A stretch of DNA of 62,461 nt. It comes from a virus. Of this stretch, positions 1 to 62,461 are shown in pieces. The notes under the pieces were generated by a model. That model was not told the DNA's origin and searched no databases. It saw nothing but the letters and a program-made list of their open reading frames with translations. The translations under genes were made by a program, and so were the position numbers. Position 1 is the stretch's first letter. Each line of letters starts with the position of its first letter. The stretch is taken from positions 1-62,461 of the IMG/VR virus record IMGVR_UViG_3300027719_000005; one strand, given 5' to 3'.

Positions 1-110
1 GGTATGAGGTGTTAATGGGTACCATCTCGATTAGGTTTATTGATTATGTACACCAGTTACAGAATATCTTTTATGAGTTAACTGGAGAAACCTTAAACAT
101 TAAACTTTAG
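1..110 (+). CDS. 3' end of the ELRIGN-family gene split by the contig cut
   Basis: This is the C-terminal part of the 116-residue protein encoded in full at 62094-62444; the stop codon TAG at 108-110 equals the one at 62442-62444. It has no start here because the contig is cut inside the gene. It is not a separate gene. Confidence 0.9.
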   Translation, partial: YEVLMGTISIRFIDYVHQLQNIFYELTGETLNIKL

Positions 111-127
111 GACCATGAAAAACCTAC
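1..127. repeat. Terminal direct repeat (circular assembly overlap)
   Basis: These 127 bases are identical to the last 127 bases of the window (62335-62461). The repeat cuts through one gene, which reads continuously if the ends are joined. That fits a circular contig closed by an assembler with a 127-base k-mer rather than a biological terminal repeat. The true unit is then 62,334 bp, and the molecule is circular or circularly permuted. Confidence 0.9.
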
Positions 128-501
128 CCATTAGTAAGTTTGAAAAAGCCAATAGAGTATATCAACAAATACTGGTTATTGACGAAGAAATACTTCACAT
201 CGAGAAAATAGCCAACGATGTATTAACCGAGAAGTGTTCCATTCGGTTTAGTATAATCATCAACAAAGAGTCAAATAAAAAAGAAGAGACTCCAGATATA
301 AATACTTATGACCCTCGTGAATATTTATTAAAAAGTTTTGGAATTTTCCCGATTAAATCTCCTGTAGATAACACAATAAAAACATCGGACACATTAACCG
401 ATGTGGAGTGTTTGAATGTACTTGGGAGTATTCTTGGGGTTAAGTACGAGAAAAGAAAAAGCCTATTAGCCCAAATGAATAAACTGGGAGTAGAAATATA
501 G
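115..501 (+). CDS. Hypothetical protein, 128 aa
   Basis: I do not recognise the family. The 128-residue product is charged and soluble-looking. An N-terminal helical part (residues 1-45) is followed by a mixed segment with the tripeptide DPR near residue 66 and a Lys-rich C-terminal helix. It starts four bases after the preceding stop and is followed after nine bases by the next gene, so it belongs to the plus-strand early/accessory operon running across the contig junction. Its first bases also appear at 62449-62461. Confidence 0.7.
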   Translation: MKNLPISKFEKANRVYQQILVIDEEILHIEKIANDVLTEKCSIRFSIIINKESNKKEETPDINTYDPREYLLKSFGIFPIKSPVDNTIKTSDTLTDVECLNVLGSILGVKYEKRKSLLAQMNKLGVEI

Positions 502-510
502 GAGGTAAAT

Positions 511-999
511 ATGAAAACATATGTACTAACAGTTTCAAGGGTATTCCCTTCGACTCATAAAAGGAAAGGAGAGGAAACTGGATTTGTTGAAAAAATCATA
601 TACGTCCAAAATGGGATGGATTTATGTTACCAAAAAATACACACCATCCGTTCAAACTACCCACTATGGGAGAAGCGAATAAAAGAGGTGCAGGAAGGTA
701 AGGCTTTACTATCGCTTAGGTACTGGAGCGGGAAACCATACAACTCGAAGCAAGTTGAGTTTGCAAGGCTTGATAATGATTCTGGGATTGGATGCGTTGA
801 GATAAAATTTGCTTTTAAAGACATTATGTGCCCTTGGTTGTGTAGTGAAAAAATTAGAAATGGAGAACCTTGGGATTTTAAAACAGAAACTATTGCTAAA
901 AACGACGGCCTTTCAGAAGAGGATTTCAAAGAGTGGTTTAAAAAGTACGACCTATCAAAGCCAATGGCAATAATTCATTTTACAAAATTCCGGTACTAA
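511..999 (+). CDS. ASCH/PUA-like protein, 162 aa
   Basis: The conserved-looking core reads KIHTIR at about residues 42-47, then an NYPLW segment, and then LSLRYWSGKPY around residue 68. This pattern (an IHTIR element followed by a beta strand and 'W.GKPY.S') is typical of small ASCH/PUA-fold proteins in Bacteroidetes mobile DNA, which are thought to bind RNA or modified nucleotides. The ASCH assignment rests on remembered motif resemblance. The start ATG has an AGGAGG-like stretch upstream (TAGGAGGTAAAT), one of the few Shine-Dalgarno-like sites here. It lies in the same operon as its neighbours. Confidence 0.6.
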   Translation: MKTYVLTVSRVFPSTHKRKGEETGFVEKIIYVQNGMDLCYQKIHTIRSNYPLWEKRIKEVQEGKALLSLRYWSGKPYNSKQVEFARLDNDSGIGCVEIKFAFKDIMCPWLCSEKIRNGEPWDFKTETIAKNDGLSEEDFKEWFKKYDLSKPMAIIHFTKFRY

Positions 1000-1008
1000 T
1001 CATACACA

Positions 1009-1215
1009 ATGGATAAGCAGTTAACCATATTCGATCAACTAATAGGACATAAAGCCAAAATGGTTAATAGGGATGGAGTAATAGTTATGGTTAACGAAAA
1101 TGGAGATTGCTACCTGCATCATTGTTTTGAAAAAAATACACCAGGTCCATTCATTAAAAAGGAATACGCTTACTCAGTATGCTATCCGATCAATGAAGTA
1201 CATTTTATTGACTGA
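1009..1215 (+). CDS. Hypothetical protein, 68 aa
   Basis: A short protein of unrecognised family beginning MDKQLTIFDQL, a start resembling small phage proteins that carry a sliding-clamp-like N-terminal 'QLTIFDQ' element. The rest looks like a small beta barrel (VIVMVNENGDCYLHH). It lies nine bases after the previous stop and two before the next start, which argues for a translated operon member. Confidence 0.6.
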   Translation: MDKQLTIFDQLIGHKAKMVNRDGVIVMVNENGDCYLHHCFEKNTPGPFIKKEYAYSVCYPINEVHFID

Positions 1216-1217
1216 TT

Positions 1218-1421
1218 ATGTCAACACAAGGGAAATTATTTGAATGTCCGGTAGAAACTAAAAAAGAAACTGGAAAAACCTGTAGAAGTTGTCAATTCAG
1301 GTATAAGCATCAGTACGGCAAAATGTTCTACTGTCGCAAGCAGAAACAAAAAGGAACCGCCTACGGTGACAAGAAAATTAAAGCAGGGGATATAGCCTGT
1401 AGTATGTATAACAAATTATAA
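1218..1421 (+). CDS. Small Cys-rich putative zinc protein, 67 aa
   Basis: Four cysteines are arranged CRSC (residues 22-25), YC (residue 39) and AC (residue 61), with a basic middle part and an SMYNKL ending. This layout is seen in small zinc-binding proteins of Bacteroides phages and conjugative elements. Two Cys pairs could hold one zinc ion. Function is unknown. It sits directly upstream of the cytosine methyltransferase (four bases apart), so the two are probably co-translated and may be linked functionally. Confidence 0.65.
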   Translation: MSTQGKLFECPVETKKETGKTCRSCQFRYKHQYGKMFYCRKQKQKGTAYGDKKIKAGDIACSMYNKL

Positions 1422-1425
1422 AATA

Positions 1426-2886
1426 ATGAACCTACTTTATGTTGATCTTTTTGCTGGGGCTGGAGGTGTAACTACCGGAATAGAGGATGCTATTGTAAAT
1501 GGTGAAAAAATTGCCAAAGTTATAGCGGCAGTGAATCACGATCCTTTAGCTATAGCTAGTCATGCCGCAAATCATCCAGAAACACACCATTTTATAGAGG
1601 ATATTAAAACACTTGACGTTTCTATACTCGCTTCCATTGTAAGAGAGTACCGCACAAAATATCCAGAAGCATTGCTAGTTCTTTGGGCGAGTTTAGAGTG
1701 TACTAATTTTAGCAGAGCCAAGGGAGGCATGCCGAGGGATGCAGACAGCAGAACATTGGCAAATCATTTATTTAGATACATAGAAGGACTTAATCCTGAT
1801 TACATACAAATTGAGAATGTGGAGGAGTTTATGAGCTGGGGTCCGTTGGATGATAATGGCCGACCAATATCGAGATTTGAGGGAAGGGATTATCTGAAAT
1901 GGGTTAATTTAGTTAAGAGTTATGGGTATGATTTCGACTGGAGATTATTAAATTCAGCCAATTACGGGGCATATACTTCAAGGGTTAGGTATTTCGGCCA
2001 ATTTGCAAAGCATGGACTCCCTATTTCATGGCCTGATCCAACCCATTCAAAGAAACCTCAAGGGGGATTATTTGGTCAACTAAAGCCTTGGAAGCCTGTA
2101 AAGGATGTATTGGATTTTTCCGACGAAGGGGAGACTATTTTTAATAGGAAAAAGACACTTTCCGACAAAACACTTGCTCGAATTTATGCTGGACTTGTTA
2201 AATATGTAGCTGGAGGGCGTAAATGTTTTCTTTCTCAGTACTATGGGAATGGAGGGGTTTGTTCAATTGAGGCTCCTGCTACCACTCTAACCACAAAGGA
2301 CAGACTGGCCTTGATATGGATTGACAAGCAGTTTAGTGGAGAGCATAATCACCAAAGCGTAGATGTTCCATTAGGTTCTATTACTACAGTACCAAAGGCT
2401 AATATGATAAAGGCATTCATTGTTGATACCCAATTTAACAATGTTGGTCAGAGTGTTGAAAACCCCATAGGGGTAATTACAGCCAATCGCAAATGGCACT
2501 ATCTGGTTAATCCATCGTGGGGTGGAAATCTGGGAGATATTAATAACCCATGCTGTGTAATAGTGGCTAGACAGGATAAAGCACCGCTTTACATGGTTGC
2601 CGTAGAGCAGGGCAAAATTGCCATACCTGTGTATGAAAATGACAGTGAGATAATGATCAAGATAAAGGAGTTCATGGTCATTTATGGCATTGTTGATATT
2701 AAGATGAGAATGCTTCGCGTGAAAGAGTTGAAGTTAATTACAGGATTCAGCGACAGCTATGTGCTTATGGGGAATCAGTCTGATCAAAAGAAATTCATCG
2801 GAAACGCAGTTCCTCCAAAATTGCCTAGAGCAATTGCAGAATCATTAGTGAATAAATTGTTGAATGTTAAATTAAATGTAGCGTAA
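1426..2886 (+). CDS. DNA (cytosine-5) methyltransferase, orphan
   Basis: This 486-residue enzyme is expected to transfer a methyl group from SAM to cytosine C5. Visible motifs: I FAGAGG (residues 9-14, SAM loop); IV LECTNFS with the probable catalytic Cys92; VI IENV (130-132 region); VIII YTSRVRYFG near residue 186; and X IGNAVPP near residue 462. The long stretch between VIII and IX is the likely target-recognition domain. Motif IV has Glu-Cys in place of the usual Pro-Cys, a variant known in some phage enzymes. No restriction endonuclease lies next to it, so protection of phage DNA against host restriction, or regulation, is more likely than a complete R-M system. A 57-base gap separates it from the next gene. 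Confidence 0.93.
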   Translation: MNLLYVDLFAGAGGVTTGIEDAIVNGEKIAKVIAAVNHDPLAIASHAANHPETHHFIEDIKTLDVSILASIVREYRTKYPEALLVLWASLECTNFSRAKGGMPRDADSRTLANHLFRYIEGLNPDYIQIENVEEFMSWGPLDDNGRPISRFEGRDYLKWVNLVKSYGYDFDWRLLNSANYGAYTSRVRYFGQFAKHGLPISWPDPTHSKKPQGGLFGQLKPWKPVKDVLDFSDEGETIFNRKKTLSDKTLARIYAGLVKYVAGGRKCFLSQYYGNGGVCSIEAPATTLTTKDRLALIWIDKQFSGEHNHQSVDVPLGSITTVPKANMIKAFIVDTQFNNVGQSVENPIGVITANRKWHYLVNPSWGGNLGDINNPCCVIVARQDKAPLYMVAVEQGKIAIPVYENDSEIMIKIKEFMVIYGIVDIKMRMLRVKELKLITGFSDSYVLMGNQSDQKKFIGNAVPPKLPRAIAESLVNKLLNVKLNVA

Positions 2887-2943
2887 GAAACCTAATTCCA
2901 AATTTATTAATAATACAATAAAACACCTTTTAAAAACAAAATT

Positions 2944-3372
2944 ATGCAAAGAGAACTAGCAAAAGACATCCCTCAGGGGAATCAAAGAGTCGCTTTCCTA
3001 ACGGATAACTGCGATAAGGTAGAGGAAAAAGGCTACATGAAACGCTTCACCCAGGAGCAGCTAAGCCAAATGAAAGAGGAACTTTCCGAAACCGCCATCA
3101 ATATTAACGATATTGAGGAGGAAAAGAAAATTGTTCTGGAACAATTCAAGGAAAGACTAAAGCCTTTAACTGAGGAAAAATTCAGACTTCTTAGAGGTCT
3201 AAAGAATAAAGCAGAACACGTTACCGAAAGATGCTTCAAGTTTATCGACTTGGATAACCGAGAGGTAGGATACTTTAATGAGGATGGGGAACTGATCGAA
3301 AGCAGACCAGCCTATGCAGACGAGTTGCAAGGAAACCTATTTAGGATGAAAGCAACCGGAACAGATAACTAA
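2944..3372 (+). CDS. Coiled-coil hypothetical protein, 142 aa
   Basis: Residues about 30-95 form a strongly charged, Glu/Lys-rich helical region likely to be a coiled coil. A compact C-terminal part follows with the pattern FKFIDLDNREVGYFNEDGEL and then SRPAYADE. This resembles a family common in Bacteroides phages and mobile elements that pairs a helical N-terminus with a 'GYYN.EGELV.SR' tail. No enzymatic motif is visible. It starts after a 57-base A/T-rich gap, leaving room for a promoter. Confidence 0.65.
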   Translation: MQRELAKDIPQGNQRVAFLTDNCDKVEEKGYMKRFTQEQLSQMKEELSETAININDIEEEKKIVLEQFKERLKPLTEEKFRLLRGLKNKAEHVTERCFKFIDLDNREVGYFNEDGELIESRPAYADELQGNLFRMKATGTDN

Positions 3373-3393
3373 TAACCTATAACAATAAAATCT

Positions 3394-4137
3394 ATGAAAA
3401 CAGAAAACGTTCAATTTAATTTTTCAGCGGGTATGAATAAGGCCGAGGTAATTATCCGCGAGGTAAGCACCGTTAATGAACTTCCGGTTAAGGCTCCGAT
3501 AAAAACCAACATATTTGGAACAATTGGAGCTCCTTACGCTTTTCTCTCGAAGCGGAAAGATGTTAAAGAGCAAATTGATCAAAATAGGTGCCATATCCTT
3601 GTTGACCGTAATCAAATTAGTATTATACTAATTATCAATGAGGATGAAGAGTACCATAGGGGAACAGTAATCGGAAGTCTTGCGTTTAACCCAAAATTTG
3701 AGGAGTTCAGAATTAATAATGATAAGGTTTGGACTCCTACGCAGCTCGGCATGTTCTTTAAGATGAACAGGGCTTTCTTCCCAGAAAGGGATGTTAATAT
3801 GAAGCTGGTTTCTGACCTTATGAACTTCACAGCCAATGTTAACAACAACATTGAAAGATCGGCAAATGAAAAAGGTGATCGGGTGGATAAGTTTGAGCAA
3901 GTGGTTAACTCCAATCTACCGAAGTCTTTCAACCTTGTAATCCCAATATTCAAGGGTATGCCAGCAGAGAATATTGAGGTTGAGACTTTCGCTCAGGTTA
4001 ACGGCAGGGAAGTTTCATTTGCCCTTATTTCTCCAGGCGCAATGTCAACACAGGAGGAAATACGCAACAGGATTATTGATGAGCAACTTAAATTAATTGC
4101 TGAAATCTGTCCTGAGATAGCAATTATTGAGCAGTAG
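3394..4137 (+). CDS. DUF2303-like protein (YfdQ family), 247 aa
   Basis: Residues about 110-225 follow the layout of DUF2303/YfdQ proteins: an aromatic 'FFKMNRAFFPE' stretch, a helical segment, then LPKSFNLVIPIFKGMPAENIEV and a beta-rich end before a helix EEIRNRIIDEQ. The family is common in phages, usually among early genes near recombination or single-strand annealing genes; its biochemical role is not known. It is preceded by the coiled-coil gene and followed by a perfect 14-bp inverted repeat. The assignment rests on motif resemblance. Confidence 0.6.
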   Translation: MKTENVQFNFSAGMNKAEVIIREVSTVNELPVKAPIKTNIFGTIGAPYAFLSKRKDVKEQIDQNRCHILVDRNQISIILIINEDEEYHRGTVIGSLAFNPKFEEFRINNDKVWTPTQLGMFFKMNRAFFPERDVNMKLVSDLMNFTANVNNNIERSANEKGDRVDKFEQVVNSNLPKSFNLVIPIFKGMPAENIEVETFAQVNGREVSFALISPGAMSTQEEIRNRIIDEQLKLIAEICPEIAIIEQ

Positions 4138-4147
4138 TAACACTTGT

Positions 4148-4199
4148 GGTGTGTATTGCATAAACATCAGAACGTGGGAGGGGAAATGCAATACACACC
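4148..4199 (+). terminator. Perfect 14-bp stem hairpin, possible terminator or regulatory RNA
   Basis: The arms GGTGTGTATTGCAT (4148-4161) and ATGCAATACACACC (4186-4199) are exact inverted complements around a 24-base purine-rich loop. A short T-containing stretch (TTTATGTTTAA) follows. The stem is only half G+C, the loop is long and the U-tract is interrupted, so it is a weak intrinsic terminator at best. A translation-linked switch for the next gene (start at 4222) or an RNA-processing site fits equally well. Confidence 0.55.
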
Positions 4200-4221
4200 T
4201 TTATGTTTAATATTAAGAACC

Positions 4222-4425
4222 ATGAAAATATTCGTAGAATCAAACGGCAATGTTCACTTTTCTGGAGACGAAGAGGGCAAATTAGAATTATTTACACAGA
4301 GAGATGTGATCATAAACACAATTGATGGATCGCTTGCCTTAAAGGAGGGTGGTGGAGTTTTTGACGATATAGAAGCCTATTCTATTAAGGTTGATGAGTA
4401 TCTGAAAAGTTTAAATGGTAATTAA
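4222..4425 (+). CDS. Hypothetical protein, 67 aa
   Basis: I place the start at 4222 (MKIFVESNG), because the in-frame extension back to 4144 would run through the 14-bp hairpin and has an unlikely composition. The product is small and acidic, mostly beta-like in its first half (ESNGNVHFSGDEEGKLELF) with a helical C-terminus. The family is not recognised. The leader AAGAACC before the ATG resembles other starts in this operon. Confidence 0.55.
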   Translation: MKIFVESNGNVHFSGDEEGKLELFTQRDVIINTIDGSLALKEGGGVFDDIEAYSIKVDEYLKSLNGN

Positions 4426-4436
4426 TAACTAAAATC

Positions 4437-4640
4437 ATGGCAGAAAGATTAAAATTATTTGTATGGGAAGATGCTTTATCAGATTATACTGATGGGATTA
4501 TGTTCGCATTTGCTCCAGATGTTGAAACTGCAAGAGAATTAATTATAGAGAAAGGAGTTGATTCAGAAGAGCCAGATTTATTATCAGAACCAAGAATTAT
4601 AGAACAGCAAGAAGGATTTGTAATATATGGAGGTGGTTAA
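4437..4640 (+). CDS. Hypothetical acidic protein, 67 aa
   Basis: A small, strongly acidic protein: KLFVWEDALSDYTDGIMFAFAPDVE, a helix DVETARELIIE, and a beta-like end EGFVIYGGG. Proteins with this 'W.d.l.dyt.G...a.A...e.AR..i' layout are frequent, uncharacterised members of Bacteroidetes phages. No catalytic residues are evident. It follows its neighbour after 11 bases. Confidence 0.65.
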   Translation: MAERLKLFVWEDALSDYTDGIMFAFAPDVETARELIIEKGVDSEEPDLLSEPRIIEQQEGFVIYGGG

Positions 4641-4669
4641 TTACAAACTTTATTTCTTATTAAAATCAA

Positions 4670-4876
4670 ATGAAAATTGAAGATATAGAACTAGGCAGAG
4701 AGTATTTAAGAATACATACATATCCTGGTCAATCATCACAGCACTTTAAAGCGATAAAAAAAGAGAAAGATCGCGTCCTATTTATTCAAACATTCCCAAA
4801 GGAATTTCATAAAGGATTTGGACAAACCTATACACTGAATAGAATTGAATGTGAAAGATATATTCATCCACTTTAA
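4670..4876 (+). CDS. Hypothetical protein, 68 aa
   Basis: No family is recognised. The product is basic and looks like a small beta barrel (IELGREYLRIHTYPGQSS then HFKAIKKEKDRVLFIQTF). Base composition here is more AT-rich than the upstream methyltransferase, and the gene lies between widely spaced small genes. Confidence 0.55.
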   Translation: MKIEDIELGREYLRIHTYPGQSSQHFKAIKKEKDRVLFIQTFPKEFHKGFGQTYTLNRIECERYIHPL

Positions 4877-4899
4877 TTAATTTTTTACGACAACATTAT

Positions 4900-5319
4900 A
4901 TGAATACAATTAATCGAATATACAGAGTGCCTTACATGAAAGATAAATTTTCGTATGTAGGACTTTTAAGGAACGAAAAACGATTTAACATAAACGACAA
5001 AGTATTTTTCTCAATAAATGGAAGTGAAATTGCTTTTGGTCGCATTGTCGGAGTCGAATTGCCTCCAGTTGACAATCCTGAATACCTGTACAAAATTGAA
5101 TTGCCAGAAGAACTTATAAAGCAAAGAATGGAACATAAAGAGTTTTATGAGGGTAAAGAAATTGATAAAGTAATATTGAATTGTGAATCAATTTTTTCAA
5201 CAGTTCAAGAGGCTAAAGAATCAGCTCTAGCAAACCTCGAAAGAATGGCAAGAATACAGCAAAGAGAAATTGAAAAATACTTTGGTCAATTTTCAGAGTT
5301 GTCTCAAGATAATCGCTAA
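4900..5319 (+). CDS. Hypothetical protein, 139 aa
   Basis: The N-terminal half (residues 25-95) looks like a small beta barrel with FNINDKVFFSINGSEIAFGRIVGVEL, similar in outline to SH3-like or KOW-like folds. The C-terminal 40 residues form a charged helix (EAKESALANLERMARIQQREIEKYF). Function is unknown. It is the last gene before the cassette-like array. Confidence 0.6.
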   Translation: MNTINRIYRVPYMKDKFSYVGLLRNEKRFNINDKVFFSINGSEIAFGRIVGVELPPVDNPEYLYKIELPEELIKQRMEHKEFYEGKEIDKVILNCESIFSTVQEAKESALANLERMARIQQREIEKYFGQFSELSQDNR

Positions 5320-5375
5320 TAATAAATTATAGACTCAGGAAGGGCTTTGCGGGAAGGAATAACAAACAGAAACCA

Positions 5376-5462
5376 ATGAAAAAACAAATACTAATAGCAG
5401 GAAGTTGCTGTAAAATTTGCAAACATATGGGTTTGCGCAGGGATGCGTCAAGTGAAGTTTAA
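5376..5462 (+). CDS. Possible micro-ORF, 28 aa
   Basis: ATG at 5376 opens a 28-codon frame starting MKKQILIAGS and containing CCKICK, ending at TAA 5460-5462. The second half lies inside the 39-base spacer repeat, so it may be a remnant of a cassette gene truncated by the repeat rather than a functional gene. No family is recognised. Confidence 0.25.
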   Translation: MKKQILIAGSCCKICKHMGLRRDASSEV

Positions 5463-5469
5463 TTTAAAA
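5431..5469 (+). repeat. Spacer repeat A, copy 1
   Basis: This 39-base segment (beginning GTTTGCGCAGGGATGC) recurs at 6936-6974 with only two C/T differences. Both copies end 10-11 bases before the ATG of a small gene (5480 and 6985), so the repeat may carry the gene's 5' control region or a recombination site. Confidence 0.85.
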
Positions 5470-5479
5470 TTTTGGATAT

Positions 5480-5632
5480 ATGAAAGCAGGAGATACTATT
5501 ATTTTAGATGACGTTGCAGTAGTTACGGTTGTTTGGTGCAATGAAACACTGATGCAAGTAGAGTATAAAGATTTAACTAGGAGATTGCTTACAATAGCAA
5601 TGTATGACATAAAAATTTTAAAGTCAACGTAA
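5480..5632 (+). CDS. Small hypothetical cassette protein, 50 aa
   Basis: A 50-codon frame (MKAGDTIILDDVAVVTVVW, ending KILKST). Its sequence suggests a tiny beta barrel. Both its 5' leader (39-base repeat) and its 3' end, including the last codons LKST and the stop, are shared with the unrelated gene at 6985-7173. Different bodies therefore sit between the same flanks, which supports a real cassette unit. Confidence 0.55.
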   Translation: MKAGDTIILDDVAVVTVVWCNETLMQVEYKDLTRRLLTIAMYDIKILKST

Positions 5633-5649
5633 CGCAATTTGCCTATAAC
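5616..5649 (+). repeat. Spacer repeat B, copy 1
   Basis: This 34-base segment covers the final codons of the 50-aa gene and runs to GCCTATAAC. It recurs at 7157-7190 with one C/T difference. Its last 14 bases, AATTTGCCTATAAC, occur in inverted orientation at 6897-6910. In both copies it closes a cassette-like gene. Confidence 0.85.
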
Positions 5650-5715
5650 GTTGGTGGTTGGCGTTCGTTGCCGACCTTAATTTAATAGATAAATTAACTT
5701 AAAAGCAGAAATATT

Positions 5716-6009
5716 ATGAATACCGAAAAAGTATCAAAAAAGCAAAAAGGCAATGACGTTAACCACGTGTTACCTGCTGTTTTTGATTCTGTTGAACATG
5801 CCGTAAAAACGCTAAAATTAGACAGAAGGCATAAATGGGAGGAATGGAATGGTGAACTATCTTACCCTTACAAATATTCACACACTTGCACTGGTTGCGA
5901 TGGCGGTGGATGTAATGAGTGTGGGTATCACGGTAATTCAATAACTTATGTACCTGTACCAGCCTTTATGCCTGACGGCTCAATTGTCAAAGTGCGTTCT
6001 TTAAAATAG
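5716..6009 (+). CDS. Small putative zinc-finger protein, 97 aa
   Basis: The centre carries CTGCDGGGCNECGYHG (about residues 60-75), a DnaJ-type Cys/Gly zinc-finger-like arrangement. The N-terminus (SKKQKGNDVNHVLPA) is nearly shared with the next gene, although the rest of the two proteins differs. The gene is bracketed by a 10-bp inverted repeat: GTTACCTGCT at 5769-5778 inside the 5' end and AGCAGGTAAC at 6008-6017 overlapping the stop. Function is unknown. Confidence 0.6.
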   Translation: MNTEKVSKKQKGNDVNHVLPAVFDSVEHAVKTLKLDRRHKWEEWNGELSYPYKYSHTCTGCDGGGCNECGYHGNSITYVPVPAFMPDGSIVKVRSLK

Positions 6010-6076
6010 CAGGTAACGGTTGCGTATTGGCTTTGCTGCCAACGGGATTATAATTAATAACCAAACACTTTAAATT

Positions 6077-6403
6077 ATGAAGAAAGCATCTAAAAAGAAT
6101 GAGGGCAATAAAGTTAATACGCTGTTACCTGCTGATGCAGTTAAATTAAAGTTAACCCCTAAGCAGAATGCAGTAATTTTTTGCCTTCAAAATGGATGGG
6201 AATTAATTACTGACATGGAAATGTGCGGGGCAATAGTTGCCAATAACACAATGGAATACAGAATAAATAACGGATTATTCTTTAGATTAATAAACATGGA
6301 TTTGATATATCAGGGAGGTAGTGAAACTAGGCACTCTTTTACTTTAACGCCACTAGGCAAAAAATGTATAACGAAGCAAGTTTCATTCAACATAACAAAG
6401 TAG
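6077..6403 (+). CDS. Putative winged-helix protein, 108 aa
   Basis: The N-terminal leader (SKKNEGNKVNTLLPAD) matches that of the preceding gene. The remaining residues (LTPKQNAVIFCLQNG, RLINMDLIYQGG, HSFTLTPLGKK) look like a winged-helix DNA-binding domain, with a helix pair and a beta wing ending in the 'TplG' turn typical of such domains. A 9-bp inverted repeat, GTTACCTGC (6124-6132) and GCAGGTAAC (6409-6417), brackets it. It may be a regulator, but the target is unknown. Confidence 0.6.
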   Translation: MKKASKKNEGNKVNTLLPADAVKLKLTPKQNAVIFCLQNGWELITDMEMCGAIVANNTMEYRINNGLFFRLINMDLIYQGGSETRHSFTLTPLGKKCITKQVSFNITK

Positions 6404-6462
6404 CATTTGCAGGTAACGTAGAATGCAAGTGAAGTTTTTTAACCGACTTAAATACTAAAATT

Positions 6463-6744
6463 ATGAACTTTAGAAAAGAATTAGCCAGAGAATTAAACCT
6501 CGGAGCAATTGCGGAAGAAACAATGCTCCAAGATTATATAATAGCCTGTGAAGCGATTGCGGTTAAATACCACAAAGAACAGGTTAAAAAATTGCATTTG
6601 CATAGTGTTAGCAAGTGCGTGGATGTCGAGCGAGGGCATTCGGTTTGCTGTACTAAGTGTGGTAAATCGTTAAAACCAATATATATGTGTACTGCCTGTG
6701 TAGATACGGAAATGCAAAATAAGTTAAAGCAAACTGATTGCTAA
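6463..6744 (+). CDS. Small putative zinc-ribbon protein, 93 aa
   Basis: An N-terminal helix pair (ELARELNLGAIAEETM, DYIIACEAIA) is followed by Cys pairs CCTKC (about residues 63-67) and CTAC (about 77-80) that could bind one zinc ion. The stop codon lies inside the TAACG box that opens the large palindromic element at 6742, as expected if gene and spacer move as a unit. Function is unknown. Confidence 0.6.
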   Translation: MNFRKELARELNLGAIAEETMLQDYIIACEAIAVKYHKEQVKKLHLHSVSKCVDVERGHSVCCTKCGKSLKPIYMCTACVDTEMQNKLKQTDC

Positions 6745-6900
6745 CGCTCGTGGTTGATGCCGTTTGTGCGGCGTACTTCCGCACAAAAGCAAGGCATCTA
6801 AACGCCAGCGAGAGCCGCACGAATGGCATTAACCTTTTGTTATTGGTTGATTGAGTTACGAGTGAAGAGTAATAACATTGGCGTTTATCCACGAGCGTTA
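6742..6900 (+). repeat. Multi-armed palindromic element (three-way-junction-like)
   Basis: The outer arms TAACGCTCGTGG (6742-6753) and CCACGAGCGTTA (6889-6900) pair perfectly. Inside sit two further stems placed end to end. One is a hairpin 6756-6798 (GATGCC/GGCATC and TTTGTGCGG/CCGCACAAA). The other is a 9-bp pair TAAACGCCA (6799-6807) with TGGCGTTTA (6879-6887), which itself encloses TTAACC/GGTTGA. Folded as single-stranded DNA or RNA it would form a branched structure. It begins at a stop codon, as integron attC sites often do, but its branching is not typical of attC. A MITE-like insertion is an alternative. Confidence 0.75.
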
Positions 6901-6935
6901 TAGGCAAATTAGCAGACCGAGAGCAAACGTACTTT

Positions 6936-6974
6936 GTTTGCGTAGGGATGCGTTAAGTGAAGTTTAATTTAAAA
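6936..6974 (+). repeat. Spacer repeat A, copy 2
   Basis: The second copy of the 39-base repeat first seen at 5431-5469 (37 of 39 bases equal). It ends 10 bases before the ATG at 6985 and carries the AAGTGAAGTTT box. Confidence 0.85.
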
Positions 6975-6984
6975 CATTTATAGT

Positions 6985-7173
6985 ATGGAAATAACAGGCG
7001 CAATAATAATAGTGCAAATAGATAACGACAAGGCTTATCAAGTCGATATAAGTAGCGATAACGTTAAGGCACTTTTAGCTATGTATCAATATAGTAATGA
7101 CTGCTCTATTAAAATACTTGATAAGCCTTTAATCGGTTTGACTTTAACCAAAAATGTTTTAAAGTCAACGTAA
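6985..7173 (+). CDS. Small hypothetical cassette protein, 62 aa
   Basis: The product begins MEITGAIIIVQIDNDKAYQVD and ends VLKST. It looks like a compact alpha/beta protein of unknown family. The frame is enclosed by 14-bp inverted repeats GTTATAGGCAAATT (6897-6910) and AATTTGCCTATAAC (7177-7190). Its 5' leader and 3' end are shared with the otherwise different 50-aa gene at 5480. Confidence 0.6.
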   Translation: MEITGAIIIVQIDNDKAYQVDISSDNVKALLAMYQYSNDCSIKILDKPLIGLTLTKNVLKST

Positions 7174-7190
7174 TGCAATTTGCCTATAAC
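7157..7190 (+). repeat. Spacer repeat B, copy 2
   Basis: The second copy of the 34-base repeat at 5616-5649 (33 of 34 bases equal). It contains the end of the 62-aa gene and the inverted-repeat arm AATTTGCCTATAAC. Confidence 0.85.
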
Positions 7191-7231
7191 TATGTTATTA
7201 AAATACTTATTTACTAAATAACTGACTAATA

Positions 7232-7462
7232 ATGAATGATATAATTAGTAAATGGGTGGTTAATTATAAGGATTGGCAGATTGCCATAACAGAGGACGAG
7301 AGAGTATTCTGTCTAAAAAGCAATATTGAATTAGTAGAGTACTGGAACAACGGCACAATTTCCTACAGACTCCCAAACACCTCTAAAAGAATAGGCGTTA
7401 AAACAATGAGGGAGAATTGTCAATTAAAGCAGGTAACTATTGAAAAGTATTGTCCATTTTAA
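7232..7462 (+). CDS. Hypothetical protein, 76 aa
   Basis: A small, Trp-containing protein (KWVVNYKDWQIAITEDERVFCL) with a beta-rich look. The family is unknown. It follows the last recognisable cassette spacer and is the first gene of the next run of accessory genes. Confidence 0.55.
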   Translation: MNDIISKWVVNYKDWQIAITEDERVFCLKSNIELVEYWNNGTISYRLPNTSKRIGVKTMRENCQLKQVTIEKYCPF

Positions 7463-7474
7463 TCAAATTAAACT

Positions 7475-7663
7475 ATGAAAACAAGAGTATTTGAAAGTTA
7501 TGGAATTTATATATCAATTGTTTTTGTAAGAAATTTAGACCGTGAACCAGCATGGAGGTTTGTCATCGAAAATGTTGAAGATGTTTTATTTGAAAGTGGA
7601 AAATATTCTGAATATCCCAAATGTGAATTAGAATCGTTAAAGAAAGCTGTTGAGTTTTTATAA
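7475..7663 (+). CDS. Hypothetical protein, 62 aa
   Basis: A short protein (RVFESYGIYISIVFVRNLD, then PAWRFVIENVEDVLFESGKY) with no recognised family, probably a small beta sheet with a C-terminal helix. It lies 12 bases after its neighbour in the same strand and operon. Confidence 0.5.
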   Translation: MKTRVFESYGIYISIVFVRNLDREPAWRFVIENVEDVLFESGKYSEYPKCELESLKKAVEFL

Positions 7664-7690
7664 AACATTATAGAATAATAAACTAAAACT

Positions 7691-8107
7691 ATGAAAGCAT
7701 CAGAATTAAGAATTGGGAATAAATTTGAATGCATGGGAATGATTCAAACTGTCTTTGAAATTTGCGATAATACCGATAGAGGCAGAATAAAGCAAGCTGG
7801 ATATGAATATATTATTAGGTGTGAGGAAAACGGCAACCAGTATAAACCTATAGAAATTAAGCCAATACCCATAACAGCAGAATTGTTACTACGATTAGGT
7901 TTTAAAAATGATGATGGTGATTTCGTCTTGGAATATAATAGACAAGCGTTTATGATTTCAAAAGCCCAGGATGAAGATTTATTACTTCTTTATCGAGAAG
8001 ATATAGGGTTTTCCTTTAATGTGTTGAAATTTATTGAGCATATTCACGATTTACAAAATTTATACTATGCGCTGACAGGTGAAGAACTTACTTTAAGCGA
8101 CATATAA
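7691..8107 (+). CDS. ELRIGN-family hypothetical protein, 138 aa
   Basis: It starts MKASELRIGNKFE and ends with HDLQNLYYALTGEELTL. Proteins with this start and end are very common in Bacteroides phages and conjugative elements; no function is established to my knowledge. A second member of the family is encoded at 62094-62444, with the same ELRIGN start and HQLQNIFYELTGETL end but a shorter middle, so the genome carries two diverged paralogues. Confidence 0.75.
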   Translation: MKASELRIGNKFECMGMIQTVFEICDNTDRGRIKQAGYEYIIRCEENGNQYKPIEIKPIPITAELLLRLGFKNDDGDFVLEYNRQAFMISKAQDEDLLLLYREDIGFSFNVLKFIEHIHDLQNLYYALTGEELTLSDI

Positions 8108-8124
8108 ACTAACCCAATACAACC

Positions 8125-8418
8125 ATGAACCAGTACATTAAAATTGCAATCTTAACATTACTCATTACAATATGTGTTAATGTGGCTATCTATGTACCCA
8201 GAATGATAATACTATCAAATTTGGAGTACAAGAGGACTTTTGTTCACTCTGTTTATGTAGGAAGTCTCAACGGTAAATCGAAGGAAATTAACCTTGGAGT
8301 TGTACTGGAAATATCGAAGTATAACGCATGGTTAGCCCGGATGAAATGGTTAAGGAGCCAAGGCTTGAGAGTCTGGATTCCGGTAGATATTGACAAGGAA
8401 ATATTCTATGAGCAGTAA
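8125..8418 (+). CDS. Single-pass membrane hypothetical protein, 97 aa
   Basis: An N-terminal hydrophobic segment (residues about 7-32: IAILTLLITICVNVAIYV onward) would anchor it in the inner membrane, leaving a soluble 65-residue C-terminal part. No lipobox is seen. Superinfection exclusion or host modification are possible roles for a small membrane protein in an accessory operon, but nothing in the sequence decides this. Confidence 0.55.
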   Translation: MNQYIKIAILTLLITICVNVAIYVPRMIILSNLEYKRTFVHSVYVGSLNGKSKEINLGVVLEISKYNAWLARMKWLRSQGLRVWIPVDIDKEIFYEQ

Positions 8419-8439
8419 AATAATTAATACATTTGCCTA

Positions 8440-8715
8440 ATGAACTCCATCGAGCAAAAAATATACAACCATGCCAAGGGAATAATACCTCAAGCATTAA
8501 TTAGGGTAAAGCAGATTGAAACGAAGGCAAGGCTTATTAATATTCCATTCTCTTGTGATGGTTGCATTTATCGCTTAATATTTGACAAAGAGGTCAATGG
8601 GTTCACAAAAATAATTTATTCAAATGTTAAAGGGGGTCATATGACCTTGGAGCGAGTAAGTAGTGTTGGGTATTTTGATGATATTGAGGTGGGTGAAATA
8701 GAAATATGTAGATAG
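8440..8715 (+). CDS. Hypothetical protein, 91 aa
   Basis: No family is recognised. An N-terminal helix (SIEQKIYNHAKGIIPQALIR) precedes a beta-rich part with FSCDGCIYRLIF and ERVSSVGYFDD. It is the last gene before a strong terminator 29 bases downstream, closing the accessory operon. Confidence 0.55.
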   Translation: MNSIEQKIYNHAKGIIPQALIRVKQIETKARLINIPFSCDGCIYRLIFDKEVNGFTKIIYSNVKGGHMTLERVSSVGYFDDIEVGEIEICR

Positions 8716-8743
8716 ATGGTAGCAGTTTAAATAAAGTTAGTTT

Positions 8744-8773
8744 AAAAAAGAGGAGCAATACCTCTTTTTTTTT
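8744..8773 (+). terminator. Rho-independent terminator ending the accessory operon
   Basis: The arms AAAAAAGAGG and CCTCTTTTTT pair over ten bases around a 7-base loop, and the T run continues to nine Ts. This is a classical intrinsic terminator for plus-strand transcripts. Confidence 0.85.
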
Positions 8774-8885
8774 GTGGAATAATGCAAAAAGATATGTAAA
8801 CGACCGTGTTTTTTAGCATAGGCTTTGTTCTTAGGAATAAAATGTAAAAATCAATAAGTTTACCTATATCAATTCTTTTAGTATT

Positions 8886-9092
8886 ATGAATCCTAAATGT
8901 AACGAGTGTGCCTTTAATTGCCCTGAGGTTATTCAGAGCCTTTTAATTTTATCTAATATGGTTTGCGATGTCTGCAATTGCGAAGATGTAACAGAGGAGC
9001 GTAAAATAAGAGTAAAAACTGCCTACCAAATTTTAGAAAAATCAACCCTTGATAAGTGTATAAACAGAGAATGTATATGCATAATTATTTAA
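8886..9092 (+). CDS. Small Cys-rich hypothetical protein, 68 aa
   Basis: Nine cysteines are spread over 68 residues (CNECAFNC, CDVCNC, then C..REC.C near the end), suggesting a metal-binding protein. It stands alone between two terminators, so it needs its own promoter in the 110 bases upstream; I see no clear TAnnTTTG box there. It may be a real stand-alone gene or chance. Confidence 0.4.
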   Translation: MNPKCNECAFNCPEVIQSLLILSNMVCDVCNCEDVTEERKIRVKTAYQILEKSTLDKCINRECICIII

Positions 9093-9130
9093 CATGCTGA
9101 TATGTAGATAAATACAAATATGCAGTGTAA

Positions 9131-9166
9131 CAATAAAGGTCACTTATGAAACAGTGACCTTTATTG
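9131..9166. terminator. Bidirectional terminator between converging transcripts
   Basis: CAATAAAGGTCACT (9131-9144) and AGTGACCTTTATTG (9153-9166) form a perfect 14-bp stem with an 8-base loop, flanked by A- and T-rich arms on both sides. It separates the plus-strand genes from the converging minus-strand virion operon ending at 9209. Confidence 0.8.
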
Positions 9167-9208
9167 GCTATAAAAGAATATGGATACAGCAGTAATTATA
9201 GGCTGAAA

Positions 9209-11914
9209 TTACCCATTCCATGTAGTTGTTAAATCTGTATCTAGTCTATCCATCTGCATTAGCGTGGGTTTACATCCATGAACTAGCACTGTATATCTGC
9301 ATGATCGCTGTGTTTTGGTAATATGGACATCTACAACAGAGGATTGAATGAACGATTTACCATTGTTCAGGAAGATTAAACCCTCCTCGTTTAGCTGTCC
9401 ATACAGAAGAGTAGTTATCCTTCCATTGTTGCCTGTGATAACCTCTCTTAATACTGCCCTATTGACTTTTTTCTCGTCAGTATTGCCAAATCCACATGGT
9501 CGGCTAATAAGGAGTACTGGTAGGTTAATGCTTTCCTTGCCTAGTTCAACCAGATCAACGCTGTTGTTTCTGCTTATTAAAGCGTAGGTGTTCGGCCAGT
9601 TATTTGCCATCAGGTCGAATGACTCCGATCTCTTGTACCATAAACCAGAGTCGAATCCGAATATATAGGAGTACTGGTAGGTTGGATTGCTAACTATTAA
9701 CTCCTCGTTGATGTAGTCCACCGCAAGGGTGCTACCCTTTAGGTATGTTAAAAAGTCCACCTGGGATAAAGCATCATCATTCCCGAATAGATCAACCATG
9801 AGCGTGTTGAATAGATCGTTATTCACCAGATTATTGCTTACAGGACCGTTAACTGGATTGCTGATTAACTTAAAGGACTCTCCGTACAGGGAGATTATCC
9901 CTTTGTCGGTTGGGAATAGTATTCTCCCATTGTATGAAGTGGCTTTGCCTACCACTACCTCATCAGTTACAGGGATTACTCTTAGAACCATTACTTCGCC
10001 AGTTCCTATCTCCAGCGCAAATACTCCAGTAGTAGTAAATACTATCATGGGGTGCTGACCATATTGGAGCGCGGATAATGGCTTAGAGTTGGATATTAAT
10101 TGCAGGATTGAACCATTCCCCACCCTGTAGGAGTTCTTTGCCTCGAAGTATAGCGGATTATTAACAGCAGATACCTGTATTCGGTTATTGTCGGGAATGG
10201 AGTTAATAAATATATCTGAGGCTATTTCTAGCTCTGTGTACACTGTGGGGTATTTCCATGTCATTTGATTGAACAAATCCCAAGACATCCTCACGTAATC
10301 GGTATGCCTAGTTCTTTCCCCAGAAGTTCTTGTTGTAGAGGTAGGGATTGTTTCATCTATATCGGGCTGATAACCCATTAAAGAAAAGGAGTAGTTGAAA
10401 GAAGGGTGAGGTGTCATATCAGACGAAAAAGCAATGTATGTACTTCCTCCATCCGGCTTTACCAGAATATTAAACTTAACAGCCCTGCTATCTGGATAGT
10501 AAATACAGAAAGGAAGGTTTAAGTGAGTATCGCTATTAGCATAACCATCGCTTCGTAAGTGTATATTACCCACAGAGGTTTTCAGGATAAACTCAAACCA
10601 AACAGTCTTACTAACTCCTCCCGGATATGAAGCGGTATTGTATGATTTTGGTACCGGAGAAAAGTAGTTGATTATGCCTCCCATCCATAGTCGGGAATTA
10701 TAGATAAAAGACGATGATGCATACATTCTGATGTCTGATAACTGCTCTGTAGGCATAGAATCCTTGGTGTGAATGGCCGTAATATCCCCCAAACTTATTG
10801 TTGTGGGCGATACAATATCTAAATCATCTAAAGGAATTGTATGAACCTTGTAGAGCTGCGTGTCTTTAATCATTAGGTCGGGTGTAATGTTTTCATCATC
10901 CTCAATACTCTCGTTTAATTCCCAGGGAGAAACATTTCCACCGTTACTTCGTCCGTAATAATAATCATCTCTTTGGTTATTGTACGATTTGATTCTATGA
11001 TAAACCCTGCTCATATAAATATTTACACCCATTACCAACCCTTTATATTGAGAATTTAACTCCTCTAACACTCCTGAGTTAATACTTGGTATAGAGTACT
11101 GCAATGTGCCGGGATCAAGGGCTACAAATACTTTATCATTGCTACTAAATACGGCTACCTGTACTTCGCTAGAACTATCATACTTATCTGTGATTTGACC
11201 TCGAATGTGCATAATAATAGGCTTGGAGTGACCTACTATAGAGCCATCAAATAGCTCATAGGCGTACCGAATCACCACGTAACCGTTAATCATTCCCTCC
11301 TTCTCCCAGTTATTATAGGCAATATCAAGTACGGTCATTATCTGATCATACCTTTCATCCGATGAGCTATCGTAGTCTATTCTACCAACCGGAACGGCAG
11401 TTGATACTCCATTAGCCATGAGCCAAGAGGCATAATCTTTAAAGTTGTCATACCCTAGGTATGCACTATTAGGCTTGTTGTGAAAGTTAATTTCTAGCGG
11501 TTTGGGTACTGCATCCCCAACGTATCGGTAGTTGTTTATTTCAATATCGTAAAGGATATAGTGCATCTTCTTACTGCTATCGTCAAATACGATGAGAATA
11601 TTCCCTATCGTTTCGAACCTTACCTGCTTACTGGTGCCAAGGGTAAATATATCCACAAGAACACTCCCTTGCTTTTGCTTAATCTTTCCGGTAGGCTCAT
11701 GGTACACCACAATAAAAGAACCTGAGTTTGTATTGTGAACACACATAGCCTCAATTCCGCTTCCAATGGTGAACTGGTTGGTTTTGCCCTTCACGTTCTG
11801 CCACTTCCCATTCTTGTACCGCGCGTTAATCAACTCTTGGCACTCTATCATCTCGGCCTTATTGGTTAGGCTACTCCTGTTTATCCCCTTTAGGGTTGAC
11901 TCTACTGTTGCCAT
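9209..11914 (-). CDS. Large virion structural protein, probable tail hub/stabilisation type
   Basis: The 901-residue protein begins with an N-terminal 'ELINARYKNGKWQNVKG' element and continues with many short beta strands and Gly/Asn/Asp turns, as in beta-propeller tail-hub or stabilisation proteins of podoviruses (P22 gp10-like or crAss-like stabilisation proteins). No enzymatic motif is seen. The segment PLSALQYGQHPMIVFTTTG followed by GRILFPTDKGIISLYG looks like successive propeller blades. It is transcribed from the minus strand with the small HTH gene upstream, which it overlaps by 44 bases, and ends at a bidirectional terminator. The assignment comes from composition and position, not a firm motif. 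Confidence 0.55.
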   Translation of the reverse strand: MATVESTLKGINRSSLTNKAEMIECQELINARYKNGKWQNVKGKTNQFTIGSGIEAMCVHNTNSGSFIVVYHEPTGKIKQKQGSVLVDIFTLGTSKQVRFETIGNILIVFDDSSKKMHYILYDIEINNYRYVGDAVPKPLEINFHNKPNSAYLGYDNFKDYASWLMANGVSTAVPVGRIDYDSSSDERYDQIMTVLDIAYNNWEKEGMINGYVVIRYAYELFDGSIVGHSKPIIMHIRGQITDKYDSSSEVQVAVFSSNDKVFVALDPGTLQYSIPSINSGVLEELNSQYKGLVMGVNIYMSRVYHRIKSYNNQRDDYYYGRSNGGNVSPWELNESIEDDENITPDLMIKDTQLYKVHTIPLDDLDIVSPTTISLGDITAIHTKDSMPTEQLSDIRMYASSSFIYNSRLWMGGIINYFSPVPKSYNTASYPGGVSKTVWFEFILKTSVGNIHLRSDGYANSDTHLNLPFCIYYPDSRAVKFNILVKPDGGSTYIAFSSDMTPHPSFNYSFSLMGYQPDIDETIPTSTTRTSGERTRHTDYVRMSWDLFNQMTWKYPTVYTELEIASDIFINSIPDNNRIQVSAVNNPLYFEAKNSYRVGNGSILQLISNSKPLSALQYGQHPMIVFTTTGVFALEIGTGEVMVLRVIPVTDEVVVGKATSYNGRILFPTDKGIISLYGESFKLISNPVNGPVSNNLVNNDLFNTLMVDLFGNDDALSQVDFLTYLKGSTLAVDYINEELIVSNPTYQYSYIFGFDSGLWYKRSESFDLMANNWPNTYALISRNNSVDLVELGKESINLPVLLISRPCGFGNTDEKKVNRAVLREVITGNNGRITTLLYGQLNEEGLIFLNNGKSFIQSSVVDVHITKTQRSCRYTVLVHGCKPTLMQMDRLDTDLTTTWNG

Positions 11915-12428
11915 CGTTATTTTTTATTAGTTCCTGGTTGTTTATTATTTGCTGGTTTATCTGCCAGAAGAAATTTCCTTTGGGTGAATCTGCTGGAATG
12001 GACTCACCCATAATGTCGGTAATGGTTTTAATGGCCGCAATGATCTTAAACATATCCTTCTCGGAGGCCATCAACATTTCTAACCGTTCTAGGCCATCCA
12101 TTCTAACTTTAGCGGCTACCTCAAGAAAGTCTTGTCTTGCGGTTTTTAATGGGGCCACCACCTCTGCGGCTAAAGCCTCACTTACGGTAGGGTTTTCTAT
12201 TAGATTGGGGATAGCCCTCGACTCGACAGGTGCGCTCATCTCTCTGATCTTCCGGCATACAAACTCATCCGATTCATGCCACCTCTTTAGCGTAGGTCTG
12301 CATACTCCTGTTTCCTTAGATGTCTTGTAGTAGTTATAGTTATTTCTAGCCAGAATTATCAGTATTTCAGCCTTCTCCTTTTCTGAGTGTCCGTTCGTGT
12401 ATTTACCCTTCTTCTTTTCCATATTCAT
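11871..12428 (-). CDS. HTH protein, terminase-small-subunit-like
   Basis: The first 60 residues contain a basic stretch (MEKKKGKYTNG) and a helix-turn-helix (ILARNNYNYYKTSKETGV then RPTLKRWHESD), followed by a helical oligomerisation-like region (about residues 75-145). This matches the usual build of small terminase subunits (HTH plus oligomerisation helices), which recognise phage DNA for packaging. However, the large terminase lies far away at 34470, next to another small HTH gene. A TAGTTTTG box on the minus strand (12440-12433) could be its promoter, placing transcription very close to the start codon. A regulatory role is the main alternative. Confidence 0.55.
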   Translation of the reverse strand: MNMEKKKGKYTNGHSEKEKAEILIILARNNYNYYKTSKETGVCRPTLKRWHESDEFVCRKIREMSAPVESRAIPNLIENPTVSEALAAEVVAPLKTARQDFLEVAAKVRMDGLERLEMLMASEKDMFKIIAAIKTITDIMGESIPADSPKGNFFWQINQQIINNQELIKNNDGNSRVNPKGDKQE

Positions 12429-12562
12429 CCTACAAAACTAAATCATAATGAAGGAATTGAGCCTTAAAAATGTTACCATCATGTCATATATAACTATTAA
12501 CGTGTAATTCTATTAATAAGCAAAAAGCGTAAAAAGTATTTCTTTTCGAAAAAATTACAGCT

Positions 12563-13159
12563 ATGTGGGGAGCAATTATAGGGTCAGCCGTAAGTCTTGG
12601 TTCTGGGATATATGGACAGATTAAAGCGTCAAAAGCCTCAGAGGAGACGAACAATCTGCTCGATAAAAAGGAGCGAGGCATAGACTCTTTCTACGGTAAG
12701 GAGATCAATAAAAATGTTCTGGATACCGACTACGCCAAGGCTACTCTAAAGAAGTTTAGGGAGCAAATGGAGGAGCGAAGGAAGCGATCAGATAGCACTG
12801 CCGCCATAACCGGTGCCAGTGATGAATCTAAAATAGCCGTTAAGGCCGATGAGGCAAAAGGAGTATCCAGCGCAATAACCTCGCTTGCACAGTACGGATC
12901 ACAACGCAGGGATGCCCTGAGAAGTGAGTATATGGGGAAGAAGGATGGTATAATTGCGGCAAGAGTTGGTATGGCTCAAGGAAAACAGCAATCAGCCAAT
13001 AATCTTACTAATAACGCATGGAATAGTATTGGCTCTTTTATTAAAACATACGAGAAAGGGGAAAAGAAAGACTCGGACAATGATGAAGATGACAAAGAAA
13101 TTAGCGAGGAGAATAAATCAGGAAACGAAGTTTATCACAATCAAGACAACCTTGTTTAA
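12563..13159 (+). CDS. Internal virion protein, 198 aa
   Basis: A Gly/Ala-rich amphipathic N-terminus (GAIIGSAVSLGSGIYGQIKA) is followed by long helices rich in Lys, Glu and Ala and an acidic, disordered tail (about residues 165-198). The layout resembles internal or pilot proteins of podovirus-like phages that are ejected ahead of the DNA (T7 gp14-like role). It is the first gene of the large plus-strand virion operon, 22 bases upstream of the next one. Confidence 0.55.
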   Translation: MWGAIIGSAVSLGSGIYGQIKASKASEETNNLLDKKERGIDSFYGKEINKNVLDTDYAKATLKKFREQMEERRKRSDSTAAITGASDESKIAVKADEAKGVSSAITSLAQYGSQRRDALRSEYMGKKDGIIAARVGMAQGKQQSANNLTNNAWNSIGSFIKTYEKGEKKDSDNDEDDKEISEENKSGNEVYHNQDNLV

Positions 13160-13181
13160 CATCATCTTAAAGTAGTACACC

Positions 13182-14444
13182 ATGATTAGCCAGAATGAAG
13201 TTTATATAGATGATGAACTGGACGAAAGGAAACCTAAAGGCAAAACTACCAGCATCACCAAGAATAAAACTACCACTAAGTACACTAAGGTGGAGGATGA
13301 TAAGCCAATGGCTAAACCATCAACTGAAACTACTGGGGATAATTATACCCCAAGCAATGCTTACTGGGATTTTATTAATTCCTCCTTGGAGCAGTACAAG
13401 CCACAACCTAACGATGTTGACGCGGGAAGACACCAGCGTTTAGCCAAGGTACACGCCATAGCGGAGGGATTAAGAGTGCTTAGTGAGGGTATTGGGTTAA
13501 AGTACGATGTACCTGTAGAGAAGAGAGGCCCTAATCAGGATGTATTAAAATCGTTACAGGATTTTAACCGGGTTAAAGCTACTGACAGCGCAAAAGCAGA
13601 CGCACACAACCGCCTTGCAATGGATTTGAAACTTAAAGCCATGCTACAGGACGATCAGAATAAAGCCTCCATTGCCAAACAACGCAAGGAGGATGATAGG
13701 TACAACAAGGAGAGAACGTTTGAGGAGGAGAAGTGGAAGGCCGATAAGGACACAAAGGACAACAAGGCCAAGGCTGATGCGAATGCAGATGCTTTAAATA
13801 GAGGATTGAAGAAAAAAGAGCTCGATCTGAAGGAAAAAGAACTTGCAAATAAAGGGAATACTGAGCAGGATAAAAACACATTGGCCGCAGTGGACTCCAA
13901 CGGACAGGTTGATAAATTAGATCAGCTACTTCAAACATTAGTGCTGAACAAAATTACCAACGATCCTACCTACGATGACGATATGGACGCGCTGATGTTC
14001 CGGTATGATGATAACGGACAGCGTTATATAACCCAGAGGGGATTATCCATGATAGTCCAGAACTGGCAAAAGTACAAGGATGATATTATTGGCTCTATTG
14101 ATGATCCCAAGTATAAAGCAATGCTTTCCAAAAGCAAAGGGAGTTCATTAAAAACAAAAGAAGGCCCCCTTTTTAACCCATTTGTTCCTGCTGGAGAAAA
14201 AAAACCTGAGGGTTACGGTGTTTTGAAACCTGAAAACATTCAAGAAACCAAACAAGGGGCAGAGCGAGAGTTTTCAGACGATGAACTTGCAAAACTATTC
14301 CCTGCTGGAGTACATCAGCTGGATTCTACCAGCAAAAAAAATCTACTTTATCAGCGATGGGCTGAAATTGACTCGCTTGAAGGATTCAGCGAGGAGAAAA
14401 AGAAAGCCATGAAGAAAGAAGTTAAAGCATACCTATTCAACTAA
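13182..14444 (+). CDS. Coiled-coil internal virion protein, 420 aa
   Basis: A Thr/Lys-rich disordered N-terminus (residues 1-50) precedes a structured part and then a long Lys/Glu/Asp-rich coiled coil (about residues 155-235). No catalytic motif is visible. Its place between a pilot-type protein and the giant polyvalent protein, 12 bases before the latter's start, suggests it is packaged in the particle with them. Confidence 0.5.
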   Translation: MISQNEVYIDDELDERKPKGKTTSITKNKTTTKYTKVEDDKPMAKPSTETTGDNYTPSNAYWDFINSSLEQYKPQPNDVDAGRHQRLAKVHAIAEGLRVLSEGIGLKYDVPVEKRGPNQDVLKSLQDFNRVKATDSAKADAHNRLAMDLKLKAMLQDDQNKASIAKQRKEDDRYNKERTFEEEKWKADKDTKDNKAKADANADALNRGLKKKELDLKEKELANKGNTEQDKNTLAAVDSNGQVDKLDQLLQTLVLNKITNDPTYDDDMDALMFRYDDNGQRYITQRGLSMIVQNWQKYKDDIIGSIDDPKYKAMLSKSKGSSLKTKEGPLFNPFVPAGEKKPEGYGVLKPENIQETKQGAEREFSDDELAKLFPAGVHQLDSTSKKNLLYQRWAEIDSLEGFSEEKKKAMKKEVKAYLFN

Positions 14445-14456
14445 CCGTTTGTTGCC

Positions 14457-17400
14457 ATGTCCACTGAAAATACAATAGCCAAAATACTTGCTGAACGTAA
14501 TAGCAAAACTCCTGTTAATACAAATGTTGATGATATTGATAAGGGCTACGAGGAATGGAAAGCCCAAAACAATCCATCAAAAGCACCCGAAAAACAGGAG
14601 GATATTACCACCCTAAACAGTGAAATATCCTCACTGAGCAATAGAGTAAAGGAGTATGATGCTATTGATAGTGGCAAAAATAACAGTAGGGCTACAACTA
14701 CAGGGATGTATTCAGGGGGTATGAGCGTTCTGGATGCAGTAAAACCGCTAAAAGAAACCAACGATAAGTACACCGAACTAAGCAAAACTATCGTACAGGA
14801 TAGGGAGCGTTTGGCAGAGCTAAGCAAGAAAAGAGACGCTATAATTAGCGGCTCCGTTGATCCAATAATACAGCAGGTAAAATCGAAAAAAACGGAAATA
14901 TCCGATCAACTAGAAAGATCATACTCTGATTTAGAGAATACGCTTAATGAGGAGTATGACACAGCCGATCCGTTGAAAGCCTTGGAGTACGAGAAGAAAA
15001 GGCAGGAAACCACAAGGCTGATTGAAAGGAAGCAAGCCTTAACTCTATCTGAGGACTATCTTGTCAGAATGAAAGATTTGGCTAATGTTTCTCCAGATAA
15101 ATACATACAGGCACTAGGACAAGGATTTGCAAACCATGACTGGGTAGATATTGCCACTCTAGGGTTAAAGTCAATGGAGGATAACTTCAATCTTGCCAGT
15201 ATTTCAAAAAAAATTATGGCCGGAACCGCCACAGAGGAGGAGAAGGTTGCCTTAACTCTGTACAGCCAATTTAACCAGTTAGCCGCAACCAAGGATAAAC
15301 CTGTTACCTACGATATTGCACAGTCATTCATCCAATCTCTACCCTATATGGCTGATATTGCCATATCTGGAGGGGTTAGGGGAGCGATTACAAAGGGTAT
15401 TACAAAGGGAATTGGAAGAACGGTAGTTAACCTGTCCGATAATGTAGCAGGGATTGTTGCCAATAAAACGGCTCAAAAAGCGGTTAAAGGAACAATAAAG
15501 AATACTGCTAAAATAGCCACTCAGGCCACAGGGGCAATTGCTTCTTCTCCATTGCAGATGAATATGTACAATAACTTTTCCGAAAATAGACTAGCAAACT
15601 ATGTTATTGACTACGACAATGCCGGAGAAGTAATGGTGAGAGAGGCCAAGGATTCTGAAAATGTAGCAGAATCTATGATTAGAGCTATGGCATTAACAGC
15701 ATCCGCAACATTCTCCGAGAGTAGCGGTGTAATTTTCGATGATGCCTTTTCTGCCATTGGGAAAAAGTTCTCTCTGAATAAGCTTAACCCCCATTTTCAA
15801 AACAGCCTTAGTCGAGGTTTTGGTGCAGTAAAGAAAGCCACCAGTTTAAACCAAACATTCGGGGAGGTTGGTGAGGAGTACATTAATAAATTTACGGACA
15901 TTCTAGTTACAAACCCACGAGAAGAGGATGCCAATCAGGATGAGTGGGCCAATTTCTTCAACACAAGGGAAGGATTAACGATACTTGGATCAACCTTGAT
16001 TACTCAAGGAATGTTCAAGGCGCAATACGCTCCACACTTGGTTGACTTAGCAAAGACAAAATCCATCGTTAAGGAGAATGAAACCCTATTGCCGGAAGAA
16101 ATAAGGGCTAAGATAGTTCAGGCCATGAGTGCAAAAACGGCCAACGAGCAAGTTGATGGACTGGTGAACCTAAAATTAGGGAGCATTGAGAACCCTGAGG
16201 AGCGCAGAAGTGTTGTTAACTACATCAAGAGCAAAATTGAGTATGATTTTGTAAAAGGAGTAGCGCAGGGCGATCAGGAAATATACCGGATTAGAAAGGT
16301 AGATGATAGCGTGGCCTCCATTGCTCATAAAGAATCAGGCAAGGTTGTTATTGTTACCGAAACAAACCAGCAAGACCCCAACAACGAGGCTTATGTTATA
16401 GCAGGGAACATTGAAGGGGAGAAAACCGACCTTGTTACCATTATTACCAGCGAGGGTGAAAAGAAGATGGTATCCATAGCCAATCTTAGCATAACAAATA
16501 CGGTTGATGTAAAAGAGCTAAGGGATAACCTGGTAATTGCCGAACTCTCGAAGTTAGAACAGGAAACAGCCCAAGAGGAAGGGATTGAAAAAGCGGAATC
16601 TTTAGGGATCAATGCAGAGGAAGTACCCAGTATTGGGGAGGAGTTACCATTGCCCGATGGAAGTACCATTAAAATAGTATCCGTTGATACCAATGGGGTA
16701 TCATTTGATGTGCTTGACGCGGAGGGAATACCCGCCATGACCAAAAGCCTCAGCTTTGAGGAGTACTCTCAGATGGTTCAACCTACCGCAGAGAATCAAC
16801 CAGTCGAGGGTGGACAACCTGTAATATCCGAGCAGGACACTGAACAAGCACCTATTAGCGAAACCCCTAAAACCATCAAGACCTTAACCGACGGTAAGCA
16901 TAATTTAAGCGTTGCTTTGGATGAGAATAACGAGGGTATTTCTCAGGAGGTATATGATAACCTTCCCGATGCGGAGAAGGTGGTTAATTCCTTGTCGAAA
17001 CGATTCTCCAAGTTGGAGTTTAACATAGTGGACCAATCGGGCGATGATGTATTCTCCCCTGATGCCTATGTTATTTCCGTTAAACCAAGATCAGTTAAAA
17101 GTGTAATTAATCAGCAAGCCAATGAAACCATTGAAAGTGCTATCACCCCAGAAGAAAGCATCACTCCTGAGGCAGTCGTTGATCAAGTTAGCGAACAAGC
17201 AGAAGAAGGACAAATTAAAGAAGTAACCAATGAGCAAGACATACAAGGACAACAAGCATATCCCGAAATTGAGAACCAGGAACAAGTTAAGGGTGAAGAA
17301 ATACGACAGGAAGAAGGACAAAAACCTATCGGAGTAGATGAATTAAATAACACCCAAGCAGAAGAGTTAATCCCTGTTGATGATTCCTCCATAGGTAAAC

Positions 17401-20400
17401 TTAACGAGGAAGAAATAGCCCTTGTTCAGAGCAAACTTGATGATCCTGACGAACCACAGGATCAGAAGGAATACTGGGTAGAGGATATTGAAAAGTTAAA
17501 GACCAACCCTAAAAAGTACTGGAGTGAGTTTTTGGTACAGAAAGGAAATACTGCAAGGGAGGATCAAATTCTATCTATTCAGGACTATTACAACAACAAG
17601 CCTATTATTCAAGACCTAGACGCTCACGTTTCGGAGATTGACAAGAAAGCAGAGATTCAGTCCGAGGAGAAGAAAGTTAATATTGAACCTACTGAGGCGC
17701 AGAAAGAGGCAGGAAACTACAAGAAAGGCCATGTGACTATTGGTGGTTTTGATATTACCATTGAGAACCCTAAAGGATCGTTCCGAAAAGGAAAAGATCG
17801 TAGCGGGAAGGAGTGGAAAGTAAAGATGAACAACACCTACGGTTACTTTAAGCGAACCAAAGGGAAGGATGGGGAGCAAATAGATGTATTCCTTGGGGAA
17901 AATCCAGAGACAGGCAGAATATTCGTGGTGGATCAACTGGGAAAATCTGGAAAACTAACCTTATTTGATGAGCATAAGGTTATGATGGGCTTTAAATCCG
18001 AGAAGGAAGCCAAGGAAGCCTATAAATCTAACTACTCAAAGGACTGGGATGGGTTTGGAGCAATTACCGAAATGTCTAGGGAAGAATTTAAGGCGTGGAT
18101 TGGTGATGGTACCCGAACTAAAAACCCTGTAGAGTGGAAACAGAAACAGAAGAAGTCTAACCCTAACGCTTTTCTACCTAAACAGGCCATTGAATTGCTT
18201 AAATCTGATCCAAACAGTATTGATGAGGCCATTATTCAGCATATACTAAACGGAGGTAAGTTTAGCCGGAACGACTATATACGCCATTCAGGGTTTATGG
18301 ATGGCAGTAAGGAGCTTAACACCGCATCGTTTAACGGCCTGATAAACGGAAAAGATCAGGAGGAGGGGATGCAGTTTGATACATTCCTTGGTACACTAGG
18401 GAATGATTTTGGCATGAACGATGGCATTGATTTAACCAACGCTATTGTTGATGTGCTGAAACTTTCCACCAGAGCCAACCTAGCGAGACGATTAATTGAG
18501 GCATCGGGTACCAGTCAGGATAATCACCCACACCTAAACGATGATTACGCTCAAGGATTAGCGGAACAGGAGGAGGCATTGCGTTTAGCGGAGGATGAGT
18601 TAATGAACGAAGTAGCCGTACTTTTTTACTCAAATTATCCTCAAATAACTAACCAAGAATATGCAGAATTATTTAACTTTGGAGAAAATGAATACAATGA
18701 GCAACGAAATGAACCAACAGCCGAAGGAGACATTCGAACAGTTCAAGGAGAGACTGGAGAAGATGGTGGAGTCGATAATGCAGGAGACAGGCAAGACGAA
18801 ACTGGAAGTGTACCGGGAATTGAAGTGGATGGGCGAACAGAAGGCGAAGGAAGTGCAGAAGTAAACCCCCAAAACCAAGTTCCCGAAGTCGGGAATATGG
18901 TAGAATCACAAGAAGTTGATCGTGTTCCTGATACAAAGGAAACGATAGAAACTACAAAAAAAACATTTTTATTCATGTCCGATAGCCCTATGCACCAAGC
19001 AAGGGCTTTAGGTGTGTTAACTAGAAACACAAAGGTAGATGGCGTAGTAATGCCAATTTACCAATGGATTGAAGGATTACCAAGCGGATTAGGGGTAGGA
19101 AAACAAAAGATTTATACCAAAAACGCTAAATCTGACGATGGATCAGTAGAAAAATTAGTCTTAGGAAATTATATTGTAGGTTCAAAAGCAGAACAAGATT
19201 ACTATAACTATATTCAAACTGGGGGTGTTTCTTACACTCAATTCCTTGCAGACAAGAAAGTGCAGGATGAAATCATTGCAGAGAAAAAAAGAATTGAGAA
19301 AGAGGCGCAGGATAAGATATTTGAAGATAAGCGCAGAAATGATAATGAGGCATACAAAAAAGCTAAGGAAGATCAAATAAAAGAACTTATCGAGAAAGGA
19401 AAACAGCCAACAATTGATAAGTTTACCGAATCATTTAAGAATAAAATAAAACAACTTCAATCTAAGCCTCAAACAAGTGCGGTAAAAGAAGAAATAGCCT
19501 ACAATAACAGAATGATAGAGCAAACTATCAGTCAGGTTGAAAGCAGTTACGATATTGCAACAACCATGTATGAAGTTATTGAAGGAGAAGTTAAGCCAAA
19601 ATATACTTTCAGTATAGGGGATAAGGTATTGTTCCCTGCAACAATTGACCACAAACAAACTCTTATTGAAACTGTCATTGAGTCAAGCAGATCGGATAAT
19701 AACGATAAGATTATTTTTAAGGTAGCGAAAAAAGAAGGCATAGTAAATCCATACAGTTCATACGATGGATTGAGACCTGTTATAGATAACGACCAGTCGA
19801 GTCCAGAAAATAAAAACCCTGAGAACGTTTCTAATGTCGATGCAATCAAATCTGTAATATCCTTACAGGACGAGCAGGAAACTACCATTAGTAGGCTTAA
19901 ATCTATTGCGGCTCAACCACAGAAAACCGCCAAGGATAATCAGGACAAGACACAACTAGAATACAAATTAGGACAGATTGAGGAAAAACTTAACAAGGCT
20001 CAAGCCTTAGTTAATATTCCTGCCGAAAAATTACCCGCAGTTACTAAGTTAGTACGACAAGCATTGGCCGAAGAGAAAGCCATTGATGCTAGGATTGAGT
20101 CGTTAAACTCCCAGAAAAAGAACAAGGAGAAGGAATTTAATACCCGCAATGGTGTATTTGGGGATAATAAGGAGATTGCCGACAAAGCAAAAGGGCAACA
20201 ATCCCTATTTGCTGGAGATATATTTGAGGCCAGCACTAACACTTTAGCCAATACCATTAAGCCTATTAACGACAGTATAGCCAAACTGGAGGAGGAGAAA
20301 CAGCGCAATGCTAAAATCCTTACCGATAAGGTTGAACTGGAGTTACAGGGAGCGCAACAGGAGATTAAGGAGGAGGTTAAAGCGGAACCAAAAGGAGACC

Positions 20401-23400
20401 TATTTCTAAAGGCAAGTGAAATTATTGAAACAAGCCCAAAAGGCAGGGTATTGTCAGATATTAATGAATTAATACACACTGCAAAGAACATACAACAATT
20501 AAAACAACTATTAGAACTTCCTTATATAAAACAAACATTCGGGTTGGTTCAAGAAGTTAATAGTGCAATTAACTATCTTGAAAGACATCCTGAAAAGCAA
20601 GAGCAACAGGTTAATCAAAGCGAAAAAGGCGATTTTGACTTTGAGGCTCTTTTTGAAGAAACGCCATCAAATGAAGTCAATGGGAAACAAGAACCGGACA
20701 ACTACGAAGATTGGTATCAAAATAGCAGTTTTTCTAAGAAATGGGCCGCAACTAGAGCTGAGGCTATAGAGAAGGTAAAACAAACCTACATTAATGCTTT
20801 ACGGACAAAGAATGAATGGGAGAGTAAGGATTATAAAAATCACGGAGGAAGCGTAGAGGTTGGTAAAAATAAAGATGATTTCGATGGAGGAAATGTAGGC
20901 ATTGACTATATCAACAATAAGCGAAAAAAAGATGCGATTAGTAATGCAATATCGGATACAGAACAGGCTATTACCGATTTGAAAAGTTTAAAACTGTCAC
21001 AATCGGAGATAGATAATTTTATTTCAAGCATAAGCAAAGCAGAACAGCCAAAAGTTAAGCCCGAATTTGCAGGGAGTGTTCTTGAAACGGAGAGTAAAAC
21101 AGAAAACAAAACCTACTCTATACCAGAAACATTCAACCTATCAACATTCTCCAAATTTAGCACAGAGTTAAGCAATGGTAATGTTCAGGTAGATGATTTT
21201 AAGAAAGCCTTTAACGTACTAATTGAGAGTAAGGCTTCAATTATTGAGGAGTTATCCAAGAAAACAAAAGCGGAGTTACTAGCCAACATGAACAGCATGG
21301 GGCAGTATCGCTACAAGAACGAAAATAAGGACTCTATAGTTAAGGCTTTATTCAGCGATATGCTGATGACGTTTTCTTTTGGTAGTATTTCCTACAATAT
21401 GGGCGAAACCATAGAACAGGCTATAACTAAAAAAGTTGACGCTACTACACAGGAGCAAATTAACGACTATGTGGACGAGACCAAGAAGCGTAGGGAGGAG
21501 TATTTGGAGCGTGTTAAAGCCCACAAGAAAGCACTATCAAACCCAGAAACGCTTGAGGAGTTTAAGGTATTCATTAAGTATAACGGAATTGAGAAACTAT
21601 CTCCAGAGCAAAAGGCTACCTACGATGATTTAGTTACCGACAAGGTACTTGAAAATAGAAGTGACGATGCTAAAAAAGGAGCGATAGTAGAGAAGGTAGA
21701 TTTAGGTGACACAGAAATGTCTATTGCTGAAACTAAGCACACCAAAACTGGCATACCTTTATTTGTTGTTCGTTTATCTGCAAGAATACCTGAGGAACAG
21801 TACAAGGAGTTGAATAAAAAGGCAAAACAACTTGGAGGTTACTACTCATCATACGCAAAAGATGGAGCGATACCGGGTTTTCAATTCAAAACTTTAGAAC
21901 AAGCCCAGGCGTTTAGTGGACTTAAAACTCAGGATGCCTCAAATATTGATATAAAAGAGGAGGTAAAGGAGCAAAAAGTAGAGCAGAAAATCTCCAAACT
22001 AAGGGAGAACGCTCAAAAGATTATAGAGAGGGTTGACTCTGAGTTAAACAGAGACAGGCTAACTAATACTGCAAAGAGAGCAAGAGAAGCCGCTTCTACA
22101 GAGGCTAGGTTGAACGAGGAGAAGCGTATTGCTCAAACCATGCTTAACATTGCCGATGCAATAGAGAATGGAGATGTAAAACTACTCGATGGCATTAAGG
22201 CAAAAACTCACATAGAACTACTGGATAACCTTATTAAATCAGCAAAATACGCTGAAATAAGTAGCAAGGCTGAAAGTTATTCTGATAGACAGAAGTATGA
22301 AGGAGAACCCGCGACACTTGAGACTATTGAATACCTGAAAAATGGATTCTACCCAAGCATTTACGGAACAACGCTGAAAGATGTAATTAACAAGGTTGAG
22401 AACAAGCCCGGATTAAAACAACTTGCGACTAAATGGAGTAAGAAGTTATCTGGACTAGGAGAATACGACAGTTACCAAGTAACAAATGATACAGATATAT
22501 CCGAAATAGAGCAACTATTCAACGGGTTATCAGAGAGCGATAAGAAGTACAACCGTATAGGCACAGTATTAGCCGACTTTAACAGGCTAAAGACAATGGG
22601 TATTGAAAACGACTCCATGCTACGTGCCGCACTTAGGGAGTACATTCAGTTCCGTGGCAAAAAACAGGCTCCTGACAAAGTTAAGGAGTTAGAACGAGCC
22701 ATTGTTGGCCGTGCAAAGAATTTGGGTGTTGACTTCTTTCCGACTCCAGCAGAGACCGCTAAGATGATGGTTGAACTAGCAGGGGTTACTGAGGATATGG
22801 AAATACTTGAGCCAAGCGCAGGGAACGGCAATATAGCAGACCAAATTAAGCAAGTAGGTGTAATGCCTGATGTTATAGAAATATCCTCAGAATTATCCGA
22901 AATACTCAAGGCTAAAGGCTACGATGTAGTGGCAGATGATTTTATGGAGTACACTGAAAAGAAGTACGATAGAATCATAATGAATCCTCCTTTCTCAAAT
23001 GGAATGGATGGAGACCATGTAAAACACGCCTACGAAATACTTAAACCGGGAGGGAAACTTGTTGCTATTGTTGGAGAGGGAACATTTATTAGGAACGATA
23101 AAAAAGCCACAGCATTTAGGGAGTGGCTTGAAGAGGTTGGAGGCAATGAGACTAAACTAGAAAGCGGAACATTCCAAGATAAAACCTTGCTTAATACCAC
23201 TGGAGCAAACGCTAGAATTGTTGTTATCGAGAAAGAAGGTGAATTTATTGATGATACACCAGATGAAACTGTAGATAAACAGGAAGTAGTTAACGAGAAT
23301 GTTTCTCAGGATAAAAAAGAGGTTGAACAAGAACAGTTAGAGGCAGTAGAGCCTATAAATGATATTCAGGACTTTGGGGAGAAGGTAGGAGGAGCCAGAA

Positions 23401-26400
23401 AAGATATGGGTATAACCCGAACCGCAAGGGAAAAGGACTCTATGCCAGCATGGAGAAGAAAGTATGAGTATGCAAACCCTAATGGAACGGTAATGCTAAT
23501 TGGTAAAGTGGACACCTCTAAGCCTTTTATTGTGAACTTCTTTGAGGAAGTAAAAGGCATGATGGGTAAACACAGCCGACAAATTATAGTAAGCGAAGTA
23601 AAGGATGGGTATATTACAAGGAATCCAATGATTTTTAGCTCAGAGGAGGAGGCAGAAAATTACATACCTATATACGAAGTTCACAGACAAGGTTATAAAA
23701 TAAACCAAAAGGGCGATGAATTTGTAATTTACAAACGTGCTTCTACAGGTAAAGCCCTTGAGTTTGATAAATTTCCAACCATTGAGGACGCACAGGCTTA
23801 CATAAACTCCACAGAGGGAGCAACATCTCTTCTTAACAGGAAAAGGGAGTCGTTTAGTATTCCAAGCCTTGAAAGAGTACAACGAACCGGAAAGGACTAC
23901 AGGCAAGGTAAGAACATTTCTACCGATGAGTTTTATAATACATTTGGATTTAGAGGTGGAGAGTTTGGAAAGTGGGTAAAACCAGAGGAGCGACAAGCCC
24001 TTTTAAACATTGCCTACGACTCTTTAATGGATATGGCGAACTTACTAAACCTTCCTCCAAAAGCATTGTCTCTAAACGGTGAACTTTCAATCGCATTTGG
24101 AGCAAGAGGGATTGGTGGACTAGAGGGAGGCGTAAAAGCACACTACGAAGGTAATAGGGCTGTAATAAACATGACCAGACTAAACGGAGCAGGAAGTTTA
24201 GCCCATGAATGGATGCATGCCCTTGATAACTACTTTGGATTGCAGGATGCTAAACAAGATTACTCCAGGGATGATAAAGGCGAACTGATTAGTAAGGATT
24301 ACTTCTTCTCAGAGGTAAAAACCTACAAGGCTGGAATGAGACCAGAACTTAAAAAGGCACTGGAGGAAATTTTGGACAACCTAGTTAAGAAAACCGTTAC
24401 TAGAGATATAGCCCAAGATGCTAAACAAAAACTCTACGATGGGTTTGAAAGGAGTATTTTAGGAGAAGCAGACCGTTTAAAGGCAAAACTGAATAATGGG
24501 GTGCGAACTTATAAATACAACAGAAAGACCAAACAAAGAGAGGAAGTTGTAGTAAAAGCAACCGCAGAGCAACTAGAGAAGGCCAATGCCTTAATAGATA
24601 AAATCACATCAGGCAACTCTGAAAAGCCTAAATGGCAATCCATAACCGCTAATTCTTTTGGTGATTACTCGTATATCAGCGATGATATTAGAGCTCTTGA
24701 CGAGATATATAAATCAGTGTTTGGGGGAACCGGTTTAAAGAGAAACGGCAACGGATATTATAACTTTGGCTATTACGCTGAAAAGTTATACCACATCAAG
24801 GAAGAACTAGAGAAAGCGAAAAACGGAGAGCAGGAAACAGTAAAAATTAAAACGGATTTACTGGATAGCTCCTCACGATTTGACGCATCAAGAGTTAGCC
24901 CTTACTATAGTAAGCCAATTGAAATGCTTGCGAGAGCCTTTGAGCAGTATATGGTAACTAAACTTGGAACAGAAAAGAGCGACTATTTACAGTACGATAA
25001 AAGCCCAGTTTACAAGGCTCTTTACGATATTACTCCATACCCAGAGGGAGAAGAGTTAGAGACATTAAACAAAGCCTTTGACAACCTATTTAGCGCAATT
25101 AAAACCGAGGAGAGGGAGGATGGCAATGTGGTGATGTTTAAAGCCAACAACCCAACCTTTTACCCCAATGCAGAGAAATCCTTAGAGTCATTAAGCGATA
25201 ACAACAGAACACCCGAACAATGGAGAGCCGAACTGCTAAAGAACGGAGCCAAGGAATCTGAGTTAAACTACATGGGATGGAGCCAATTTGTAGAGGGTAA
25301 GAGAACCTTGACAAAAAATGACTTGACAGAATTTGTCAACTCGAATAAGGTGGAGGTGCAAGAGGTTGTAAAACAAACAGAACCTCTTCAAGTAACAAAA
25401 AATGATGCTTTAAAAGCAGAATTGGTTGATGATATGTGGTATGTTGATTTCGGACAAACAACAGTACCTATTAGAAAATTCTCAGCCGAAACAAAAGAAG
25501 AAGCAATTGAACAAGCGGTAGAAGAGTATAATGAAAATATTGGGGAATATAATACAAATGGAAACACCAAATTCGCCCAGTACTCCACCCCCGGAGGCAA
25601 GAACTACAGGGAGGTGTTGCTGACTTTGCCTAGTTTTAAATTACCTCCTAAAGCAGACGATAAATTAAGACTAGAATTGCTATTTGAAAAAAGAAAACGA
25701 ATTACAGAGAGTGAAAATCCAGACCAAGAACAACTAAGAATAATTAATGATAAAATAGAAATTATTTCTAATAGAATTGATGAGTCAAAAGATTTTCGAA
25801 GTTCCCACTTCAACGAACCCAACATAGCCGCCCACGTAAGACTAAGCGAATTTACCGACAAGCAAGGTAGAAGAGTACTGTTAGTAGACGAGGTGCAGAG
25901 TGATTGGGCGCAGAAAGGGAAAAAAGAAGGATTTAAGGTTCCTGCTGAATTTAACGAAGAAGAATTTAAGGATTGGTATGAAAGAGTCAAAACTGACCAA
26001 GAACCAAACTATTCCGACCTGCAAAACGACAATAAGTTTTATAATTACGCCAAGCAAGTATTTCTTGATGAGAAACAGGAGCGCATAGATAGAGATGCTG
26101 TTCCCGATATGCCATTCAAGAAAACCGACCAGTGGGTAGGCTTAGGAATGAAGTGGGCGATACAGTATGCCGCCAAGAATGGTTTTGATGGCGTGGCTTG
26201 GACTACTGGAGAGCAACAGGCCGAGAGGTATGATTTGAGTAAACAGGTGGACAGCATAGCAACAAAGAAAGAAAGGAATGGACTTTATACTATTTTGGGA
26301 AACAAAAATGGCAAACATGTATTTACTCAAATTGATATTCCAGAAAATAAACTTGAAGGAATTATAGGGAAAGACCTTGCCAAAAAAATTATTGATTATC

Positions 26401-29400
26401 ACAACGAAGTATCTTCTGGTTGGCATTCTTTTTCAGGAATTGATTTACAAATAGGCGATGAAGGAATGGTAGCCTTCTACGACAACATTATTCCTTCATG
26501 GGTGAATAAGTACGCTAAGAAATTTGATACCAAAACAACCACTACCGAGATTGATACCACACCTGATATAGTAGAGCATGGTATTGATTTAAACACTGGA
26601 GAGGTAAATAAAACCAAGGAGTATAAACAGGTTCACTACTTACCCATAAGCGACAGCATGGTTAAAACCGTAATGAACGGACAGCCCATGTTCAGAAGTG
26701 CTGGTGATGTACTGAATAATTCTGAAAGCGAGAGAAAGTTCCTAGCAGTTCAGTCAGAATTTAATAGGATTGCCGAACTATCCAATGGAGCCATAACCGC
26801 AGAGTTAGTTAGAACTGTAGATGAACTACCAGAGGTATTAAGAAGGAATGGAATATCGGAAAAAACAATCAATGCAATATCCGAGGATATTAAAAAGAGC
26901 CATATTTCGGGATTCTTTTTAAGGGGCAAAGCCTATGTAATTAGCGACAACGCCATTGATGCAAAAGAGGCTGTAAGAACTCTTATCCACGAAAGAGGAG
27001 TACATGGAGGTATTAGAATATTAATCCCCGATGCAGACACAAGACTTGACTTTTTAGAAAGGGTATATGAGTCGATTGGGGAGGAAGCCTTCAATAAGAT
27101 GCTTCTTGAGAATGGAGGACACCCAGATCAGTATAAAGAAAAAAGTAATTGGGAAAAGGGCGAAGAGTACCTTGCTTTCCTATCCGAAAAGATAATTACC
27201 GAGAAGGATTTAACCCCAAAAGAAAGGGGTGTTTGGGAGTGGCTTAAAAATTATATCAATAATTTAGTAGGTAAAGTGTTGCGTTTTGATGTAAATAGTA
27301 TTAAATTTACTGATAAAGAACTAGCCCACATTGTTAGGGCATCAGTAAGCGCAAACCATGTCACTACTAACATTCCATCTGGAAGAGGAAGAGCAGAAAA
27401 AGAAACGTCACCTTCGTCAGTTCGAGAGGAGAATAGGAACAATAGCGTACTGGAAGGGAGTGACAGAGGAGACGATGTACACGATAACGTACAATATCCC
27501 GATAGCAGAAGATCACGATGCCTCCAGCATATTAAAGATGCGCTCGGAAAAGAACAACTAAACAATCTCCCCTACAATCACGGTACTGGAATAAAATTTG
27601 ACCGCTTTGACATTGGCAAGGTAGGCGCGGGAACTGGAGAAAAAATTCACGGATTCGGTTTATACTTCAACATTACCACTCTGGATAAAGAGGTAGGTAA
27701 GTCATACGCTAGAATGAACACCCTTTACACCCCTCAGGGTATTCAGTACATGAATGATGTAAAGAAGGATGTTGGAGCGTTGGCTCAATCCTATCTTAAT
27801 AAGGCTTTCTTAAAGCATCATGGCCGAGAAACCAAGGAAAGCACTATCAGCGCACTAAAAAAACTACTTGAATTAGCATCAACCGACAATGCAAAAACTA
27901 CACTCAGCAGTTTGATTGCCTACGTGGAGTCAAAACCATTCCCCAATGATAGGTACCTGGTAACAGGAACCATAAAAAGTAACAGGAAGGACTTTAACTT
28001 TTTATCGTGGAATGAACCGCTATTTAAGGATCAGTGGGATGCTATTATAAACAGGCTAAAGGTTGAGCAGTTTAACGAGAATGAGTTTATTGAGAAGATT
28101 GCCAATAACACCTATGCCTATAACATAGACACCAATACCTTTGAGTTTAACGATCCTACCGGAATGAACGCCTACAGAGCGTTATCCGAAGTAGTAGGAG
28201 GCGATGAAATAGCCAGCAATCTACTAAGCAGAGCCGGAATAGATGGAACTATCTACTTTGACAATACCGTAAACGATGGCAACGAAAGAATAGATGTTTG
28301 CTTATTCTCCCATGAAGGGGTTGACATTGAAGATACAGTAATGTTTAGACACGCTGGTGAGTACATTAAGGGTGCAACCAACGAAACAGACCTTTCAAAC
28401 CTTGAGATAGCCCAAGAGTTAATTCAGGACAGAATGTACTCGGTTAGAAAATTGCAGGATATAATCAGCAAAAGAGGAGGTAAGATTGATGACTTCTCCA
28501 ATGTGTATATTCTCGAAAATTTAGCCGCCAGTAAAGCCGATGCCGCAATGGACTCTTTCAGAAATAAACAGTTGAAAGAAATTACCAGCGTTATTGCGGA
28601 GATAATGAGTACTACCGGAGCAACGTATCAGGAAGTTACTGATTATATGATTGCCAAGCATACCCCAGAGCGCAATGAGTATTTTAGGGAGCAAGGACGA
28701 AAAGGTGAGAAATTTGCCGGGGAGTTAAACGACAAGGAGGCCGAGGATATTGTTAAGGCATTTGAGGACAAAATAGGAGAGTTAACCACGTTCAGGCTTT
28801 GGGATGCAATCAGAAAAGCCACCAACTTCACCTTGGATAAATACTTGGAGTATGGGTTTATCAATAAAGCGGATCATACCCATATTAAGGCTAGATGGCA
28901 CTACTATATTCCGCTTAGAGGATGGGCTGTAAAGGATGAGATTGATAGCATTTGGGATTATTCCGATAAGGAATCGGAGGGATCGCTAAACCTGATGAAA
29001 ACAGCCAAGGGAAGAACCAGCAAAGCGGATAATCCACTAGCGCATATTATTAGTATGGCCCACTCTGCAATTGTTACCGGGGAGAAAAATATGATCAAAC
29101 AAGCAACCTTTAGGCTTGCCAATAACAATAAAGAAATGAAAGACCTCTTTGTACCTAAGAAGGTATATCAGGTTATAACTGGAAAAGACTCTGATGGTAA
29201 GGATATAATTACCGAAGTGTACGAAAAACCAGAACAAAAACTATTTGACGAAGGAAAAGTAATTACCAAGACCAACAGAAGTCACCATAGGTTTAGACCT
29301 GTTAACCAGTCAAAGCAAAACGAGGTAACAGCATGGGTTAATGGAGAGAAAGTAGTGGTGGTTTTTGACGATCCAAGGATTGCCAATGCCATAAACTACA

Positions 29401-31181
29401 ATAATCAGTGGTGGGAAGGAGGCACAAGGGGAGTTCAGGACACTATTGGAAGAGCGACCAGATGGCTATCGGCCAACTTTACATCGAAAAACCCCGCTTT
29501 TATTCCTATAAACTTACTGAGAGACTTAGGGTATTCCTCCTTATCTCATGCAATCAGGGATGATGGAAACTTTACGCTTTACGCTAAGAATATGAACAAG
29601 GCGAGAAAGGCCATTGTGAGAAACCTTAACGGCAAGTTTGATCCGAATAACGAGGGCGATAACCTTTACCAGCAATTTTTAAAGCATGGTGGGGAAACTG
29701 GATGGGTCCATCTTGATAATATTGACACTGTAAAGAAGGAGTTACTTCGCGATGTAAACAAACTAAGTAAGACAAGCGGGTTTGCTCGTAGAGTATTGGT
29801 GGATAAGATTATTAAGAACGCTGGGAAGAAATTGGAACACATGGCCGTTTTCTCTGAAAACATAAGCCGTTTTGCTACATTTTTAGCCAGCGTTGAAGCA
29901 GGTAAGACCTATACTAAGGCCGCTTACGATGCAAAAAACATCTCCGTTAACTTCAACCGGAAGGGAAGAGTAACCGGATTCTTTGGAAGTTTGTTTGCCT
30001 TCTTTAATGCCTCTGTTCAGGGTGGTAATAATATTCTGAGTATAGCCAATAAAAACAAGGGCAAATTTGCTACTACAGCCGCGCTTTTCTATGCGTTAGG
30101 AATTATGGTAGCCGCTTTACACGACTCCTTGGAGGATGACGACGAGGAAACTTACTTTGACAATAGTGACTATGTAAGAAGGAACAACCTGGTACTAAAT
30201 ATTGGAAACGGCAAATACCTATCATTGCCATTGCCTCACGGATTTAGAGGATTCTATGGGTTAGGTGATATGACCTACTCCTACATGAAAGGAAAGATGA
30301 CCGCAGGAAACATGGTGAAGGATGGGTTAAGTGCAATGGTTAGCAATCTATCCCCTGTTGATCCTGTTTCATTAGTTACAGAAGAAGGATGGGTGGATGT
30401 TAGGCCAGTAATACCCACAGTGTTTGTTCCTTTCTATGATATTGCCATGAATGCAGATTATTCAGGCCGTAGAGTTTACCGGGAGCCATTTAGCATAAAG
30501 GAGGAAAATATAGGCGCAGATAGCCAGCAATACAGAAAAGGCGTTAATCCTGTGCTTAAATCCATGTTTGATAGCTGGTTTGAATTGGGTGGTGGTGATC
30601 CTGAAACAAAAAAACAGTACTACCGCGAGGATGGGAAAACCAAAAAGGTACATGAACTATTCGATATGAACCCAAGTAAAGCAGAACACCTGCTTACATA
30701 CTACTTAGGGGGTAGAGGGAAGTTCTGGACTGATGCCGTTACATTCTCCAATAATGTAGTAAAGGAAACCTACAGTGCCGCTAAAGAAAACAGCACAATG
30801 GGCGAGGCCATACTGGATATTTACACTGGAGTAGATTTTAATAGCGCACCAGTAGCCAATAGACTTATTAAAGAGCCATACTCCTATGAGTTCCAAAAGC
30901 AGTACAGCAAACTGAAAGAGGAGTACATTATTAATAGTTCCCTTGAGAGTACATTTAAAGGGCTAAGAAGATACGAGGATGCCGCAGAGATGGTAAATGA
31001 GAAACGAACATCAATACTCATTAAGACCTCCGAGAAACGAATTAAGCAACTATACGATATGTCCATGTATGAAGGCGTAACAGAAAAGCAGTACGAGGAA
31101 TACATGAAGAAAATAGACAAGATCAAAAAGCAAACAGTTGAAAAAATAAACAGCCATGATAAAAAAAGCGGAAGAAATTAA
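14457..31181 (+). CDS. Giant polyvalent protein, 5,574 aa
   Basis: One uninterrupted frame covers 27% of the genome. Domains recognised in order: coiled-coil N-terminus (about 1-230); a pyrophosphatase-like polyvalent domain (about 1085-1225, KGHVTIGGFDITI, QIDVFLGENPETG); long helical linkers (1500-2400); a Rossmann N6-adenine-type methyltransferase (EPSAGNGN at 2785, NPPF at 2843); an LPD1-like zincin domain (HEWMH at 3250, then DDIRALDEIYK); a domain with VDEVQSDWAQKG near 3810; a second zincin (HERGVH at 4178); an ADP-ribosyltransferase-like domain (NHGTG about 4374, GFGLYF 4399); and an LPD38-like C-terminus (about 4650-5400) with hydrophobic stretches near 5180-5225. Such polyvalent proteins are thought to enter the host with the DNA and counter defence. 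It overlaps the portal gene by 26 bases. Activities of the individual domains are inferred. Confidence 0.9.
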   Translation: MSTENTIAKILAERNSKTPVNTNVDDIDKGYEEWKAQNNPSKAPEKQEDITTLNSEISSLSNRVKEYDAIDSGKNNSRATTTGMYSGGMSVLDAVKPLKETNDKYTELSKTIVQDRERLAELSKKRDAIISGSVDPIIQQVKSKKTEISDQLERSYSDLENTLNEEYDTADPLKALEYEKKRQETTRLIERKQALTLSEDYLVRMKDLANVSPDKYIQALGQGFANHDWVDIATLGLKSMEDNFNLASISKKIMAGTATEEEKVALTLYSQFNQLAATKDKPVTYDIAQSFIQSLPYMADIAISGGVRGAITKGITKGIGRTVVNLSDNVAGIVANKTAQKAVKGTIKNTAKIATQATGAIASSPLQMNMYNNFSENRLANYVIDYDNAGEVMVREAKDSENVAESMIRAMALTASATFSESSGVIFDDAFSAIGKKFSLNKLNPHFQNSLSRGFGAVKKATSLNQTFGEVGEEYINKFTDILVTNPREEDANQDEWANFFNTREGLTILGSTLITQGMFKAQYAPHLVDLAKTKSIVKENETLLPEEIRAKIVQAMSAKTANEQVDGLVNLKLGSIENPEERRSVVNYIKSKIEYDFVKGVAQGDQEIYRIRKVDDSVASIAHKESGKVVIVTETNQQDPNNEAYVIAGNIEGEKTDLVTIITSEGEKKMVSIANLSITNTVDVKELRDNLVIAELSKLEQETAQEEGIEKAESLGINAEEVPSIGEELPLPDGSTIKIVSVDTNGVSFDVLDAEGIPAMTKSLSFEEYSQMVQPTAENQPVEGGQPVISEQDTEQAPISETPKTIKTLTDGKHNLSVALDENNEGISQEVYDNLPDAEKVVNSLSKRFSKLEFNIVDQSGDDVFSPDAYVISVKPRSVKSVINQQANETIESAITPEESITPEAVVDQVSEQAEEGQIKEVTNEQDIQGQQAYPEIENQEQVKGEEIRQEEGQKPIGVDELNNTQAEELIPVDDSSIGKLNEEEIALVQSKLDDPDEPQDQKEYWVEDIEKLKTNPKKYWSEFLVQKGNTAREDQILSIQDYYNNKPIIQDLDAHVSEIDKKAEIQSEEKKVNIEPTEAQKEAGNYKKGHVTIGGFDITIENPKGSFRKGKDRSGKEWKVKMNNTYGYFKRTKGKDGEQIDVFLGENPETGRIFVVDQLGKSGKLTLFDEHKVMMGFKSEKEAKEAYKSNYSKDWDGFGAITEMSREEFKAWIGDGTRTKNPVEWKQKQKKSNPNAFLPKQAIELLKSDPNSIDEAIIQHILNGGKFSRNDYIRHSGFMDGSKELNTASFNGLINGKDQEEGMQFDTFLGTLGNDFGMNDGIDLTNAIVDVLKLSTRANLARRLIEASGTSQDNHPHLNDDYAQGLAEQEEALRLAEDELMNEVAVLFYSNYPQITNQEYAELFNFGENEYNEQRNEPTAEGDIRTVQGETGEDGGVDNAGDRQDETGSVPGIEVDGRTEGEGSAEVNPQNQVPEVGNMVESQEVDRVPDTKETIETTKKTFLFMSDSPMHQARALGVLTRNTKVDGVVMPIYQWIEGLPSGLGVGKQKIYTKNAKSDDGSVEKLVLGNYIVGSKAEQDYYNYIQTGGVSYTQFLADKKVQDEIIAEKKRIEKEAQDKIFEDKRRNDNEAYKKAKEDQIKELIEKGKQPTIDKFTESFKNKIKQLQSKPQTSAVKEEIAYNNRMIEQTISQVESSYDIATTMYEVIEGEVKPKYTFSIGDKVLFPATIDHKQTLIETVIESSRSDNNDKIIFKVAKKEGIVNPYSSYDGLRPVIDNDQSSPENKNPENVSNVDAIKSVISLQDEQETTISRLKSIAAQPQKTAKDNQDKTQLEYKLGQIEEKLNKAQALVNIPAEKLPAVTKLVRQALAEEKAIDARIESLNSQKKNKEKEFNTRNGVFGDNKEIADKAKGQQSLFAGDIFEASTNTLANTIKPINDSIAKLEEEKQRNAKILTDKVELELQGAQQEIKEEVKAEPKGDLFLKASEIIETSPKGRVLSDINELIHTAKNIQQLKQLLELPYIKQTFGLVQEVNSAINYLERHPEKQEQQVNQSEKGDFDFEALFEETPSNEVNGKQEPDNYEDWYQNSSFSKKWAATRAEAIEKVKQTYINALRTKNEWESKDYKNHGGSVEVGKNKDDFDGGNVGIDYINNKRKKDAISNAISDTEQAITDLKSLKLSQSEIDNFISSISKAEQPKVKPEFAGSVLETESKTENKTYSIPETFNLSTFSKFSTELSNGNVQVDDFKKAFNVLIESKASIIEELSKKTKAELLANMNSMGQYRYKNENKDSIVKALFSDMLMTFSFGSISYNMGETIEQAITKKVDATTQEQINDYVDETKKRREEYLERVKAHKKALSNPETLEEFKVFIKYNGIEKLSPEQKATYDDLVTDKVLENRSDDAKKGAIVEKVDLGDTEMSIAETKHTKTGIPLFVVRLSARIPEEQYKELNKKAKQLGGYYSSYAKDGAIPGFQFKTLEQAQAFSGLKTQDASNIDIKEEVKEQKVEQKISKLRENAQKIIERVDSELNRDRLTNTAKRAREAASTEARLNEEKRIAQTMLNIADAIENGDVKLLDGIKAKTHIELLDNLIKSAKYAEISSKAESYSDRQKYEGEPATLETIEYLKNGFYPSIYGTTLKDVINKVENKPGLKQLATKWSKKLSGLGEYDSYQVTNDTDISEIEQLFNGLSESDKKYNRIGTVLADFNRLKTMGIENDSMLRAALREYIQFRGKKQAPDKVKELERAIVGRAKNLGVDFFPTPAETAKMMVELAGVTEDMEILEPSAGNGNIADQIKQVGVMPDVIEISSELSEILKAKGYDVVADDFMEYTEKKYDRIIMNPPFSNGMDGDHVKHAYEILKPGGKLVAIVGEGTFIRNDKKATAFREWLEEVGGNETKLESGTFQDKTLLNTTGANARIVVIEKEGEFIDDTPDETVDKQEVVNENVSQDKKEVEQEQLEAVEPINDIQDFGEKVGGARKDMGITRTAREKDSMPAWRRKYEYANPNGTVMLIGKVDTSKPFIVNFFEEVKGMMGKHSRQIIVSEVKDGYITRNPMIFSSEEEAENYIPIYEVHRQGYKINQKGDEFVIYKRASTGKALEFDKFPTIEDAQAYINSTEGATSLLNRKRESFSIPSLERVQRTGKDYRQGKNISTDEFYNTFGFRGGEFGKWVKPEERQALLNIAYDSLMDMANLLNLPPKALSLNGELSIAFGARGIGGLEGGVKAHYEGNRAVINMTRLNGAGSLAHEWMHALDNYFGLQDAKQDYSRDDKGELISKDYFFSEVKTYKAGMRPELKKALEEILDNLVKKTVTRDIAQDAKQKLYDGFERSILGEADRLKAKLNNGVRTYKYNRKTKQREEVVVKATAEQLEKANALIDKITSGNSEKPKWQSITANSFGDYSYISDDIRALDEIYKSVFGGTGLKRNGNGYYNFGYYAEKLYHIKEELEKAKNGEQETVKIKTDLLDSSSRFDASRVSPYYSKPIEMLARAFEQYMVTKLGTEKSDYLQYDKSPVYKALYDITPYPEGEELETLNKAFDNLFSAIKTEEREDGNVVMFKANNPTFYPNAEKSLESLSDNNRTPEQWRAELLKNGAKESELNYMGWSQFVEGKRTLTKNDLTEFVNSNKVEVQEVVKQTEPLQVTKNDALKAELVDDMWYVDFGQTTVPIRKFSAETKEEAIEQAVEEYNENIGEYNTNGNTKFAQYSTPGGKNYREVLLTLPSFKLPPKADDKLRLELLFEKRKRITESENPDQEQLRIINDKIEIISNRIDESKDFRSSHFNEPNIAAHVRLSEFTDKQGRRVLLVDEVQSDWAQKGKKEGFKVPAEFNEEEFKDWYERVKTDQEPNYSDLQNDNKFYNYAKQVFLDEKQERIDRDAVPDMPFKKTDQWVGLGMKWAIQYAAKNGFDGVAWTTGEQQAERYDLSKQVDSIATKKERNGLYTILGNKNGKHVFTQIDIPENKLEGIIGKDLAKKIIDYHNEVSSGWHSFSGIDLQIGDEGMVAFYDNIIPSWVNKYAKKFDTKTTTTEIDTTPDIVEHGIDLNTGEVNKTKEYKQVHYLPISDSMVKTVMNGQPMFRSAGDVLNNSESERKFLAVQSEFNRIAELSNGAITAELVRTVDELPEVLRRNGISEKTINAISEDIKKSHISGFFLRGKAYVISDNAIDAKEAVRTLIHERGVHGGIRILIPDADTRLDFLERVYESIGEEAFNKMLLENGGHPDQYKEKSNWEKGEEYLAFLSEKIITEKDLTPKERGVWEWLKNYINNLVGKVLRFDVNSIKFTDKELAHIVRASVSANHVTTNIPSGRGRAEKETSPSSVREENRNNSVLEGSDRGDDVHDNVQYPDSRRSRCLQHIKDALGKEQLNNLPYNHGTGIKFDRFDIGKVGAGTGEKIHGFGLYFNITTLDKEVGKSYARMNTLYTPQGIQYMNDVKKDVGALAQSYLNKAFLKHHGRETKESTISALKKLLELASTDNAKTTLSSLIAYVESKPFPNDRYLVTGTIKSNRKDFNFLSWNEPLFKDQWDAIINRLKVEQFNENEFIEKIANNTYAYNIDTNTFEFNDPTGMNAYRALSEVVGGDEIASNLLSRAGIDGTIYFDNTVNDGNERIDVCLFSHEGVDIEDTVMFRHAGEYIKGATNETDLSNLEIAQELIQDRMYSVRKLQDIISKRGGKIDDFSNVYILENLAASKADAAMDSFRNKQLKEITSVIAEIMSTTGATYQEVTDYMIAKHTPERNEYFREQGRKGEKFAGELNDKEAEDIVKAFEDKIGELTTFRLWDAIRKATNFTLDKYLEYGFINKADHTHIKARWHYYIPLRGWAVKDEIDSIWDYSDKESEGSLNLMKTAKGRTSKADNPLAHIISMAHSAIVTGEKNMIKQATFRLANNNKEMKDLFVPKKVYQVITGKDSDGKDIITEVYEKPEQKLFDEGKVITKTNRSHHRFRPVNQSKQNEVTAWVNGEKVVVVFDDPRIANAINYNNQWWEGGTRGVQDTIGRATRWLSANFTSKNPAFIPINLLRDLGYSSLSHAIRDDGNFTLYAKNMNKARKAIVRNLNGKFDPNNEGDNLYQQFLKHGGETGWVHLDNIDTVKKELLRDVNKLSKTSGFARRVLVDKIIKNAGKKLEHMAVFSENISRFATFLASVEAGKTYTKAAYDAKNISVNFNRKGRVTGFFGSLFAFFNASVQGGNNILSIANKNKGKFATTAALFYALGIMVAALHDSLEDDDEETYFDNSDYVRRNNLVLNIGNGKYLSLPLPHGFRGFYGLGDMTYSYMKGKMTAGNMVKDGLSAMVSNLSPVDPVSLVTEEGWVDVRPVIPTVFVPFYDIAMNADYSGRRVYREPFSIKEENIGADSQQYRKGVNPVLKSMFDSWFELGGGDPETKKQYYREDGKTKKVHELFDMNPSKAEHLLTYYLGGRGKFWTDAVTFSNNVVKETYSAAKENSTMGEAILDIYTGVDFNSAPVANRLIKEPYSYEFQKQYSKLKEEYIINSSLESTFKGLRRYEDAAEMVNEKRTSILIKTSEKRIKQLYDMSMYEGVTEKQYEEYMKKIDKIKKQTVEKINSHDKKSGRN
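18661..18864 (+). CDS. Possible overprinted ORF inside the giant gene (+1 frame), 67 aa
   Basis: In the +1 frame lies MQNYLTLEKMNTMSNEMNQQ, followed by a coherent amphipathic helix region (FEQFKERLEKMVESIMQE, TKLEVYRELKWM). The main frame over the same bases is low-complexity, acidic and Gly-rich (EGDIRTVQGETGEDGG). Protein-like composition in the alternative frame and poor composition in the main frame suggest overprinting or an inserted gene read out of frame. Starts at 18688 or 18697 are also possible. No ribosome-binding evidence. Confidence 0.3.
   Translation: MQNYLTLEKMNTMSNEMNQQPKETFEQFKERLEKMVESIMQETGKTKLEVYRELKWMGEQKAKEVQK
27358..27561 (+). CDS. Second possible overprinted ORF inside the giant gene (+1 frame), 67 aa
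   Basis: Also 67 codons and also in the +1 frame: MSLLTFHLEEEEQKKKRHL, then FERRIGTIAYWKGVTEETMY. It overlaps a linker of the main protein rich in Ser, Arg, Asp and Asn (REENRNNSVLEGSDRGDDVH) between the second zincin and the ADP-ribosyltransferase-like domain. The alternative frame has the more protein-like composition. No independent evidence of translation. Confidence 0.3.
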   Translation: MSLLTFHLEEEEQKKKRHLRQFERRIGTIAYWKGVTEETMYTITYNIPIAEDHDASSILKMRSEKNN

Positions 31182-33120
31182 CTACAAGGTATTCACCCGA
31201 ACAAACCTTGGATTAAAAAAGCCCCAACCTGTTTCTAATGTAAGCATCCTTGAGGAAGATGTGAGCGACAACCTTCAACTACTTGAACGGTGTAGGCAGA
31301 ACTGGGAGGCGTTGAATGATTTTAGGGAGCGCAGACGAAGGGCTAGAAAGTACCAACGAGGCGATCAGTGGAGTGATGTGGTGGTTGATCCAGACAATAA
31401 GAACAAGTTCATTACCGAGTCCGACTATATTAAACGGCAGGGTAAAGTTCCGCTTAAACAGAATATCATTAGGCAACTAATGAAGAATATCATGGGGCAG
31501 TTCAGAACCTCAGAGACTAAAACTATTGCCGTGTCGAGAAAGCAAACCGACAGAGGGTTGGGGGATATGGTTAGTCAGGCCATTGAGTACGCCTCTCAAA
31601 TAAATATGATTCCTGAATTGGACGCAAGAGCATACGAGGAGTTTATGCTATCTGGTTCTTGTGTTCAAAAATTAGGGTTTGGATACCTTAAAGAGCGAGA
31701 CATGGAGGATATTATGGTATCAAACCGTAATATGAACCGAATGTTTTTTAACTCCGATGTGCAGGATATTCGCGGGAATGATTTTAGGTTAATCGGGGAA
31801 ATTGTGGATGCACCCCTTGACAGCGTTGTAGCATCATTCGCCAAAACACCCGCAGATGAAGCCCGAATTAGGGAGATATACCGAGGATCGGATAATGAAC
31901 TAATGATAAACACCCAAGGACTTACCGCGAATGAAACCGATAAGTTAAGCTGGCTTAATCCTGTAGGTACTGATAAGGTTAGACTGTTTGAAATATGGTA
32001 CCTGGAGAATGAGTGGAAAATGTACGTTAGGGATGAGGCTACGGGTATTCCATTTATGACAAAAAGGAGCGTGGCTGATTTAGCCAAAGAAAATCAGAAG
32101 AGAATTGAGATGGCTAAAAAGCAAGGTATTCCAGCCGATGAAGTACCCATGTTGCTGTACGAGAAAAGAACAGATCAGGTGTGGAAAGTTAAGTACGTTT
32201 CCCCCTCAGGCCATACTTTATTTAAAGGAGAAACACCCTATGCACATGGAGAACACCCATATATTACTTTGCTTTACCCTTTGATTGATGGAGAGGTTTG
32301 GGGATTTATTGAGGATATTATTGATCAACAAAGGTACATCAACAGGACTATTACTTTGCTTGACTTCATTATTGGAGCATCGGCCAAGGGCGTTCTGCTT
32401 GTACCCGAAACAGCCTTAGGAACATATACTCCAGAGGACTTTTCCGCACAGTACACAAAGGTTGGTGGAGTAATTATTTACACCCCAAAGCCCGGAGTAG
32501 AACCTCCAACACAAATTAGCTCTGCATCATCCAGCGCGGGAGTAAGTGAGTTAATCCAAATGCAGATGATGTTAATTCAGGATATATCAGGAGTTCATGG
32601 AGCGATTCAAGGGAAAACACCCGCATCGGGAACAGCCGCGAAACTTTATGCACAGGAGGCCTCAAACGCTTCATTGAACACTGCAGACTATATGTACGCT
32701 TTTTCGGGATGGAGAAATAGAAGGGATCGGAAAATAATGAAACTTATTCTACAGTTCTACGACTCTCCAAGAAATGTAGCCATAAGCGGAATGGTTGGAG
32801 CGAAATTCTCTGTTTATGATCCTAATTTAGTTAGGAATAGTGACTATGATATTATCACAACACAAGCACCTAACAGCTCAAACTACAGGGGATTAATTGA
32901 GGATACATTAACAGATTTGTTGAAAAATCAGTTAATAACCCTAGAAATGTACCTACAGCATACCACACTCCCATTTGCGGATCAACTTCTTGAAGATGTG
33001 AGGAACGGAAAGAACCAGATCGGAACAGGGGAGATACCAAATATGGATGGAGCAGTTCAGGGTACTAATCCTAAATCAATGGCACTGATTAATCAGATGC
33101 TTGGTAGAAATGCAGGATAA
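31156..33120 (+). CDS. Portal protein
   Basis: The 654-residue protein has the features of podovirus portals related to crAss-like and P22-like phages: an N-terminal part with WEALNDFRERRRRARKYQRGDQW, a central body with DIIDQQRYINRTITLLDFIIG, and a C-terminal helical part with the QISSASSSAGVSELIQMQ / DISGVHGAIQGKTP stretch. It would form the dodecameric ring at the capsid vertex through which DNA is packaged and ejected. The start overlaps the end of the giant gene by 26 bases, so the two are translationally coupled. Confidence 0.85.
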   Translation: MIKKAEEINYKVFTRTNLGLKKPQPVSNVSILEEDVSDNLQLLERCRQNWEALNDFRERRRRARKYQRGDQWSDVVVDPDNKNKFITESDYIKRQGKVPLKQNIIRQLMKNIMGQFRTSETKTIAVSRKQTDRGLGDMVSQAIEYASQINMIPELDARAYEEFMLSGSCVQKLGFGYLKERDMEDIMVSNRNMNRMFFNSDVQDIRGNDFRLIGEIVDAPLDSVVASFAKTPADEARIREIYRGSDNELMINTQGLTANETDKLSWLNPVGTDKVRLFEIWYLENEWKMYVRDEATGIPFMTKRSVADLAKENQKRIEMAKKQGIPADEVPMLLYEKRTDQVWKVKYVSPSGHTLFKGETPYAHGEHPYITLLYPLIDGEVWGFIEDIIDQQRYINRTITLLDFIIGASAKGVLLVPETALGTYTPEDFSAQYTKVGGVIIYTPKPGVEPPTQISSASSSAGVSELIQMQMMLIQDISGVHGAIQGKTPASGTAAKLYAQEASNASLNTADYMYAFSGWRNRRDRKIMKLILQFYDSPRNVAISGMVGAKFSVYDPNLVRNSDYDIITTQAPNSSNYRGLIEDTLTDLLKNQLITLEMYLQHTTLPFADQLLEDVRNGKNQIGTGEIPNMDGAVQGTNPKSMALINQMLGRNAG

Positions 33121-33148
33121 CTAATTGTTTAACTTAATACTATAACCA

Positions 33149-33682
33149 ATGTTAATAATCAACAAAAACGGAAACGGTTTAACCATTTTAAAAGAAGAGA
33201 ATGGAATAAACATTTTAACAACTCCGAAAATTGCGGCAATATCAGATAGAAATCTTGATAAGATTGAATCTGACGCAAGTGTATCCGCAGGAGGAAAAAC
33301 CTCAAAGAGTAAACTTACATTTTACGATGGTCAGAAATTCACCTATATGTGGGTGGAGGAACAGCTATCTGAAATGCAACTTGGAAGTTATACTGGTTCA
33401 CAGGCTGGATTAGTAATAACATCCGTTACTGCTATTGCGGGTATTGATGTAGATAACACTACAGTTATTGGCAGTGTACCTCTTCCTGCCTATGCAGAAG
33501 CAACTGTAAGTAACGGAGTTAAAGTTCATTTCCCTATTACTTGGGATGATGGCACCCCTGACTACGATGGGGCAACTGCTGGAGAGTATGTTTTTTCTGG
33601 TACTCTAACCATGCCAACCGGAATAACTAACCCGAATAGTATAAAAGCATCAGTCACGGTGACAGTAGGTACCGTTGAATAA
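33149..33682 (+). CDS. Virion protein with C-terminal Ig-like (Big_4-type) domain
   Basis: The 177-residue product has a beta-rich N-terminal part (residues 1-85) and a C-terminal domain (about 95-175) with the pattern PLPAYAEATVSNGVKVHFPI, WDDGTPDYDGATAGEYVFSG and a final VTVTVG strand, matching bacterial Ig-like folds of the Big_4 type. Such domains decorate phage particles and bind weakly to mucus or cell-surface glycans. It directly follows the portal gene and ends a few bases before a strong terminator. Confidence 0.65.
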   Translation: MLIINKNGNGLTILKEENGINILTTPKIAAISDRNLDKIESDASVSAGGKTSKSKLTFYDGQKFTYMWVEEQLSEMQLGSYTGSQAGLVITSVTAIAGIDVDNTTVIGSVPLPAYAEATVSNGVKVHFPITWDDGTPDYDGATAGEYVFSGTLTMPTGITNPNSIKASVTVTVGTVE

Positions 33683-33684
33683 AT

Positions 33685-33712
33685 AAAAAACCCCTCTTTG
33701 GAGGGGTTTTTT
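33685..33712. terminator. Strong bidirectional terminator
   Basis: AAAAAACCCCTC and GAGGGGTTTTTT pair perfectly around a TTTG loop. The G+C-rich core with A and T tracts on both sides is a textbook intrinsic terminator closing the portal operon. Confidence 0.92.
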
Positions 33713-33723
33713 ATTATTATAAT

Positions 33724-33731
33724 TAACTTTG
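33724..33731 (+). promoter_or_regulatory. TAnnTTTG promoter box for the small membrane gene
   Basis: TAACTTTG matches the Bacteroidetes -7 consensus and lies 17 bases before the ATG at 33748, right after a terminator where a new promoter is needed. No clear -33 TTTG partner is visible. Confidence 0.45.
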
Positions 33732-33747
33732 TTTGAATAAAAATACC

Positions 33748-34086
33748 ATGATGAACAAATTTCTAAGCATTGTATTTATTGTTTTTGTTGTTGCAATAGC
33801 ATTTTCTTTCAGTTTTGTTGATCTTAAAATACCTGTATTCACATGGAAGGATATTGCATTGATGGCGTTATTTTATGTTGCGATATGGGTAGCCTCTATG
33901 TTGCTGGTAAGTATATTTACAGAGGAAAGCAACCCTAAAAACACTATTACTATTCCTCTGACAATGTTTTTTATTATGCTATCGTTCCCATTTTTTAAAA
34001 CAGGGGGATACTTTATAATAACTGGAATACTTTGCAGTATTAACGCCTTAATATCCCCCTATATTATTATTAAAAGGGAGGATTAA
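33748..34086 (+). CDS. Small polytopic membrane protein, 112 aa
   Basis: At least three hydrophobic segments (FLSIVFIVFVVAIAFSF; IALMALFYVAIWVASMLLV; TIPLTMFFIMLSFPFF) predict an inner-membrane protein. I use the ATG at 33748 rather than an upstream TTG at 33733. It has its own promoter and terminator context between the portal and terminase operons, a typical place for lysogenic-conversion or immunity genes. The family is unrecognised. Its end overlaps the converging tad2-like gene by four bases. Confidence 0.6.
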   Translation: MMNKFLSIVFIVFVVAIAFSFSFVDLKIPVFTWKDIALMALFYVAIWVASMLLVSIFTEESNPKNTITIPLTMFFIMLSFPFFKTGGYFIITGILCSINALISPYIIIKRED

Positions 34087-34445
34087 TACACTTTTTCGTT
34101 TTTAAACTCTTTTACTTCCCAATCCTCGGCCAGCATATCGGTTTGAGATGCTAACCAACCAGTAACGATAGATTTTGATGCTGATACCATGTTGATGTTC
34201 GGGAGTCTTGTAATGGTATTTTCATCCCCAGGCACAAATAATCCTAATTTTACTCCATCCATAGAACTACCATGATCAGGAGAAATTTGCTCTCCATTTT
34301 CAAACCCTAGTAGTTTATGATCGAATGATCCTTTATTCAGGTATATGTACATACCTTTTCCATTCCAACCTTGTCGGGCAACACATTCCCCTTTTTTAAG
34401 GAGTTCTAATGCCTGACCAAATGTTAATGATTTTACTTCGCTCAT
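34083..34445 (-). CDS. tad2: Tad2-like Thoeris anti-defence protein (DUF2829)
   Basis: The 120-residue protein carries both signatures of the family formerly called DUF2829: RQGWNGKGM (residues 24-32) and WLASQTDMLAEDW (97-109), with a short 'LPNINMVSAS' strand between. Tad2 proteins bind and sequester the cyclic ADP-ribose-type signal made by Thoeris systems, so the effector is never activated. That function is known for characterised members; here it is inferred from the motifs. A 34-residue insertion before the central strand (about 44-78) makes it longer than minimal members. It lies 24 bases downstream of the terminase gene on the same strand. Confidence 0.85.
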   Translation of the reverse strand: MSEVKSLTFGQALELLKKGECVARQGWNGKGMYIYLNKGSFDHKLLGFENGEQISPDHGSSMDGVKLGLFVPGDENTITRLPNINMVSASKSIVTGWLASQTDMLAEDWEVKEFKNEKVY

Positions 34446-34469
34446 TTTGATAAAGTATTAAGTTAGTAT

Positions 34470-36446
34470 TTAAAAAGAAGCCTCTGAAATAATATTATTT
34501 TTTCTTCTTGGAGCCTGAACAACCTCTTCCGGTAGGTCCATAAACTTAGTAGCCAACCAAACACAACCAGCAGTAGAGATAACCCTATCGTCTTTTTGTC
34601 CTTCCACTGCACCTAAAGAGCCGTTAGGTTTATACTCGAATGAATCCATCTCATCACAGGCGTAGTTGTCCTTCTCGATGTAAAGTTCATCCCTCAATGC
34701 TCCGTTAAGCGTGTCGATAATCATTGGTTTTGTTGACTTATTGGTATGAAAACCCCATTTTACAGGTGCGCCCTGCTTAACTCTGTCTGGAGTAGTTCTA
34801 GCGTATAAATTGGGGTAGTAGTCCACAATCTCATCGAGAACGGTTAATGTGTGATCCCCTTCCGTGTCATCACCTTTACCCACCAAGGAGTTAACCTCGA
34901 CTGCTAGGAGTCCTTTGTTGTACCACATCCCTAGTTGTGCCGCTTTCCAAGCGAACATATCCTGATCCAAATGTCCATGCCATACCGCACACACCTCTGG
35001 CCTATCTCCAAACATCATCCAGTACCGATCTATAACCTTTATTGTGGAGTAGTCTGCTCCTTCCGATGTTCCCCCAATATCCGCAAACAAGCAGTACCTA
35101 TTCTTTATATTGCTCTCGCGATCCGGTTCTATCCAAACTTTTAAACAGCCCTTGTCGTTTTGAACAAATTCAATATCCTCCAAGGATTCTTTACCCATGA
35201 TGGATTTACCCATTAATTCGCCTACACGTAAAGGTTTTTCACAGGTCTTTCTTGCCCTAGAAACATACATTGGTCTAAACCTTCTCCTTCCGGTAGATTG
35301 AAAAGCCTCTGTTGCAGTGGTTGGAAACTCTGACTTCATGCGCCAATCGTCATAGTTCTCTGCCGCCTTGTAGTTCCGGTACCACATTATACCCTCCAAG
35401 GTTGCGCCCTGTTCCCACTGCCATAACTCATCCTCTGTCCATGACTTAATAAACTGAACAGGGTTATCCACAGGCATCCGGTAACGTTCAATTTCAAACC
35501 ATGCTACAAAAACAGGACTATATGCAGACTCTCCCCTTTCTGCCGCAATCCATTCCCGATGGAAGTAATTACCTACACCCTTTGCCGTACTCTCCTTCAC
35601 TATTAAGGTATTGGGAGAAAAGGGAATGGTATTGGCAACCGATTGGGCTAAATCCTCTGCGGATCGCTTTGGGGTACTTTGCCACAAACCAATTTCGCTA
35701 AGATGGGCCATCGAGAAGTCAAACGATCTCAGGTTTTCGGGTTTTTGTGCCGAACCTACCCCGATTATACAGCCTCTTTCCTTAATAATTCGGGTTTTAG
35801 TTGATCCCTCAAATGGGGTAAACGATAACTCTCCCAGTTCCTTCGGGTAGTATTTAAGCAATCGCGAGTACATCCCTCTGATATTTCTTGATTGCTCCTC
35901 CACATCGGCAACTACAACCGAGTGCCAGTTGGTTAAAAGCCTTGCCTGTATCCAAGCCATGTAGATTTGTACTAACGTAGAGCCGCCCCATTGCCTTGCT
36001 TTAAGCAGAACAACTCTAATAGGAGTGTTAGACAGCCTTAACCTCTCCAGTTCTGCCAGTAATTTTCTTTGAGCTGCATTTAAAACAAAAGGGATAGCCT
36101 GTTTACTCTCCTTGTCCTGAATTTTACAGGCTGTAGCGGCATAAAACTCAAAATCATAATCCAGCCTACAGGATGATATTTCACTCATCATGTGATCCCT
36201 ATTTGAATCTGTAGGGGTAAAGCCTGACTCTAAAAGCAACGTGTCTATATCCCCTCCATTTAATTTCTTGATGAGATCAATCTGCATCATAGGAGTTGGG
36301 AGCCAAAAGCGCACAGGCTTACCCTTAAAGAGAAAAGACAACTCTTCTCTAGGAATCGTTGAACCCTCTCCGGTTATAGGATTATAATGAGGGAATAATT
36401 GTCTATTCCTCTCTGTATTCTGGTGGATTTTTGCCTCTATACTCAT
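34470..36446 (-). CDS. terL: Terminase large subunit
   Basis: The 658-residue packaging motor has a Walker-A-like KARQWGGST at 149-157 and an ATPase acidic segment around 245-252 (SMAHLSEIGLW). It also has a C-terminal RNase-H-like nuclease domain beginning FADIGGTSEGADYS near residue 450, whose Asp residues would bind metal. It cuts concatemeric DNA and drives it into the procapsid. It is on the minus strand while portal, scaffold and capsid genes are on the plus strand. A small HTH gene overlaps its start by 44 bases, and the tad2-like gene follows. Confidence 0.92.
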   Translation of the reverse strand: MSIEAKIHQNTERNRQLFPHYNPITGEGSTIPREELSFLFKGKPVRFWLPTPMMQIDLIKKLNGGDIDTLLLESGFTPTDSNRDHMMSEISSCRLDYDFEFYAATACKIQDKESKQAIPFVLNAAQRKLLAELERLRLSNTPIRVVLLKARQWGGSTLVQIYMAWIQARLLTNWHSVVVADVEEQSRNIRGMYSRLLKYYPKELGELSFTPFEGSTKTRIIKERGCIIGVGSAQKPENLRSFDFSMAHLSEIGLWQSTPKRSAEDLAQSVANTIPFSPNTLIVKESTAKGVGNYFHREWIAAERGESAYSPVFVAWFEIERYRMPVDNPVQFIKSWTEDELWQWEQGATLEGIMWYRNYKAAENYDDWRMKSEFPTTATEAFQSTGRRRFRPMYVSRARKTCEKPLRVGELMGKSIMGKESLEDIEFVQNDKGCLKVWIEPDRESNIKNRYCLFADIGGTSEGADYSTIKVIDRYWMMFGDRPEVCAVWHGHLDQDMFAWKAAQLGMWYNKGLLAVEVNSLVGKGDDTEGDHTLTVLDEIVDYYPNLYARTTPDRVKQGAPVKWGFHTNKSTKPMIIDTLNGALRDELYIEKDNYACDEMDSFEYKPNGSLGAVEGQKDDRVISTAGCVWLATKFMDLPEEVVQAPRRKNNIISEASF

Positions 36447-36645
36447 TTTCCATTAGTAGTATTATTCGTTGCACCGACCTCCATGAGACAAAATAGTACT
36501 TGTCCTGAACTTGCGTGTATAAGTACTGCTTTGGTACTTGAGTCGCTAGTTTGCCTAAATCCTTTTGGCATTTGAGAAAGTAAGCATACATATCCCGGTA
36601 CTTCTCATCAACGCAGGAATCTCTTCTTTTTCTTGGTTTTGACAT
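36403..36645 (-). CDS. Small basic HTH-like protein, candidate small terminase, 80 aa
   Basis: I start at 36645 (MSKPRKRRDS) because the upstream in-frame extension is hydrophobic and overlaps the promoter. The basic N-terminus and a helical C-terminal half with SWRSVQRIILLMENE suggest DNA binding. Its position directly before terL with a 44-base overlap is typical of small terminase subunits, though 80 residues is short for one. The 185-residue protein at 11871-12428 is the competing candidate. Confidence 0.5.
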   Translation of the reverse strand: MSKPRKRRDSCVDEKYRDMYAYFLKCQKDLGKLATQVPKQYLYTQVQDKYYFVSWRSVQRIILLMENEYRGKNPPEYREE

Positions 36646-36668
36646 TGTAATATTGTTAGTAGGTTGCT

Positions 36669-36676
36669 CAAACTTA
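36669..36676 (-). promoter_or_regulatory. TAnnTTTG promoter box for the terminase operon
   Basis: On the minus strand TAAGTTTG lies 23 bases upstream of the start at 36645, a good match to the Bacteroidetes -7 element. A clear -33 partner is not seen. Confidence 0.5.
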
Positions 36677-36819
36677 GTACAATATTGTAATATGTAGTAC
36701 GCATATAGTAATAAAGTAATTAACCGATGTATTAACATAATCAGGCTTAATTAATGTAATATGCTTTATTTGGTTTCTAATAGTACAACAAAATACAATA
36801 AAGACTAAATGCAATAACG

Positions 36820-37542
36820 ATGTCTGAAATCAGAGAAAAAGCGTTACAAACGCTCAAGAAAAAATATCCAGATAAGGAGTTTGCAGAGGACGAAGATTTA
36901 ACATCGTACCTAGTTGATCATATCGGAGAGCTGGAGGACTATCAGACTAAAAACTCCGAGGCCAACGGTAAACTTATCGAGATTTTTGAAGCGGAGCCAG
37001 AACTGGTTGCCATTATAAAAGATTTAGTGGCAGGGGCAACGCTCAGAGAGGCATTAGCGCGTCATGTTGATCCTCAAGACTTACAGCCTGTAGAGGGTGA
37101 TCCCGACTATGAGGGATGGACTAAAAACCGAAACGAGCGAGTTTCTAAGTTGGAAGGCAATAAGAAACTAGCCGAGGAACAGCAAAAAAACATTGATTTA
37201 TCCATAGCCCAAGCGGAGGAGTTCGCCCAAGAAAAAGCGATGACTCCAGAGGAAACAAACGCCTTTTTGGATAAAGTGGACGAAACCCTTGCTCCAATTC
37301 TTAACGGAAAGGTGGATAAGAATTTCCTTGAGCAAATGTGGAAGGCTCTGAACTATGAAACCGATTTAACCAGTGCTAGGCAGTTAGGAGAAGCATCTAT
37401 GCTGAATAAAAAAGTTATCGCAGAAAAGGAAAATGTAGTAGGCGATGGACTACCTAATATTAGCGGCAGTGGTGACGAAGTGAAAGCATCACCTCCTAAA
37501 AAGAAGGGATATATAGAACGACTAAAAAACGAAAATTACTAA
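36820..37542 (+). CDS. Scaffold-like protein, 240 aa
   Basis: Highly charged, Glu/Lys-rich and predicted mostly helical with a coiled-coil middle (about 105-150). It ends in a basic tail (SPPKKKGYIERLKNENY) of the kind scaffold proteins use to bind coat protein. It lies 12 bases before the major capsid gene, the normal place for a scaffold. It is the first gene of the plus-strand structural operon; the A/T-rich gap 36646-36819 should hold its promoter. Confidence 0.7.
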   Translation: MSEIREKALQTLKKKYPDKEFAEDEDLTSYLVDHIGELEDYQTKNSEANGKLIEIFEAEPELVAIIKDLVAGATLREALARHVDPQDLQPVEGDPDYEGWTKNRNERVSKLEGNKKLAEEQQKNIDLSIAQAEEFAQEKAMTPEETNAFLDKVDETLAPILNGKVDKNFLEQMWKALNYETDLTSARQLGEASMLNKKVIAEKENVVGDGLPNISGSGDEVKASPPKKKGYIERLKNENY

Positions 37543-37554
37543 AACAAACGAGAA

Positions 37555-38949
37555 ATGAAAAGCAATCAAATTTTTAAAATCTTAGCCGCCCTGTTTGTGG
37601 TGGCTCTCGTTGTTCTAGCTGATAGCCTTATTGGAGGTGCGGCTGGAGTAACATTCGCTACCGTTGTGGTAGCAGGAGAAGCAGTAACCGAGCAAGGTGT
37701 TCGGGATGAAACTTCTGGGGTACCCGATTTAGATATGGAGGATATATCTGCTACGGTAGTAGAGATGAATCCGGCACGTACCCCATTGGATACTATGATG
37801 CGGAAAATTCGGAAGGCCGAGAAGATTGAGTCGATGATTAAGAAATTTTACTCAGTAGGATCAGAACCTTTAACCGATATATTAGCCGCCGATGCAACAT
37901 ACGGCACTTACGCCTATGCTTCTGGAGATGGGTTAACATCTAGGACTTTCAAGGTAGAAAATCCTTCCATTTGGGCTGTAGATGACACTTTGCTTGCAAG
38001 GGATGTGGTTGTTTTAAAAACAAAGGTAGTGGGTGTTATTGGAACCCCTGCCAATGAAACTACCGAAGATATTGTATTCTATGTAAACAGTATAAGTGCT
38101 AATGGTATTGAGTTAATTCCTCTTAATGGTATTAAAGGATCAGGCGCAAATGCCGCTAAGTATGTTATTCCAGACATGACCGCAGGTAGAGTATTCTACA
38201 GAATGGGTGTGGCTAAGAATGAAATGGATATTCAGCACGATCAGTTTGCATTGCTACCAGAACCAGAGGACAACTACTGCCAGTACTTTATTTCACAAAT
38301 TGAAGAATCTACCTTCCAACGTTTAACCAAAAAAGAGGTTAACTGGGGCTTTAGCGATTTTGAGAGACAGAACCTTTACGGCATGAAAGCTAAAATGGAA
38401 ATGTCGTTTGTGAATGGTATTAAGGCGATAGTTTATAATACAGACAAGAAAAACAAACGATACACCACCGAGGGTATTGCCCGAAGAGTAGGCCACTTAG
38501 TTGATTATACAAAATCAGCCGGGGTAACTCAGGACAACTACCTAACTTGGATGGAAACCGTATTTACAGGCAATAGCGGTTCTCAGGAGCGTTTGCTATT
38601 TGGAGGTAGCACCCTAATTAAACGACTACACAAGGTAGAAGATATTGCGAAACAGCTTAAAGGTAGCGAGACTAAGGTTAAATGGGGCATTGAGGTAAAC
38701 GAGATTGTTACCAATTTTGGTAAACTATACATCTACCATCACCCACTATTCTCCTTGACTGGATGGGCTGATAACGGTATGATCTTAGATATGGAGCATG
38801 TTAGAAAGCATGAGTTCATGCCTATGAAAGTTACCGATCTAGACCTAATTACTAGCGGACAGCGTAATGCAAAAGCGAGAGTAATTGCGGAGGCATCCTG
38901 CGTAACATTGCAGTACCCTGACTGTCACGCCATGATTGTAGGTAAGTAG
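37555..38949 (+). CDS. Major capsid protein
   Basis: The 464-residue protein follows the scaffold and contains features of HK97-fold coat proteins of Bacteroides podovirus-like phages: an early 'VVEMNPARTPLDTMMRKI' helix region, an EESTFQRLTKKEVNW segment, and a C-terminal part with DLDLITSGQRNAKARVIAEA. Unusually, it begins with a hydrophobic stretch (residues about 9-27: ILAALFVVALVVLADSLIG) resembling a membrane anchor or signal. This would have to be removed or buried during assembly. Confidence 0.8.
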   Translation: MKSNQIFKILAALFVVALVVLADSLIGGAAGVTFATVVVAGEAVTEQGVRDETSGVPDLDMEDISATVVEMNPARTPLDTMMRKIRKAEKIESMIKKFYSVGSEPLTDILAADATYGTYAYASGDGLTSRTFKVENPSIWAVDDTLLARDVVVLKTKVVGVIGTPANETTEDIVFYVNSISANGIELIPLNGIKGSGANAAKYVIPDMTAGRVFYRMGVAKNEMDIQHDQFALLPEPEDNYCQYFISQIEESTFQRLTKKEVNWGFSDFERQNLYGMKAKMEMSFVNGIKAIVYNTDKKNKRYTTEGIARRVGHLVDYTKSAGVTQDNYLTWMETVFTGNSGSQERLLFGGSTLIKRLHKVEDIAKQLKGSETKVKWGIEVNEIVTNFGKLYIYHHPLFSLTGWADNGMILDMEHVRKHEFMPMKVTDLDLITSGQRNAKARVIAEASCVTLQYPDCHAMIVGK

Positions 38950-38970
38950 TAATTATAAGTAAATAATCTT

Positions 38971-39007
38971 AAAAAAGGGGAGGGTGAAAAATCCCCTCCC
39001 CTTTTTT
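38971..39007 (+). terminator. Intrinsic terminator after the major capsid gene
   Basis: The arms at 38971-38984 and 38994-39007 pair over 14 bases (AAAAAAGGGGAGGG with CCCTCCCCTTTTTT). This probably ends most transcripts after the highly expressed capsid gene while allowing some read-through to the connector and tail genes. Confidence 0.88.
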
Positions 39008-39024
39008 CTAACACAGAAAGCACC

Positions 39025-39456
39025 ATGATTAAAACGTATGTTAGCACCAAAACAATAAGCCTAACCACCTCAATTATTGATAAGACTGGGAAGGCTCACC
39101 AGATTAAGTTCGAGAATGGGGCCACTAGCCCATTTAAAAGGTACGCGAAATTCACCACAGCCGACAAAGTAATTCAGGATGCGCTAGAGAGCGATCCAGC
39201 GTTCAATGTTTATTTTGCGCTGGAGAGTTCGGTGGAAGAACCTAAGAAAAATAAAGTAACACCACCCCAAGGTAGCAATGATTCAGGCAGTAAATCTGAT
39301 ACTCCAATTACCGCTTCCGAAGTAACCGATTTTGCACAGGCCAGAGATTACATGGTTAACCTGAATGATGGACTAACCAAGAGTATTCTTAAAAGCAAGG
39401 CCATTGTACTTGAAGAGGCCACCAAGAGAAATATTACATTCCCTAATCTGAAATAG
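39025..39456 (+). CDS. Hypothetical structural protein, 143 aa
   Basis: A beta-rich N-terminal part (TYVSTKTISLTTSIIDKTGK) is joined by a Pro/Ser/Gly linker (TPPQGSNDSGSKSDTP, about 78-95) to a helical C-terminus. Its position between capsid and connector genes suggests a head-completion or decoration protein. The family is not recognised. Confidence 0.55.
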   Translation: MIKTYVSTKTISLTTSIIDKTGKAHQIKFENGATSPFKRYAKFTTADKVIQDALESDPAFNVYFALESSVEEPKKNKVTPPQGSNDSGSKSDTPITASEVTDFAQARDYMVNLNDGLTKSILKSKAIVLEEATKRNITFPNLK

Positions 39457-39458
39457 GA

Positions 39459-40100
39459 ATGACCAGAGCAGAGATCATCGAGCAGGTAATGATTAGGCTA
39501 AACGAGTTAATTCCTCTAGGGGAGGGATTAAACGGTTTAGCCGGGGAGGAAGTTACCCCAATAAGCACTCACATAGACAAGTTGTTGGACGAGTCGGCCA
39601 GAGAAATTCTTCTGATCGCGCCAACCCATCAATGTCCTTTTAAGAGTGCCACAATCACAACACCCAACACAGACACAGACAATAATTACATTATACTGCC
39701 CGATGATTTTCTACGCTTAGTGGGTATGCAGGAGGAGAAATGGGAAGTAGCAGTTTACATCCTGATTGATCCATTGCAACATCCCCAACTATATAATATG
39801 CACAAGAACGTATATATAAGGGGATTGGTAAGCAGACCTGCGGCCTTTATTAAGAGTAAAGTATTTGTGGTAGATACTGTAACCACAGTTAAAAAAATTG
39901 CTGAGCTGTACTCCACTGCTAAGAATAGAATTGTAGTAATGGGGTATATTCCATTGGTTCCCGCAGAGGGTTGTGACGATCCAATTATAAACGCGCTATC
40001 ATGGCTTTGCGCTTCCAAAATATTTGCAATATCAAACCGCGCGGAGGCTAAGATAGCCTATGATTACTACAAGAAAGAAATAGAACTGCTAAACCAGTAG
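39459..40100 (+). CDS. Head-tail connector (adaptor) protein, 213 aa
   Basis: The N-terminal helix MTRAEIIEQVMIRLNELIP, the 'LLDESAREILLIAPTH' helix and a 'YIILPDDFLRLVGM' strand-turn are typical of ring/adaptor proteins that dock under the portal in podovirus-like phages. The C-terminal helix (RAEAKIAYDYYKKEIELL) also fits. It is co-translated with the neighbouring fibre genes, with a start two bases after the previous stop. Confidence 0.6.
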   Translation: MTRAEIIEQVMIRLNELIPLGEGLNGLAGEEVTPISTHIDKLLDESAREILLIAPTHQCPFKSATITTPNTDTDNNYIILPDDFLRLVGMQEEKWEVAVYILIDPLQHPQLYNMHKNVYIRGLVSRPAAFIKSKVFVVDTVTTVKKIAELYSTAKNRIVVMGYIPLVPAEGCDDPIINALSWLCASKIFAISNRAEAKIAYDYYKKEIELLNQ

Positions 40101-41174
40101 ATGATGACTCCCCAAGAACTCACACAGCTAATAATGAACTACGTTGATGAGGCTATTGCCAATAAGATCAGCGAGAACAGGTTCAACCCGGTTAAACTAT
40201 CAGCCACATTCGCTGAGTGGGAGCGAATATATATGGGGAAGTATGATGGGAACGAGGTGGTAACACACAGCACTCTTCGCCAATTGATGAATCAGTTGGA
40301 TGTGGTGTACGATTACAACCTGGTTCAGTCAAGCAATGATGCGCTGGATAGGGTAATATGGATAACTCCAAACCTAGCCGCACAGAACAACCCGACATCT
40401 GGGAGTAGAGCCTTAATATCCGCAGTAACCAATTTAGTTATTACCGGAGCAGGTGCAAAACCTATTTTAAATGTTAATCCCCTTGATGCTTCGTTCACCC
40501 TCGCGGGAAATATAAGCATTGGAGGAATAGCGTATAACTCCACTGATGATAAGTGGTACTACAGTAGGGCCAATGGAGTAATTGCAGATTTTAAAACAGG
40601 CACACTTTTACCCGAAGAGGTAAGCGGATTACCAGAACACCTTGCTAGCTATGGTATTTTATCCAGCGCGGTATCCGATCATATTGCCCTTACAAACGCA
40701 CATCTCGAACCAGATGGAACAACCATAAAGGTTACAACAGGAAAATTAGAGGCTCAACTACACACCTTCGCCAACTATTTTGATGTAGTAGGAAGGGCTG
40801 TATCCTTAAAGTATAACACGGACGATTTTAATATAGTTGATGGGGTTTTCACATTCAAAAGGAGTATTCCTGATATAACCTCATTAAGTCAAACTGTAGT
40901 AAGTAACACCCAGAGTATAGTTACGATTAATGAAGCATTAATATCTCTCGATTTAAGGGTAACAGAGTTAGAGTCAGGGGAAGTTATTCCGGGAGGAGGA
41001 ACTACAGGGGAGGTGATAACAATAACCGACAGCACTGGTACTCCTAAGTGGTATATCAAGGCAGTTGGAAATAGTTTAGGATTCTACAACGCAAGCAATG
41101 TATTAGTGGCCTCGTTGTCAAGTACAGGGGCAGTATCGGCCAAGGACGAAGTTAGCGCATACAGCAACATATAA
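40101..41174 (+). CDS. Tail fibre/appendage protein, 357 aa
   Basis: The N-terminal 60 residues are helical and probably attach the protein to the particle. The rest is Ser/Thr/Gly/Asn-rich beta sequence with repeated strand-turn units and a 'WYYSRANGVIADFKTG' element also echoed in the next protein, typical of trimeric fibres. It overlaps the next gene by one base (ATAATG), indicating coupled translation. Confidence 0.6.
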   Translation: MMTPQELTQLIMNYVDEAIANKISENRFNPVKLSATFAEWERIYMGKYDGNEVVTHSTLRQLMNQLDVVYDYNLVQSSNDALDRVIWITPNLAAQNNPTSGSRALISAVTNLVITGAGAKPILNVNPLDASFTLAGNISIGGIAYNSTDDKWYYSRANGVIADFKTGTLLPEEVSGLPEHLASYGILSSAVSDHIALTNAHLEPDGTTIKVTTGKLEAQLHTFANYFDVVGRAVSLKYNTDDFNIVDGVFTFKRSIPDITSLSQTVVSNTQSIVTINEALISLDLRVTELESGEVIPGGGTTGEVITITDSTGTPKWYIKAVGNSLGFYNASNVLVASLSSTGAVSAKDEVSAYSNI

Positions 41175-44100
41175 TGAACCAGAGTAGCCCTAGAAAATAT
41201 ATCGTACTGTTAACGGCAGGTGAAAAACCTACCGTTCCTGTACCTAGTAACTTGTCTCCAGTTGACATCAACTGGAAGTCAACTGATATAATGATAGGTC
41301 AGTCAGCCTACAATGTGGTTGATAAAAAATGGTACATCAGGGATTCAAGAGGGATAACGGAGTCAACCGATCAGCGATTTAAGGATGTAGGGGATTCATT
41401 AACTCAAATATACGCCTACATTAATGGTCAAACCTCTGGATTACCTAGTTATTTCCAGATAATGAATGAAGGGCTACCCAATGAGTACTTGAGACTTAAG
41501 AAGCCCCTTGGTTGCGATTATGATATTCAGGCATATACCAATAGTGGACAGTTCCCGCTTACTATTTGGGAGTCTCTACCATACGCTTCTGATTTAAGCA
41601 TTGGGGGTATAAAGTACAATCCCGATCAGTTTGAGCTTAACAATGTTTACCAATTAACACTAAAAGGAGGTGTCGTAACACCAACCGCACACACTCACTC
41701 ATGGAGTGATATTACAAGCGGTGTACCCACTGAGTATAACCCTTCAACTCACGGATTAATAAGTGATAGGCACTCAGCATCAGGACTTACGGCAGGACAT
41801 TTTTTAAGGGCCACATCTGCATCCGCATACGATTTTTTAGCACTAACCAAGGAAGATATTACAAATCTTCTCGCGGATTGGTTTGTAATTGCAGGAACAG
41901 CCCCAAATCAATACATCCGATGCAAGTACCCATTTGCTAGTGATTATGAGATACAGGCATATACCAATTCAGGGCAACTCCCTTCTACAATATGGGAGAG
42001 TATGCCGATGGCAACATCAACCTCTATTGGGGGAATTATTTTAAATACAGCGCAATTTGAATACAATAGCAGTAACCAGCTAACAATAAAAGATGGTATA
42101 ATAGCCCCAAAAGAACACACCCATAGTATTATTTATCAACCCAACGGACTTAATGGATTTGTTTACACCGACAATGCCGGGAATCTGTTTATAGATGGTA
42201 ATATTATTCAGAATGGAAGTACTTACGAAACACACGCAGAGCAGGTTTATACCAAGAACAATACTATAATTCTTAGAGACGAGGCCGTTGCAGGATTGGC
42301 TGTTGGGGAGTATGCTGGACTTGTTGCAAAAATGTATGATGGAGTAAATGATGGGTTGCTCATTTATGACAAAGATGGAATTGCTAGAGTAGGAGACGCT
42401 GGGAGTTTACAGCCATTGACTACAAGAATAGAAACCCCATCTAACGGTTATTTTGCATACTGGGAATCGCCAGGCACAAGATTAAACTTTAAGCAGATTG
42501 CCAAAACAGATATTCCTTCTACTGTGGTTTACACCGATCAGGCAAATGTATTTGGCGATTATGCTCAATCCTTTAAAGATAATATATTAAGAATATACAA
42601 CCCCGCAAACACATACTACTACACACTAACAGCAGGGGCTATCGCGGCTAACAGAATACTTAACTTTCCTGTGCTTACCGCAACAGACACAATAGTTACA
42701 GAAAATCACACCCAAACGTTAACGAACAAGACTATAAGCGCAACCGGGAACACCGTTCTTGCAGAGTGGTTTGAAATTGTTAACGCAGGACAATCTGGAG
42801 AGTATCTTCGGGTAAAGAAGCCCCTTGGATGCGATTACGATATTCAAGCATACACTAATTCAGGACAATTCCCGCTTACTATTTGGGAAAGTCTACCAAT
42901 TGCGTCAACAACATCGTTTGGAATAGTCAAAATAGGCTCTGGTATTAATGTTACAAATGGACTTTTAAGCGTTGCTTCTGGAGCAGGAATGGTTTACCCG
43001 GGTGCAGGGATAGCTTTATCAACAGGAAGTGCGTGGGGAGCATCTATTGCAAACAACTCCGAGAACTGGAATACTGCCTACACATACTCACAAGTAGGAC
43101 ATCTTCCTCTTGGTGGAGGAACAATGGCTAATACGAATCTAGTATCGAATCTTAATGCAGATTTACTAGATGGACAACAAGGTAGTTATTATGCAGTTGC
43201 TTCAATTTATCCAGCAACAGGACTCTCAACAGGTTATTTACCCTATAAATCATTAACAAGTTTAAGTAATAGCCCTATTTACACTAACGGAACTAGCATA
43301 GGTTTAGGAACAACAGATATTGAAGCATGGAGTACATCGTATAAAGGTATTGAATTTGCCAGTACTGCAATAATGGGAGGTGTATCAAATTCATCATTAC
43401 TATTAACGGCTAATGCTTATTATGATGGAGACTGGAAATACAAAGCAACAAGTACTGCTGGGGTTTTTTCTGTTGACGATACATATCTATCCTATCGTCA
43501 GGCTGTTTCAGGCACAGTAGATACTAAAATTACATGGACTACCCCATTTCAAATAGATGTTGACGGAAATTCTATATTTACTGGTAATATGGCAGTCGGA
43601 ACGACAATTTCAGATTACCATAAATTAAGAGTATCTATATCGCCAACCGATAGTTTATCAGGAAGTTCAGTATTTTCTTGTTACGGTTATCCAACCTACA
43701 CAGGTGCAGAAACGGCATCAGAGTCATACTACGGATTTAGAGCATATCTCTATCCTATTATTAATACTGACCATAATAATTCAGGAAGTATAATTAGTAG
43801 CTATGTTAGTAATCTTCGAAATAGCAATGATGCTTCGGCAGATGATAATGGAACATTGGCGAGTTTGGTAGGAAGTCAAATTACATATGGTCATTATCTT
43901 ACAAATTCATCTGCTACGCCAATAACAACGACTGCTTATGGATTATACATTGTTCCAAATTATAGAACAGGTACAATTACCAATATGTTTGATATTTATT
44001 TAGCGGGAGAGTCTACTGGAGGTACTGCTACTAACAGATGGGGAATATACCAAGCAAATAGTAAGAATAATAAACTTGAAGGAAGCCTCGGACTTGGAAT

Positions 44101-44467
44101 TACCCCTACCGAAAAATTACACGTAAGCGGGAATATTCTTGCAACTGGAGAAGTTACCGCATACTATTCTTCTGATATTAGATTAAAGAAAAATATAGTT
44201 GATTTTAGCGGCATTACAATTATTGAGCAATTAGCTCCCAAGATGTTTAACTGGAATAATACTGCTAAAAAGCTAAACACTCAGAAAAATGACACCGATC
44301 AGTACGGTGTAATTGCCCAAGAGTTAGAGCAAGTGCTACCCGGATTGGTACATCCGATCTACGGTAAGTATAAAAGCGTTGATTACATCCAGCTTATTCC
44401 AATATTAATACAAGGGATAAAAGAGTTAAAACAAGAAATAACCGAACTGAAAATGACCATAAAATAA
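41174..44467 (+). CDS. Tail fibre with S74 self-cleaving chaperone domain, 1,097 aa
   Basis: A long beta-rich fibre probably binding the host surface. A module of about 65 residues containing DIQAYTNSGQFP and TIWESLP occurs three times (about 95-165, 236-312 and 533-595), separated by other fibre repeats. The C-terminus carries a Peptidase_S74 intramolecular chaperone: SSDIRLKKNI near residue 999 (cleavage Ser), then QYGVIAQELEQVLPGLV and a trimeric helix. In known examples this domain guides folding and then cuts itself off. Confidence 0.88.
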   Translation: MNQSSPRKYIVLLTAGEKPTVPVPSNLSPVDINWKSTDIMIGQSAYNVVDKKWYIRDSRGITESTDQRFKDVGDSLTQIYAYINGQTSGLPSYFQIMNEGLPNEYLRLKKPLGCDYDIQAYTNSGQFPLTIWESLPYASDLSIGGIKYNPDQFELNNVYQLTLKGGVVTPTAHTHSWSDITSGVPTEYNPSTHGLISDRHSASGLTAGHFLRATSASAYDFLALTKEDITNLLADWFVIAGTAPNQYIRCKYPFASDYEIQAYTNSGQLPSTIWESMPMATSTSIGGIILNTAQFEYNSSNQLTIKDGIIAPKEHTHSIIYQPNGLNGFVYTDNAGNLFIDGNIIQNGSTYETHAEQVYTKNNTIILRDEAVAGLAVGEYAGLVAKMYDGVNDGLLIYDKDGIARVGDAGSLQPLTTRIETPSNGYFAYWESPGTRLNFKQIAKTDIPSTVVYTDQANVFGDYAQSFKDNILRIYNPANTYYYTLTAGAIAANRILNFPVLTATDTIVTENHTQTLTNKTISATGNTVLAEWFEIVNAGQSGEYLRVKKPLGCDYDIQAYTNSGQFPLTIWESLPIASTTSFGIVKIGSGINVTNGLLSVASGAGMVYPGAGIALSTGSAWGASIANNSENWNTAYTYSQVGHLPLGGGTMANTNLVSNLNADLLDGQQGSYYAVASIYPATGLSTGYLPYKSLTSLSNSPIYTNGTSIGLGTTDIEAWSTSYKGIEFASTAIMGGVSNSSLLLTANAYYDGDWKYKATSTAGVFSVDDTYLSYRQAVSGTVDTKITWTTPFQIDVDGNSIFTGNMAVGTTISDYHKLRVSISPTDSLSGSSVFSCYGYPTYTGAETASESYYGFRAYLYPIINTDHNNSGSIISSYVSNLRNSNDASADDNGTLASLVGSQITYGHYLTNSSATPITTTAYGLYIVPNYRTGTITNMFDIYLAGESTGGTATNRWGIYQANSKNNKLEGSLGLGITPTEKLHVSGNILATGEVTAYYSSDIRLKKNIVDFSGITIIEQLAPKMFNWNNTAKKLNTQKNDTDQYGVIAQELEQVLPGLVHPIYGKYKSVDYIQLIPILIQGIKELKQEITELKMTIK

Positions 44468-44474
44468 TAATACC

Positions 44475-45668
44475 ATGTCTATCCTATCTACAACTAATAT
44501 AACCACAATGCTTATTAGAAACACTCTAGGAGAGGCTTCTAATAAGGTGTCTGTGTTATGTACAAGTCCAAATATAAATATGTTTTCCCATAGAAAACCT
44601 GTTAGAGAAGCAAGAATTAGCATACCTGCCGATGAAGTTGGAGAAGTTGTTGGATATGGGTTAGAGGTTCCTATATGGGATGGTACCAATCAAGTTTGGA
44701 CATATTTAAAACCGAGAGGGGGATCATCCGAGCCTTATAGACTTGGTGATTTCAGAGGTTATTCTCACGATGCGGGGATACCTGTTAGAATGGATGATTA
44801 TACTAGCCGGATATTTTATATTGCATACAACAGTCTTTTAATTTTTTCGGGGATTGCATCATTTCCCGATCCCGATTCTCCTGGTATTGCATGGCCGGAT
44901 GTATTACCTGATTATTATTTTGCTTGTCAGTTAAAGAATGAGGCAAATGAGATTATCTGGGGAACTCACCCTGATCCAGAAAGCTTCGGGATAAATATTG
45001 ATTTTTCAGAAACTCCATTTAATACAGCAAATTGGCAAAATAGCGTAATTGAAATTAAGTTTTTCTTTAGTAGTGTGGCTAAAACATTTGCAGAGGCAGA
45101 TAAAACATCTATAAAAAAAGCTATGCACTATCATTCCACCTCAAATAAAACCACTCAAACGTTTACTACGCTAACAGAAGCGTATGTTGAAGCAGAAATA
45201 ACCGCGATTGCTAACGATCCAACCTCGGCAACATGGTTTACTAAAGATGGCATATATGATCCAGAAAATCTTCCTGTACCTTTAGAAACTGCTGGTCCTG
45301 TTGCTTTGAAAGTAAAGTTTAGAAATAAACTCCCAGATACAATTACAATCGGTGGGGCAATATTCAAGTTTGGAACAATGTCTAACTACCACAGCATAGA
45401 ACGTTTTATCAACTTTACAGGAACAGGGTTTAGCAATATGTATGATCTAAGCGGAAATCCTATTACAGAACTTGAAATAGCTGGGGAACAGTGGAGTTCA
45501 GAAATTATTTTATATGATGGTTATATGTTAAACTTTAATGGAACGACAGGGCAAATACCCGATCCCGCTGTGATTGCATTTTATGACTTTGATGTAAAAA
45601 TGTTAATTCTTGGTAGTTGGGTAGAAATATCTAATTGGTTCAACAAAAGATGTGCAAGTAATTTATAA
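44475..45668 (+). CDS. Hypothetical virion protein, 397 aa
   Basis: The sequence is beta-rich with many aromatic and Pro residues and no transmembrane segment or catalytic motif; a Ser/Thr-rich middle (about 215-260) resembles a fibre linker. It lies between the tail fibre and the lysis genes in the late operon, so a tail appendage or receptor-binding accessory protein is likely. The family is not recognised. Confidence 0.5.
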   Translation: MSILSTTNITTMLIRNTLGEASNKVSVLCTSPNINMFSHRKPVREARISIPADEVGEVVGYGLEVPIWDGTNQVWTYLKPRGGSSEPYRLGDFRGYSHDAGIPVRMDDYTSRIFYIAYNSLLIFSGIASFPDPDSPGIAWPDVLPDYYFACQLKNEANEIIWGTHPDPESFGINIDFSETPFNTANWQNSVIEIKFFFSSVAKTFAEADKTSIKKAMHYHSTSNKTTQTFTTLTEAYVEAEITAIANDPTSATWFTKDGIYDPENLPVPLETAGPVALKVKFRNKLPDTITIGGAIFKFGTMSNYHSIERFINFTGTGFSNMYDLSGNPITELEIAGEQWSSEIILYDGYMLNFNGTTGQIPDPAVIAFYDFDVKMLILGSWVEISNWFNKRCASNL

Positions 45669-45692
45669 TTAACCATAAACTAATAACAAGAA

Positions 45693-46157
45693 ATGAAAAA
45701 CGTAGAATTATACTCAGTTAAAGTTGGTTTAATGCTCCTAGATGGAACCGAGGGCGTTAAGCTAGGTGCGCTAAGAGCCGAACTAAACAGAGATGTAAAA
45801 CCCTTAATATCCGACTTGGAGGAGTTTAAGAACTCCGCTATCTGGAAGGAAACAGACGCGCTTTTAGAGGAAGTGAATAAAAAGTACTACCTAAGAGATA
45901 AGGATGGTAGACAGGTAGTGGTTAACAATATTCCTTTGTTTAAAAACGAACTCGAAAGGGATGAGGAAATTAACGCTCTGGAGAAAAGCAAGAAAGACCT
46001 GTTTACCAAAAGAAAAAAAATGATGGAGGAGTACAAGGAGGAGCTAGAGAAGGATTGCAAGAAAACATTCCCTAAAATTCCGTTTTCGTTATTTCCTAAA
46101 AATACTAAAACCGAGGTTATTGACTTGCTATGGTCGGTTATTGATTCAAAAAAATAG
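45693..46157 (+). CDS. Coiled-coil hypothetical protein, 154 aa
   Basis: A first half with a small folded part (ELYSVKVGLMLLDGTEGVKL) is followed by a Lys/Glu-rich coiled coil (about 85-135). Function is unknown; the operon position suggests a late or structural role. Confidence 0.5.
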   Translation: MKNVELYSVKVGLMLLDGTEGVKLGALRAELNRDVKPLISDLEEFKNSAIWKETDALLEEVNKKYYLRDKDGRQVVVNNIPLFKNELERDEEINALEKSKKDLFTKRKKMMEEYKEELEKDCKKTFPKIPFSLFPKNTKTEVIDLLWSVIDSKK

Positions 46158-46179
46158 TGCGTTTTGTTAAATTTTTAAT

Positions 46180-46452
46180 ATGATGTGCATAATGGAACAC
46201 ATACCCTGCAAGGCCGATCAAGACCTTAACGAAATAAAAACTTCTGTAAACCAGATTAAGGACGCTCTATTAGGAACCGATTTCAACCAGAGACAAGGAT
46301 TAGTGTACCAGGTTGAAAAGAATAAGGAGGAGATTGGAGAAGTAAAAAAAAAGTATGAGAAGATAGAAAAGAAACTATACTACTATACTGGATTCTCTGC
46401 CGCTACAGGTTTAATTGTGGGATACATCATAAAAAAATTAATAGAGATATAA
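46180..46452 (+). CDS. Coiled-coil protein with C-terminal membrane segment, 90 aa
   Basis: Residues about 10-65 are a helical coiled coil (VEKNKEEIGEVKKKYEKIEK), and the last 22 form one transmembrane helix (YTGFSAATGLIVGYIIKKLI). Sitting immediately before the endolysin (stop and start overlap by one base), it may be a lysis accessory or antiholin-like protein. Confidence 0.5.
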   Translation: MMCIMEHIPCKADQDLNEIKTSVNQIKDALLGTDFNQRQGLVYQVEKNKEEIGEVKKKYEKIEKKLYYYTGFSAATGLIVGYIIKKLIEI

Positions 46453-46862
46453 TGGGAGCATTTGGGAAAACATCACAGGATCGCTTATCAACCTGTCACC
46501 CGCTTTTACAGCAAGTGGCTAACGAGGCGATAAAGAACTGCCCGGTAGATTTTGGCATTTCCGAGGGGAATAGGTCAATCGAAAGGCAACAGCAACTATT
46601 TAAGGAAGGGAAGAGCAAAATAGATGGAGTTACCCAGAAGGGAAAGCACAACTATAGCCCTTCTGAGGCATTTGATATTTACGCCTATGTGAATGGTAAA
46701 ATATCATATGATACTGCTTCATTGTCATTTATTGCTGGCTTTATTTTAGCCACAGCGCAACGAATAAATATTAAGGTGCGATGGGGAGGCAATTGGGATG
46801 GCGATGGAGAGATAATCAAGGATCAATCATTAGTTGACCTTCCTCATTTTGAATTACTTTAA
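46452..46862 (+). CDS. Endolysin, M15-family peptidase, 136 aa
   Basis: The pattern matches D-Ala-D-Ala/L-Ala-D-Glu type peptidoglycan peptidases of the M15 family: an N-terminal 'LSTCHPLLQQVANEAI' stretch, SEGNRSIERQQQLFKEG, zinc ligands in KHNYSPSEAFD (His66, Asp75), and DLPHFEL near the end (His132). It cuts cell-wall cross-links at the end of infection. There is no signal peptide, so export depends on a holin, probably the next gene. Confidence 0.88.
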   Translation: MGAFGKTSQDRLSTCHPLLQQVANEAIKNCPVDFGISEGNRSIERQQQLFKEGKSKIDGVTQKGKHNYSPSEAFDIYAYVNGKISYDTASLSFIAGFILATAQRINIKVRWGGNWDGDGEIIKDQSLVDLPHFELL

Positions 46863-46873
46863 AAAAATCGACA

Positions 46874-47080
46874 ATGAAACAGATTAAGAACATCATCATT
46901 AAGAACTGGATCACCACAACAGCAGGGGTGTTAATTATTTTATTTGCACTTGCGGCAATCTGGTTTGGGAAAGTAGAATTTTGGAATAGCCTAATCCTGA
47001 TTTTTGCAGGTTGTTTCTTTGTTGTAGCGAAGGATACGTGGATTAAAAATATTCTATCTCTTATTCTAAATAAAAAATGA
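46874..47080 (+). CDS. Holin candidate, 68 aa
   Basis: Two hydrophobic segments (about 16-30 and 37-52: ITTTAGVLIILFALAAIWF and SLILIFAGCFFVVA) with a positively charged N- and C-terminus give a class II-like holin topology. Its position after the endolysin supports a role in forming the membrane hole that releases it. Confidence 0.65.
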   Translation: MKQIKNIIIKNWITTTAGVLIILFALAAIWFGKVEFWNSLILIFAGCFFVVAKDTWIKNILSLILNKK

Positions 47081-47640
47081 AAAGAGGAATTGCTATAGTT
47101 GCATTACTGCTGGTTGGACTAACCGCATATATAACCTATATGCTGAGTGTTCCTTCCGGTAGTGTTGTGATAAAAAAATCATTCCTAGACTCTTTGGCCT
47201 GTATTAAGCCGGATACAATAAAAAGAATAGATACAATCCCCGCAGAGCCGGACACCTTTATTATTCAAACAAAGGTGCCATATCCGGTATATGTTCAGGA
47301 TTCAACACTTTTGGCTTACCACGACAGCCTGGAGAATACCAAAATATCCATTCATCTTTACGATACTATCACGAAGTCTGGAATATTTAAGAGTAGAAAG
47401 TGGATGATTAGCTATAAAATTCCCATGTATATTATTAAGGAGAATACAATAATAAAACCGATCCCGACACCTTACCCCTTTTGTGAAGAGAAGAATAGGT
47501 TAAGGTACTATGCAAAAGTAGGAGTAGGGGTTAAAGCGTTTTCTGTGGAGGGAGGGGTGGTGTTTAGGGATCGGTTTATGCTTGGAGTTGAGTCTGGGAA
47601 CAGACAATTACTACTTAAAGGAGGTTACATATTTAATTAA
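47077..47640 (+). CDS. Membrane-anchored protein, spanin-like candidate, 187 aa
   Basis: One N-terminal transmembrane helix (IAIVALLLVGLTAYITYM) is followed by a long extracytoplasmic part with Pro-rich (KPIPTPYPF) and beta-rich C-terminal segments (KVGVGVKAFSVEGGVVFRD) like an outer-membrane-facing domain. It overlaps the holin by four bases. Bacteroidetes phages often place such a protein at the position of Rz-type spanins, which disrupt the outer membrane. Role inferred from context. Confidence 0.5.
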   Translation: MKRGIAIVALLLVGLTAYITYMLSVPSGSVVIKKSFLDSLACIKPDTIKRIDTIPAEPDTFIIQTKVPYPVYVQDSTLLAYHDSLENTKISIHLYDTITKSGIFKSRKWMISYKIPMYIIKENTIIKPIPTPYPFCEEKNRLRYYAKVGVGVKAFSVEGGVVFRDRFMLGVESGNRQLLLKGGYIFN

Positions 47641-47646
47641 AATGCC

Positions 47647-48399
47647 ATGTCGTACATTGAATCAAAATTAGCCCTTCAAGAAGGATTGCTTAGTTACTTT
47701 GAGAGTTTACTGGAAGAAAGTAGCCCGGTGAATCCTAGCGCACAGGAAACCGCAGAGAGTATATCCGAGGATATTGGAGTTATAGTGCATTTTCCTATAA
47801 TTAGTATTATCAATGAGGCTAAAAGAATATCCGCATTTAGAGCAAAGTACACCTCAAATGAGAAAGGGGAGCCAAACATGGCAATAGCCCTAACCACTGA
47901 TGAGGATGATCTTATAAAGAAGATACTAAGCAAGTGGGCCAATAGGGTATTTGATGAGGTGAGCAGTGCTTCTTTAAAAGTTCCCAACGCATACTCCTTG
48001 GAGGACAATGCTACCATAAATGTATATGTAGCACAAACAGCCTTTGAGTCTGGAGAAATTTACCTTAACGGTACTACTCTGTATAGATGTTTGGCCGAAA
48101 CAGAGGAAATCCCCTCTGATGATTCAATCTACTGGATAAAAATTGAGGATGGCGATGAAAAAAGAGTTTACTTCTCATTTCTGATCAATCCATACTGGGA
48201 TACTAACGCTTCCACGCTACTAGAAACATCCCTATTTGATGCTATGGTTACAGCCATACTAAAGGAGTGGTTTAAAATTACCAACATGAGTAAGATGCAT
48301 CAGGAATACTCAGAGGAGTATGAAAAGAATATTATGAGCGCGAGAAGTGCTACATACAGAAGAACAAAAGGAATTACGCTAAAACAACCATTCTTATGA
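47647..48399 (+). CDS. Hypothetical virion-associated protein, 250 aa
   Basis: An acidic helical N-terminus (about 1-40), a mixed central part, and an internal 'YVAQTAFESGEIYLNGTTLYRC' beta segment typical of phage appendage modules. Family unknown; it overlaps the next gene by four bases and is followed by more tail-appendage genes. Confidence 0.5.
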   Translation: MSYIESKLALQEGLLSYFESLLEESSPVNPSAQETAESISEDIGVIVHFPIISIINEAKRISAFRAKYTSNEKGEPNMAIALTTDEDDLIKKILSKWANRVFDEVSSASLKVPNAYSLEDNATINVYVAQTAFESGEIYLNGTTLYRCLAETEEIPSDDSIYWIKIEDGDEKRVYFSFLINPYWDTNASTLLETSLFDAMVTAILKEWFKITNMSKMHQEYSEEYEKNIMSARSATYRRTKGITLKQPFL

Positions 48400-49160
48400 G
48401 CCAAAGCAGAGTCAGGGATCAAAGCTTTGTTAGAGACAAGGTGGTACATAAAGAAACTATCGGGAAAGGGGAGGGCAATAGCCATCCTGCAAAAGCCGTT
48501 ACTGTAGATACTGCTAATTTAACAGATAAAGAGGTTGATAATGTCCAAAAACTAGCCGAAAAAGTATCGTTAATTGATGATGAATTAACCGATGCTACAC
48601 AACTAGCCGAAACCGCCACCACCAACGCCAACGAAGCCACCCAAGCCGTAGGCGAACACGTAGCCGGAAAAACCAACCCACACGCTACAGATACCACGCA
48701 GGAATTTGCCGAGGTAAATGTAACGGCTCTAAAATCCTATGCAACCGAAGGCGAAGTTCCTGCAACTGACTACAACTGGTTTAAATCGGTTTACGCTACT
48801 TTGGTTGATGGCTCTATTAAATCATGGATTATTGGGATTATTAACTTTTTAAAACAAATAGGATTAGTTGAACCGGTTTCTGAAATAGCAACATTCACAC
48901 TAGCATTAACCCATCTTTACAAAGGAATACGGTGCAACTCAGTAACTGATATAGACTGTAATATCCCATTAAATGATACAGTAGCATTTGACATAGGTGC
49001 TGTAATTACTATTCAACAAATTGGGAATGGTGTAGTAACTGCCAAGCCTGTTAGTGGGGTAACACTTAATGGGGATGCTAAAACAGCAGGGCAGTACAAG
49101 TTTATTCAGTTATGGAAAACAGATACTAATGTTTGGAACGTAATTGGAGGGGTAAGTTAA
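48396..49160 (+). CDS. Tail appendage/fibre protein, 254 aa
   Basis: A helical Ala/Thr-rich linker (about 60-85) leads to a segment with HVAGKTNPHATDTTQE, a common phage fibre element. The C-terminus ends with a beta-rich domain (AGQYKFIQLWKTDTNVWNV) like those capping appendages in Bacteroidetes and other phages. Confidence 0.6.
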   Translation: MSQSRVRDQSFVRDKVVHKETIGKGEGNSHPAKAVTVDTANLTDKEVDNVQKLAEKVSLIDDELTDATQLAETATTNANEATQAVGEHVAGKTNPHATDTTQEFAEVNVTALKSYATEGEVPATDYNWFKSVYATLVDGSIKSWIIGIINFLKQIGLVEPVSEIATFTLALTHLYKGIRCNSVTDIDCNIPLNDTVAFDIGAVITIQQIGNGVVTAKPVSGVTLNGDAKTAGQYKFIQLWKTDTNVWNVIGGVS

Positions 49161-49951
49161 TGAGCAGACTACTTACATTAGGTGTACTTTCACAGGCCAT
49201 TGACCCAGCGGTAAAAATGGCAACAGACTACTGCAACTATGTAATAGCACAAGGAGGGGAAGTGGATTATACTACAGTTTACTCTATCTATAAGAACGAG
49301 GTGTTAACAGACCCCGATTGGCTGAAATTGGCATTCTACATTGATGCACGAGCAGGAAAAAAACCAACTGTAGGTTATCCCGGCACATACATAGGGATAT
49401 ATTCGTTAATATATCCCTATTCTATAATTGAGGGTAGGGCGGTATCACAAAGATTTACCGTTCCAAATGGAACCATTACAAGGGCAACAACCACCACCCC
49501 TATTCTTTATTTTAACTCAGGATTTTTAACTCAGGATATATGTCACCTGCGTATCACAACAAAAATAAGATATATAGCAGGGGCAGGGGCTAATTATCCA
49601 ATATTACTTATTTCTGGTAAAGATAATGGAGGTGCGTATGCTTCATTTGTTTGGAATAGATTTTTATACGCGAGTGACAGATTTGCCAGTTATTTGAATC
49701 ACTACGATTTAAGCACGAATACCAACCTCCCAACCACAGCATATCCTGATAATATTGACGAAATGATTATGATTCAAGAGGTGGACTATCTGAACAAAAT
49801 ACACTATTTCAAGCATCATATCACTGAAAACACAGTTCCGATAACAGTAGGGAAAGTACCTAAATTATTCGATGATACATACCAAGGACAAAGTTATTTA
49901 TACAGTTATCCACAAACTGAACCATATTACGCTAAAATCTATAAGTTATGA
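49160..49951 (+). CDS. Hypothetical tail appendage protein, 263 aa
   Basis: I place the start at 49160 (MSRLLTLGV), overlapping the preceding stop as TAATG. The N-terminal helix bundle is followed by a beta-rich C-terminal region (RFTVPNGTITRATTTTPILYF onward) that looks like a carbohydrate-binding or fibre-tip sandwich domain. No family is recognised. Position suggests the fibre complex. Confidence 0.55.
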   Translation: MSRLLTLGVLSQAIDPAVKMATDYCNYVIAQGGEVDYTTVYSIYKNEVLTDPDWLKLAFYIDARAGKKPTVGYPGTYIGIYSLIYPYSIIEGRAVSQRFTVPNGTITRATTTTPILYFNSGFLTQDICHLRITTKIRYIAGAGANYPILLISGKDNGGAYASFVWNRFLYASDRFASYLNHYDLSTNTNLPTTAYPDNIDEMIMIQEVDYLNKIHYFKHHITENTVPITVGKVPKLFDDTYQGQSYLYSYPQTEPYYAKIYKL

Positions 49952-50394
49952 CAATACTGATAGACAAATCAACAAAACAGCCTATTTCAAGCATATTTCC
50001 CAATGGTTATCTAGTAGATGGAATTAAGCCAGAACTGCCAGAAAATATAATTGAGGTTGATGTAATTGATAACCCTCTGCCAGTAATTACACAAAATCAA
50101 AGTGCTACTTTTGAATGGAAAATGACTACAAAAGGATGGGAGAAGGTTTGGACAATTACCGATGTAGTTGTAACAGATTGGCTACATGACTACCCACTAA
50201 GAATCGTTGCACCAAAAATGTTGGTGTTAGTTTATCCAGAAATATATATTTGGTTTCAAGTAAATGACCTTCCCATTGAGAAGGTAGGCGATATGGTACA
50301 TCTGTACTGCAATGAGATAATGCCGGAGCATCAGGGGTTAATTGATGCCAATAGCGCAATAATTACAGTTGAACCAAAACCAATAAACCAATGA
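49948..50394 (+). CDS. Hypothetical tail appendage or fibre-assembly protein, 148 aa
   Basis: The first 60 residues include a Pro-rich stretch (DGIKPELPENIIEVDVI) and WKMTTKGWEKVW. Small proteins of this shape often follow fibre genes and act in attachment or assembly. It overlaps both neighbours by four bases. Confidence 0.5.
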   Translation: MTILIDKSTKQPISSIFPNGYLVDGIKPELPENIIEVDVIDNPLPVITQNQSATFEWKMTTKGWEKVWTITDVVVTDWLHDYPLRIVAPKMLVLVYPEIYIWFQVNDLPIEKVGDMVHLYCNEIMPEHQGLIDANSAIITVEPKPINQ

Positions 50395-50861
50395 TTTACC
50401 TAATAACAGCACTGTTAATAATGACAGCATATTTAGTTTTAGTAGCGGCTAAATTTGGCTGGTTACAGAGCATTTCAGACAGTTACTATCATATTAAGCA
50501 CAAGTACATATTTACCTTTGTACTTTGGTCGTTTTCCGTACTGATGTTGTTGGGGGTGAATGATGTAATTAAAACACCAATATACCCATTTGCCTGTTTC
50601 GGAATAATCATTGTTGGGGCGTACTCTCAGTTCAAGGGTAATAAGTTTATTAAGATCATGCACTTCATTGGGGCGTACATGGGAATAGTCTTGGCAATAA
50701 TAGGACTATGGGCAGAGTTTGGCTATATGTGGCTTACTCTAACCTACCTACCGCTTTATGCAATTGCCAAGTACGTGATTAGGAATAATAACTTCTACTG
50801 GATAGAGGTGTTCGCCATTTACTTAATAGGAATTTCTTTGCTATACATATTATGGATATAA
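50391..50861 (+). CDS. Polytopic membrane protein, 156 aa
   Basis: About five hydrophobic helices cover the protein (starting ITALLIMTAYLVLVAAKF; later FTFVLWSFSVLMLLGVND and AYMGIVLAIIGLWAEFG). There is no signature of a known lysis or transport family. Last gene of the late operon, converging on the integrase gene with a 30-base gap. Possible superinfection-exclusion protein, but this is a guess. Confidence 0.55.
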   Translation: MIYLITALLIMTAYLVLVAAKFGWLQSISDSYYHIKHKYIFTFVLWSFSVLMLLGVNDVIKTPIYPFACFGIIIVGAYSQFKGNKFIKIMHFIGAYMGIVLAIIGLWAEFGYMWLTLTYLPLYAIAKYVIRNNNFYWIEVFAIYLIGISLLYILWI

Positions 50862-50891
50862 TCAGATGTCATTGCGTATTATAGCTTAATA

Positions 50892-52079
50892 TTAATCATC
50901 AAGTAAATGGTTGATATTATTACTCATTTCCTCCGTGTCGAAATCTCCATGATACCTTTTATGTACCGCTTCCGATGAGTGGCCCACTAACTGCATCCTC
51001 ATTTCAATAGGAATACCTTTCTTTTTGAGAATATCCACAAAAGAGTGCCTTGCTGTGTGAAACGTAATCAGTTTATCTATTTTTGCTTTCAGCGCGATTG
51101 ATTTTAAAGATTTATTCACCACTGCATTAATAGAGGATACCCCATTTTCGTACTTTAGGAGATCATCATAATGATGTTTAAGTAGAGGAAATAGGTAGTA
51201 ACTATCATTGTTTTTATACTTATTGACAATATCTAAGCACTTATCATCCATAACCAGAGTCATTCTTTTAGTAAAGTTACTTTTGCTGGTCATGTAGGAC
51301 AGAGTATTACCTTTTATATTCTCATTTTTGAGCAAGGCTACATCTCTGAAACGCATACCCCAACAGTAAAAAGCGAAAAGAAACATATCTTTTGAAAGAG
51401 ATAGGACCGGGGCAGATAGCACCAGGTTATCTATACTTTTTATTTCTTCCAACGTTAAACGATCCTTCAAAACTTCCTCCCCTTGCGTTTCAACCTCGTT
51501 GAATGGTTTTTTATCAACATGACCATTTTTAACAGCCTCATGGTACGCTCTCCTCAATACTTTAAAGTTTGACTGGACAGTATTGGCATTATTAGTCTTT
51601 TGAAGGTGTAATTTGTAATCGACTAGAAGCTCTGGAGTAATTTCATCAACAGGTAAGGGATTATTAACGTATGTTTTGAATTTTTTCAGCACAGTAAGCC
51701 AAAGTCTATACGTTCCCTGTTTGCCACACTTCAAGTAAAAATCTCTTTTATTTTCTGCAATAGCAAAGAAATCAGGCTTAGATTCTTCCTCTGTACTTTT
51801 AAGGATTAACTCATCAACAGTAATACTCTTATTGCTGATCATGGCCTCATAAATCTTGTCCTGTATTTGGCTGACAATCTTATTGGCCGTTCTATTTGAT
51901 TTAAGAAAATCTGGATGATTTTGCTTTAGCAAGCCTGTTTTTTTATCAAACTGACTTTCAGTGGCACTATCTATGATTAGATACTTCTCTCTACCCTGGG
52001 AGGAAACTCTCACCACATAGGGGTACTTATTATCTTTGAGAGGCTTATTTTTCTTGAGCATTAAAGTAACTGTTGCCAT
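50892..52079 (-). CDS. int: Tyrosine recombinase (phage integrase)
   Basis: The 395-residue protein has the catalytic set of tyrosine recombinases: Arg243 in GMRFRDVALL, His341 and Arg344 in FHTARHSF, His367 in VGHSS, and the nucleophile Tyr376 in HKRYHG. The N-terminal 85 residues match the arm-binding domain of Bacteroidetes integrases, followed by a SAM-like core-binding domain (about 100-200). It integrates the circular phage DNA by recombining attP with a host tRNA gene. The attP core lies about 180 bases upstream of its start. Confidence 0.93.
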   Translation of the reverse strand: MATVTLMLKKNKPLKDNKYPYVVRVSSQGREKYLIIDSATESQFDKKTGLLKQNHPDFLKSNRTANKIVSQIQDKIYEAMISNKSITVDELILKSTEEESKPDFFAIAENKRDFYLKCGKQGTYRLWLTVLKKFKTYVNNPLPVDEITPELLVDYKLHLQKTNNANTVQSNFKVLRRAYHEAVKNGHVDKKPFNEVETQGEEVLKDRLTLEEIKSIDNLVLSAPVLSLSKDMFLFAFYCWGMRFRDVALLKNENIKGNTLSYMTSKSNFTKRMTLVMDDKCLDIVNKYKNNDSYYLFPLLKHHYDDLLKYENGVSSINAVVNKSLKSIALKAKIDKLITFHTARHSFVDILKKKGIPIEMRMQLVGHSSEAVHKRYHGDFDTEEMSNNINHLLDD

Positions 52080-52080
52080 A

Positions 52081-52352
52081 AAATCTGCCCTTTAGTTTAA
52101 AATATATTTACAAAGGTAGAAAAAGAGCAGATAATAAATACAAATTGATACAAAAAATAACAACTCAATACAATTGACAAAAAGTGTAAAATAGTTCAAA
52201 AATGAGCGTATTTAAAGGAAAGGCAATAAAAAAAGCCACTTAAAAAAGTGGCTGTTGTGACCCGGAAGGGATTCAAATGATATTTTACAAACCCCTATAT
52301 ATATAGTATCCATAATTCAATTATCATTCAGGGCAGATAAAGGACAGATAAA
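52081..52352. other. attP region with tRNA-like core and four arm-site candidates
   Basis: The core at about 52258-52275 reads on the minus strand GAATCCCTTCCGGGTCAC, the T-arm and acceptor end of a tRNA, without the rest of a tRNA. Around it are copies of a GGGCAGATAA-like motif: inverted at 52083-52090, and direct at 52125-52134 (GAGCAGATAA), 52331-52340 (GGGCAGATAA) and 52342-52352 (GGACAGATAAA). Two lie on each side of the core, as expected for P and P' arm sites. Core and arms are seen directly; their use is inferred. Confidence 0.75.
52228..52253 (-). terminator. Intrinsic terminator beside the attP core
   Basis: On the minus strand AGCCACTT and AAGTGGCT form an 8-bp stem followed by a run of seven Ts. 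It can end the repressor transcript. Because it lies just after the tRNA-like core on the same strand, it would also become the terminator of the host tRNA gene after integration. Confidence 0.8.
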
Positions 52353-52355
52353 CGA

Positions 52356-53261
52356 CTATCTTTTTACCGAAGTGATCACTTTAACTACATTGAATATTTG
52401 TGAAATATCTATCATATTCACTTTAAAATCATCGTACATACTATTTAACGAGTGCAAGGTAAGATTTCCTGTGTTAACATCATGGGTTATTATCCTTTTT
52501 ATTAGTATTCCCTCCTCGCGGTGAACTATAATAAAATCCCAGTCGTTAATATGTAGTTTGGATGACCAATGCTCCTTTCTTACCTCTCTTCCTAATACCA
52601 AGCATCCATCGGGGTAAGATTGTTTCGTACCATCATCCATTGAATCGCCCTTAACCTCAAAGCACAAATAACTACCCCTATGATTACCCTCTACCATAAA
52701 AGGTACTTTAGGTAACTGTTCCACGTACTCGTTGTCACCCCACCCCTTTACATAACCTGCTTGAGCGTAGTATGAAACCAATGGGGCGTTTATTATCCAA
52801 GGGGAACTGAACGGTTCCGCTTCCTTCTTTACCTGTTTATCTATTCCGGTTAGAAGAAATTCCTTTTCATCGGGAAACCTTTCAATTATTGCTTCCACTA
52901 TTTCCTTGGATGGTTCCTTGTCTTTATGAAATATATCCAATATCTCCGCAGAGAATGATAGGCCGATCCTTGAGGCCAATCCGATAGGCTCCAGTTTATT
53001 CTTGAACATAATACCCTTAATTCTATCCGAAGGGCTATTATATGAGAGAATAGGGTTGCCTATTCCTAACAATAGCCAATCCAAACTGATCATCCGGTAT
53101 TTGCAAACGATCATTTGGGCTAAAGATTTTGATATGCCGTGTTTTCCATGTAAAATATTGTACACAGTATCAACTCTTTTCATGCCGATAGCCTCAGAGA
53201 ACTGCTTCGCGTTCAGGTGCAGAATCCCTAAAATGTACTCAATTCTTTCTTTGTCAGTCAT
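52356..53261 (-). CDS. Lysogenic repressor, HTH plus S24 self-cleaving peptidase
   Basis: I start at 53261 (MTDKERIEYIL); the frame extends further upstream but that part overlaps the operator region and is hydrophobic. The 301-residue protein has an HTH (about 15-50) and a second HTH-like unit (about 80-115). The C-terminal S24/LexA-type domain has a likely Ala168-Gly169 cleavage bond (QAGY), catalytic Ser207 (KGDSMDD) and Lys255 (LIKRI). It should hold the lytic promoters silent and self-cleave when RecA is activated by DNA damage. It is divergent from the early operon, as cI genes are. Confidence 0.88.
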   Translation of the reverse strand: MTDKERIEYILGILHLNAKQFSEAIGMKRVDTVYNILHGKHGISKSLAQMIVCKYRMISLDWLLLGIGNPILSYNSPSDRIKGIMFKNKLEPIGLASRIGLSFSAEILDIFHKDKEPSKEIVEAIIERFPDEKEFLLTGIDKQVKKEAEPFSSPWIINAPLVSYYAQAGYVKGWGDNEYVEQLPKVPFMVEGNHRGSYLCFEVKGDSMDDGTKQSYPDGCLVLGREVRKEHWSSKLHINDWDFIIVHREEGILIKRIITHDVNTGNLTLHSLNSMYDDFKVNMIDISQIFNVVKVITSVKR

Positions 53262-53473
53262 ATAGAATTTTTTATAAAATAATTGAAAAATAATTACTAA
53301 AATATTTGTAAATACAAACTTTATTGTATTTATTTGTATCCATATACTAATATACGAAATAAATACAACAAGACGCAATACGATACGGTATTTATTTGAC
53401 AAATAAGCATTTCTAGCTTGTAAGCAAGCCAAAAACAGATATGAACACATAGTATTAACATAAAATTATAGTA
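53262..53473. promoter_or_regulatory. Divergent operator/promoter region of the lysis-lysogeny switch
   Basis: An A/T-rich gap between repressor and early genes with dyads. TTATTTG (53392-53398) and CAAATAA (53400-53406) form a perfect palindrome around one base. TTGTAAATACAA near 53309 is a second dyad, and TTGTATTTATTTG at about 53327 and AAATAAATACAAC at about 53357 are related direct or inverted copies. TTTATTTG boxes approximate the TAnnTTTG promoter element. A GCTTG/CAAGC hairpin lies at about 53416-53429. The dyads are probable repressor operators. Confidence 0.6.
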
Positions 53474-53659
53474 ATGAATACAAAAATTAAAATTGAGGGA
53501 AGTGATATTTTGACCGCTTACGAGGCGATGAAAATTCTAAGGTGTAATTCTCACCGATCCATGATTAAAAAACTCAACACTCTCGGAGTTAACTACAAGG
53601 TGGTTAATAGAATTTACATGATTCCAAAAGTATCCCTAGAGGATGCCTTAAACAAATAA
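53474..53659 (+). CDS. Excisionase/Cro-like small HTH protein, 61 aa
   Basis: MerR-like helix-turn-helix: ILTAYEAMKILRCNSHRSMI followed by a wing with YKVVNRIYMIPKVSLEDAL. This matches helix_turn_helix_17/excisionase domains. As the first gene of the rightward early operon, opposite the repressor, it could act as excisionase or Cro. Confidence 0.7.
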   Translation: MNTKIKIEGSDILTAYEAMKILRCNSHRSMIKKLNTLGVNYKVVNRIYMIPKVSLEDALNK

Positions 53660-53670
53660 CAATTAATGAT

Positions 53671-53904
53671 ATGGATGTATTTGAACGACTTGGGGATATT
53701 CTTAATCCCAACAACTCGGAGGTGTTTAGAACAGCTCTAGCAGTGGACAAGATTACAGGTTCCTGTGTAGGATGCCACGAACCTAAAAATGTAAAAGATT
53801 TACAGCAGAGGAAGTACCTGCATCCCTACACAAAGAAATATACCTCAGGGTTATTCTGCAAATCTTGTCTTAATGATCCAGACATTAAACTCCTTGTACG
53901 ATGA
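53671..53904 (+). CDS. Small Cys-containing hypothetical protein, 77 aa
   Basis: Two CxxC-type pairs, CVGC (about 32-35) and CKSC (about 65-68), suggest a single zinc-binding site in a short early protein. Family unknown; it overlaps the next gene by four bases. Confidence 0.55.
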   Translation: MDVFERLGDILNPNNSEVFRTALAVDKITGSCVGCHEPKNVKDLQQRKYLHPYTKKYTSGLFCKSCLNDPDIKLLVR

Positions 53905-54116
53905 TGGCAACACGGAAAAAAGGGGAGCAAGACTCTCAAATAAAGTTCTCCCAGACCGAGAATAGCGGCATTCTACTAATGCCAAGACTTAATACGGCAA
54001 TTTACTATGTAAATGGGATCACTGTTGACACGTTCCGAACAATAGATAAGACTGTAAAGGAAGTGGAAAAGTGGATCGAAGCAAAACGCAAGCATTATAC
54101 CGACCTAAACAAATAA
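53901..54116 (+). CDS. Hypothetical early protein, 71 aa
   Basis: A charged N-terminus, a beta-like central part (GILLMPRLNTAIYYVNG) and a helical C-terminus (KEVEKWIEAKRKHY). No recognised family. It lies three bases before the SbcC-like ATPase gene, suggesting a linked recombination role. Confidence 0.5.
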   Translation: MMATRKKGEQDSQIKFSQTENSGILLMPRLNTAIYYVNGITVDTFRTIDKTVKEVEKWIEAKRKHYTDLNK

Positions 54117-54119
54117 CCT

Positions 54120-56060
54120 ATGGAAATAGCAATTAAGAAATTGATCATTGTCAATTTTAAAAAGGTTAAAAACCTTACCGTTGATTTTAACCAGACAACA
54201 AGTATTTCTGGAGATAACGCAACCTGTAAGACTACAATATTCGATGCCTTTACGTGGCTTCTGTTCGGAAAGGATAGCCATGATAAGAAGGATTTCAACA
54301 TTAAGACCTTAGACCCAACAGGTGTAGCAATACCAATGCTGAATCACGAAGTATCGGGGGTTCTCAGCGTGGATGGCGCACCTGTTGAACTAAGGCGATT
54401 ATACGAGGAGGAGTGGACTAAGAAAAGAGGCTCTGAAATTGCGGAATTTACCGGACACAAAACATCATACTTCTATAATGGTATTCCTTTAAGCCAAAAG
54501 GAGTACCAGGTGAAAATAGACTCTATATGTAATGAGACTCTTTTTAAACTGATCACAAATCCTCTATTCTTTCCAAGTACCAAGTGGCAGGATCAGCGTA
54601 GTATTCTTTTCGATATTGCTGGAAATATCACAAACGAGGAGGTGGCTAGTTCCGATGTTCGCTTCAAGGAGTTACTGGATAGCCTTTCAGGAAAAAGCAT
54701 TGAGGAGTATAAAAAACAGATTGCCTCCAAGAAAAAAGAGCTCAAAGACAAAATTACCCTCATCCCTTCAAGGGTAGATGAGGCCATGAGAATGATCCCC
54801 GAAAAGGTTGAAGGACTTGAAAAGGAGAAAGAGGAGTTAGTAAACTCTATTAGGGCTATTGATGAAGCTATGGCAGATACAAGGCGTAGCAATTTGGAGG
54901 CAGAGGGAAAAAGGAAGGAGCGTCAATCTAAAGTGGTTGAACTATCCAACAAGCAAATGGCTATTATACAGGATGCCTCCAAAAAGGAAAACGATCTTTA
55001 CTACAAGGCCCTTAACCAGAAGGAAGAATTAAAAAGGGTGCTTAGTAGCCATGAATCAACTCTATCCCAATTAGAGAGCGAACATAACACCCTTATAAAT
55101 AAAGGGAATACTCTAAGTTCATCTATCGAAATAAAAAGGGGTGACTTTGCCAAGGTAAAAGCAGAGGAGTACAGCTTTAAGGATAACGATCTTCAATGCC
55201 CTTTATGTAAAAGAGAGTATGAAAATCTGGAGAGTAAAAAAGAAACCCTGCTAAATGATTACAATAATCATAAGGCTAACAGCCTAAAAACTATCAACGA
55301 GGAAGGGTTAAAACTTAAAAATGAACTACTCGCCAACACAACTAAAATAAGCGAGATTAGTGCTGAAATATCCTCCTTGAAAACATTAATTGAGGAAAGC
55401 AAAACGCTCCTATCCACATTTAACAACCTTGAATTTAAAACGGTAGTTCCTCAAAATCTCCCAGAGTGGAATACTCTACAGCAGGAGATTGATACCATCA
55501 ATTCTACCACTGTGGACACTACTGATATATCCGATCTTATATCTGAAAGACAGCTGTTGGATGTGAAACTAGGGGAGGTAAATAAGAAAATTCAAGTTCA
55601 GAGTTTAATCCCAGAGATCGAAAAGAGGGTAGAAGAGTTAAATAATCAGTTAAAAACCTTATCCCAAGAACTTGCCTCATTTGAGAAGGTTGAATTTATA
55701 ATACAGGACTTCACCAAGGCTAAAATTGGCATGGTGGAAAATAGGATCAACTCACTTTTTGAAGTGGTGCGATTTAAACTATTCAACACTCAAATAAATG
55801 GAGGTGAAGAGGAAACCTGTGAAATATCGGTAGATGGAGTTCCTTTCTCTGACTTAAATACAGCCATGAAAACCTACGCTGGAATGGATGTGATCAATGC
55901 TATCTCAAAACACAAGGATGTGTACGCTCCTATATTCATTGATAATAGAGAATCAATAACCCGAATACCAAAAACACATGCTCAAATTATTAATCTTTTA
56001 AAGGTAACAGGGCAGAAAGAACTAATGGTGAAACATACAGAAGATTTAAAAACCGCTTAA
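54120..56060 (+). CDS. SbcC/RecF/Rad50-like ATPase, 646 aa
   Basis: N-terminal and C-terminal ATPase parts are separated by a long coiled coil with a Rad50-type zinc hook CPLC near residue 360. The C-terminal Walker B-like segment is PIFIDNRES near residue 605. The P-loop at 31-39 reads GDNATCKTT: Cys36 replaces the usual last Gly of the Gly-Lys-Thr motif, which could weaken ATP binding. It probably works with RecT and the adjacent MBL-fold protein in end processing and recombination. Confidence 0.82.
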   Translation: MEIAIKKLIIVNFKKVKNLTVDFNQTTSISGDNATCKTTIFDAFTWLLFGKDSHDKKDFNIKTLDPTGVAIPMLNHEVSGVLSVDGAPVELRRLYEEEWTKKRGSEIAEFTGHKTSYFYNGIPLSQKEYQVKIDSICNETLFKLITNPLFFPSTKWQDQRSILFDIAGNITNEEVASSDVRFKELLDSLSGKSIEEYKKQIASKKKELKDKITLIPSRVDEAMRMIPEKVEGLEKEKEELVNSIRAIDEAMADTRRSNLEAEGKRKERQSKVVELSNKQMAIIQDASKKENDLYYKALNQKEELKRVLSSHESTLSQLESEHNTLINKGNTLSSSIEIKRGDFAKVKAEEYSFKDNDLQCPLCKREYENLESKKETLLNDYNNHKANSLKTINEEGLKLKNELLANTTKISEISAEISSLKTLIEESKTLLSTFNNLEFKTVVPQNLPEWNTLQQEIDTINSTTVDTTDISDLISERQLLDVKLGEVNKKIQVQSLIPEIEKRVEELNNQLKTLSQELASFEKVEFIIQDFTKAKIGMVENRINSLFEVVRFKLFNTQINGGEEETCEISVDGVPFSDLNTAMKTYAGMDVINAISKHKDVYAPIFIDNRESITRIPKTHAQIINLLKVTGQKELMVKHTEDLKTA

Positions 56061-56070
56061 TAGTACAATT

Positions 56071-56907
56071 ATGGAAGCAAAATTAGCAACAACGACAAGT
56101 TCGACACCCCAGGTGTTCAACTTTTTCAACCCAGAACATTTTGAAACCATGCAAAGGGTCTGTAAAATGTTCGCCAACTCAGAGTTGGTACCTGATATGT
56201 ATAAAATCAGTAAGGATAACCCAGAGGCAAAGGCTGTGGCAAACTGCATGATTGCGGTAGAAATAGCCACAAGAATAGGTGCGTCTCCTTTAATGGTTAT
56301 GCAAAACATGACTCCTATTTACGGTAAGCCTTCATGGAGTTCTAAGTTTTTAATCGCTACTGTAAATTCTTGCGGAAGATTTGAGGCTTTAATGTTTAAG
56401 TTCATAAACTTGGGAAAAGTAGGGAAAGTGAACTACACTGAATATGTGTGGGAGAATAGCAAAAAAGTTCAAAAGATTAGAGAGTTTGATGGAACTAATG
56501 TGGATAATTTAGAATGCATCGCCTTCACTAACTCAAAAGGGAATAACGTTATTTTAGAATCATCTCCTGTATCTATTTTAATGGCAATTAAAGAAGGATG
56601 GTACACGAAGAACGGCTCAAAATGGCCGACAATGACTCGTCAAATGTTAACATATAGAAGTGCTTCTTTTTGGACTTCCGCTTACGCTCCAGAATTATCA
56701 ATGGGAATGAAAACCGTTGAAGAAATTAGAGACATTGAGGATGCGGAGTGCGAGGTAATCACCGATAAAAAAACAAGAGACAATGCCATACAAGAATTGG
56801 CTAACTCTCAAGAGATACCTATTCAAGAAATAGCAGAAGAACTAATTCCTGATAAAAAAACAGAAGAAGTAAAGAGTGACCCTAAACAAGAAGATATAGC
56901 CTTCTAA
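56071..56907 (+). CDS. recT: RecT-family single-strand annealing protein, 278 aa
   Basis: The body (about residues 15-215) has the RecT-type core, with AVEIATRIGASPLMVMQNMTP, then WSSKFLIATVNSCGRFEAL and a conserved RSASFW aromatic segment. The last 40 residues are an acidic, disordered tail. It anneals complementary single strands during phage recombination. It lies downstream of the SbcC-like ATPase and shares a base with the next start. Confidence 0.82.
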   Translation: MEAKLATTTSSTPQVFNFFNPEHFETMQRVCKMFANSELVPDMYKISKDNPEAKAVANCMIAVEIATRIGASPLMVMQNMTPIYGKPSWSSKFLIATVNSCGRFEALMFKFINLGKVGKVNYTEYVWENSKKVQKIREFDGTNVDNLECIAFTNSKGNNVILESSPVSILMAIKEGWYTKNGSKWPTMTRQMLTYRSASFWTSAYAPELSMGMKTVEEIRDIEDAECEVITDKKTRDNAIQELANSQEIPIQEIAEELIPDKKTEEVKSDPKQEDIAF

Positions 56908-57620
56908 TGGAACTAAGAGTACTTGGATCGAACAGTGCTGGCAATGGTTATATTCTAACCAATAATAGGGAAACCCTGCTGTTGGAGTGTGGAGTTAAAC
57001 CATTGGAGGTGAAAAAATCACTTGATTTTGATATATCTACCATTGCTGGTGCTGTTGTTTCTCATTCTCACAACGATCATTCAAAGTACATTAAAGACTA
57101 CCTAGAGCTAGGAATAGTGGTTGTATCCGGGGAGGAAACATTTGAGGCTAAAGGAATAGTTAACCACAACGCAAAACCAGTTAAGGCATTGAAGAGTTAC
57201 AAACTGGGGAATTTCAAGATTATTCCTTTTGACTTAAAGCATGATGTTCCCTGTTTTGGATACCTGATTGATCACGATGAAATGGGAAGGTTGATATTTA
57301 TTACAGATACATACCTATGCAAGTACACCTTCCCTAATGTTAACCACTGGCTAGTAGAGGCTAATTACTCCGATGATATACTAAGCAGAAGTAATTGTCC
57401 ATACAAGAGGAGGGTTTACACCTCTCACATGAGTTTAGAAACTGCAAAATCTATGCTTTTAGCCAACGATCTATCCAAGACTGGGGTAATTGTACTGTGT
57501 CACCTTTCCGATGGTCATAGCGATGAGAAAAGGTTTGTTCAGGAGGTTCAGGAGCAGTTTGGAATTGCTGTAGTGGCCGCTAATAAAAATGTAACCGTTA
57601 ATCTAACAAAGGTATGCTAG
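56907..57620 (+). CDS. MBL-fold hydrolase, nuclease candidate, 237 aa
   Basis: Metallo-beta-lactamase fold: HSHNDHSK at 53-60 (HxHxDH), later His in LKHDVP, Asp in FITDT and His in LCHLSDGH. These bind two metal ions. The closest look is to YycJ/WalJ-type nucleases, and here it sits right after recT where other phages carry a 5'-3' exonuclease. It is therefore probably the partner that makes single-stranded DNA for RecT. Function inferred. Confidence 0.8.
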   Translation: MELRVLGSNSAGNGYILTNNRETLLLECGVKPLEVKKSLDFDISTIAGAVVSHSHNDHSKYIKDYLELGIVVVSGEETFEAKGIVNHNAKPVKALKSYKLGNFKIIPFDLKHDVPCFGYLIDHDEMGRLIFITDTYLCKYTFPNVNHWLVEANYSDDILSRSNCPYKRRVYTSHMSLETAKSMLLANDLSKTGVIVLCHLSDGHSDEKRFVQEVQEQFGIAVVAANKNVTVNLTKVC

Positions 57621-58000
57621 AGGAGTGCAATAATATACAGGCTTGGATGTACGAGGAGCGAGGTGATAGCCTAGCGGAGATAATAGAGCGAGGCAATACG
57701 GCCAACGATTACATTGCTAGAACTGGAGAAATGCTTGCCGATGCCAAGAGAATACTCAGGGAGAAGATGAGAAGTGAAATAATGAAAGACCTTATTGATG
57801 TGATTAATAAAACTCCCTACATGACCTCTAAAGCCATTAATGCCCTTGTAGAATCACTATGCAGTAACGAGCATTACTTGGTGGATAAACTCGAAAGGTT
57901 AAACCACTCCCTAGTTAAAGAGCATGAATGGTGCCGAACTAGAGTATCGTTAGCAAAACAGGAAATGCAGTATGATCTATTTGTAAATAAACCACGATGA
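57614..58000 (+). CDS. Helical hypothetical protein, 128 aa
   Basis: Nearly all-helical, charged and without Cys clusters or catalytic motifs. It overlaps the MBL gene by seven bases and ninG by four, so it is embedded in the recombination operon and may bind one of these proteins. Confidence 0.5.
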   Translation: MLEECNNIQAWMYEERGDSLAEIIERGNTANDYIARTGEMLADAKRILREKMRSEIMKDLIDVINKTPYMTSKAINALVESLCSNEHYLVDKLERLNHSLVKEHEWCRTRVSLAKQEMQYDLFVNKPR

Positions 58001-58398
58001 GTCCAGTAGTTATAAAAAAACTAGACGAGGTATTCTCTGAGTTTATAAGACTTCGGGATGCCGATAGCAATGGAATTGTTCACTGTATATCGTGTAAAAA
58101 CCCATTCCATTGGAAGAGTGTTGATGCTGGTCATTTTATTCCACGATCCAACATGGCTACTCGCTTTAATGAAATAAATGTAAACGGCCAATGTAAGGAC
58201 TGTAACCAGTTTAAAAGCGGGAATACTGTTGCATACCTCCGAGGACTGAGAGAAAAATACGGACAACGAGGGGTAGATGAACTTATGGCCTACAAAAATC
58301 AAACTGCTAAAATTTCAGACAGTGAAGGCCAAGGAATGATTAAGGAGTACAAGGGAAAAATCAAAATATTAAAAGAGGAAAAGTACCAAGGATGTTAA
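57997..58398 (+). CDS. ninG: NinG/Rap-type recombination nuclease
   Basis: It matches lambda NinG: CISCKNPFHW, then the DAGHFIPRSNMATRFNEINV segment and QCKDCNQFKSGNT, giving two CxxC pairs and the HNH-like 'AGHF.pR' core. NinG-type proteins process recombination junctions. The 133-residue length is shorter than lambda NinG, lacking its N-terminal extension. Confidence 0.82.
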   Translation: MSPVVIKKLDEVFSEFIRLRDADSNGIVHCISCKNPFHWKSVDAGHFIPRSNMATRFNEINVNGQCKDCNQFKSGNTVAYLRGLREKYGQRGVDELMAYKNQTAKISDSEGQGMIKEYKGKIKILKEEKYQGC

Positions 58399-58597
58399 CC
58401 GAGGGTTATATCCCCCATAAACTAGGAGAAACTTCGCTTCTATGAGGGTTAAGAATAGTTGTTGATAATGAACCTAAGGATGTCTATGAAACATTTTCAA
58501 CAAGGAATATAGCAGGGGGTATGTAAAAAGGAAACTGCAATTCTTAGCAAAGGGCGTTACCTCCACGATACGGAGGTTAATTTTAAAACTTAAAACT
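58399..58597 (+). ncRNA. Structured intergenic segment, possible ncRNA or leader
   Basis: A 199-base gap with no gene. It contains three stem candidates: CCCCATA/TATGAGGG at about 58413-58448 (one mismatch); TTGTTGA-T-AATG (58459-58470) paired with CATT-T-TCAACAA (58492-58503), 11 pairs and one mismatch; and ACCTCC/GGAGGT at about 58559-58577 followed by a T-rich stretch. The last could be a terminator or an anti-SD hairpin. The density of stems suggests a structured RNA upstream of the next gene, but function is unknown. Confidence 0.45.
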
Positions 58598-58870
58598 ATG
58601 TATTTCAACACGACAAAACTAAAAGGTACTATACTTAGTCTTTTCGAGGAGAAGGCCAAGAACCAGGATGAGGATGTGCTAAGAGCATTTAGAATACTCA
58701 AAACAGCCTCCCCTTCGAAGGTGTATGATTACATACAAACCAAGAGTCCACTAACCTCCATCAGAAGGTCTATTTACAACCTGACCAAAGAGGGAAGATT
58801 GACTAAAACCGATAAAAAGGTCATCGGGAAATACGGCAGACCTGAATATGTATGGATTTTTAAAAACTGA
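58598..58870 (+). CDS. Winged-helix-like protein, 90 aa
   Basis: The helix-turn-helix-like pattern (DYIQTKSPLTSIRRSIYNL) and a beta wing (GRLTKTDKKVIGKYGRPEYVW) fit a winged-helix DNA-binding domain of the kind in phage replication regulators. It is followed by ssb four bases downstream. Confidence 0.6.
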   Translation: MYFNTTKLKGTILSLFEEKAKNQDEDVLRAFRILKTASPSKVYDYIQTKSPLTSIRRSIYNLTKEGRLTKTDKKVIGKYGRPEYVWIFKN

Positions 58871-58874
58871 TATT

Positions 58875-59291
58875 ATGGTAAACAAGGTTATTCTAGTCGG
58901 AAATGTAGGGAAAGAACCCGAAGTAAAACATCTTGATAGCGGAGTTTCTGTTGCTCGACTATCGCTTGCTACAAATGAAACATACACCGACAAATCGGGG
59001 AAAAAAGTAACGCAAACGGAATGGCATAATATTGTCATCTGGAGAGGATTGGCAGAGGTGGTGGAAAAATACGTTAAAAGCGGCCATCCTTTATACATTG
59101 AAGGGAAACTACGCTATTCTACCTACGAGGACAAAGAAGGCAAAAAACAGTACAGAACGGAGATTATTTGCGACAATTTAAGGATGCTTGGAGGTAAAAG
59201 CGACAAGCAAGAAGTAGAAGCGCAAGAACCCACTTTGCCTCCAACACAGGATTTTAATGTCAATGTTCCGGGCGATGATTTACCATTCTAA
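58875..59291 (+). CDS. ssb: Single-stranded DNA-binding protein
   Basis: Start at 58875 gives MVNKVILVGNVGKEPEV, the typical SSB beginning. The OB fold includes WHNIVIWRGLAEVVEKYVKSG and LYIEGKLRYSTYEDKEGK, and the last residues DDLPF match the acidic tail that binds partner proteins. A longer in-frame start at 58848 overlaps the previous gene and is unlikely. 138 residues is the usual size. Confidence 0.95.
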   Translation: MVNKVILVGNVGKEPEVKHLDSGVSVARLSLATNETYTDKSGKKVTQTEWHNIVIWRGLAEVVEKYVKSGHPLYIEGKLRYSTYEDKEGKKQYRTEIICDNLRMLGGKSDKQEVEAQEPTLPPTQDFNVNVPGDDLPF

Positions 59292-59302
59292 CTCATATTA
59301 TT

Positions 59303-60094
59303 ATGGCTCTAAGAGATCAACCGTATTTGCCTCTTTTTATTCAAGATATAATGACTGATGAAAAGCTAAATGAATGTAGCGCATCAACTCATGGAATATA
59401 CATAAAGGGGATAATGTGCTTAATGCACAAATCGGATGAGTATGGTAAACTTTTGTTAAAACAAAATTACAAACAAACTTCCGACACGAGTTTAAATTTT
59501 GGTTTGCAACTTACCAAACATTTGCCCTATTCACCGCAAGAAATAAAAATTGCCATTGATGAATTAATAAGAGAGCGTGTTTGTTTTTTTGAAGATGATT
59601 ATTTGTGTCAAAAGCGCATGATTAGGGATAATGACATTAGTGAATCGAGGAGTAAGGCAGGAAAAAAAGGAGGTGGAAATCCAACATTTGTTAAAACAAA
59701 ATCACAAACAAAACCACAAACAAACACTGAATATGAATATGAAAATGAATATGAAATTATAAATAATAAAAAGGAGCAAATTAAAATTTTGTGCAAGGAT
59801 AATTTTGAAAGTGTTCTAACCGCATTTGGAAAGTGGAGGAATTATCTACTAAAACAGCACGAAGTTGTTCTACAGGAAAATGAGTTTACCTACGACATAC
59901 TTCTGGATGCAATAAAGCGCATTGGTGCGGATAAATTAATTGAGGCGATAGATTATAGCATTGTATCCAGATTTAAGAAGATATACGAGCAAAAGGATTA
60001 CCCTAAAAAAGAATCCAAACAAGACCAAACACACCCTAAAAAAGTTAATGACGCATGGAGCGAAAAGAAGAAAAAACTGGGAATAGAGGGGTAA
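59303..60094 (+). CDS. Replisome organiser-like protein, 263 aa
   Basis: The N-terminal domain (PLFIQDIMTDEKLNECS, GIYIKGIMCLMHKS) resembles phage replication initiator/organiser domains of the Lin1244 or DUF4373 type. A Lys/Gln/Thr linker (about 120-145) leads to a helical DnaD-like C-terminal part. Such proteins bind the origin and recruit the helicase loader, which here is the next gene, overlapping by 40 bases. Confidence 0.65.
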   Translation: MALRDQPYLPLFIQDIMTDEKLNECSASTHGIYIKGIMCLMHKSDEYGKLLLKQNYKQTSDTSLNFGLQLTKHLPYSPQEIKIAIDELIRERVCFFEDDYLCQKRMIRDNDISESRSKAGKKGGGNPTFVKTKSQTKPQTNTEYEYENEYEIINNKKEQIKILCKDNFESVLTAFGKWRNYLLKQHEVVLQENEFTYDILLDAIKRIGADKLIEAIDYSIVSRFKKIYEQKDYPKKESKQDQTHPKKVNDAWSEKKKKLGIEG

Positions 60095-60711
60095 TTGAGC
60101 GTATTCAGTACATCCCTTTCAAAATGGAGTTAGCCTTGAAGTACTTCTATAAGATTTTAACCGCTTTTGAGCCTAACTACCGGATGAGCAAGTTTAATGA
60201 GCAGGTTGTAATTGATATTATCAACTATGTACACGGATCGGAAGGGAACTACGATAATAGCAAAGCAATAGGCTTTATAGGATCAACTGGAAGTGGAAAG
60301 ACACTAACCATGAAAGCAATGATTGAGTACATGAAAATTGATGAGGTTAAATGCTTCTGTGGTGCAAGAGTTATTCCATTTTACCCTACAGAGATGATGA
60401 GCATTAGACAGTATCAGGGAATGTATGAAACAAACGGATACGATGGCTTAGAGGCAACATTTAGGAGGTTTAACATCATCGTGGACGAACTAGGCGCAGA
60501 GCGAGGAGCAAGTAAGCATTACGGCAATGAGATCAATATTGTTGAAGCAATCATTGAGGAACGGTATAGCCGGGGCAATATTACCAACTTCACCAGTAAT
60601 TGCACCGAGGCAGAATTGGAGGAGAAGTATGGAGATAGAGTTTACTCCCGAATGAAGGAGAAAACAAACATCATTGAATTTTTAGACAAGGATTGGAGAT
60701 TAGACAAATAA
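60055..60711 (+). CDS. dnaC: DnaC-like helicase loader ATPase
   Basis: The P-loop GSTGSGKT is at 76-83 and the Walker B segment NIIVDELGAE near 138-147; the AAA+ layout and 218-residue size fit DnaC/IstB-type loaders. It would load the host replicative helicase (no phage helicase is present). The start codon lies 40 bases inside the previous gene, in another frame. Confidence 0.82.
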   Translation: MERKEEKTGNRGVIERIQYIPFKMELALKYFYKILTAFEPNYRMSKFNEQVVIDIINYVHGSEGNYDNSKAIGFIGSTGSGKTLTMKAMIEYMKIDEVKCFCGARVIPFYPTEMMSIRQYQGMYETNGYDGLEATFRRFNIIVDELGAERGASKHYGNEINIVEAIIEERYSRGNITNFTSNCTEAELEEKYGDRVYSRMKEKTNIIEFLDKDWRLDK

Positions 60712-60730
60712 CAACTTAACCTATAAACCT

Positions 60731-61042
60731 ATGAGCGCAATTAAAGAATTTTTATCGTTTGTACTAGAGTACGGCAAGGCTAATATCAGAAATAGACGAT
60801 TGATGGCCGCAGAAAGAATTGCTTTGCGATTAACCAACAAGGACAGAAGAACCCGGTATATAATCCGAGGTCGTGGAAATAAGTACATTATTTTCACCAA
60901 TATGGAGGTTGATACCTTGAAAAACAGAGGAATCCTTCGGGCTGACCTGAATATTTACACGTTGTCGATTATATGCGACAGTGAAATAGCCTATTGTGGA
61001 TCAAGAGGAGGGGCTTATATAAAAGGCAAACAAAATGGCTAA
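60731..61042 (+). CDS. Hypothetical protein, 103 aa
   Basis: Basic, with RNRRLMAAERIALRLTNKDR followed by a beta-rich part (YIIRGRGNKYIIFTNMEVD). Possible nucleic-acid binding, but the family is not recognised. Overlaps the DnaA-domain gene by eight bases. Confidence 0.5.
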   Translation: MSAIKEFLSFVLEYGKANIRNRRLMAAERIALRLTNKDRRTRYIIRGRGNKYIIFTNMEVDTLKNRGILRADLNIYTLSIICDSEIAYCGSRGGAYIKGKQNG

Positions 61043-61601
61043 TTCATACGGAGAAGTAATTATAGAATGTATCTGTAATTACTACACGATTAATCTGGAG
61101 GAGTACTACAGTAAACTGAAAATCAGGAAGAGAGAATTTGTTAACGCGAGACAGTTAACCATGTTCTTCCTGTTTGAGTTTACTCGTTACTCCCAGTCAA
61201 AGATTGGCAGTTTGGGTGGAGGAAAGGACCACGCCACTGCCATTCATGCAAAAAAAACTGTAATAAATCTTATTGACACAGATAAGGAGTACGCTAATAC
61301 TGTTGACACTTTGAGGGAGATAATCAAGATAAGACTAGAACAGTTTGAGGCTCAACAACCAGTAGATAAAGAAAAAGCAGAGTATAAAGAGCCGGAGTTT
61401 ATTAAATTAAGAAACATAACCATAGAGAAACGACTTGATGGGATGAGATGGCATATCATTATCGTTAAGAATGACAACAAGCCTATCACAGTTAATGATA
61501 TTGTTTACGCCAAAGTAAAAGTCAACATAGGGAAAGAATTAACACTTCCCATCCCTGATTGCATTTCCAAATCCAACGAAATACACCTCTGGGAAGTCTA
61601 G
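61035..61601 (+). CDS. DnaA domain-IV-containing protein, 188 aa
   Basis: Residues about 35-85 match the DNA-binding domain IV of DnaA: ARQLTMFFLFEFTRYSQSKIG followed by GGGKDHATAIHAKK (61-74), the signature that reads DnaA boxes. There is no AAA+ domain, so it cannot unwind DNA alone; it may mark the phage origin or compete with host DnaA. The C-terminal half is of unknown, beta-rich type. It follows the loader in the replication operon. Confidence 0.8.
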   Translation: MANSYGEVIIECICNYYTINLEEYYSKLKIRKREFVNARQLTMFFLFEFTRYSQSKIGSLGGGKDHATAIHAKKTVINLIDTDKEYANTVDTLREIIKIRLEQFEAQQPVDKEKAEYKEPEFIKLRNITIEKRLDGMRWHIIIVKNDNKPITVNDIVYAKVKVNIGKELTLPIPDCISKSNEIHLWEV

Positions 61602-61682
61602 TAAATTAGGTCACATTAAAAATATTTTGACAAACGTATTAAAATATATTGTATAAAATACATAAAATACAACAAAATACTA

Positions 61683-61690
61683 TATATTTG
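61683..61690 (+). promoter_or_regulatory. TAnnTTTG promoter box
   Basis: TATATTTG fits the Bacteroidetes -7 element and lies 18 bases before the ATG at 61709, within a very A/T-rich gap (61602-61708) containing repeated AAAATAC units. Confidence 0.5.
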
Positions 61691-61708
61691 TTTTCAAATA
61701 ATAGACCA

Positions 61709-61984
61709 ATGAGAATTGTACTAGCAATATTTACAGATCGTTTTGAGCCATATAGCGGCTTGAGTCCATTTATAAAAAATTATCCACAGTACTCCAAGTT
61801 AATTAACAGGATTAACGAGTCCTTATCAAGAAGGAAAAAGCCCTTCGAGCATGAAGAGTTTACGCTGTTAAGGCTTGATGTTAATAAACCAAAAACTTGT
61901 GAAGAGTTTCAGCCATTCGAGTGTGAGAATTATAGAGGTTGTTTTGAATGTCCTCACAGGGTAGTAAGCAAGGCAAAAGGCTGA
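61709..61984 (+). CDS. Hypothetical Cys-containing protein, 91 aa
   Basis: I start at 61709 (MRIVLAIFTDRF), after the TATATTTG box, not at the upstream in-frame ATG at 61649. The C-terminus has three Cys pairs-like groups (KTCEEF, FECENY, CFECPHR), possibly one zinc site. It ends in the first bases of the tRNA-like element. A perfect DnaA box, TTATCCACA, is at 61780-61788 inside it. Confidence 0.55.
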   Translation: MRIVLAIFTDRFEPYSGLSPFIKNYPQYSKLINRINESLSRRKKPFEHEEFTLLRLDVNKPKTCEEFQPFECENYRGCFECPHRVVSKAKG

Positions 61985-62050
61985 ACATTGGGTAATGAAT
62001 GATTTCTCACAGTCATTCAAGAAGAGGAGGTTCGATTCCTCCTCCGGCCG
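61979..62050 (+). tRNA. tRNA-like element, degenerate, possible Glu (CTC)
   Basis: A canonical T-arm GGAGG-TTCGATT-CCTCC (62026-62042) is followed by TCCGGCC and G (62043-62050), which pairs with GGCTGAA at 61979-61985 with one A:C mismatch and one wobble. An anticodon arm around 61999-62016 presents TTCTCAC, giving anticodon CTC, but needs one bulged base or an 8-base loop. The D arm is much reduced (CATT-GGGT-AATG). No CCA is encoded. It may be a decayed tRNA, a tRNA mimic or a recombination trace. Confidence 0.4.
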
Positions 62051-62093
62051 CAAGGAAACAACCTCACTTTGTTTAAATCAAACACTAAAAGTT

Positions 62094-62444
62094 ATGGAAG
62101 CTCAAGAATTAAGAATTGGAAATGTAGTGAATTACAGAGGAAAACAAATTGTTATCACTGCAATAAACGAAAAGGAGATATACTATAAGTATGGTTTTGC
62201 TTCAATAGAAGATCATAGCCCAATTCAACTAACGGCAGTATGGATTGACAAGTCTGGAGTGAATTACCTGAACGGTATTCATAACGACAATTTTAGCGGA
62301 ATTATCACTGTACGCTATAACACCTTTGTAAAAAGGTATGAGGTGTTAATGGGTACCATCTCGATTAGGTTTATTGATTATGTACACCAGTTACAGAATA
62401 TCTTTTATGAGTTAACTGGAGAAACCTTAAACATTAAACTTTAG
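62094..62444 (+). CDS. ELRIGN-family hypothetical protein, 116 aa
   Basis: I start at 62094 (MEAQELRIGNVVNYRG); the longer in-frame start would run through the tRNA-like element. The end (YVHQLQNIFYELTGETLNI) matches the paralogue at 7691-8107. The sequence continues on the other side of the contig junction at 1-110. Function unknown. Confidence 0.75.
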   Translation: MEAQELRIGNVVNYRGKQIVITAINEKEIYYKYGFASIEDHSPIQLTAVWIDKSGVNYLNGIHNDNFSGIITVRYNTFVKRYEVLMGTISIRFIDYVHQLQNIFYELTGETLNIKL

Positions 62445-62461
62445 GACCATGAAAAACCTAC
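62335..62461. repeat. Terminal direct repeat, second copy
   Basis: Identical to bases 1-127. It should be removed when the circular sequence is written; the last 13 bases are the start of the 128-aa gene at 115. Confidence 0.9.

Follow-up and report, generated by a model that had tools for sequence, protein, structure and literature searches.

The stretch of DNA analysed here, referred to as the window, comprises the 62,461 nucleotides of IMG/VR record IMGVR_UViG_3300027719_000005. Profile searches of its proteins revealed portal, terminase and major-head-type proteins together with a phage integrase, which defines the record as a phage; its host group is probably Bacteroidota. Early genes reach the right end of the record (62444-62461) and continue on the same strand at its left end (1-115), and the genome is therefore probably circularly permuted or circular and cut within the early operon. 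Elsewhere in the window, positions 14457-31181 form a single ORF of 5574 aa, and ARAGORN places a tRNA-Arg (CCT) at 9671-9747, within a long minus-strand ORF, which is probably spurious. The region at 5320-7231 belongs to the early operon and contains five small ORFs:

ORF A, 5480-5632, plus strand: 50 aa; C-terminus ...LKST; no family
ORF B, 5716-6009, plus strand: 97 aa; residues 1-17 are a leader encoded by attC1, the remainder is a CxxC...CxxC protein common to other phages
ORF C, 6077-6403, plus strand: 108 aa; leader encoded by attC2 (..VNTLLPA); no family
ORF D, 6463-6744, plus strand: 93 aa; N-terminal half inside attC3
ORF E, 6985-7173, plus strand: 62 aa; C-terminus ...LKST

No family was recognised for any of the five, with sub-threshold weak matches only in Pfam, and searches of Pfam, PHROGs, NCBIfam, PADLOC and PDB assigned no function to the cassette proteins; ORF B gave one weak PDB match, to a transposase region (E = 0.012). 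Judged by eye, the body of ORF C bears a likeness to a small winged-helix protein and the C-terminal half of ORF D to a small zinc ribbon. Protein C and the neighbouring gene at 4900-5319 have no relatives among the viral contigs, and proteins C and D have none in the phage records.

The spacers between these genes are built from recurring elements, among them two long repeats:

39-nt repeat copy 1, 5431-5469, plus strand: before ORF A; 5' end common to cassettes of type A/E
39-nt repeat copy 2, 6936-6974, plus strand: before ORF E
42-nt repeat copy 1, 5608-5649, plus strand: end of ORF A; shared 3' end coding for LKST-stop, plus R box
42-nt repeat copy 2, 7149-7190, plus strand: shared 3' end, as at ORF A

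The original prediction had described these parts from the letters alone, and most of its description stands. The two copies of the 39-nt repeat are 95% identical, as claimed; the second repeat, given there as 34 bases, is present but extends over 42 nt (90% identity). TAAC(G) follows the stop codons at precisely the positions named (5646, 6014, 6414, 6742 and 7187), and the box reported before three of the genes, AAGTGAAGTTT, has exactly three copies in the window of 62 kb, all of them within the array region. The related pattern GCAGGTAACG, with at most one mismatch, is found 9 times in the window (1.8 expected). The pentamer TAACG is common in the window (120 copies, 85 expected), and the signal is therefore carried by position and pairing and not by count. 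It corresponds to the canonical CGTTA of R' read on the other strand, and the start of a cassette is the reverse complement of its own end (5750-5783/6003-6036, 6124-6138/6403-6417 and 6897-6910/7177-7190).

These features were formalised in a chain finder. An attC link was defined as AAC, a short spacer and a stem of at least 6 bp, closed by the complementary stem, a short spacer and GTT; a cassette link runs from GTT to AAC, its two ends being complementary over at least 8 bp. When the whole window was searched, one unbroken chain of eight alternating attC and cassette links at 5647-7190 joined cassettes A to E; the R arms measure 10, 9, 8 and 14 bp, the L stems 6, 7, 6 and 8 bp. In 500 Markov shuffles of the whole window, the longest chain had one (287 shuffles), two (204) or three links (9); the thresholds were chosen after the region had been inspected, but the gap to the shuffles is wide and the chain is unchanged under looser settings. 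The chain resolves into four attC sites, given in gene orientation, and four cassette units:

attC1, 5647-5771, minus strand: AAC-GTTG-GTGGTT...AACCAC-GT-GTT; polar finder score 6.6; also in the chain finder; contains the start codon and leader of ORF B
attC2, 6015-6126, minus strand: AAC-GGTT-GCGTATT...AATACGC-T-GTT; minus strand CAGCAGGTAACAGCGTATT; polar finder score 7.6; also in the chain finder; contains the start codon and leader of ORF C
attC3, 6415-6609, minus strand: AAC-GTAGA-ATGCAA...TTGCAT-AGT-GTT; inner arms of 22 nt, 86%; polar finder score 6.8; also in the chain finder; includes the beginning of ORF D (start codon, ~48 codons)
attC4, 6743-6899, no strand assigned: long cruciform with outer stem AACGCTCGTGG/CCACGAGCGTT; from folding and the chain finder
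Cassette unit B, 5650-6017, plus strand: attC1 and ORF B; common to phage contig L149; sharp right border at AAC
Cassette unit C, 6018-6417, plus strand: attC2 and ORF C; R arms GTTACCTGC/GCAGGTAAC
Cassette unit D, 6418-6745, plus strand: attC3 and ORF D; R arms GTTAGCAA/TTGCTAAC
Cassette unit E, 6746-7190, plus strand: attC4 and ORF E; R arms GTTATAGGCAAATT/AATTTGCCTATAAC, 14 bp exact

Thus, all four junctions combine R''/L''/L'/R' complementarity with short spacers and an AAC/GTT core, and each of the units B-E starts with GTT, ends with AAC and has mutually complementary arms, as circularisable cassettes need. Around attC4, the DNA at 6738-6910 folds far better than its shuffles (z = -6.65; -6.41 in a second computation), but its polarity is unreadable because the spacer itself pairs (GCTC/GAGC) and leaves no unpaired spacer. 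Four linked sites and no recognised integron integrase place the region within the definition of a CALIN (at least two neighbouring attC sites, no integron integrase). The common spacer grammar seen originally is thus the attC architecture of integrons, and the statement that no classical attC can be shown does not hold, since the chain finder recovers the arms at every junction. The accompanying claims fared better: the array is cassette-like and lies inside a phage, and no integron integrase was recognised among the window proteins scanned, the tyrosine recombinase at 50892-52079 being a standard phage integrase with an arm-binding domain.

Cassettes A and E contain an additional inner inverted repeat (TTTTAAAGTCAAC-G-TAACGCAAT / ATGCGTTA-AGTGAA-GTTTAATTTAAAA), which looks like a second, nested attC split between TATAAC and GTTATA. 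This inner repeat accounts for the same 39- and 42-nt ends and the same LKST terminus around different bodies; its polarity departs from the rule that is found for phages below.

Cassettes of class 1 and Vibrio integrons likewise comprise one gene and one attC per unit, with an AAC/GTT core, R and L arms and unpaired spacers. The phage array differs from them in its R' boxes and in the orientation of its genes, among other things. None of its R' boxes (GTTACCT, GTTACCT, GTTAGCA, GTTATAG) fits the strict GTTRRRY consensus, which the chromosomal Bacteroidota sites inspected also miss, and its genes are reversed: each cassette holds one ORF, but antiparallel to the attC instead of in the usual parallel orientation. 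This orientation was determined with a polarity-aware finder that had been written before other phage arrays were inspected and that searches for AAC followed by A.., a stem, and ..C followed by GTT, with a left spacer of 1-3 nt and a right spacer of 4-6 nt. At a looser cut-off of 6.5, attC1-3 were detected on the minus strand only, with all ORFs on the plus strand; the counts that follow rest on a stricter cut-off, which these sites do not reach. Four other phage records yielded 36 antiparallel and 6 parallel sites, whereas in chromosomal Bacteroidota loci the gene beside R'' was parallel in 73 cases and antiparallel in 6. At the level of arrays, all five phages were antiparallel, a small sample, four members of which are from cassette B or were reached through it, and the chromosomal arrays were parallel in 17 cases, antiparallel in none and tied in one.

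The spacers tell the same asymmetry when read in gene orientation with the polarity-blind chain finder: (4,2), (4,1) and (5,3) in the window, besides an uninformative (0,0), compared with (5,3), (5,2) and (5,3) in contig L164, (5,3), (5,2) and (5,2) in G398, (6,3) and (5,2) in Polaribacter phage P12002L, and 5/6 in G397. In addition, the left arm of attC2, read on the minus strand, matches a chromosomal site in locus L131 (CAGCAGGTAACAGCGTGTAT) almost exactly. The reversal of the genes relative to bacterial cassettes suggests that phages keep and exchange a cassette pool of their own.

Because the attC sites read on the strand opposite to the genes, the start codons and leaders of ORFs B, C and D lie inside attC. 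The translated arms give the motifs ..VNHVLPA in protein B and ..VNTLLPA in protein C, and ..ANTVLPD, ..VYTVLPT and ..LYTVLPT in other phages. In the AlphaFold model of protein B, the first 16 residues are of low confidence and the fold begins thereafter (pLDDT below 50 in the leader, about 85 in the body), as the model would be expected to treat an added tail. Homologues of B in the array-less phages L163 and L168 begin directly at the body, and the one in L152 has an unrelated N-terminus. In L163, L168 and L152/L153, B is thus an ordinary phage gene that has neither attC nor the VLP leader, and its occurrence with and without attC is a possible before-and-after pair for cassette formation. 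On the minus strand of L160, two different proteins at 6802-7176 and 8198-8770 (G398 26802-27176 and 28198-28770) have their last 16 residues in common (94%); like the LKST of A and E, these are perhaps C-termini encoded by the site itself. A model in which ORFs B-D cross the recombination point and borrow the start codon of the previous cassette was dropped, as the polarity puts attC and ORF in one unit; if attC and the ORF after it form the unit, the crossover point stays outside the ORF.

Cassette B provides the most direct view of exchange. It is present in three other phage arrays on viral contigs, L149, L150 and L164 (the latter also sampled a second time as L165), and was absent from the 396 Bacteroidota genomes searched. 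The record behind L149 is a phage with portal, terminase and head protease and has six attC sites, all antiparallel to their genes, and B sits there among neighbours that differ from those in the window. DNA identity between the window and L149 is 90% over the B body, from GTTACC to the AAC after the stop, but 61% over attC1 and the leader, 51% past AAC and 50% upstream of attC, with a background mean of 46% and a maximum of 54%. Similarly, blastn matches stop shortly after AAC, at 6020 for G398 (three bases beyond it) and at 6022 for G397 (five bases). The left border of the unit is less sharp than the right one, and L149 has GCT instead of GTT in the core. Among the four phages, the attC stems before B vary in a compensatory manner (GTGGTT/AACCAC, AGTATT/AATACT, GTATAT/ATATAC), as do the R arms (ACCTGC/GCAGGT and ACCCACC/GGTGGGT). 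The drop of identity at the AAC core in L149 favours the gene exchange at spacers that was originally proposed. As to whether the region is a phage exchange system or a captured chromosomal array, which had been left as alternatives, the four phage arrays with B, its absence from the genomes and the opposite polarity lean towards a phage pool.

The record behind L150, IMGVR_UViG_3300025839_000011, is 93 kb long and encodes a DNA ligase, a sigma factor and a tail-fibre attachment protein. Between 69.8 and 92.2 kb (L154-L158) it carries 33 attC sites together with dozens of tiny ORFs, which with few exceptions lie on the opposite strand; a cytosine methyltransferase is among the cargo. It is the largest phage cassette array that we met, and ORFs that appear intein-like by eye are located at 10268 and 15856. 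No tyrosine recombinase domain was found in the records of L149, L150 and L151. Several searches for relatives of the window array gave nothing: exact spacer patterns had no match in viral contigs, or a chance match that looked like an RNA phage; distant blastn against phages and plasmids and a two-arm gapped spacer pattern against genomes had none; blastn of the region against the 396 Bacteroidota genomes returned only matches of ~30-55 bp near the threshold; and relatives traced by terminase and by the gene at 3394-4137 lacked a comparable array in the parts retrieved.

The phage attC sites have their closest counterparts on Bacteroidota chromosomes, beside a XerA-like integrase of about 345 aa. 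A shorter spacer pattern, derived from attC2, matched genomes 45 times; the one match seen as a real site is in Kaistella chaponensis (L005), and of the remainder about half fall in one conserved coding sequence, probably a phosphofructokinase, and the rest are scattered. In K. chaponensis, hairpins built in the same way lie between three genes, and a 363-aa tyrosine recombinase lies at the end of a different contig. Relatives of this enzyme (E <= 1e-40) occur in 94 of 297 Bacteroidota genomes, not every one of which need be an array integrase because many align over the recombinase domain only. In 41 loci (701 kb, Kaistella included), the polar finder detected 81 attC sites, compared with 2 expected from shuffles, which identifies these loci as cassette arrays. 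Their attC sites are mostly 122-127 nt long (first 21 loci), about 124. The arrays in L005, L122-L141 and L169-L188 are beside or near a XerA-like recombinase with an extra N-terminal domain. The array enzymes have 345-370 aa and an N-terminal extension and are closer to XerA than to IntI, the model of which matches in two stretches; five of them scored 190-204 bits with TIGR02249, below its cut-off of 265, and the Kaistella enzyme has no match at model positions about 180-241, the IntI-specific insertion. Together, the arrays and their enzyme look like a widespread, little-described integron class. Chromosomal arrays (L126, L131, L137 and Kaistella L005) resemble the phage array in attC arms, spacer asymmetry and lengths of ~124 nt, but differ in that their genes and attC sites point the same way, the start codon following R', and that an integrase adjoins or is near.

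Taken together, the region is very probably a CALIN of integron-type cassettes in the early operon of a Bacteroidota phage, in which ORF and attC are antiparallel and cassettes would be exchanged by an integrase acting in trans. The attC architecture, the antiparallel polarity of three sites, the leaders within attC and the recurrence of one unit in other phages, with a border at the boundary, are observed; recombination by a host enzyme and a benefit of the cargo are inferred. The mobile unit would consist of one attC hairpin followed by one small ORF opposite to the attC polarity, which would place the start codon just after or inside attC; in the latter case, the L and R arms would be translated as a short leader (..V-N/Y-x-V/L-L-P..). 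Excision and insertion would take place at the AAC/GTT boundary, with the unit in the form of a folded single strand. With no integron integrase seen in the phage, mobilisation would need a host enzyme, presumably an integron-type or XerA-like integrase acting in trans, and read-through within the phage operon would provide for expression of the cassettes. As recombination would here involve the coding strand, transcription of the operon may expose it. The cargo may benefit the phage, and the methyltransferases in sister arrays suggest counter-defence. A more specific version, in which phages maintain a pool with genes fixed antiparallel, exchange is coupled to early-operon transcription through a host XerA-like integrase and the arms double as leaders, is a tentative proposal.

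The reversal could also be one of reading and not of function, if another phage or host recombinase reads the opposite strand asymmetry, so that gene and site are parallel for it. The phage arrays have no known integrase and polarity was calibrated on chromosomal arrays, both of which would fit, but the chromosomal likeness of the attC2 minus strand speaks against it, as does a published experiment: of two attC sites of P12002L tested by Qi et al. 2023 (PMC9892861), P12002L_attC2 underwent recombination with attI1 in E. coli when IntI1 was supplied, through its bottom strand only. Ordinary polarity rules may thus apply to such phage sites, and we regard a differently reading enzyme as unlikely. 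Slightly less credit goes to a captured and now immobile piece of a chromosomal integron array without exchange between phages. The close resemblance to chromosomal sites speaks for such a capture, as does a Vibrio prophage with a captured array piece that is reported in PMC9892861; but the polarity of the phage array is opposite to that of chromosomal arrays, and neither the distribution of B, in several phages and 0 of 396 Bacteroidota genomes, nor its changed neighbours in L149 agrees with it.

Ordinary mosaicism, meaning homologous recombination at conserved intergenic hairpins or terminators without a site-specific recombinase, would be served by the repeated flanks, would account for hairpins after stops that look like terminators and would be in line with B in attC-less phages (L163, L168, L152). 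It does not predict the complementarity of cassette starts and ends, the AAC/GTT rule, the asymmetric unpaired spacers or the compensatory stems, and is very unlikely. Single attC-like hairpins are common by chance, with 60 L-stem pairs in the window, but chance hairpins and repeats in AT-rich DNA as an explanation of the whole array are refuted by the chain statistics and the recurrence in four other phages, and can practically be dismissed. The reading as a phage CALIN with reversed cassettes is therefore preferred.

CALINs, i.e. attC clusters without an integrase, were already known in phages (Qi et al. 2023, PMC9892861). Such arrays, P12002L included, share with the window the lack of an integron integrase and, as described there, DNA methyltransferases among the cargo, and with the polar finder used here P12002L has the same antiparallel polarity as the window array. 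They differ in that the paper describes divergent attC directions in P12002L but, in the text consulted, no systematic reversal, attC-encoded starts or phage-shared cassette. In contrast to class 1 and Vibrio integrons, no intI was recognised among the phage proteins scanned and no attI or Pc was noticed. In fused cassettes (PMC4670013), the coding sequence also traverses attC-derived DNA, but there after partial or total attC loss, whereas the phage attC arms are intact and translated as a leader. Integrons of Bacteroidota are scarcely reported; for Bacteroidetes proper, IntegronFinder 2 (PMC9024848) lists a single complete integron, in Salinibacter ruber. Reversed polarity as a rule, attC-encoded leaders and a cassette common to phage arrays are unreported in the literature searched, which lay outside most subscription journals and all preprints, and as far as we found they are new.

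With these results, integron cassettes would no longer be confined to gene exchange in bacteria but would also form a standing pool of accessory genes in Bacteroidota phages, and phage and chromosomal arrays are told apart by a polarity rule, gene against attC. The results also provide a signature for detecting phage arrays that standard integron models may miss, and they point to the little-described integrons of Bacteroidota, with an integrase that is without the usual IntI hallmark. The use of host integrases by phages for shuffling small genes, which probably act in the interaction with the host, becomes testable.
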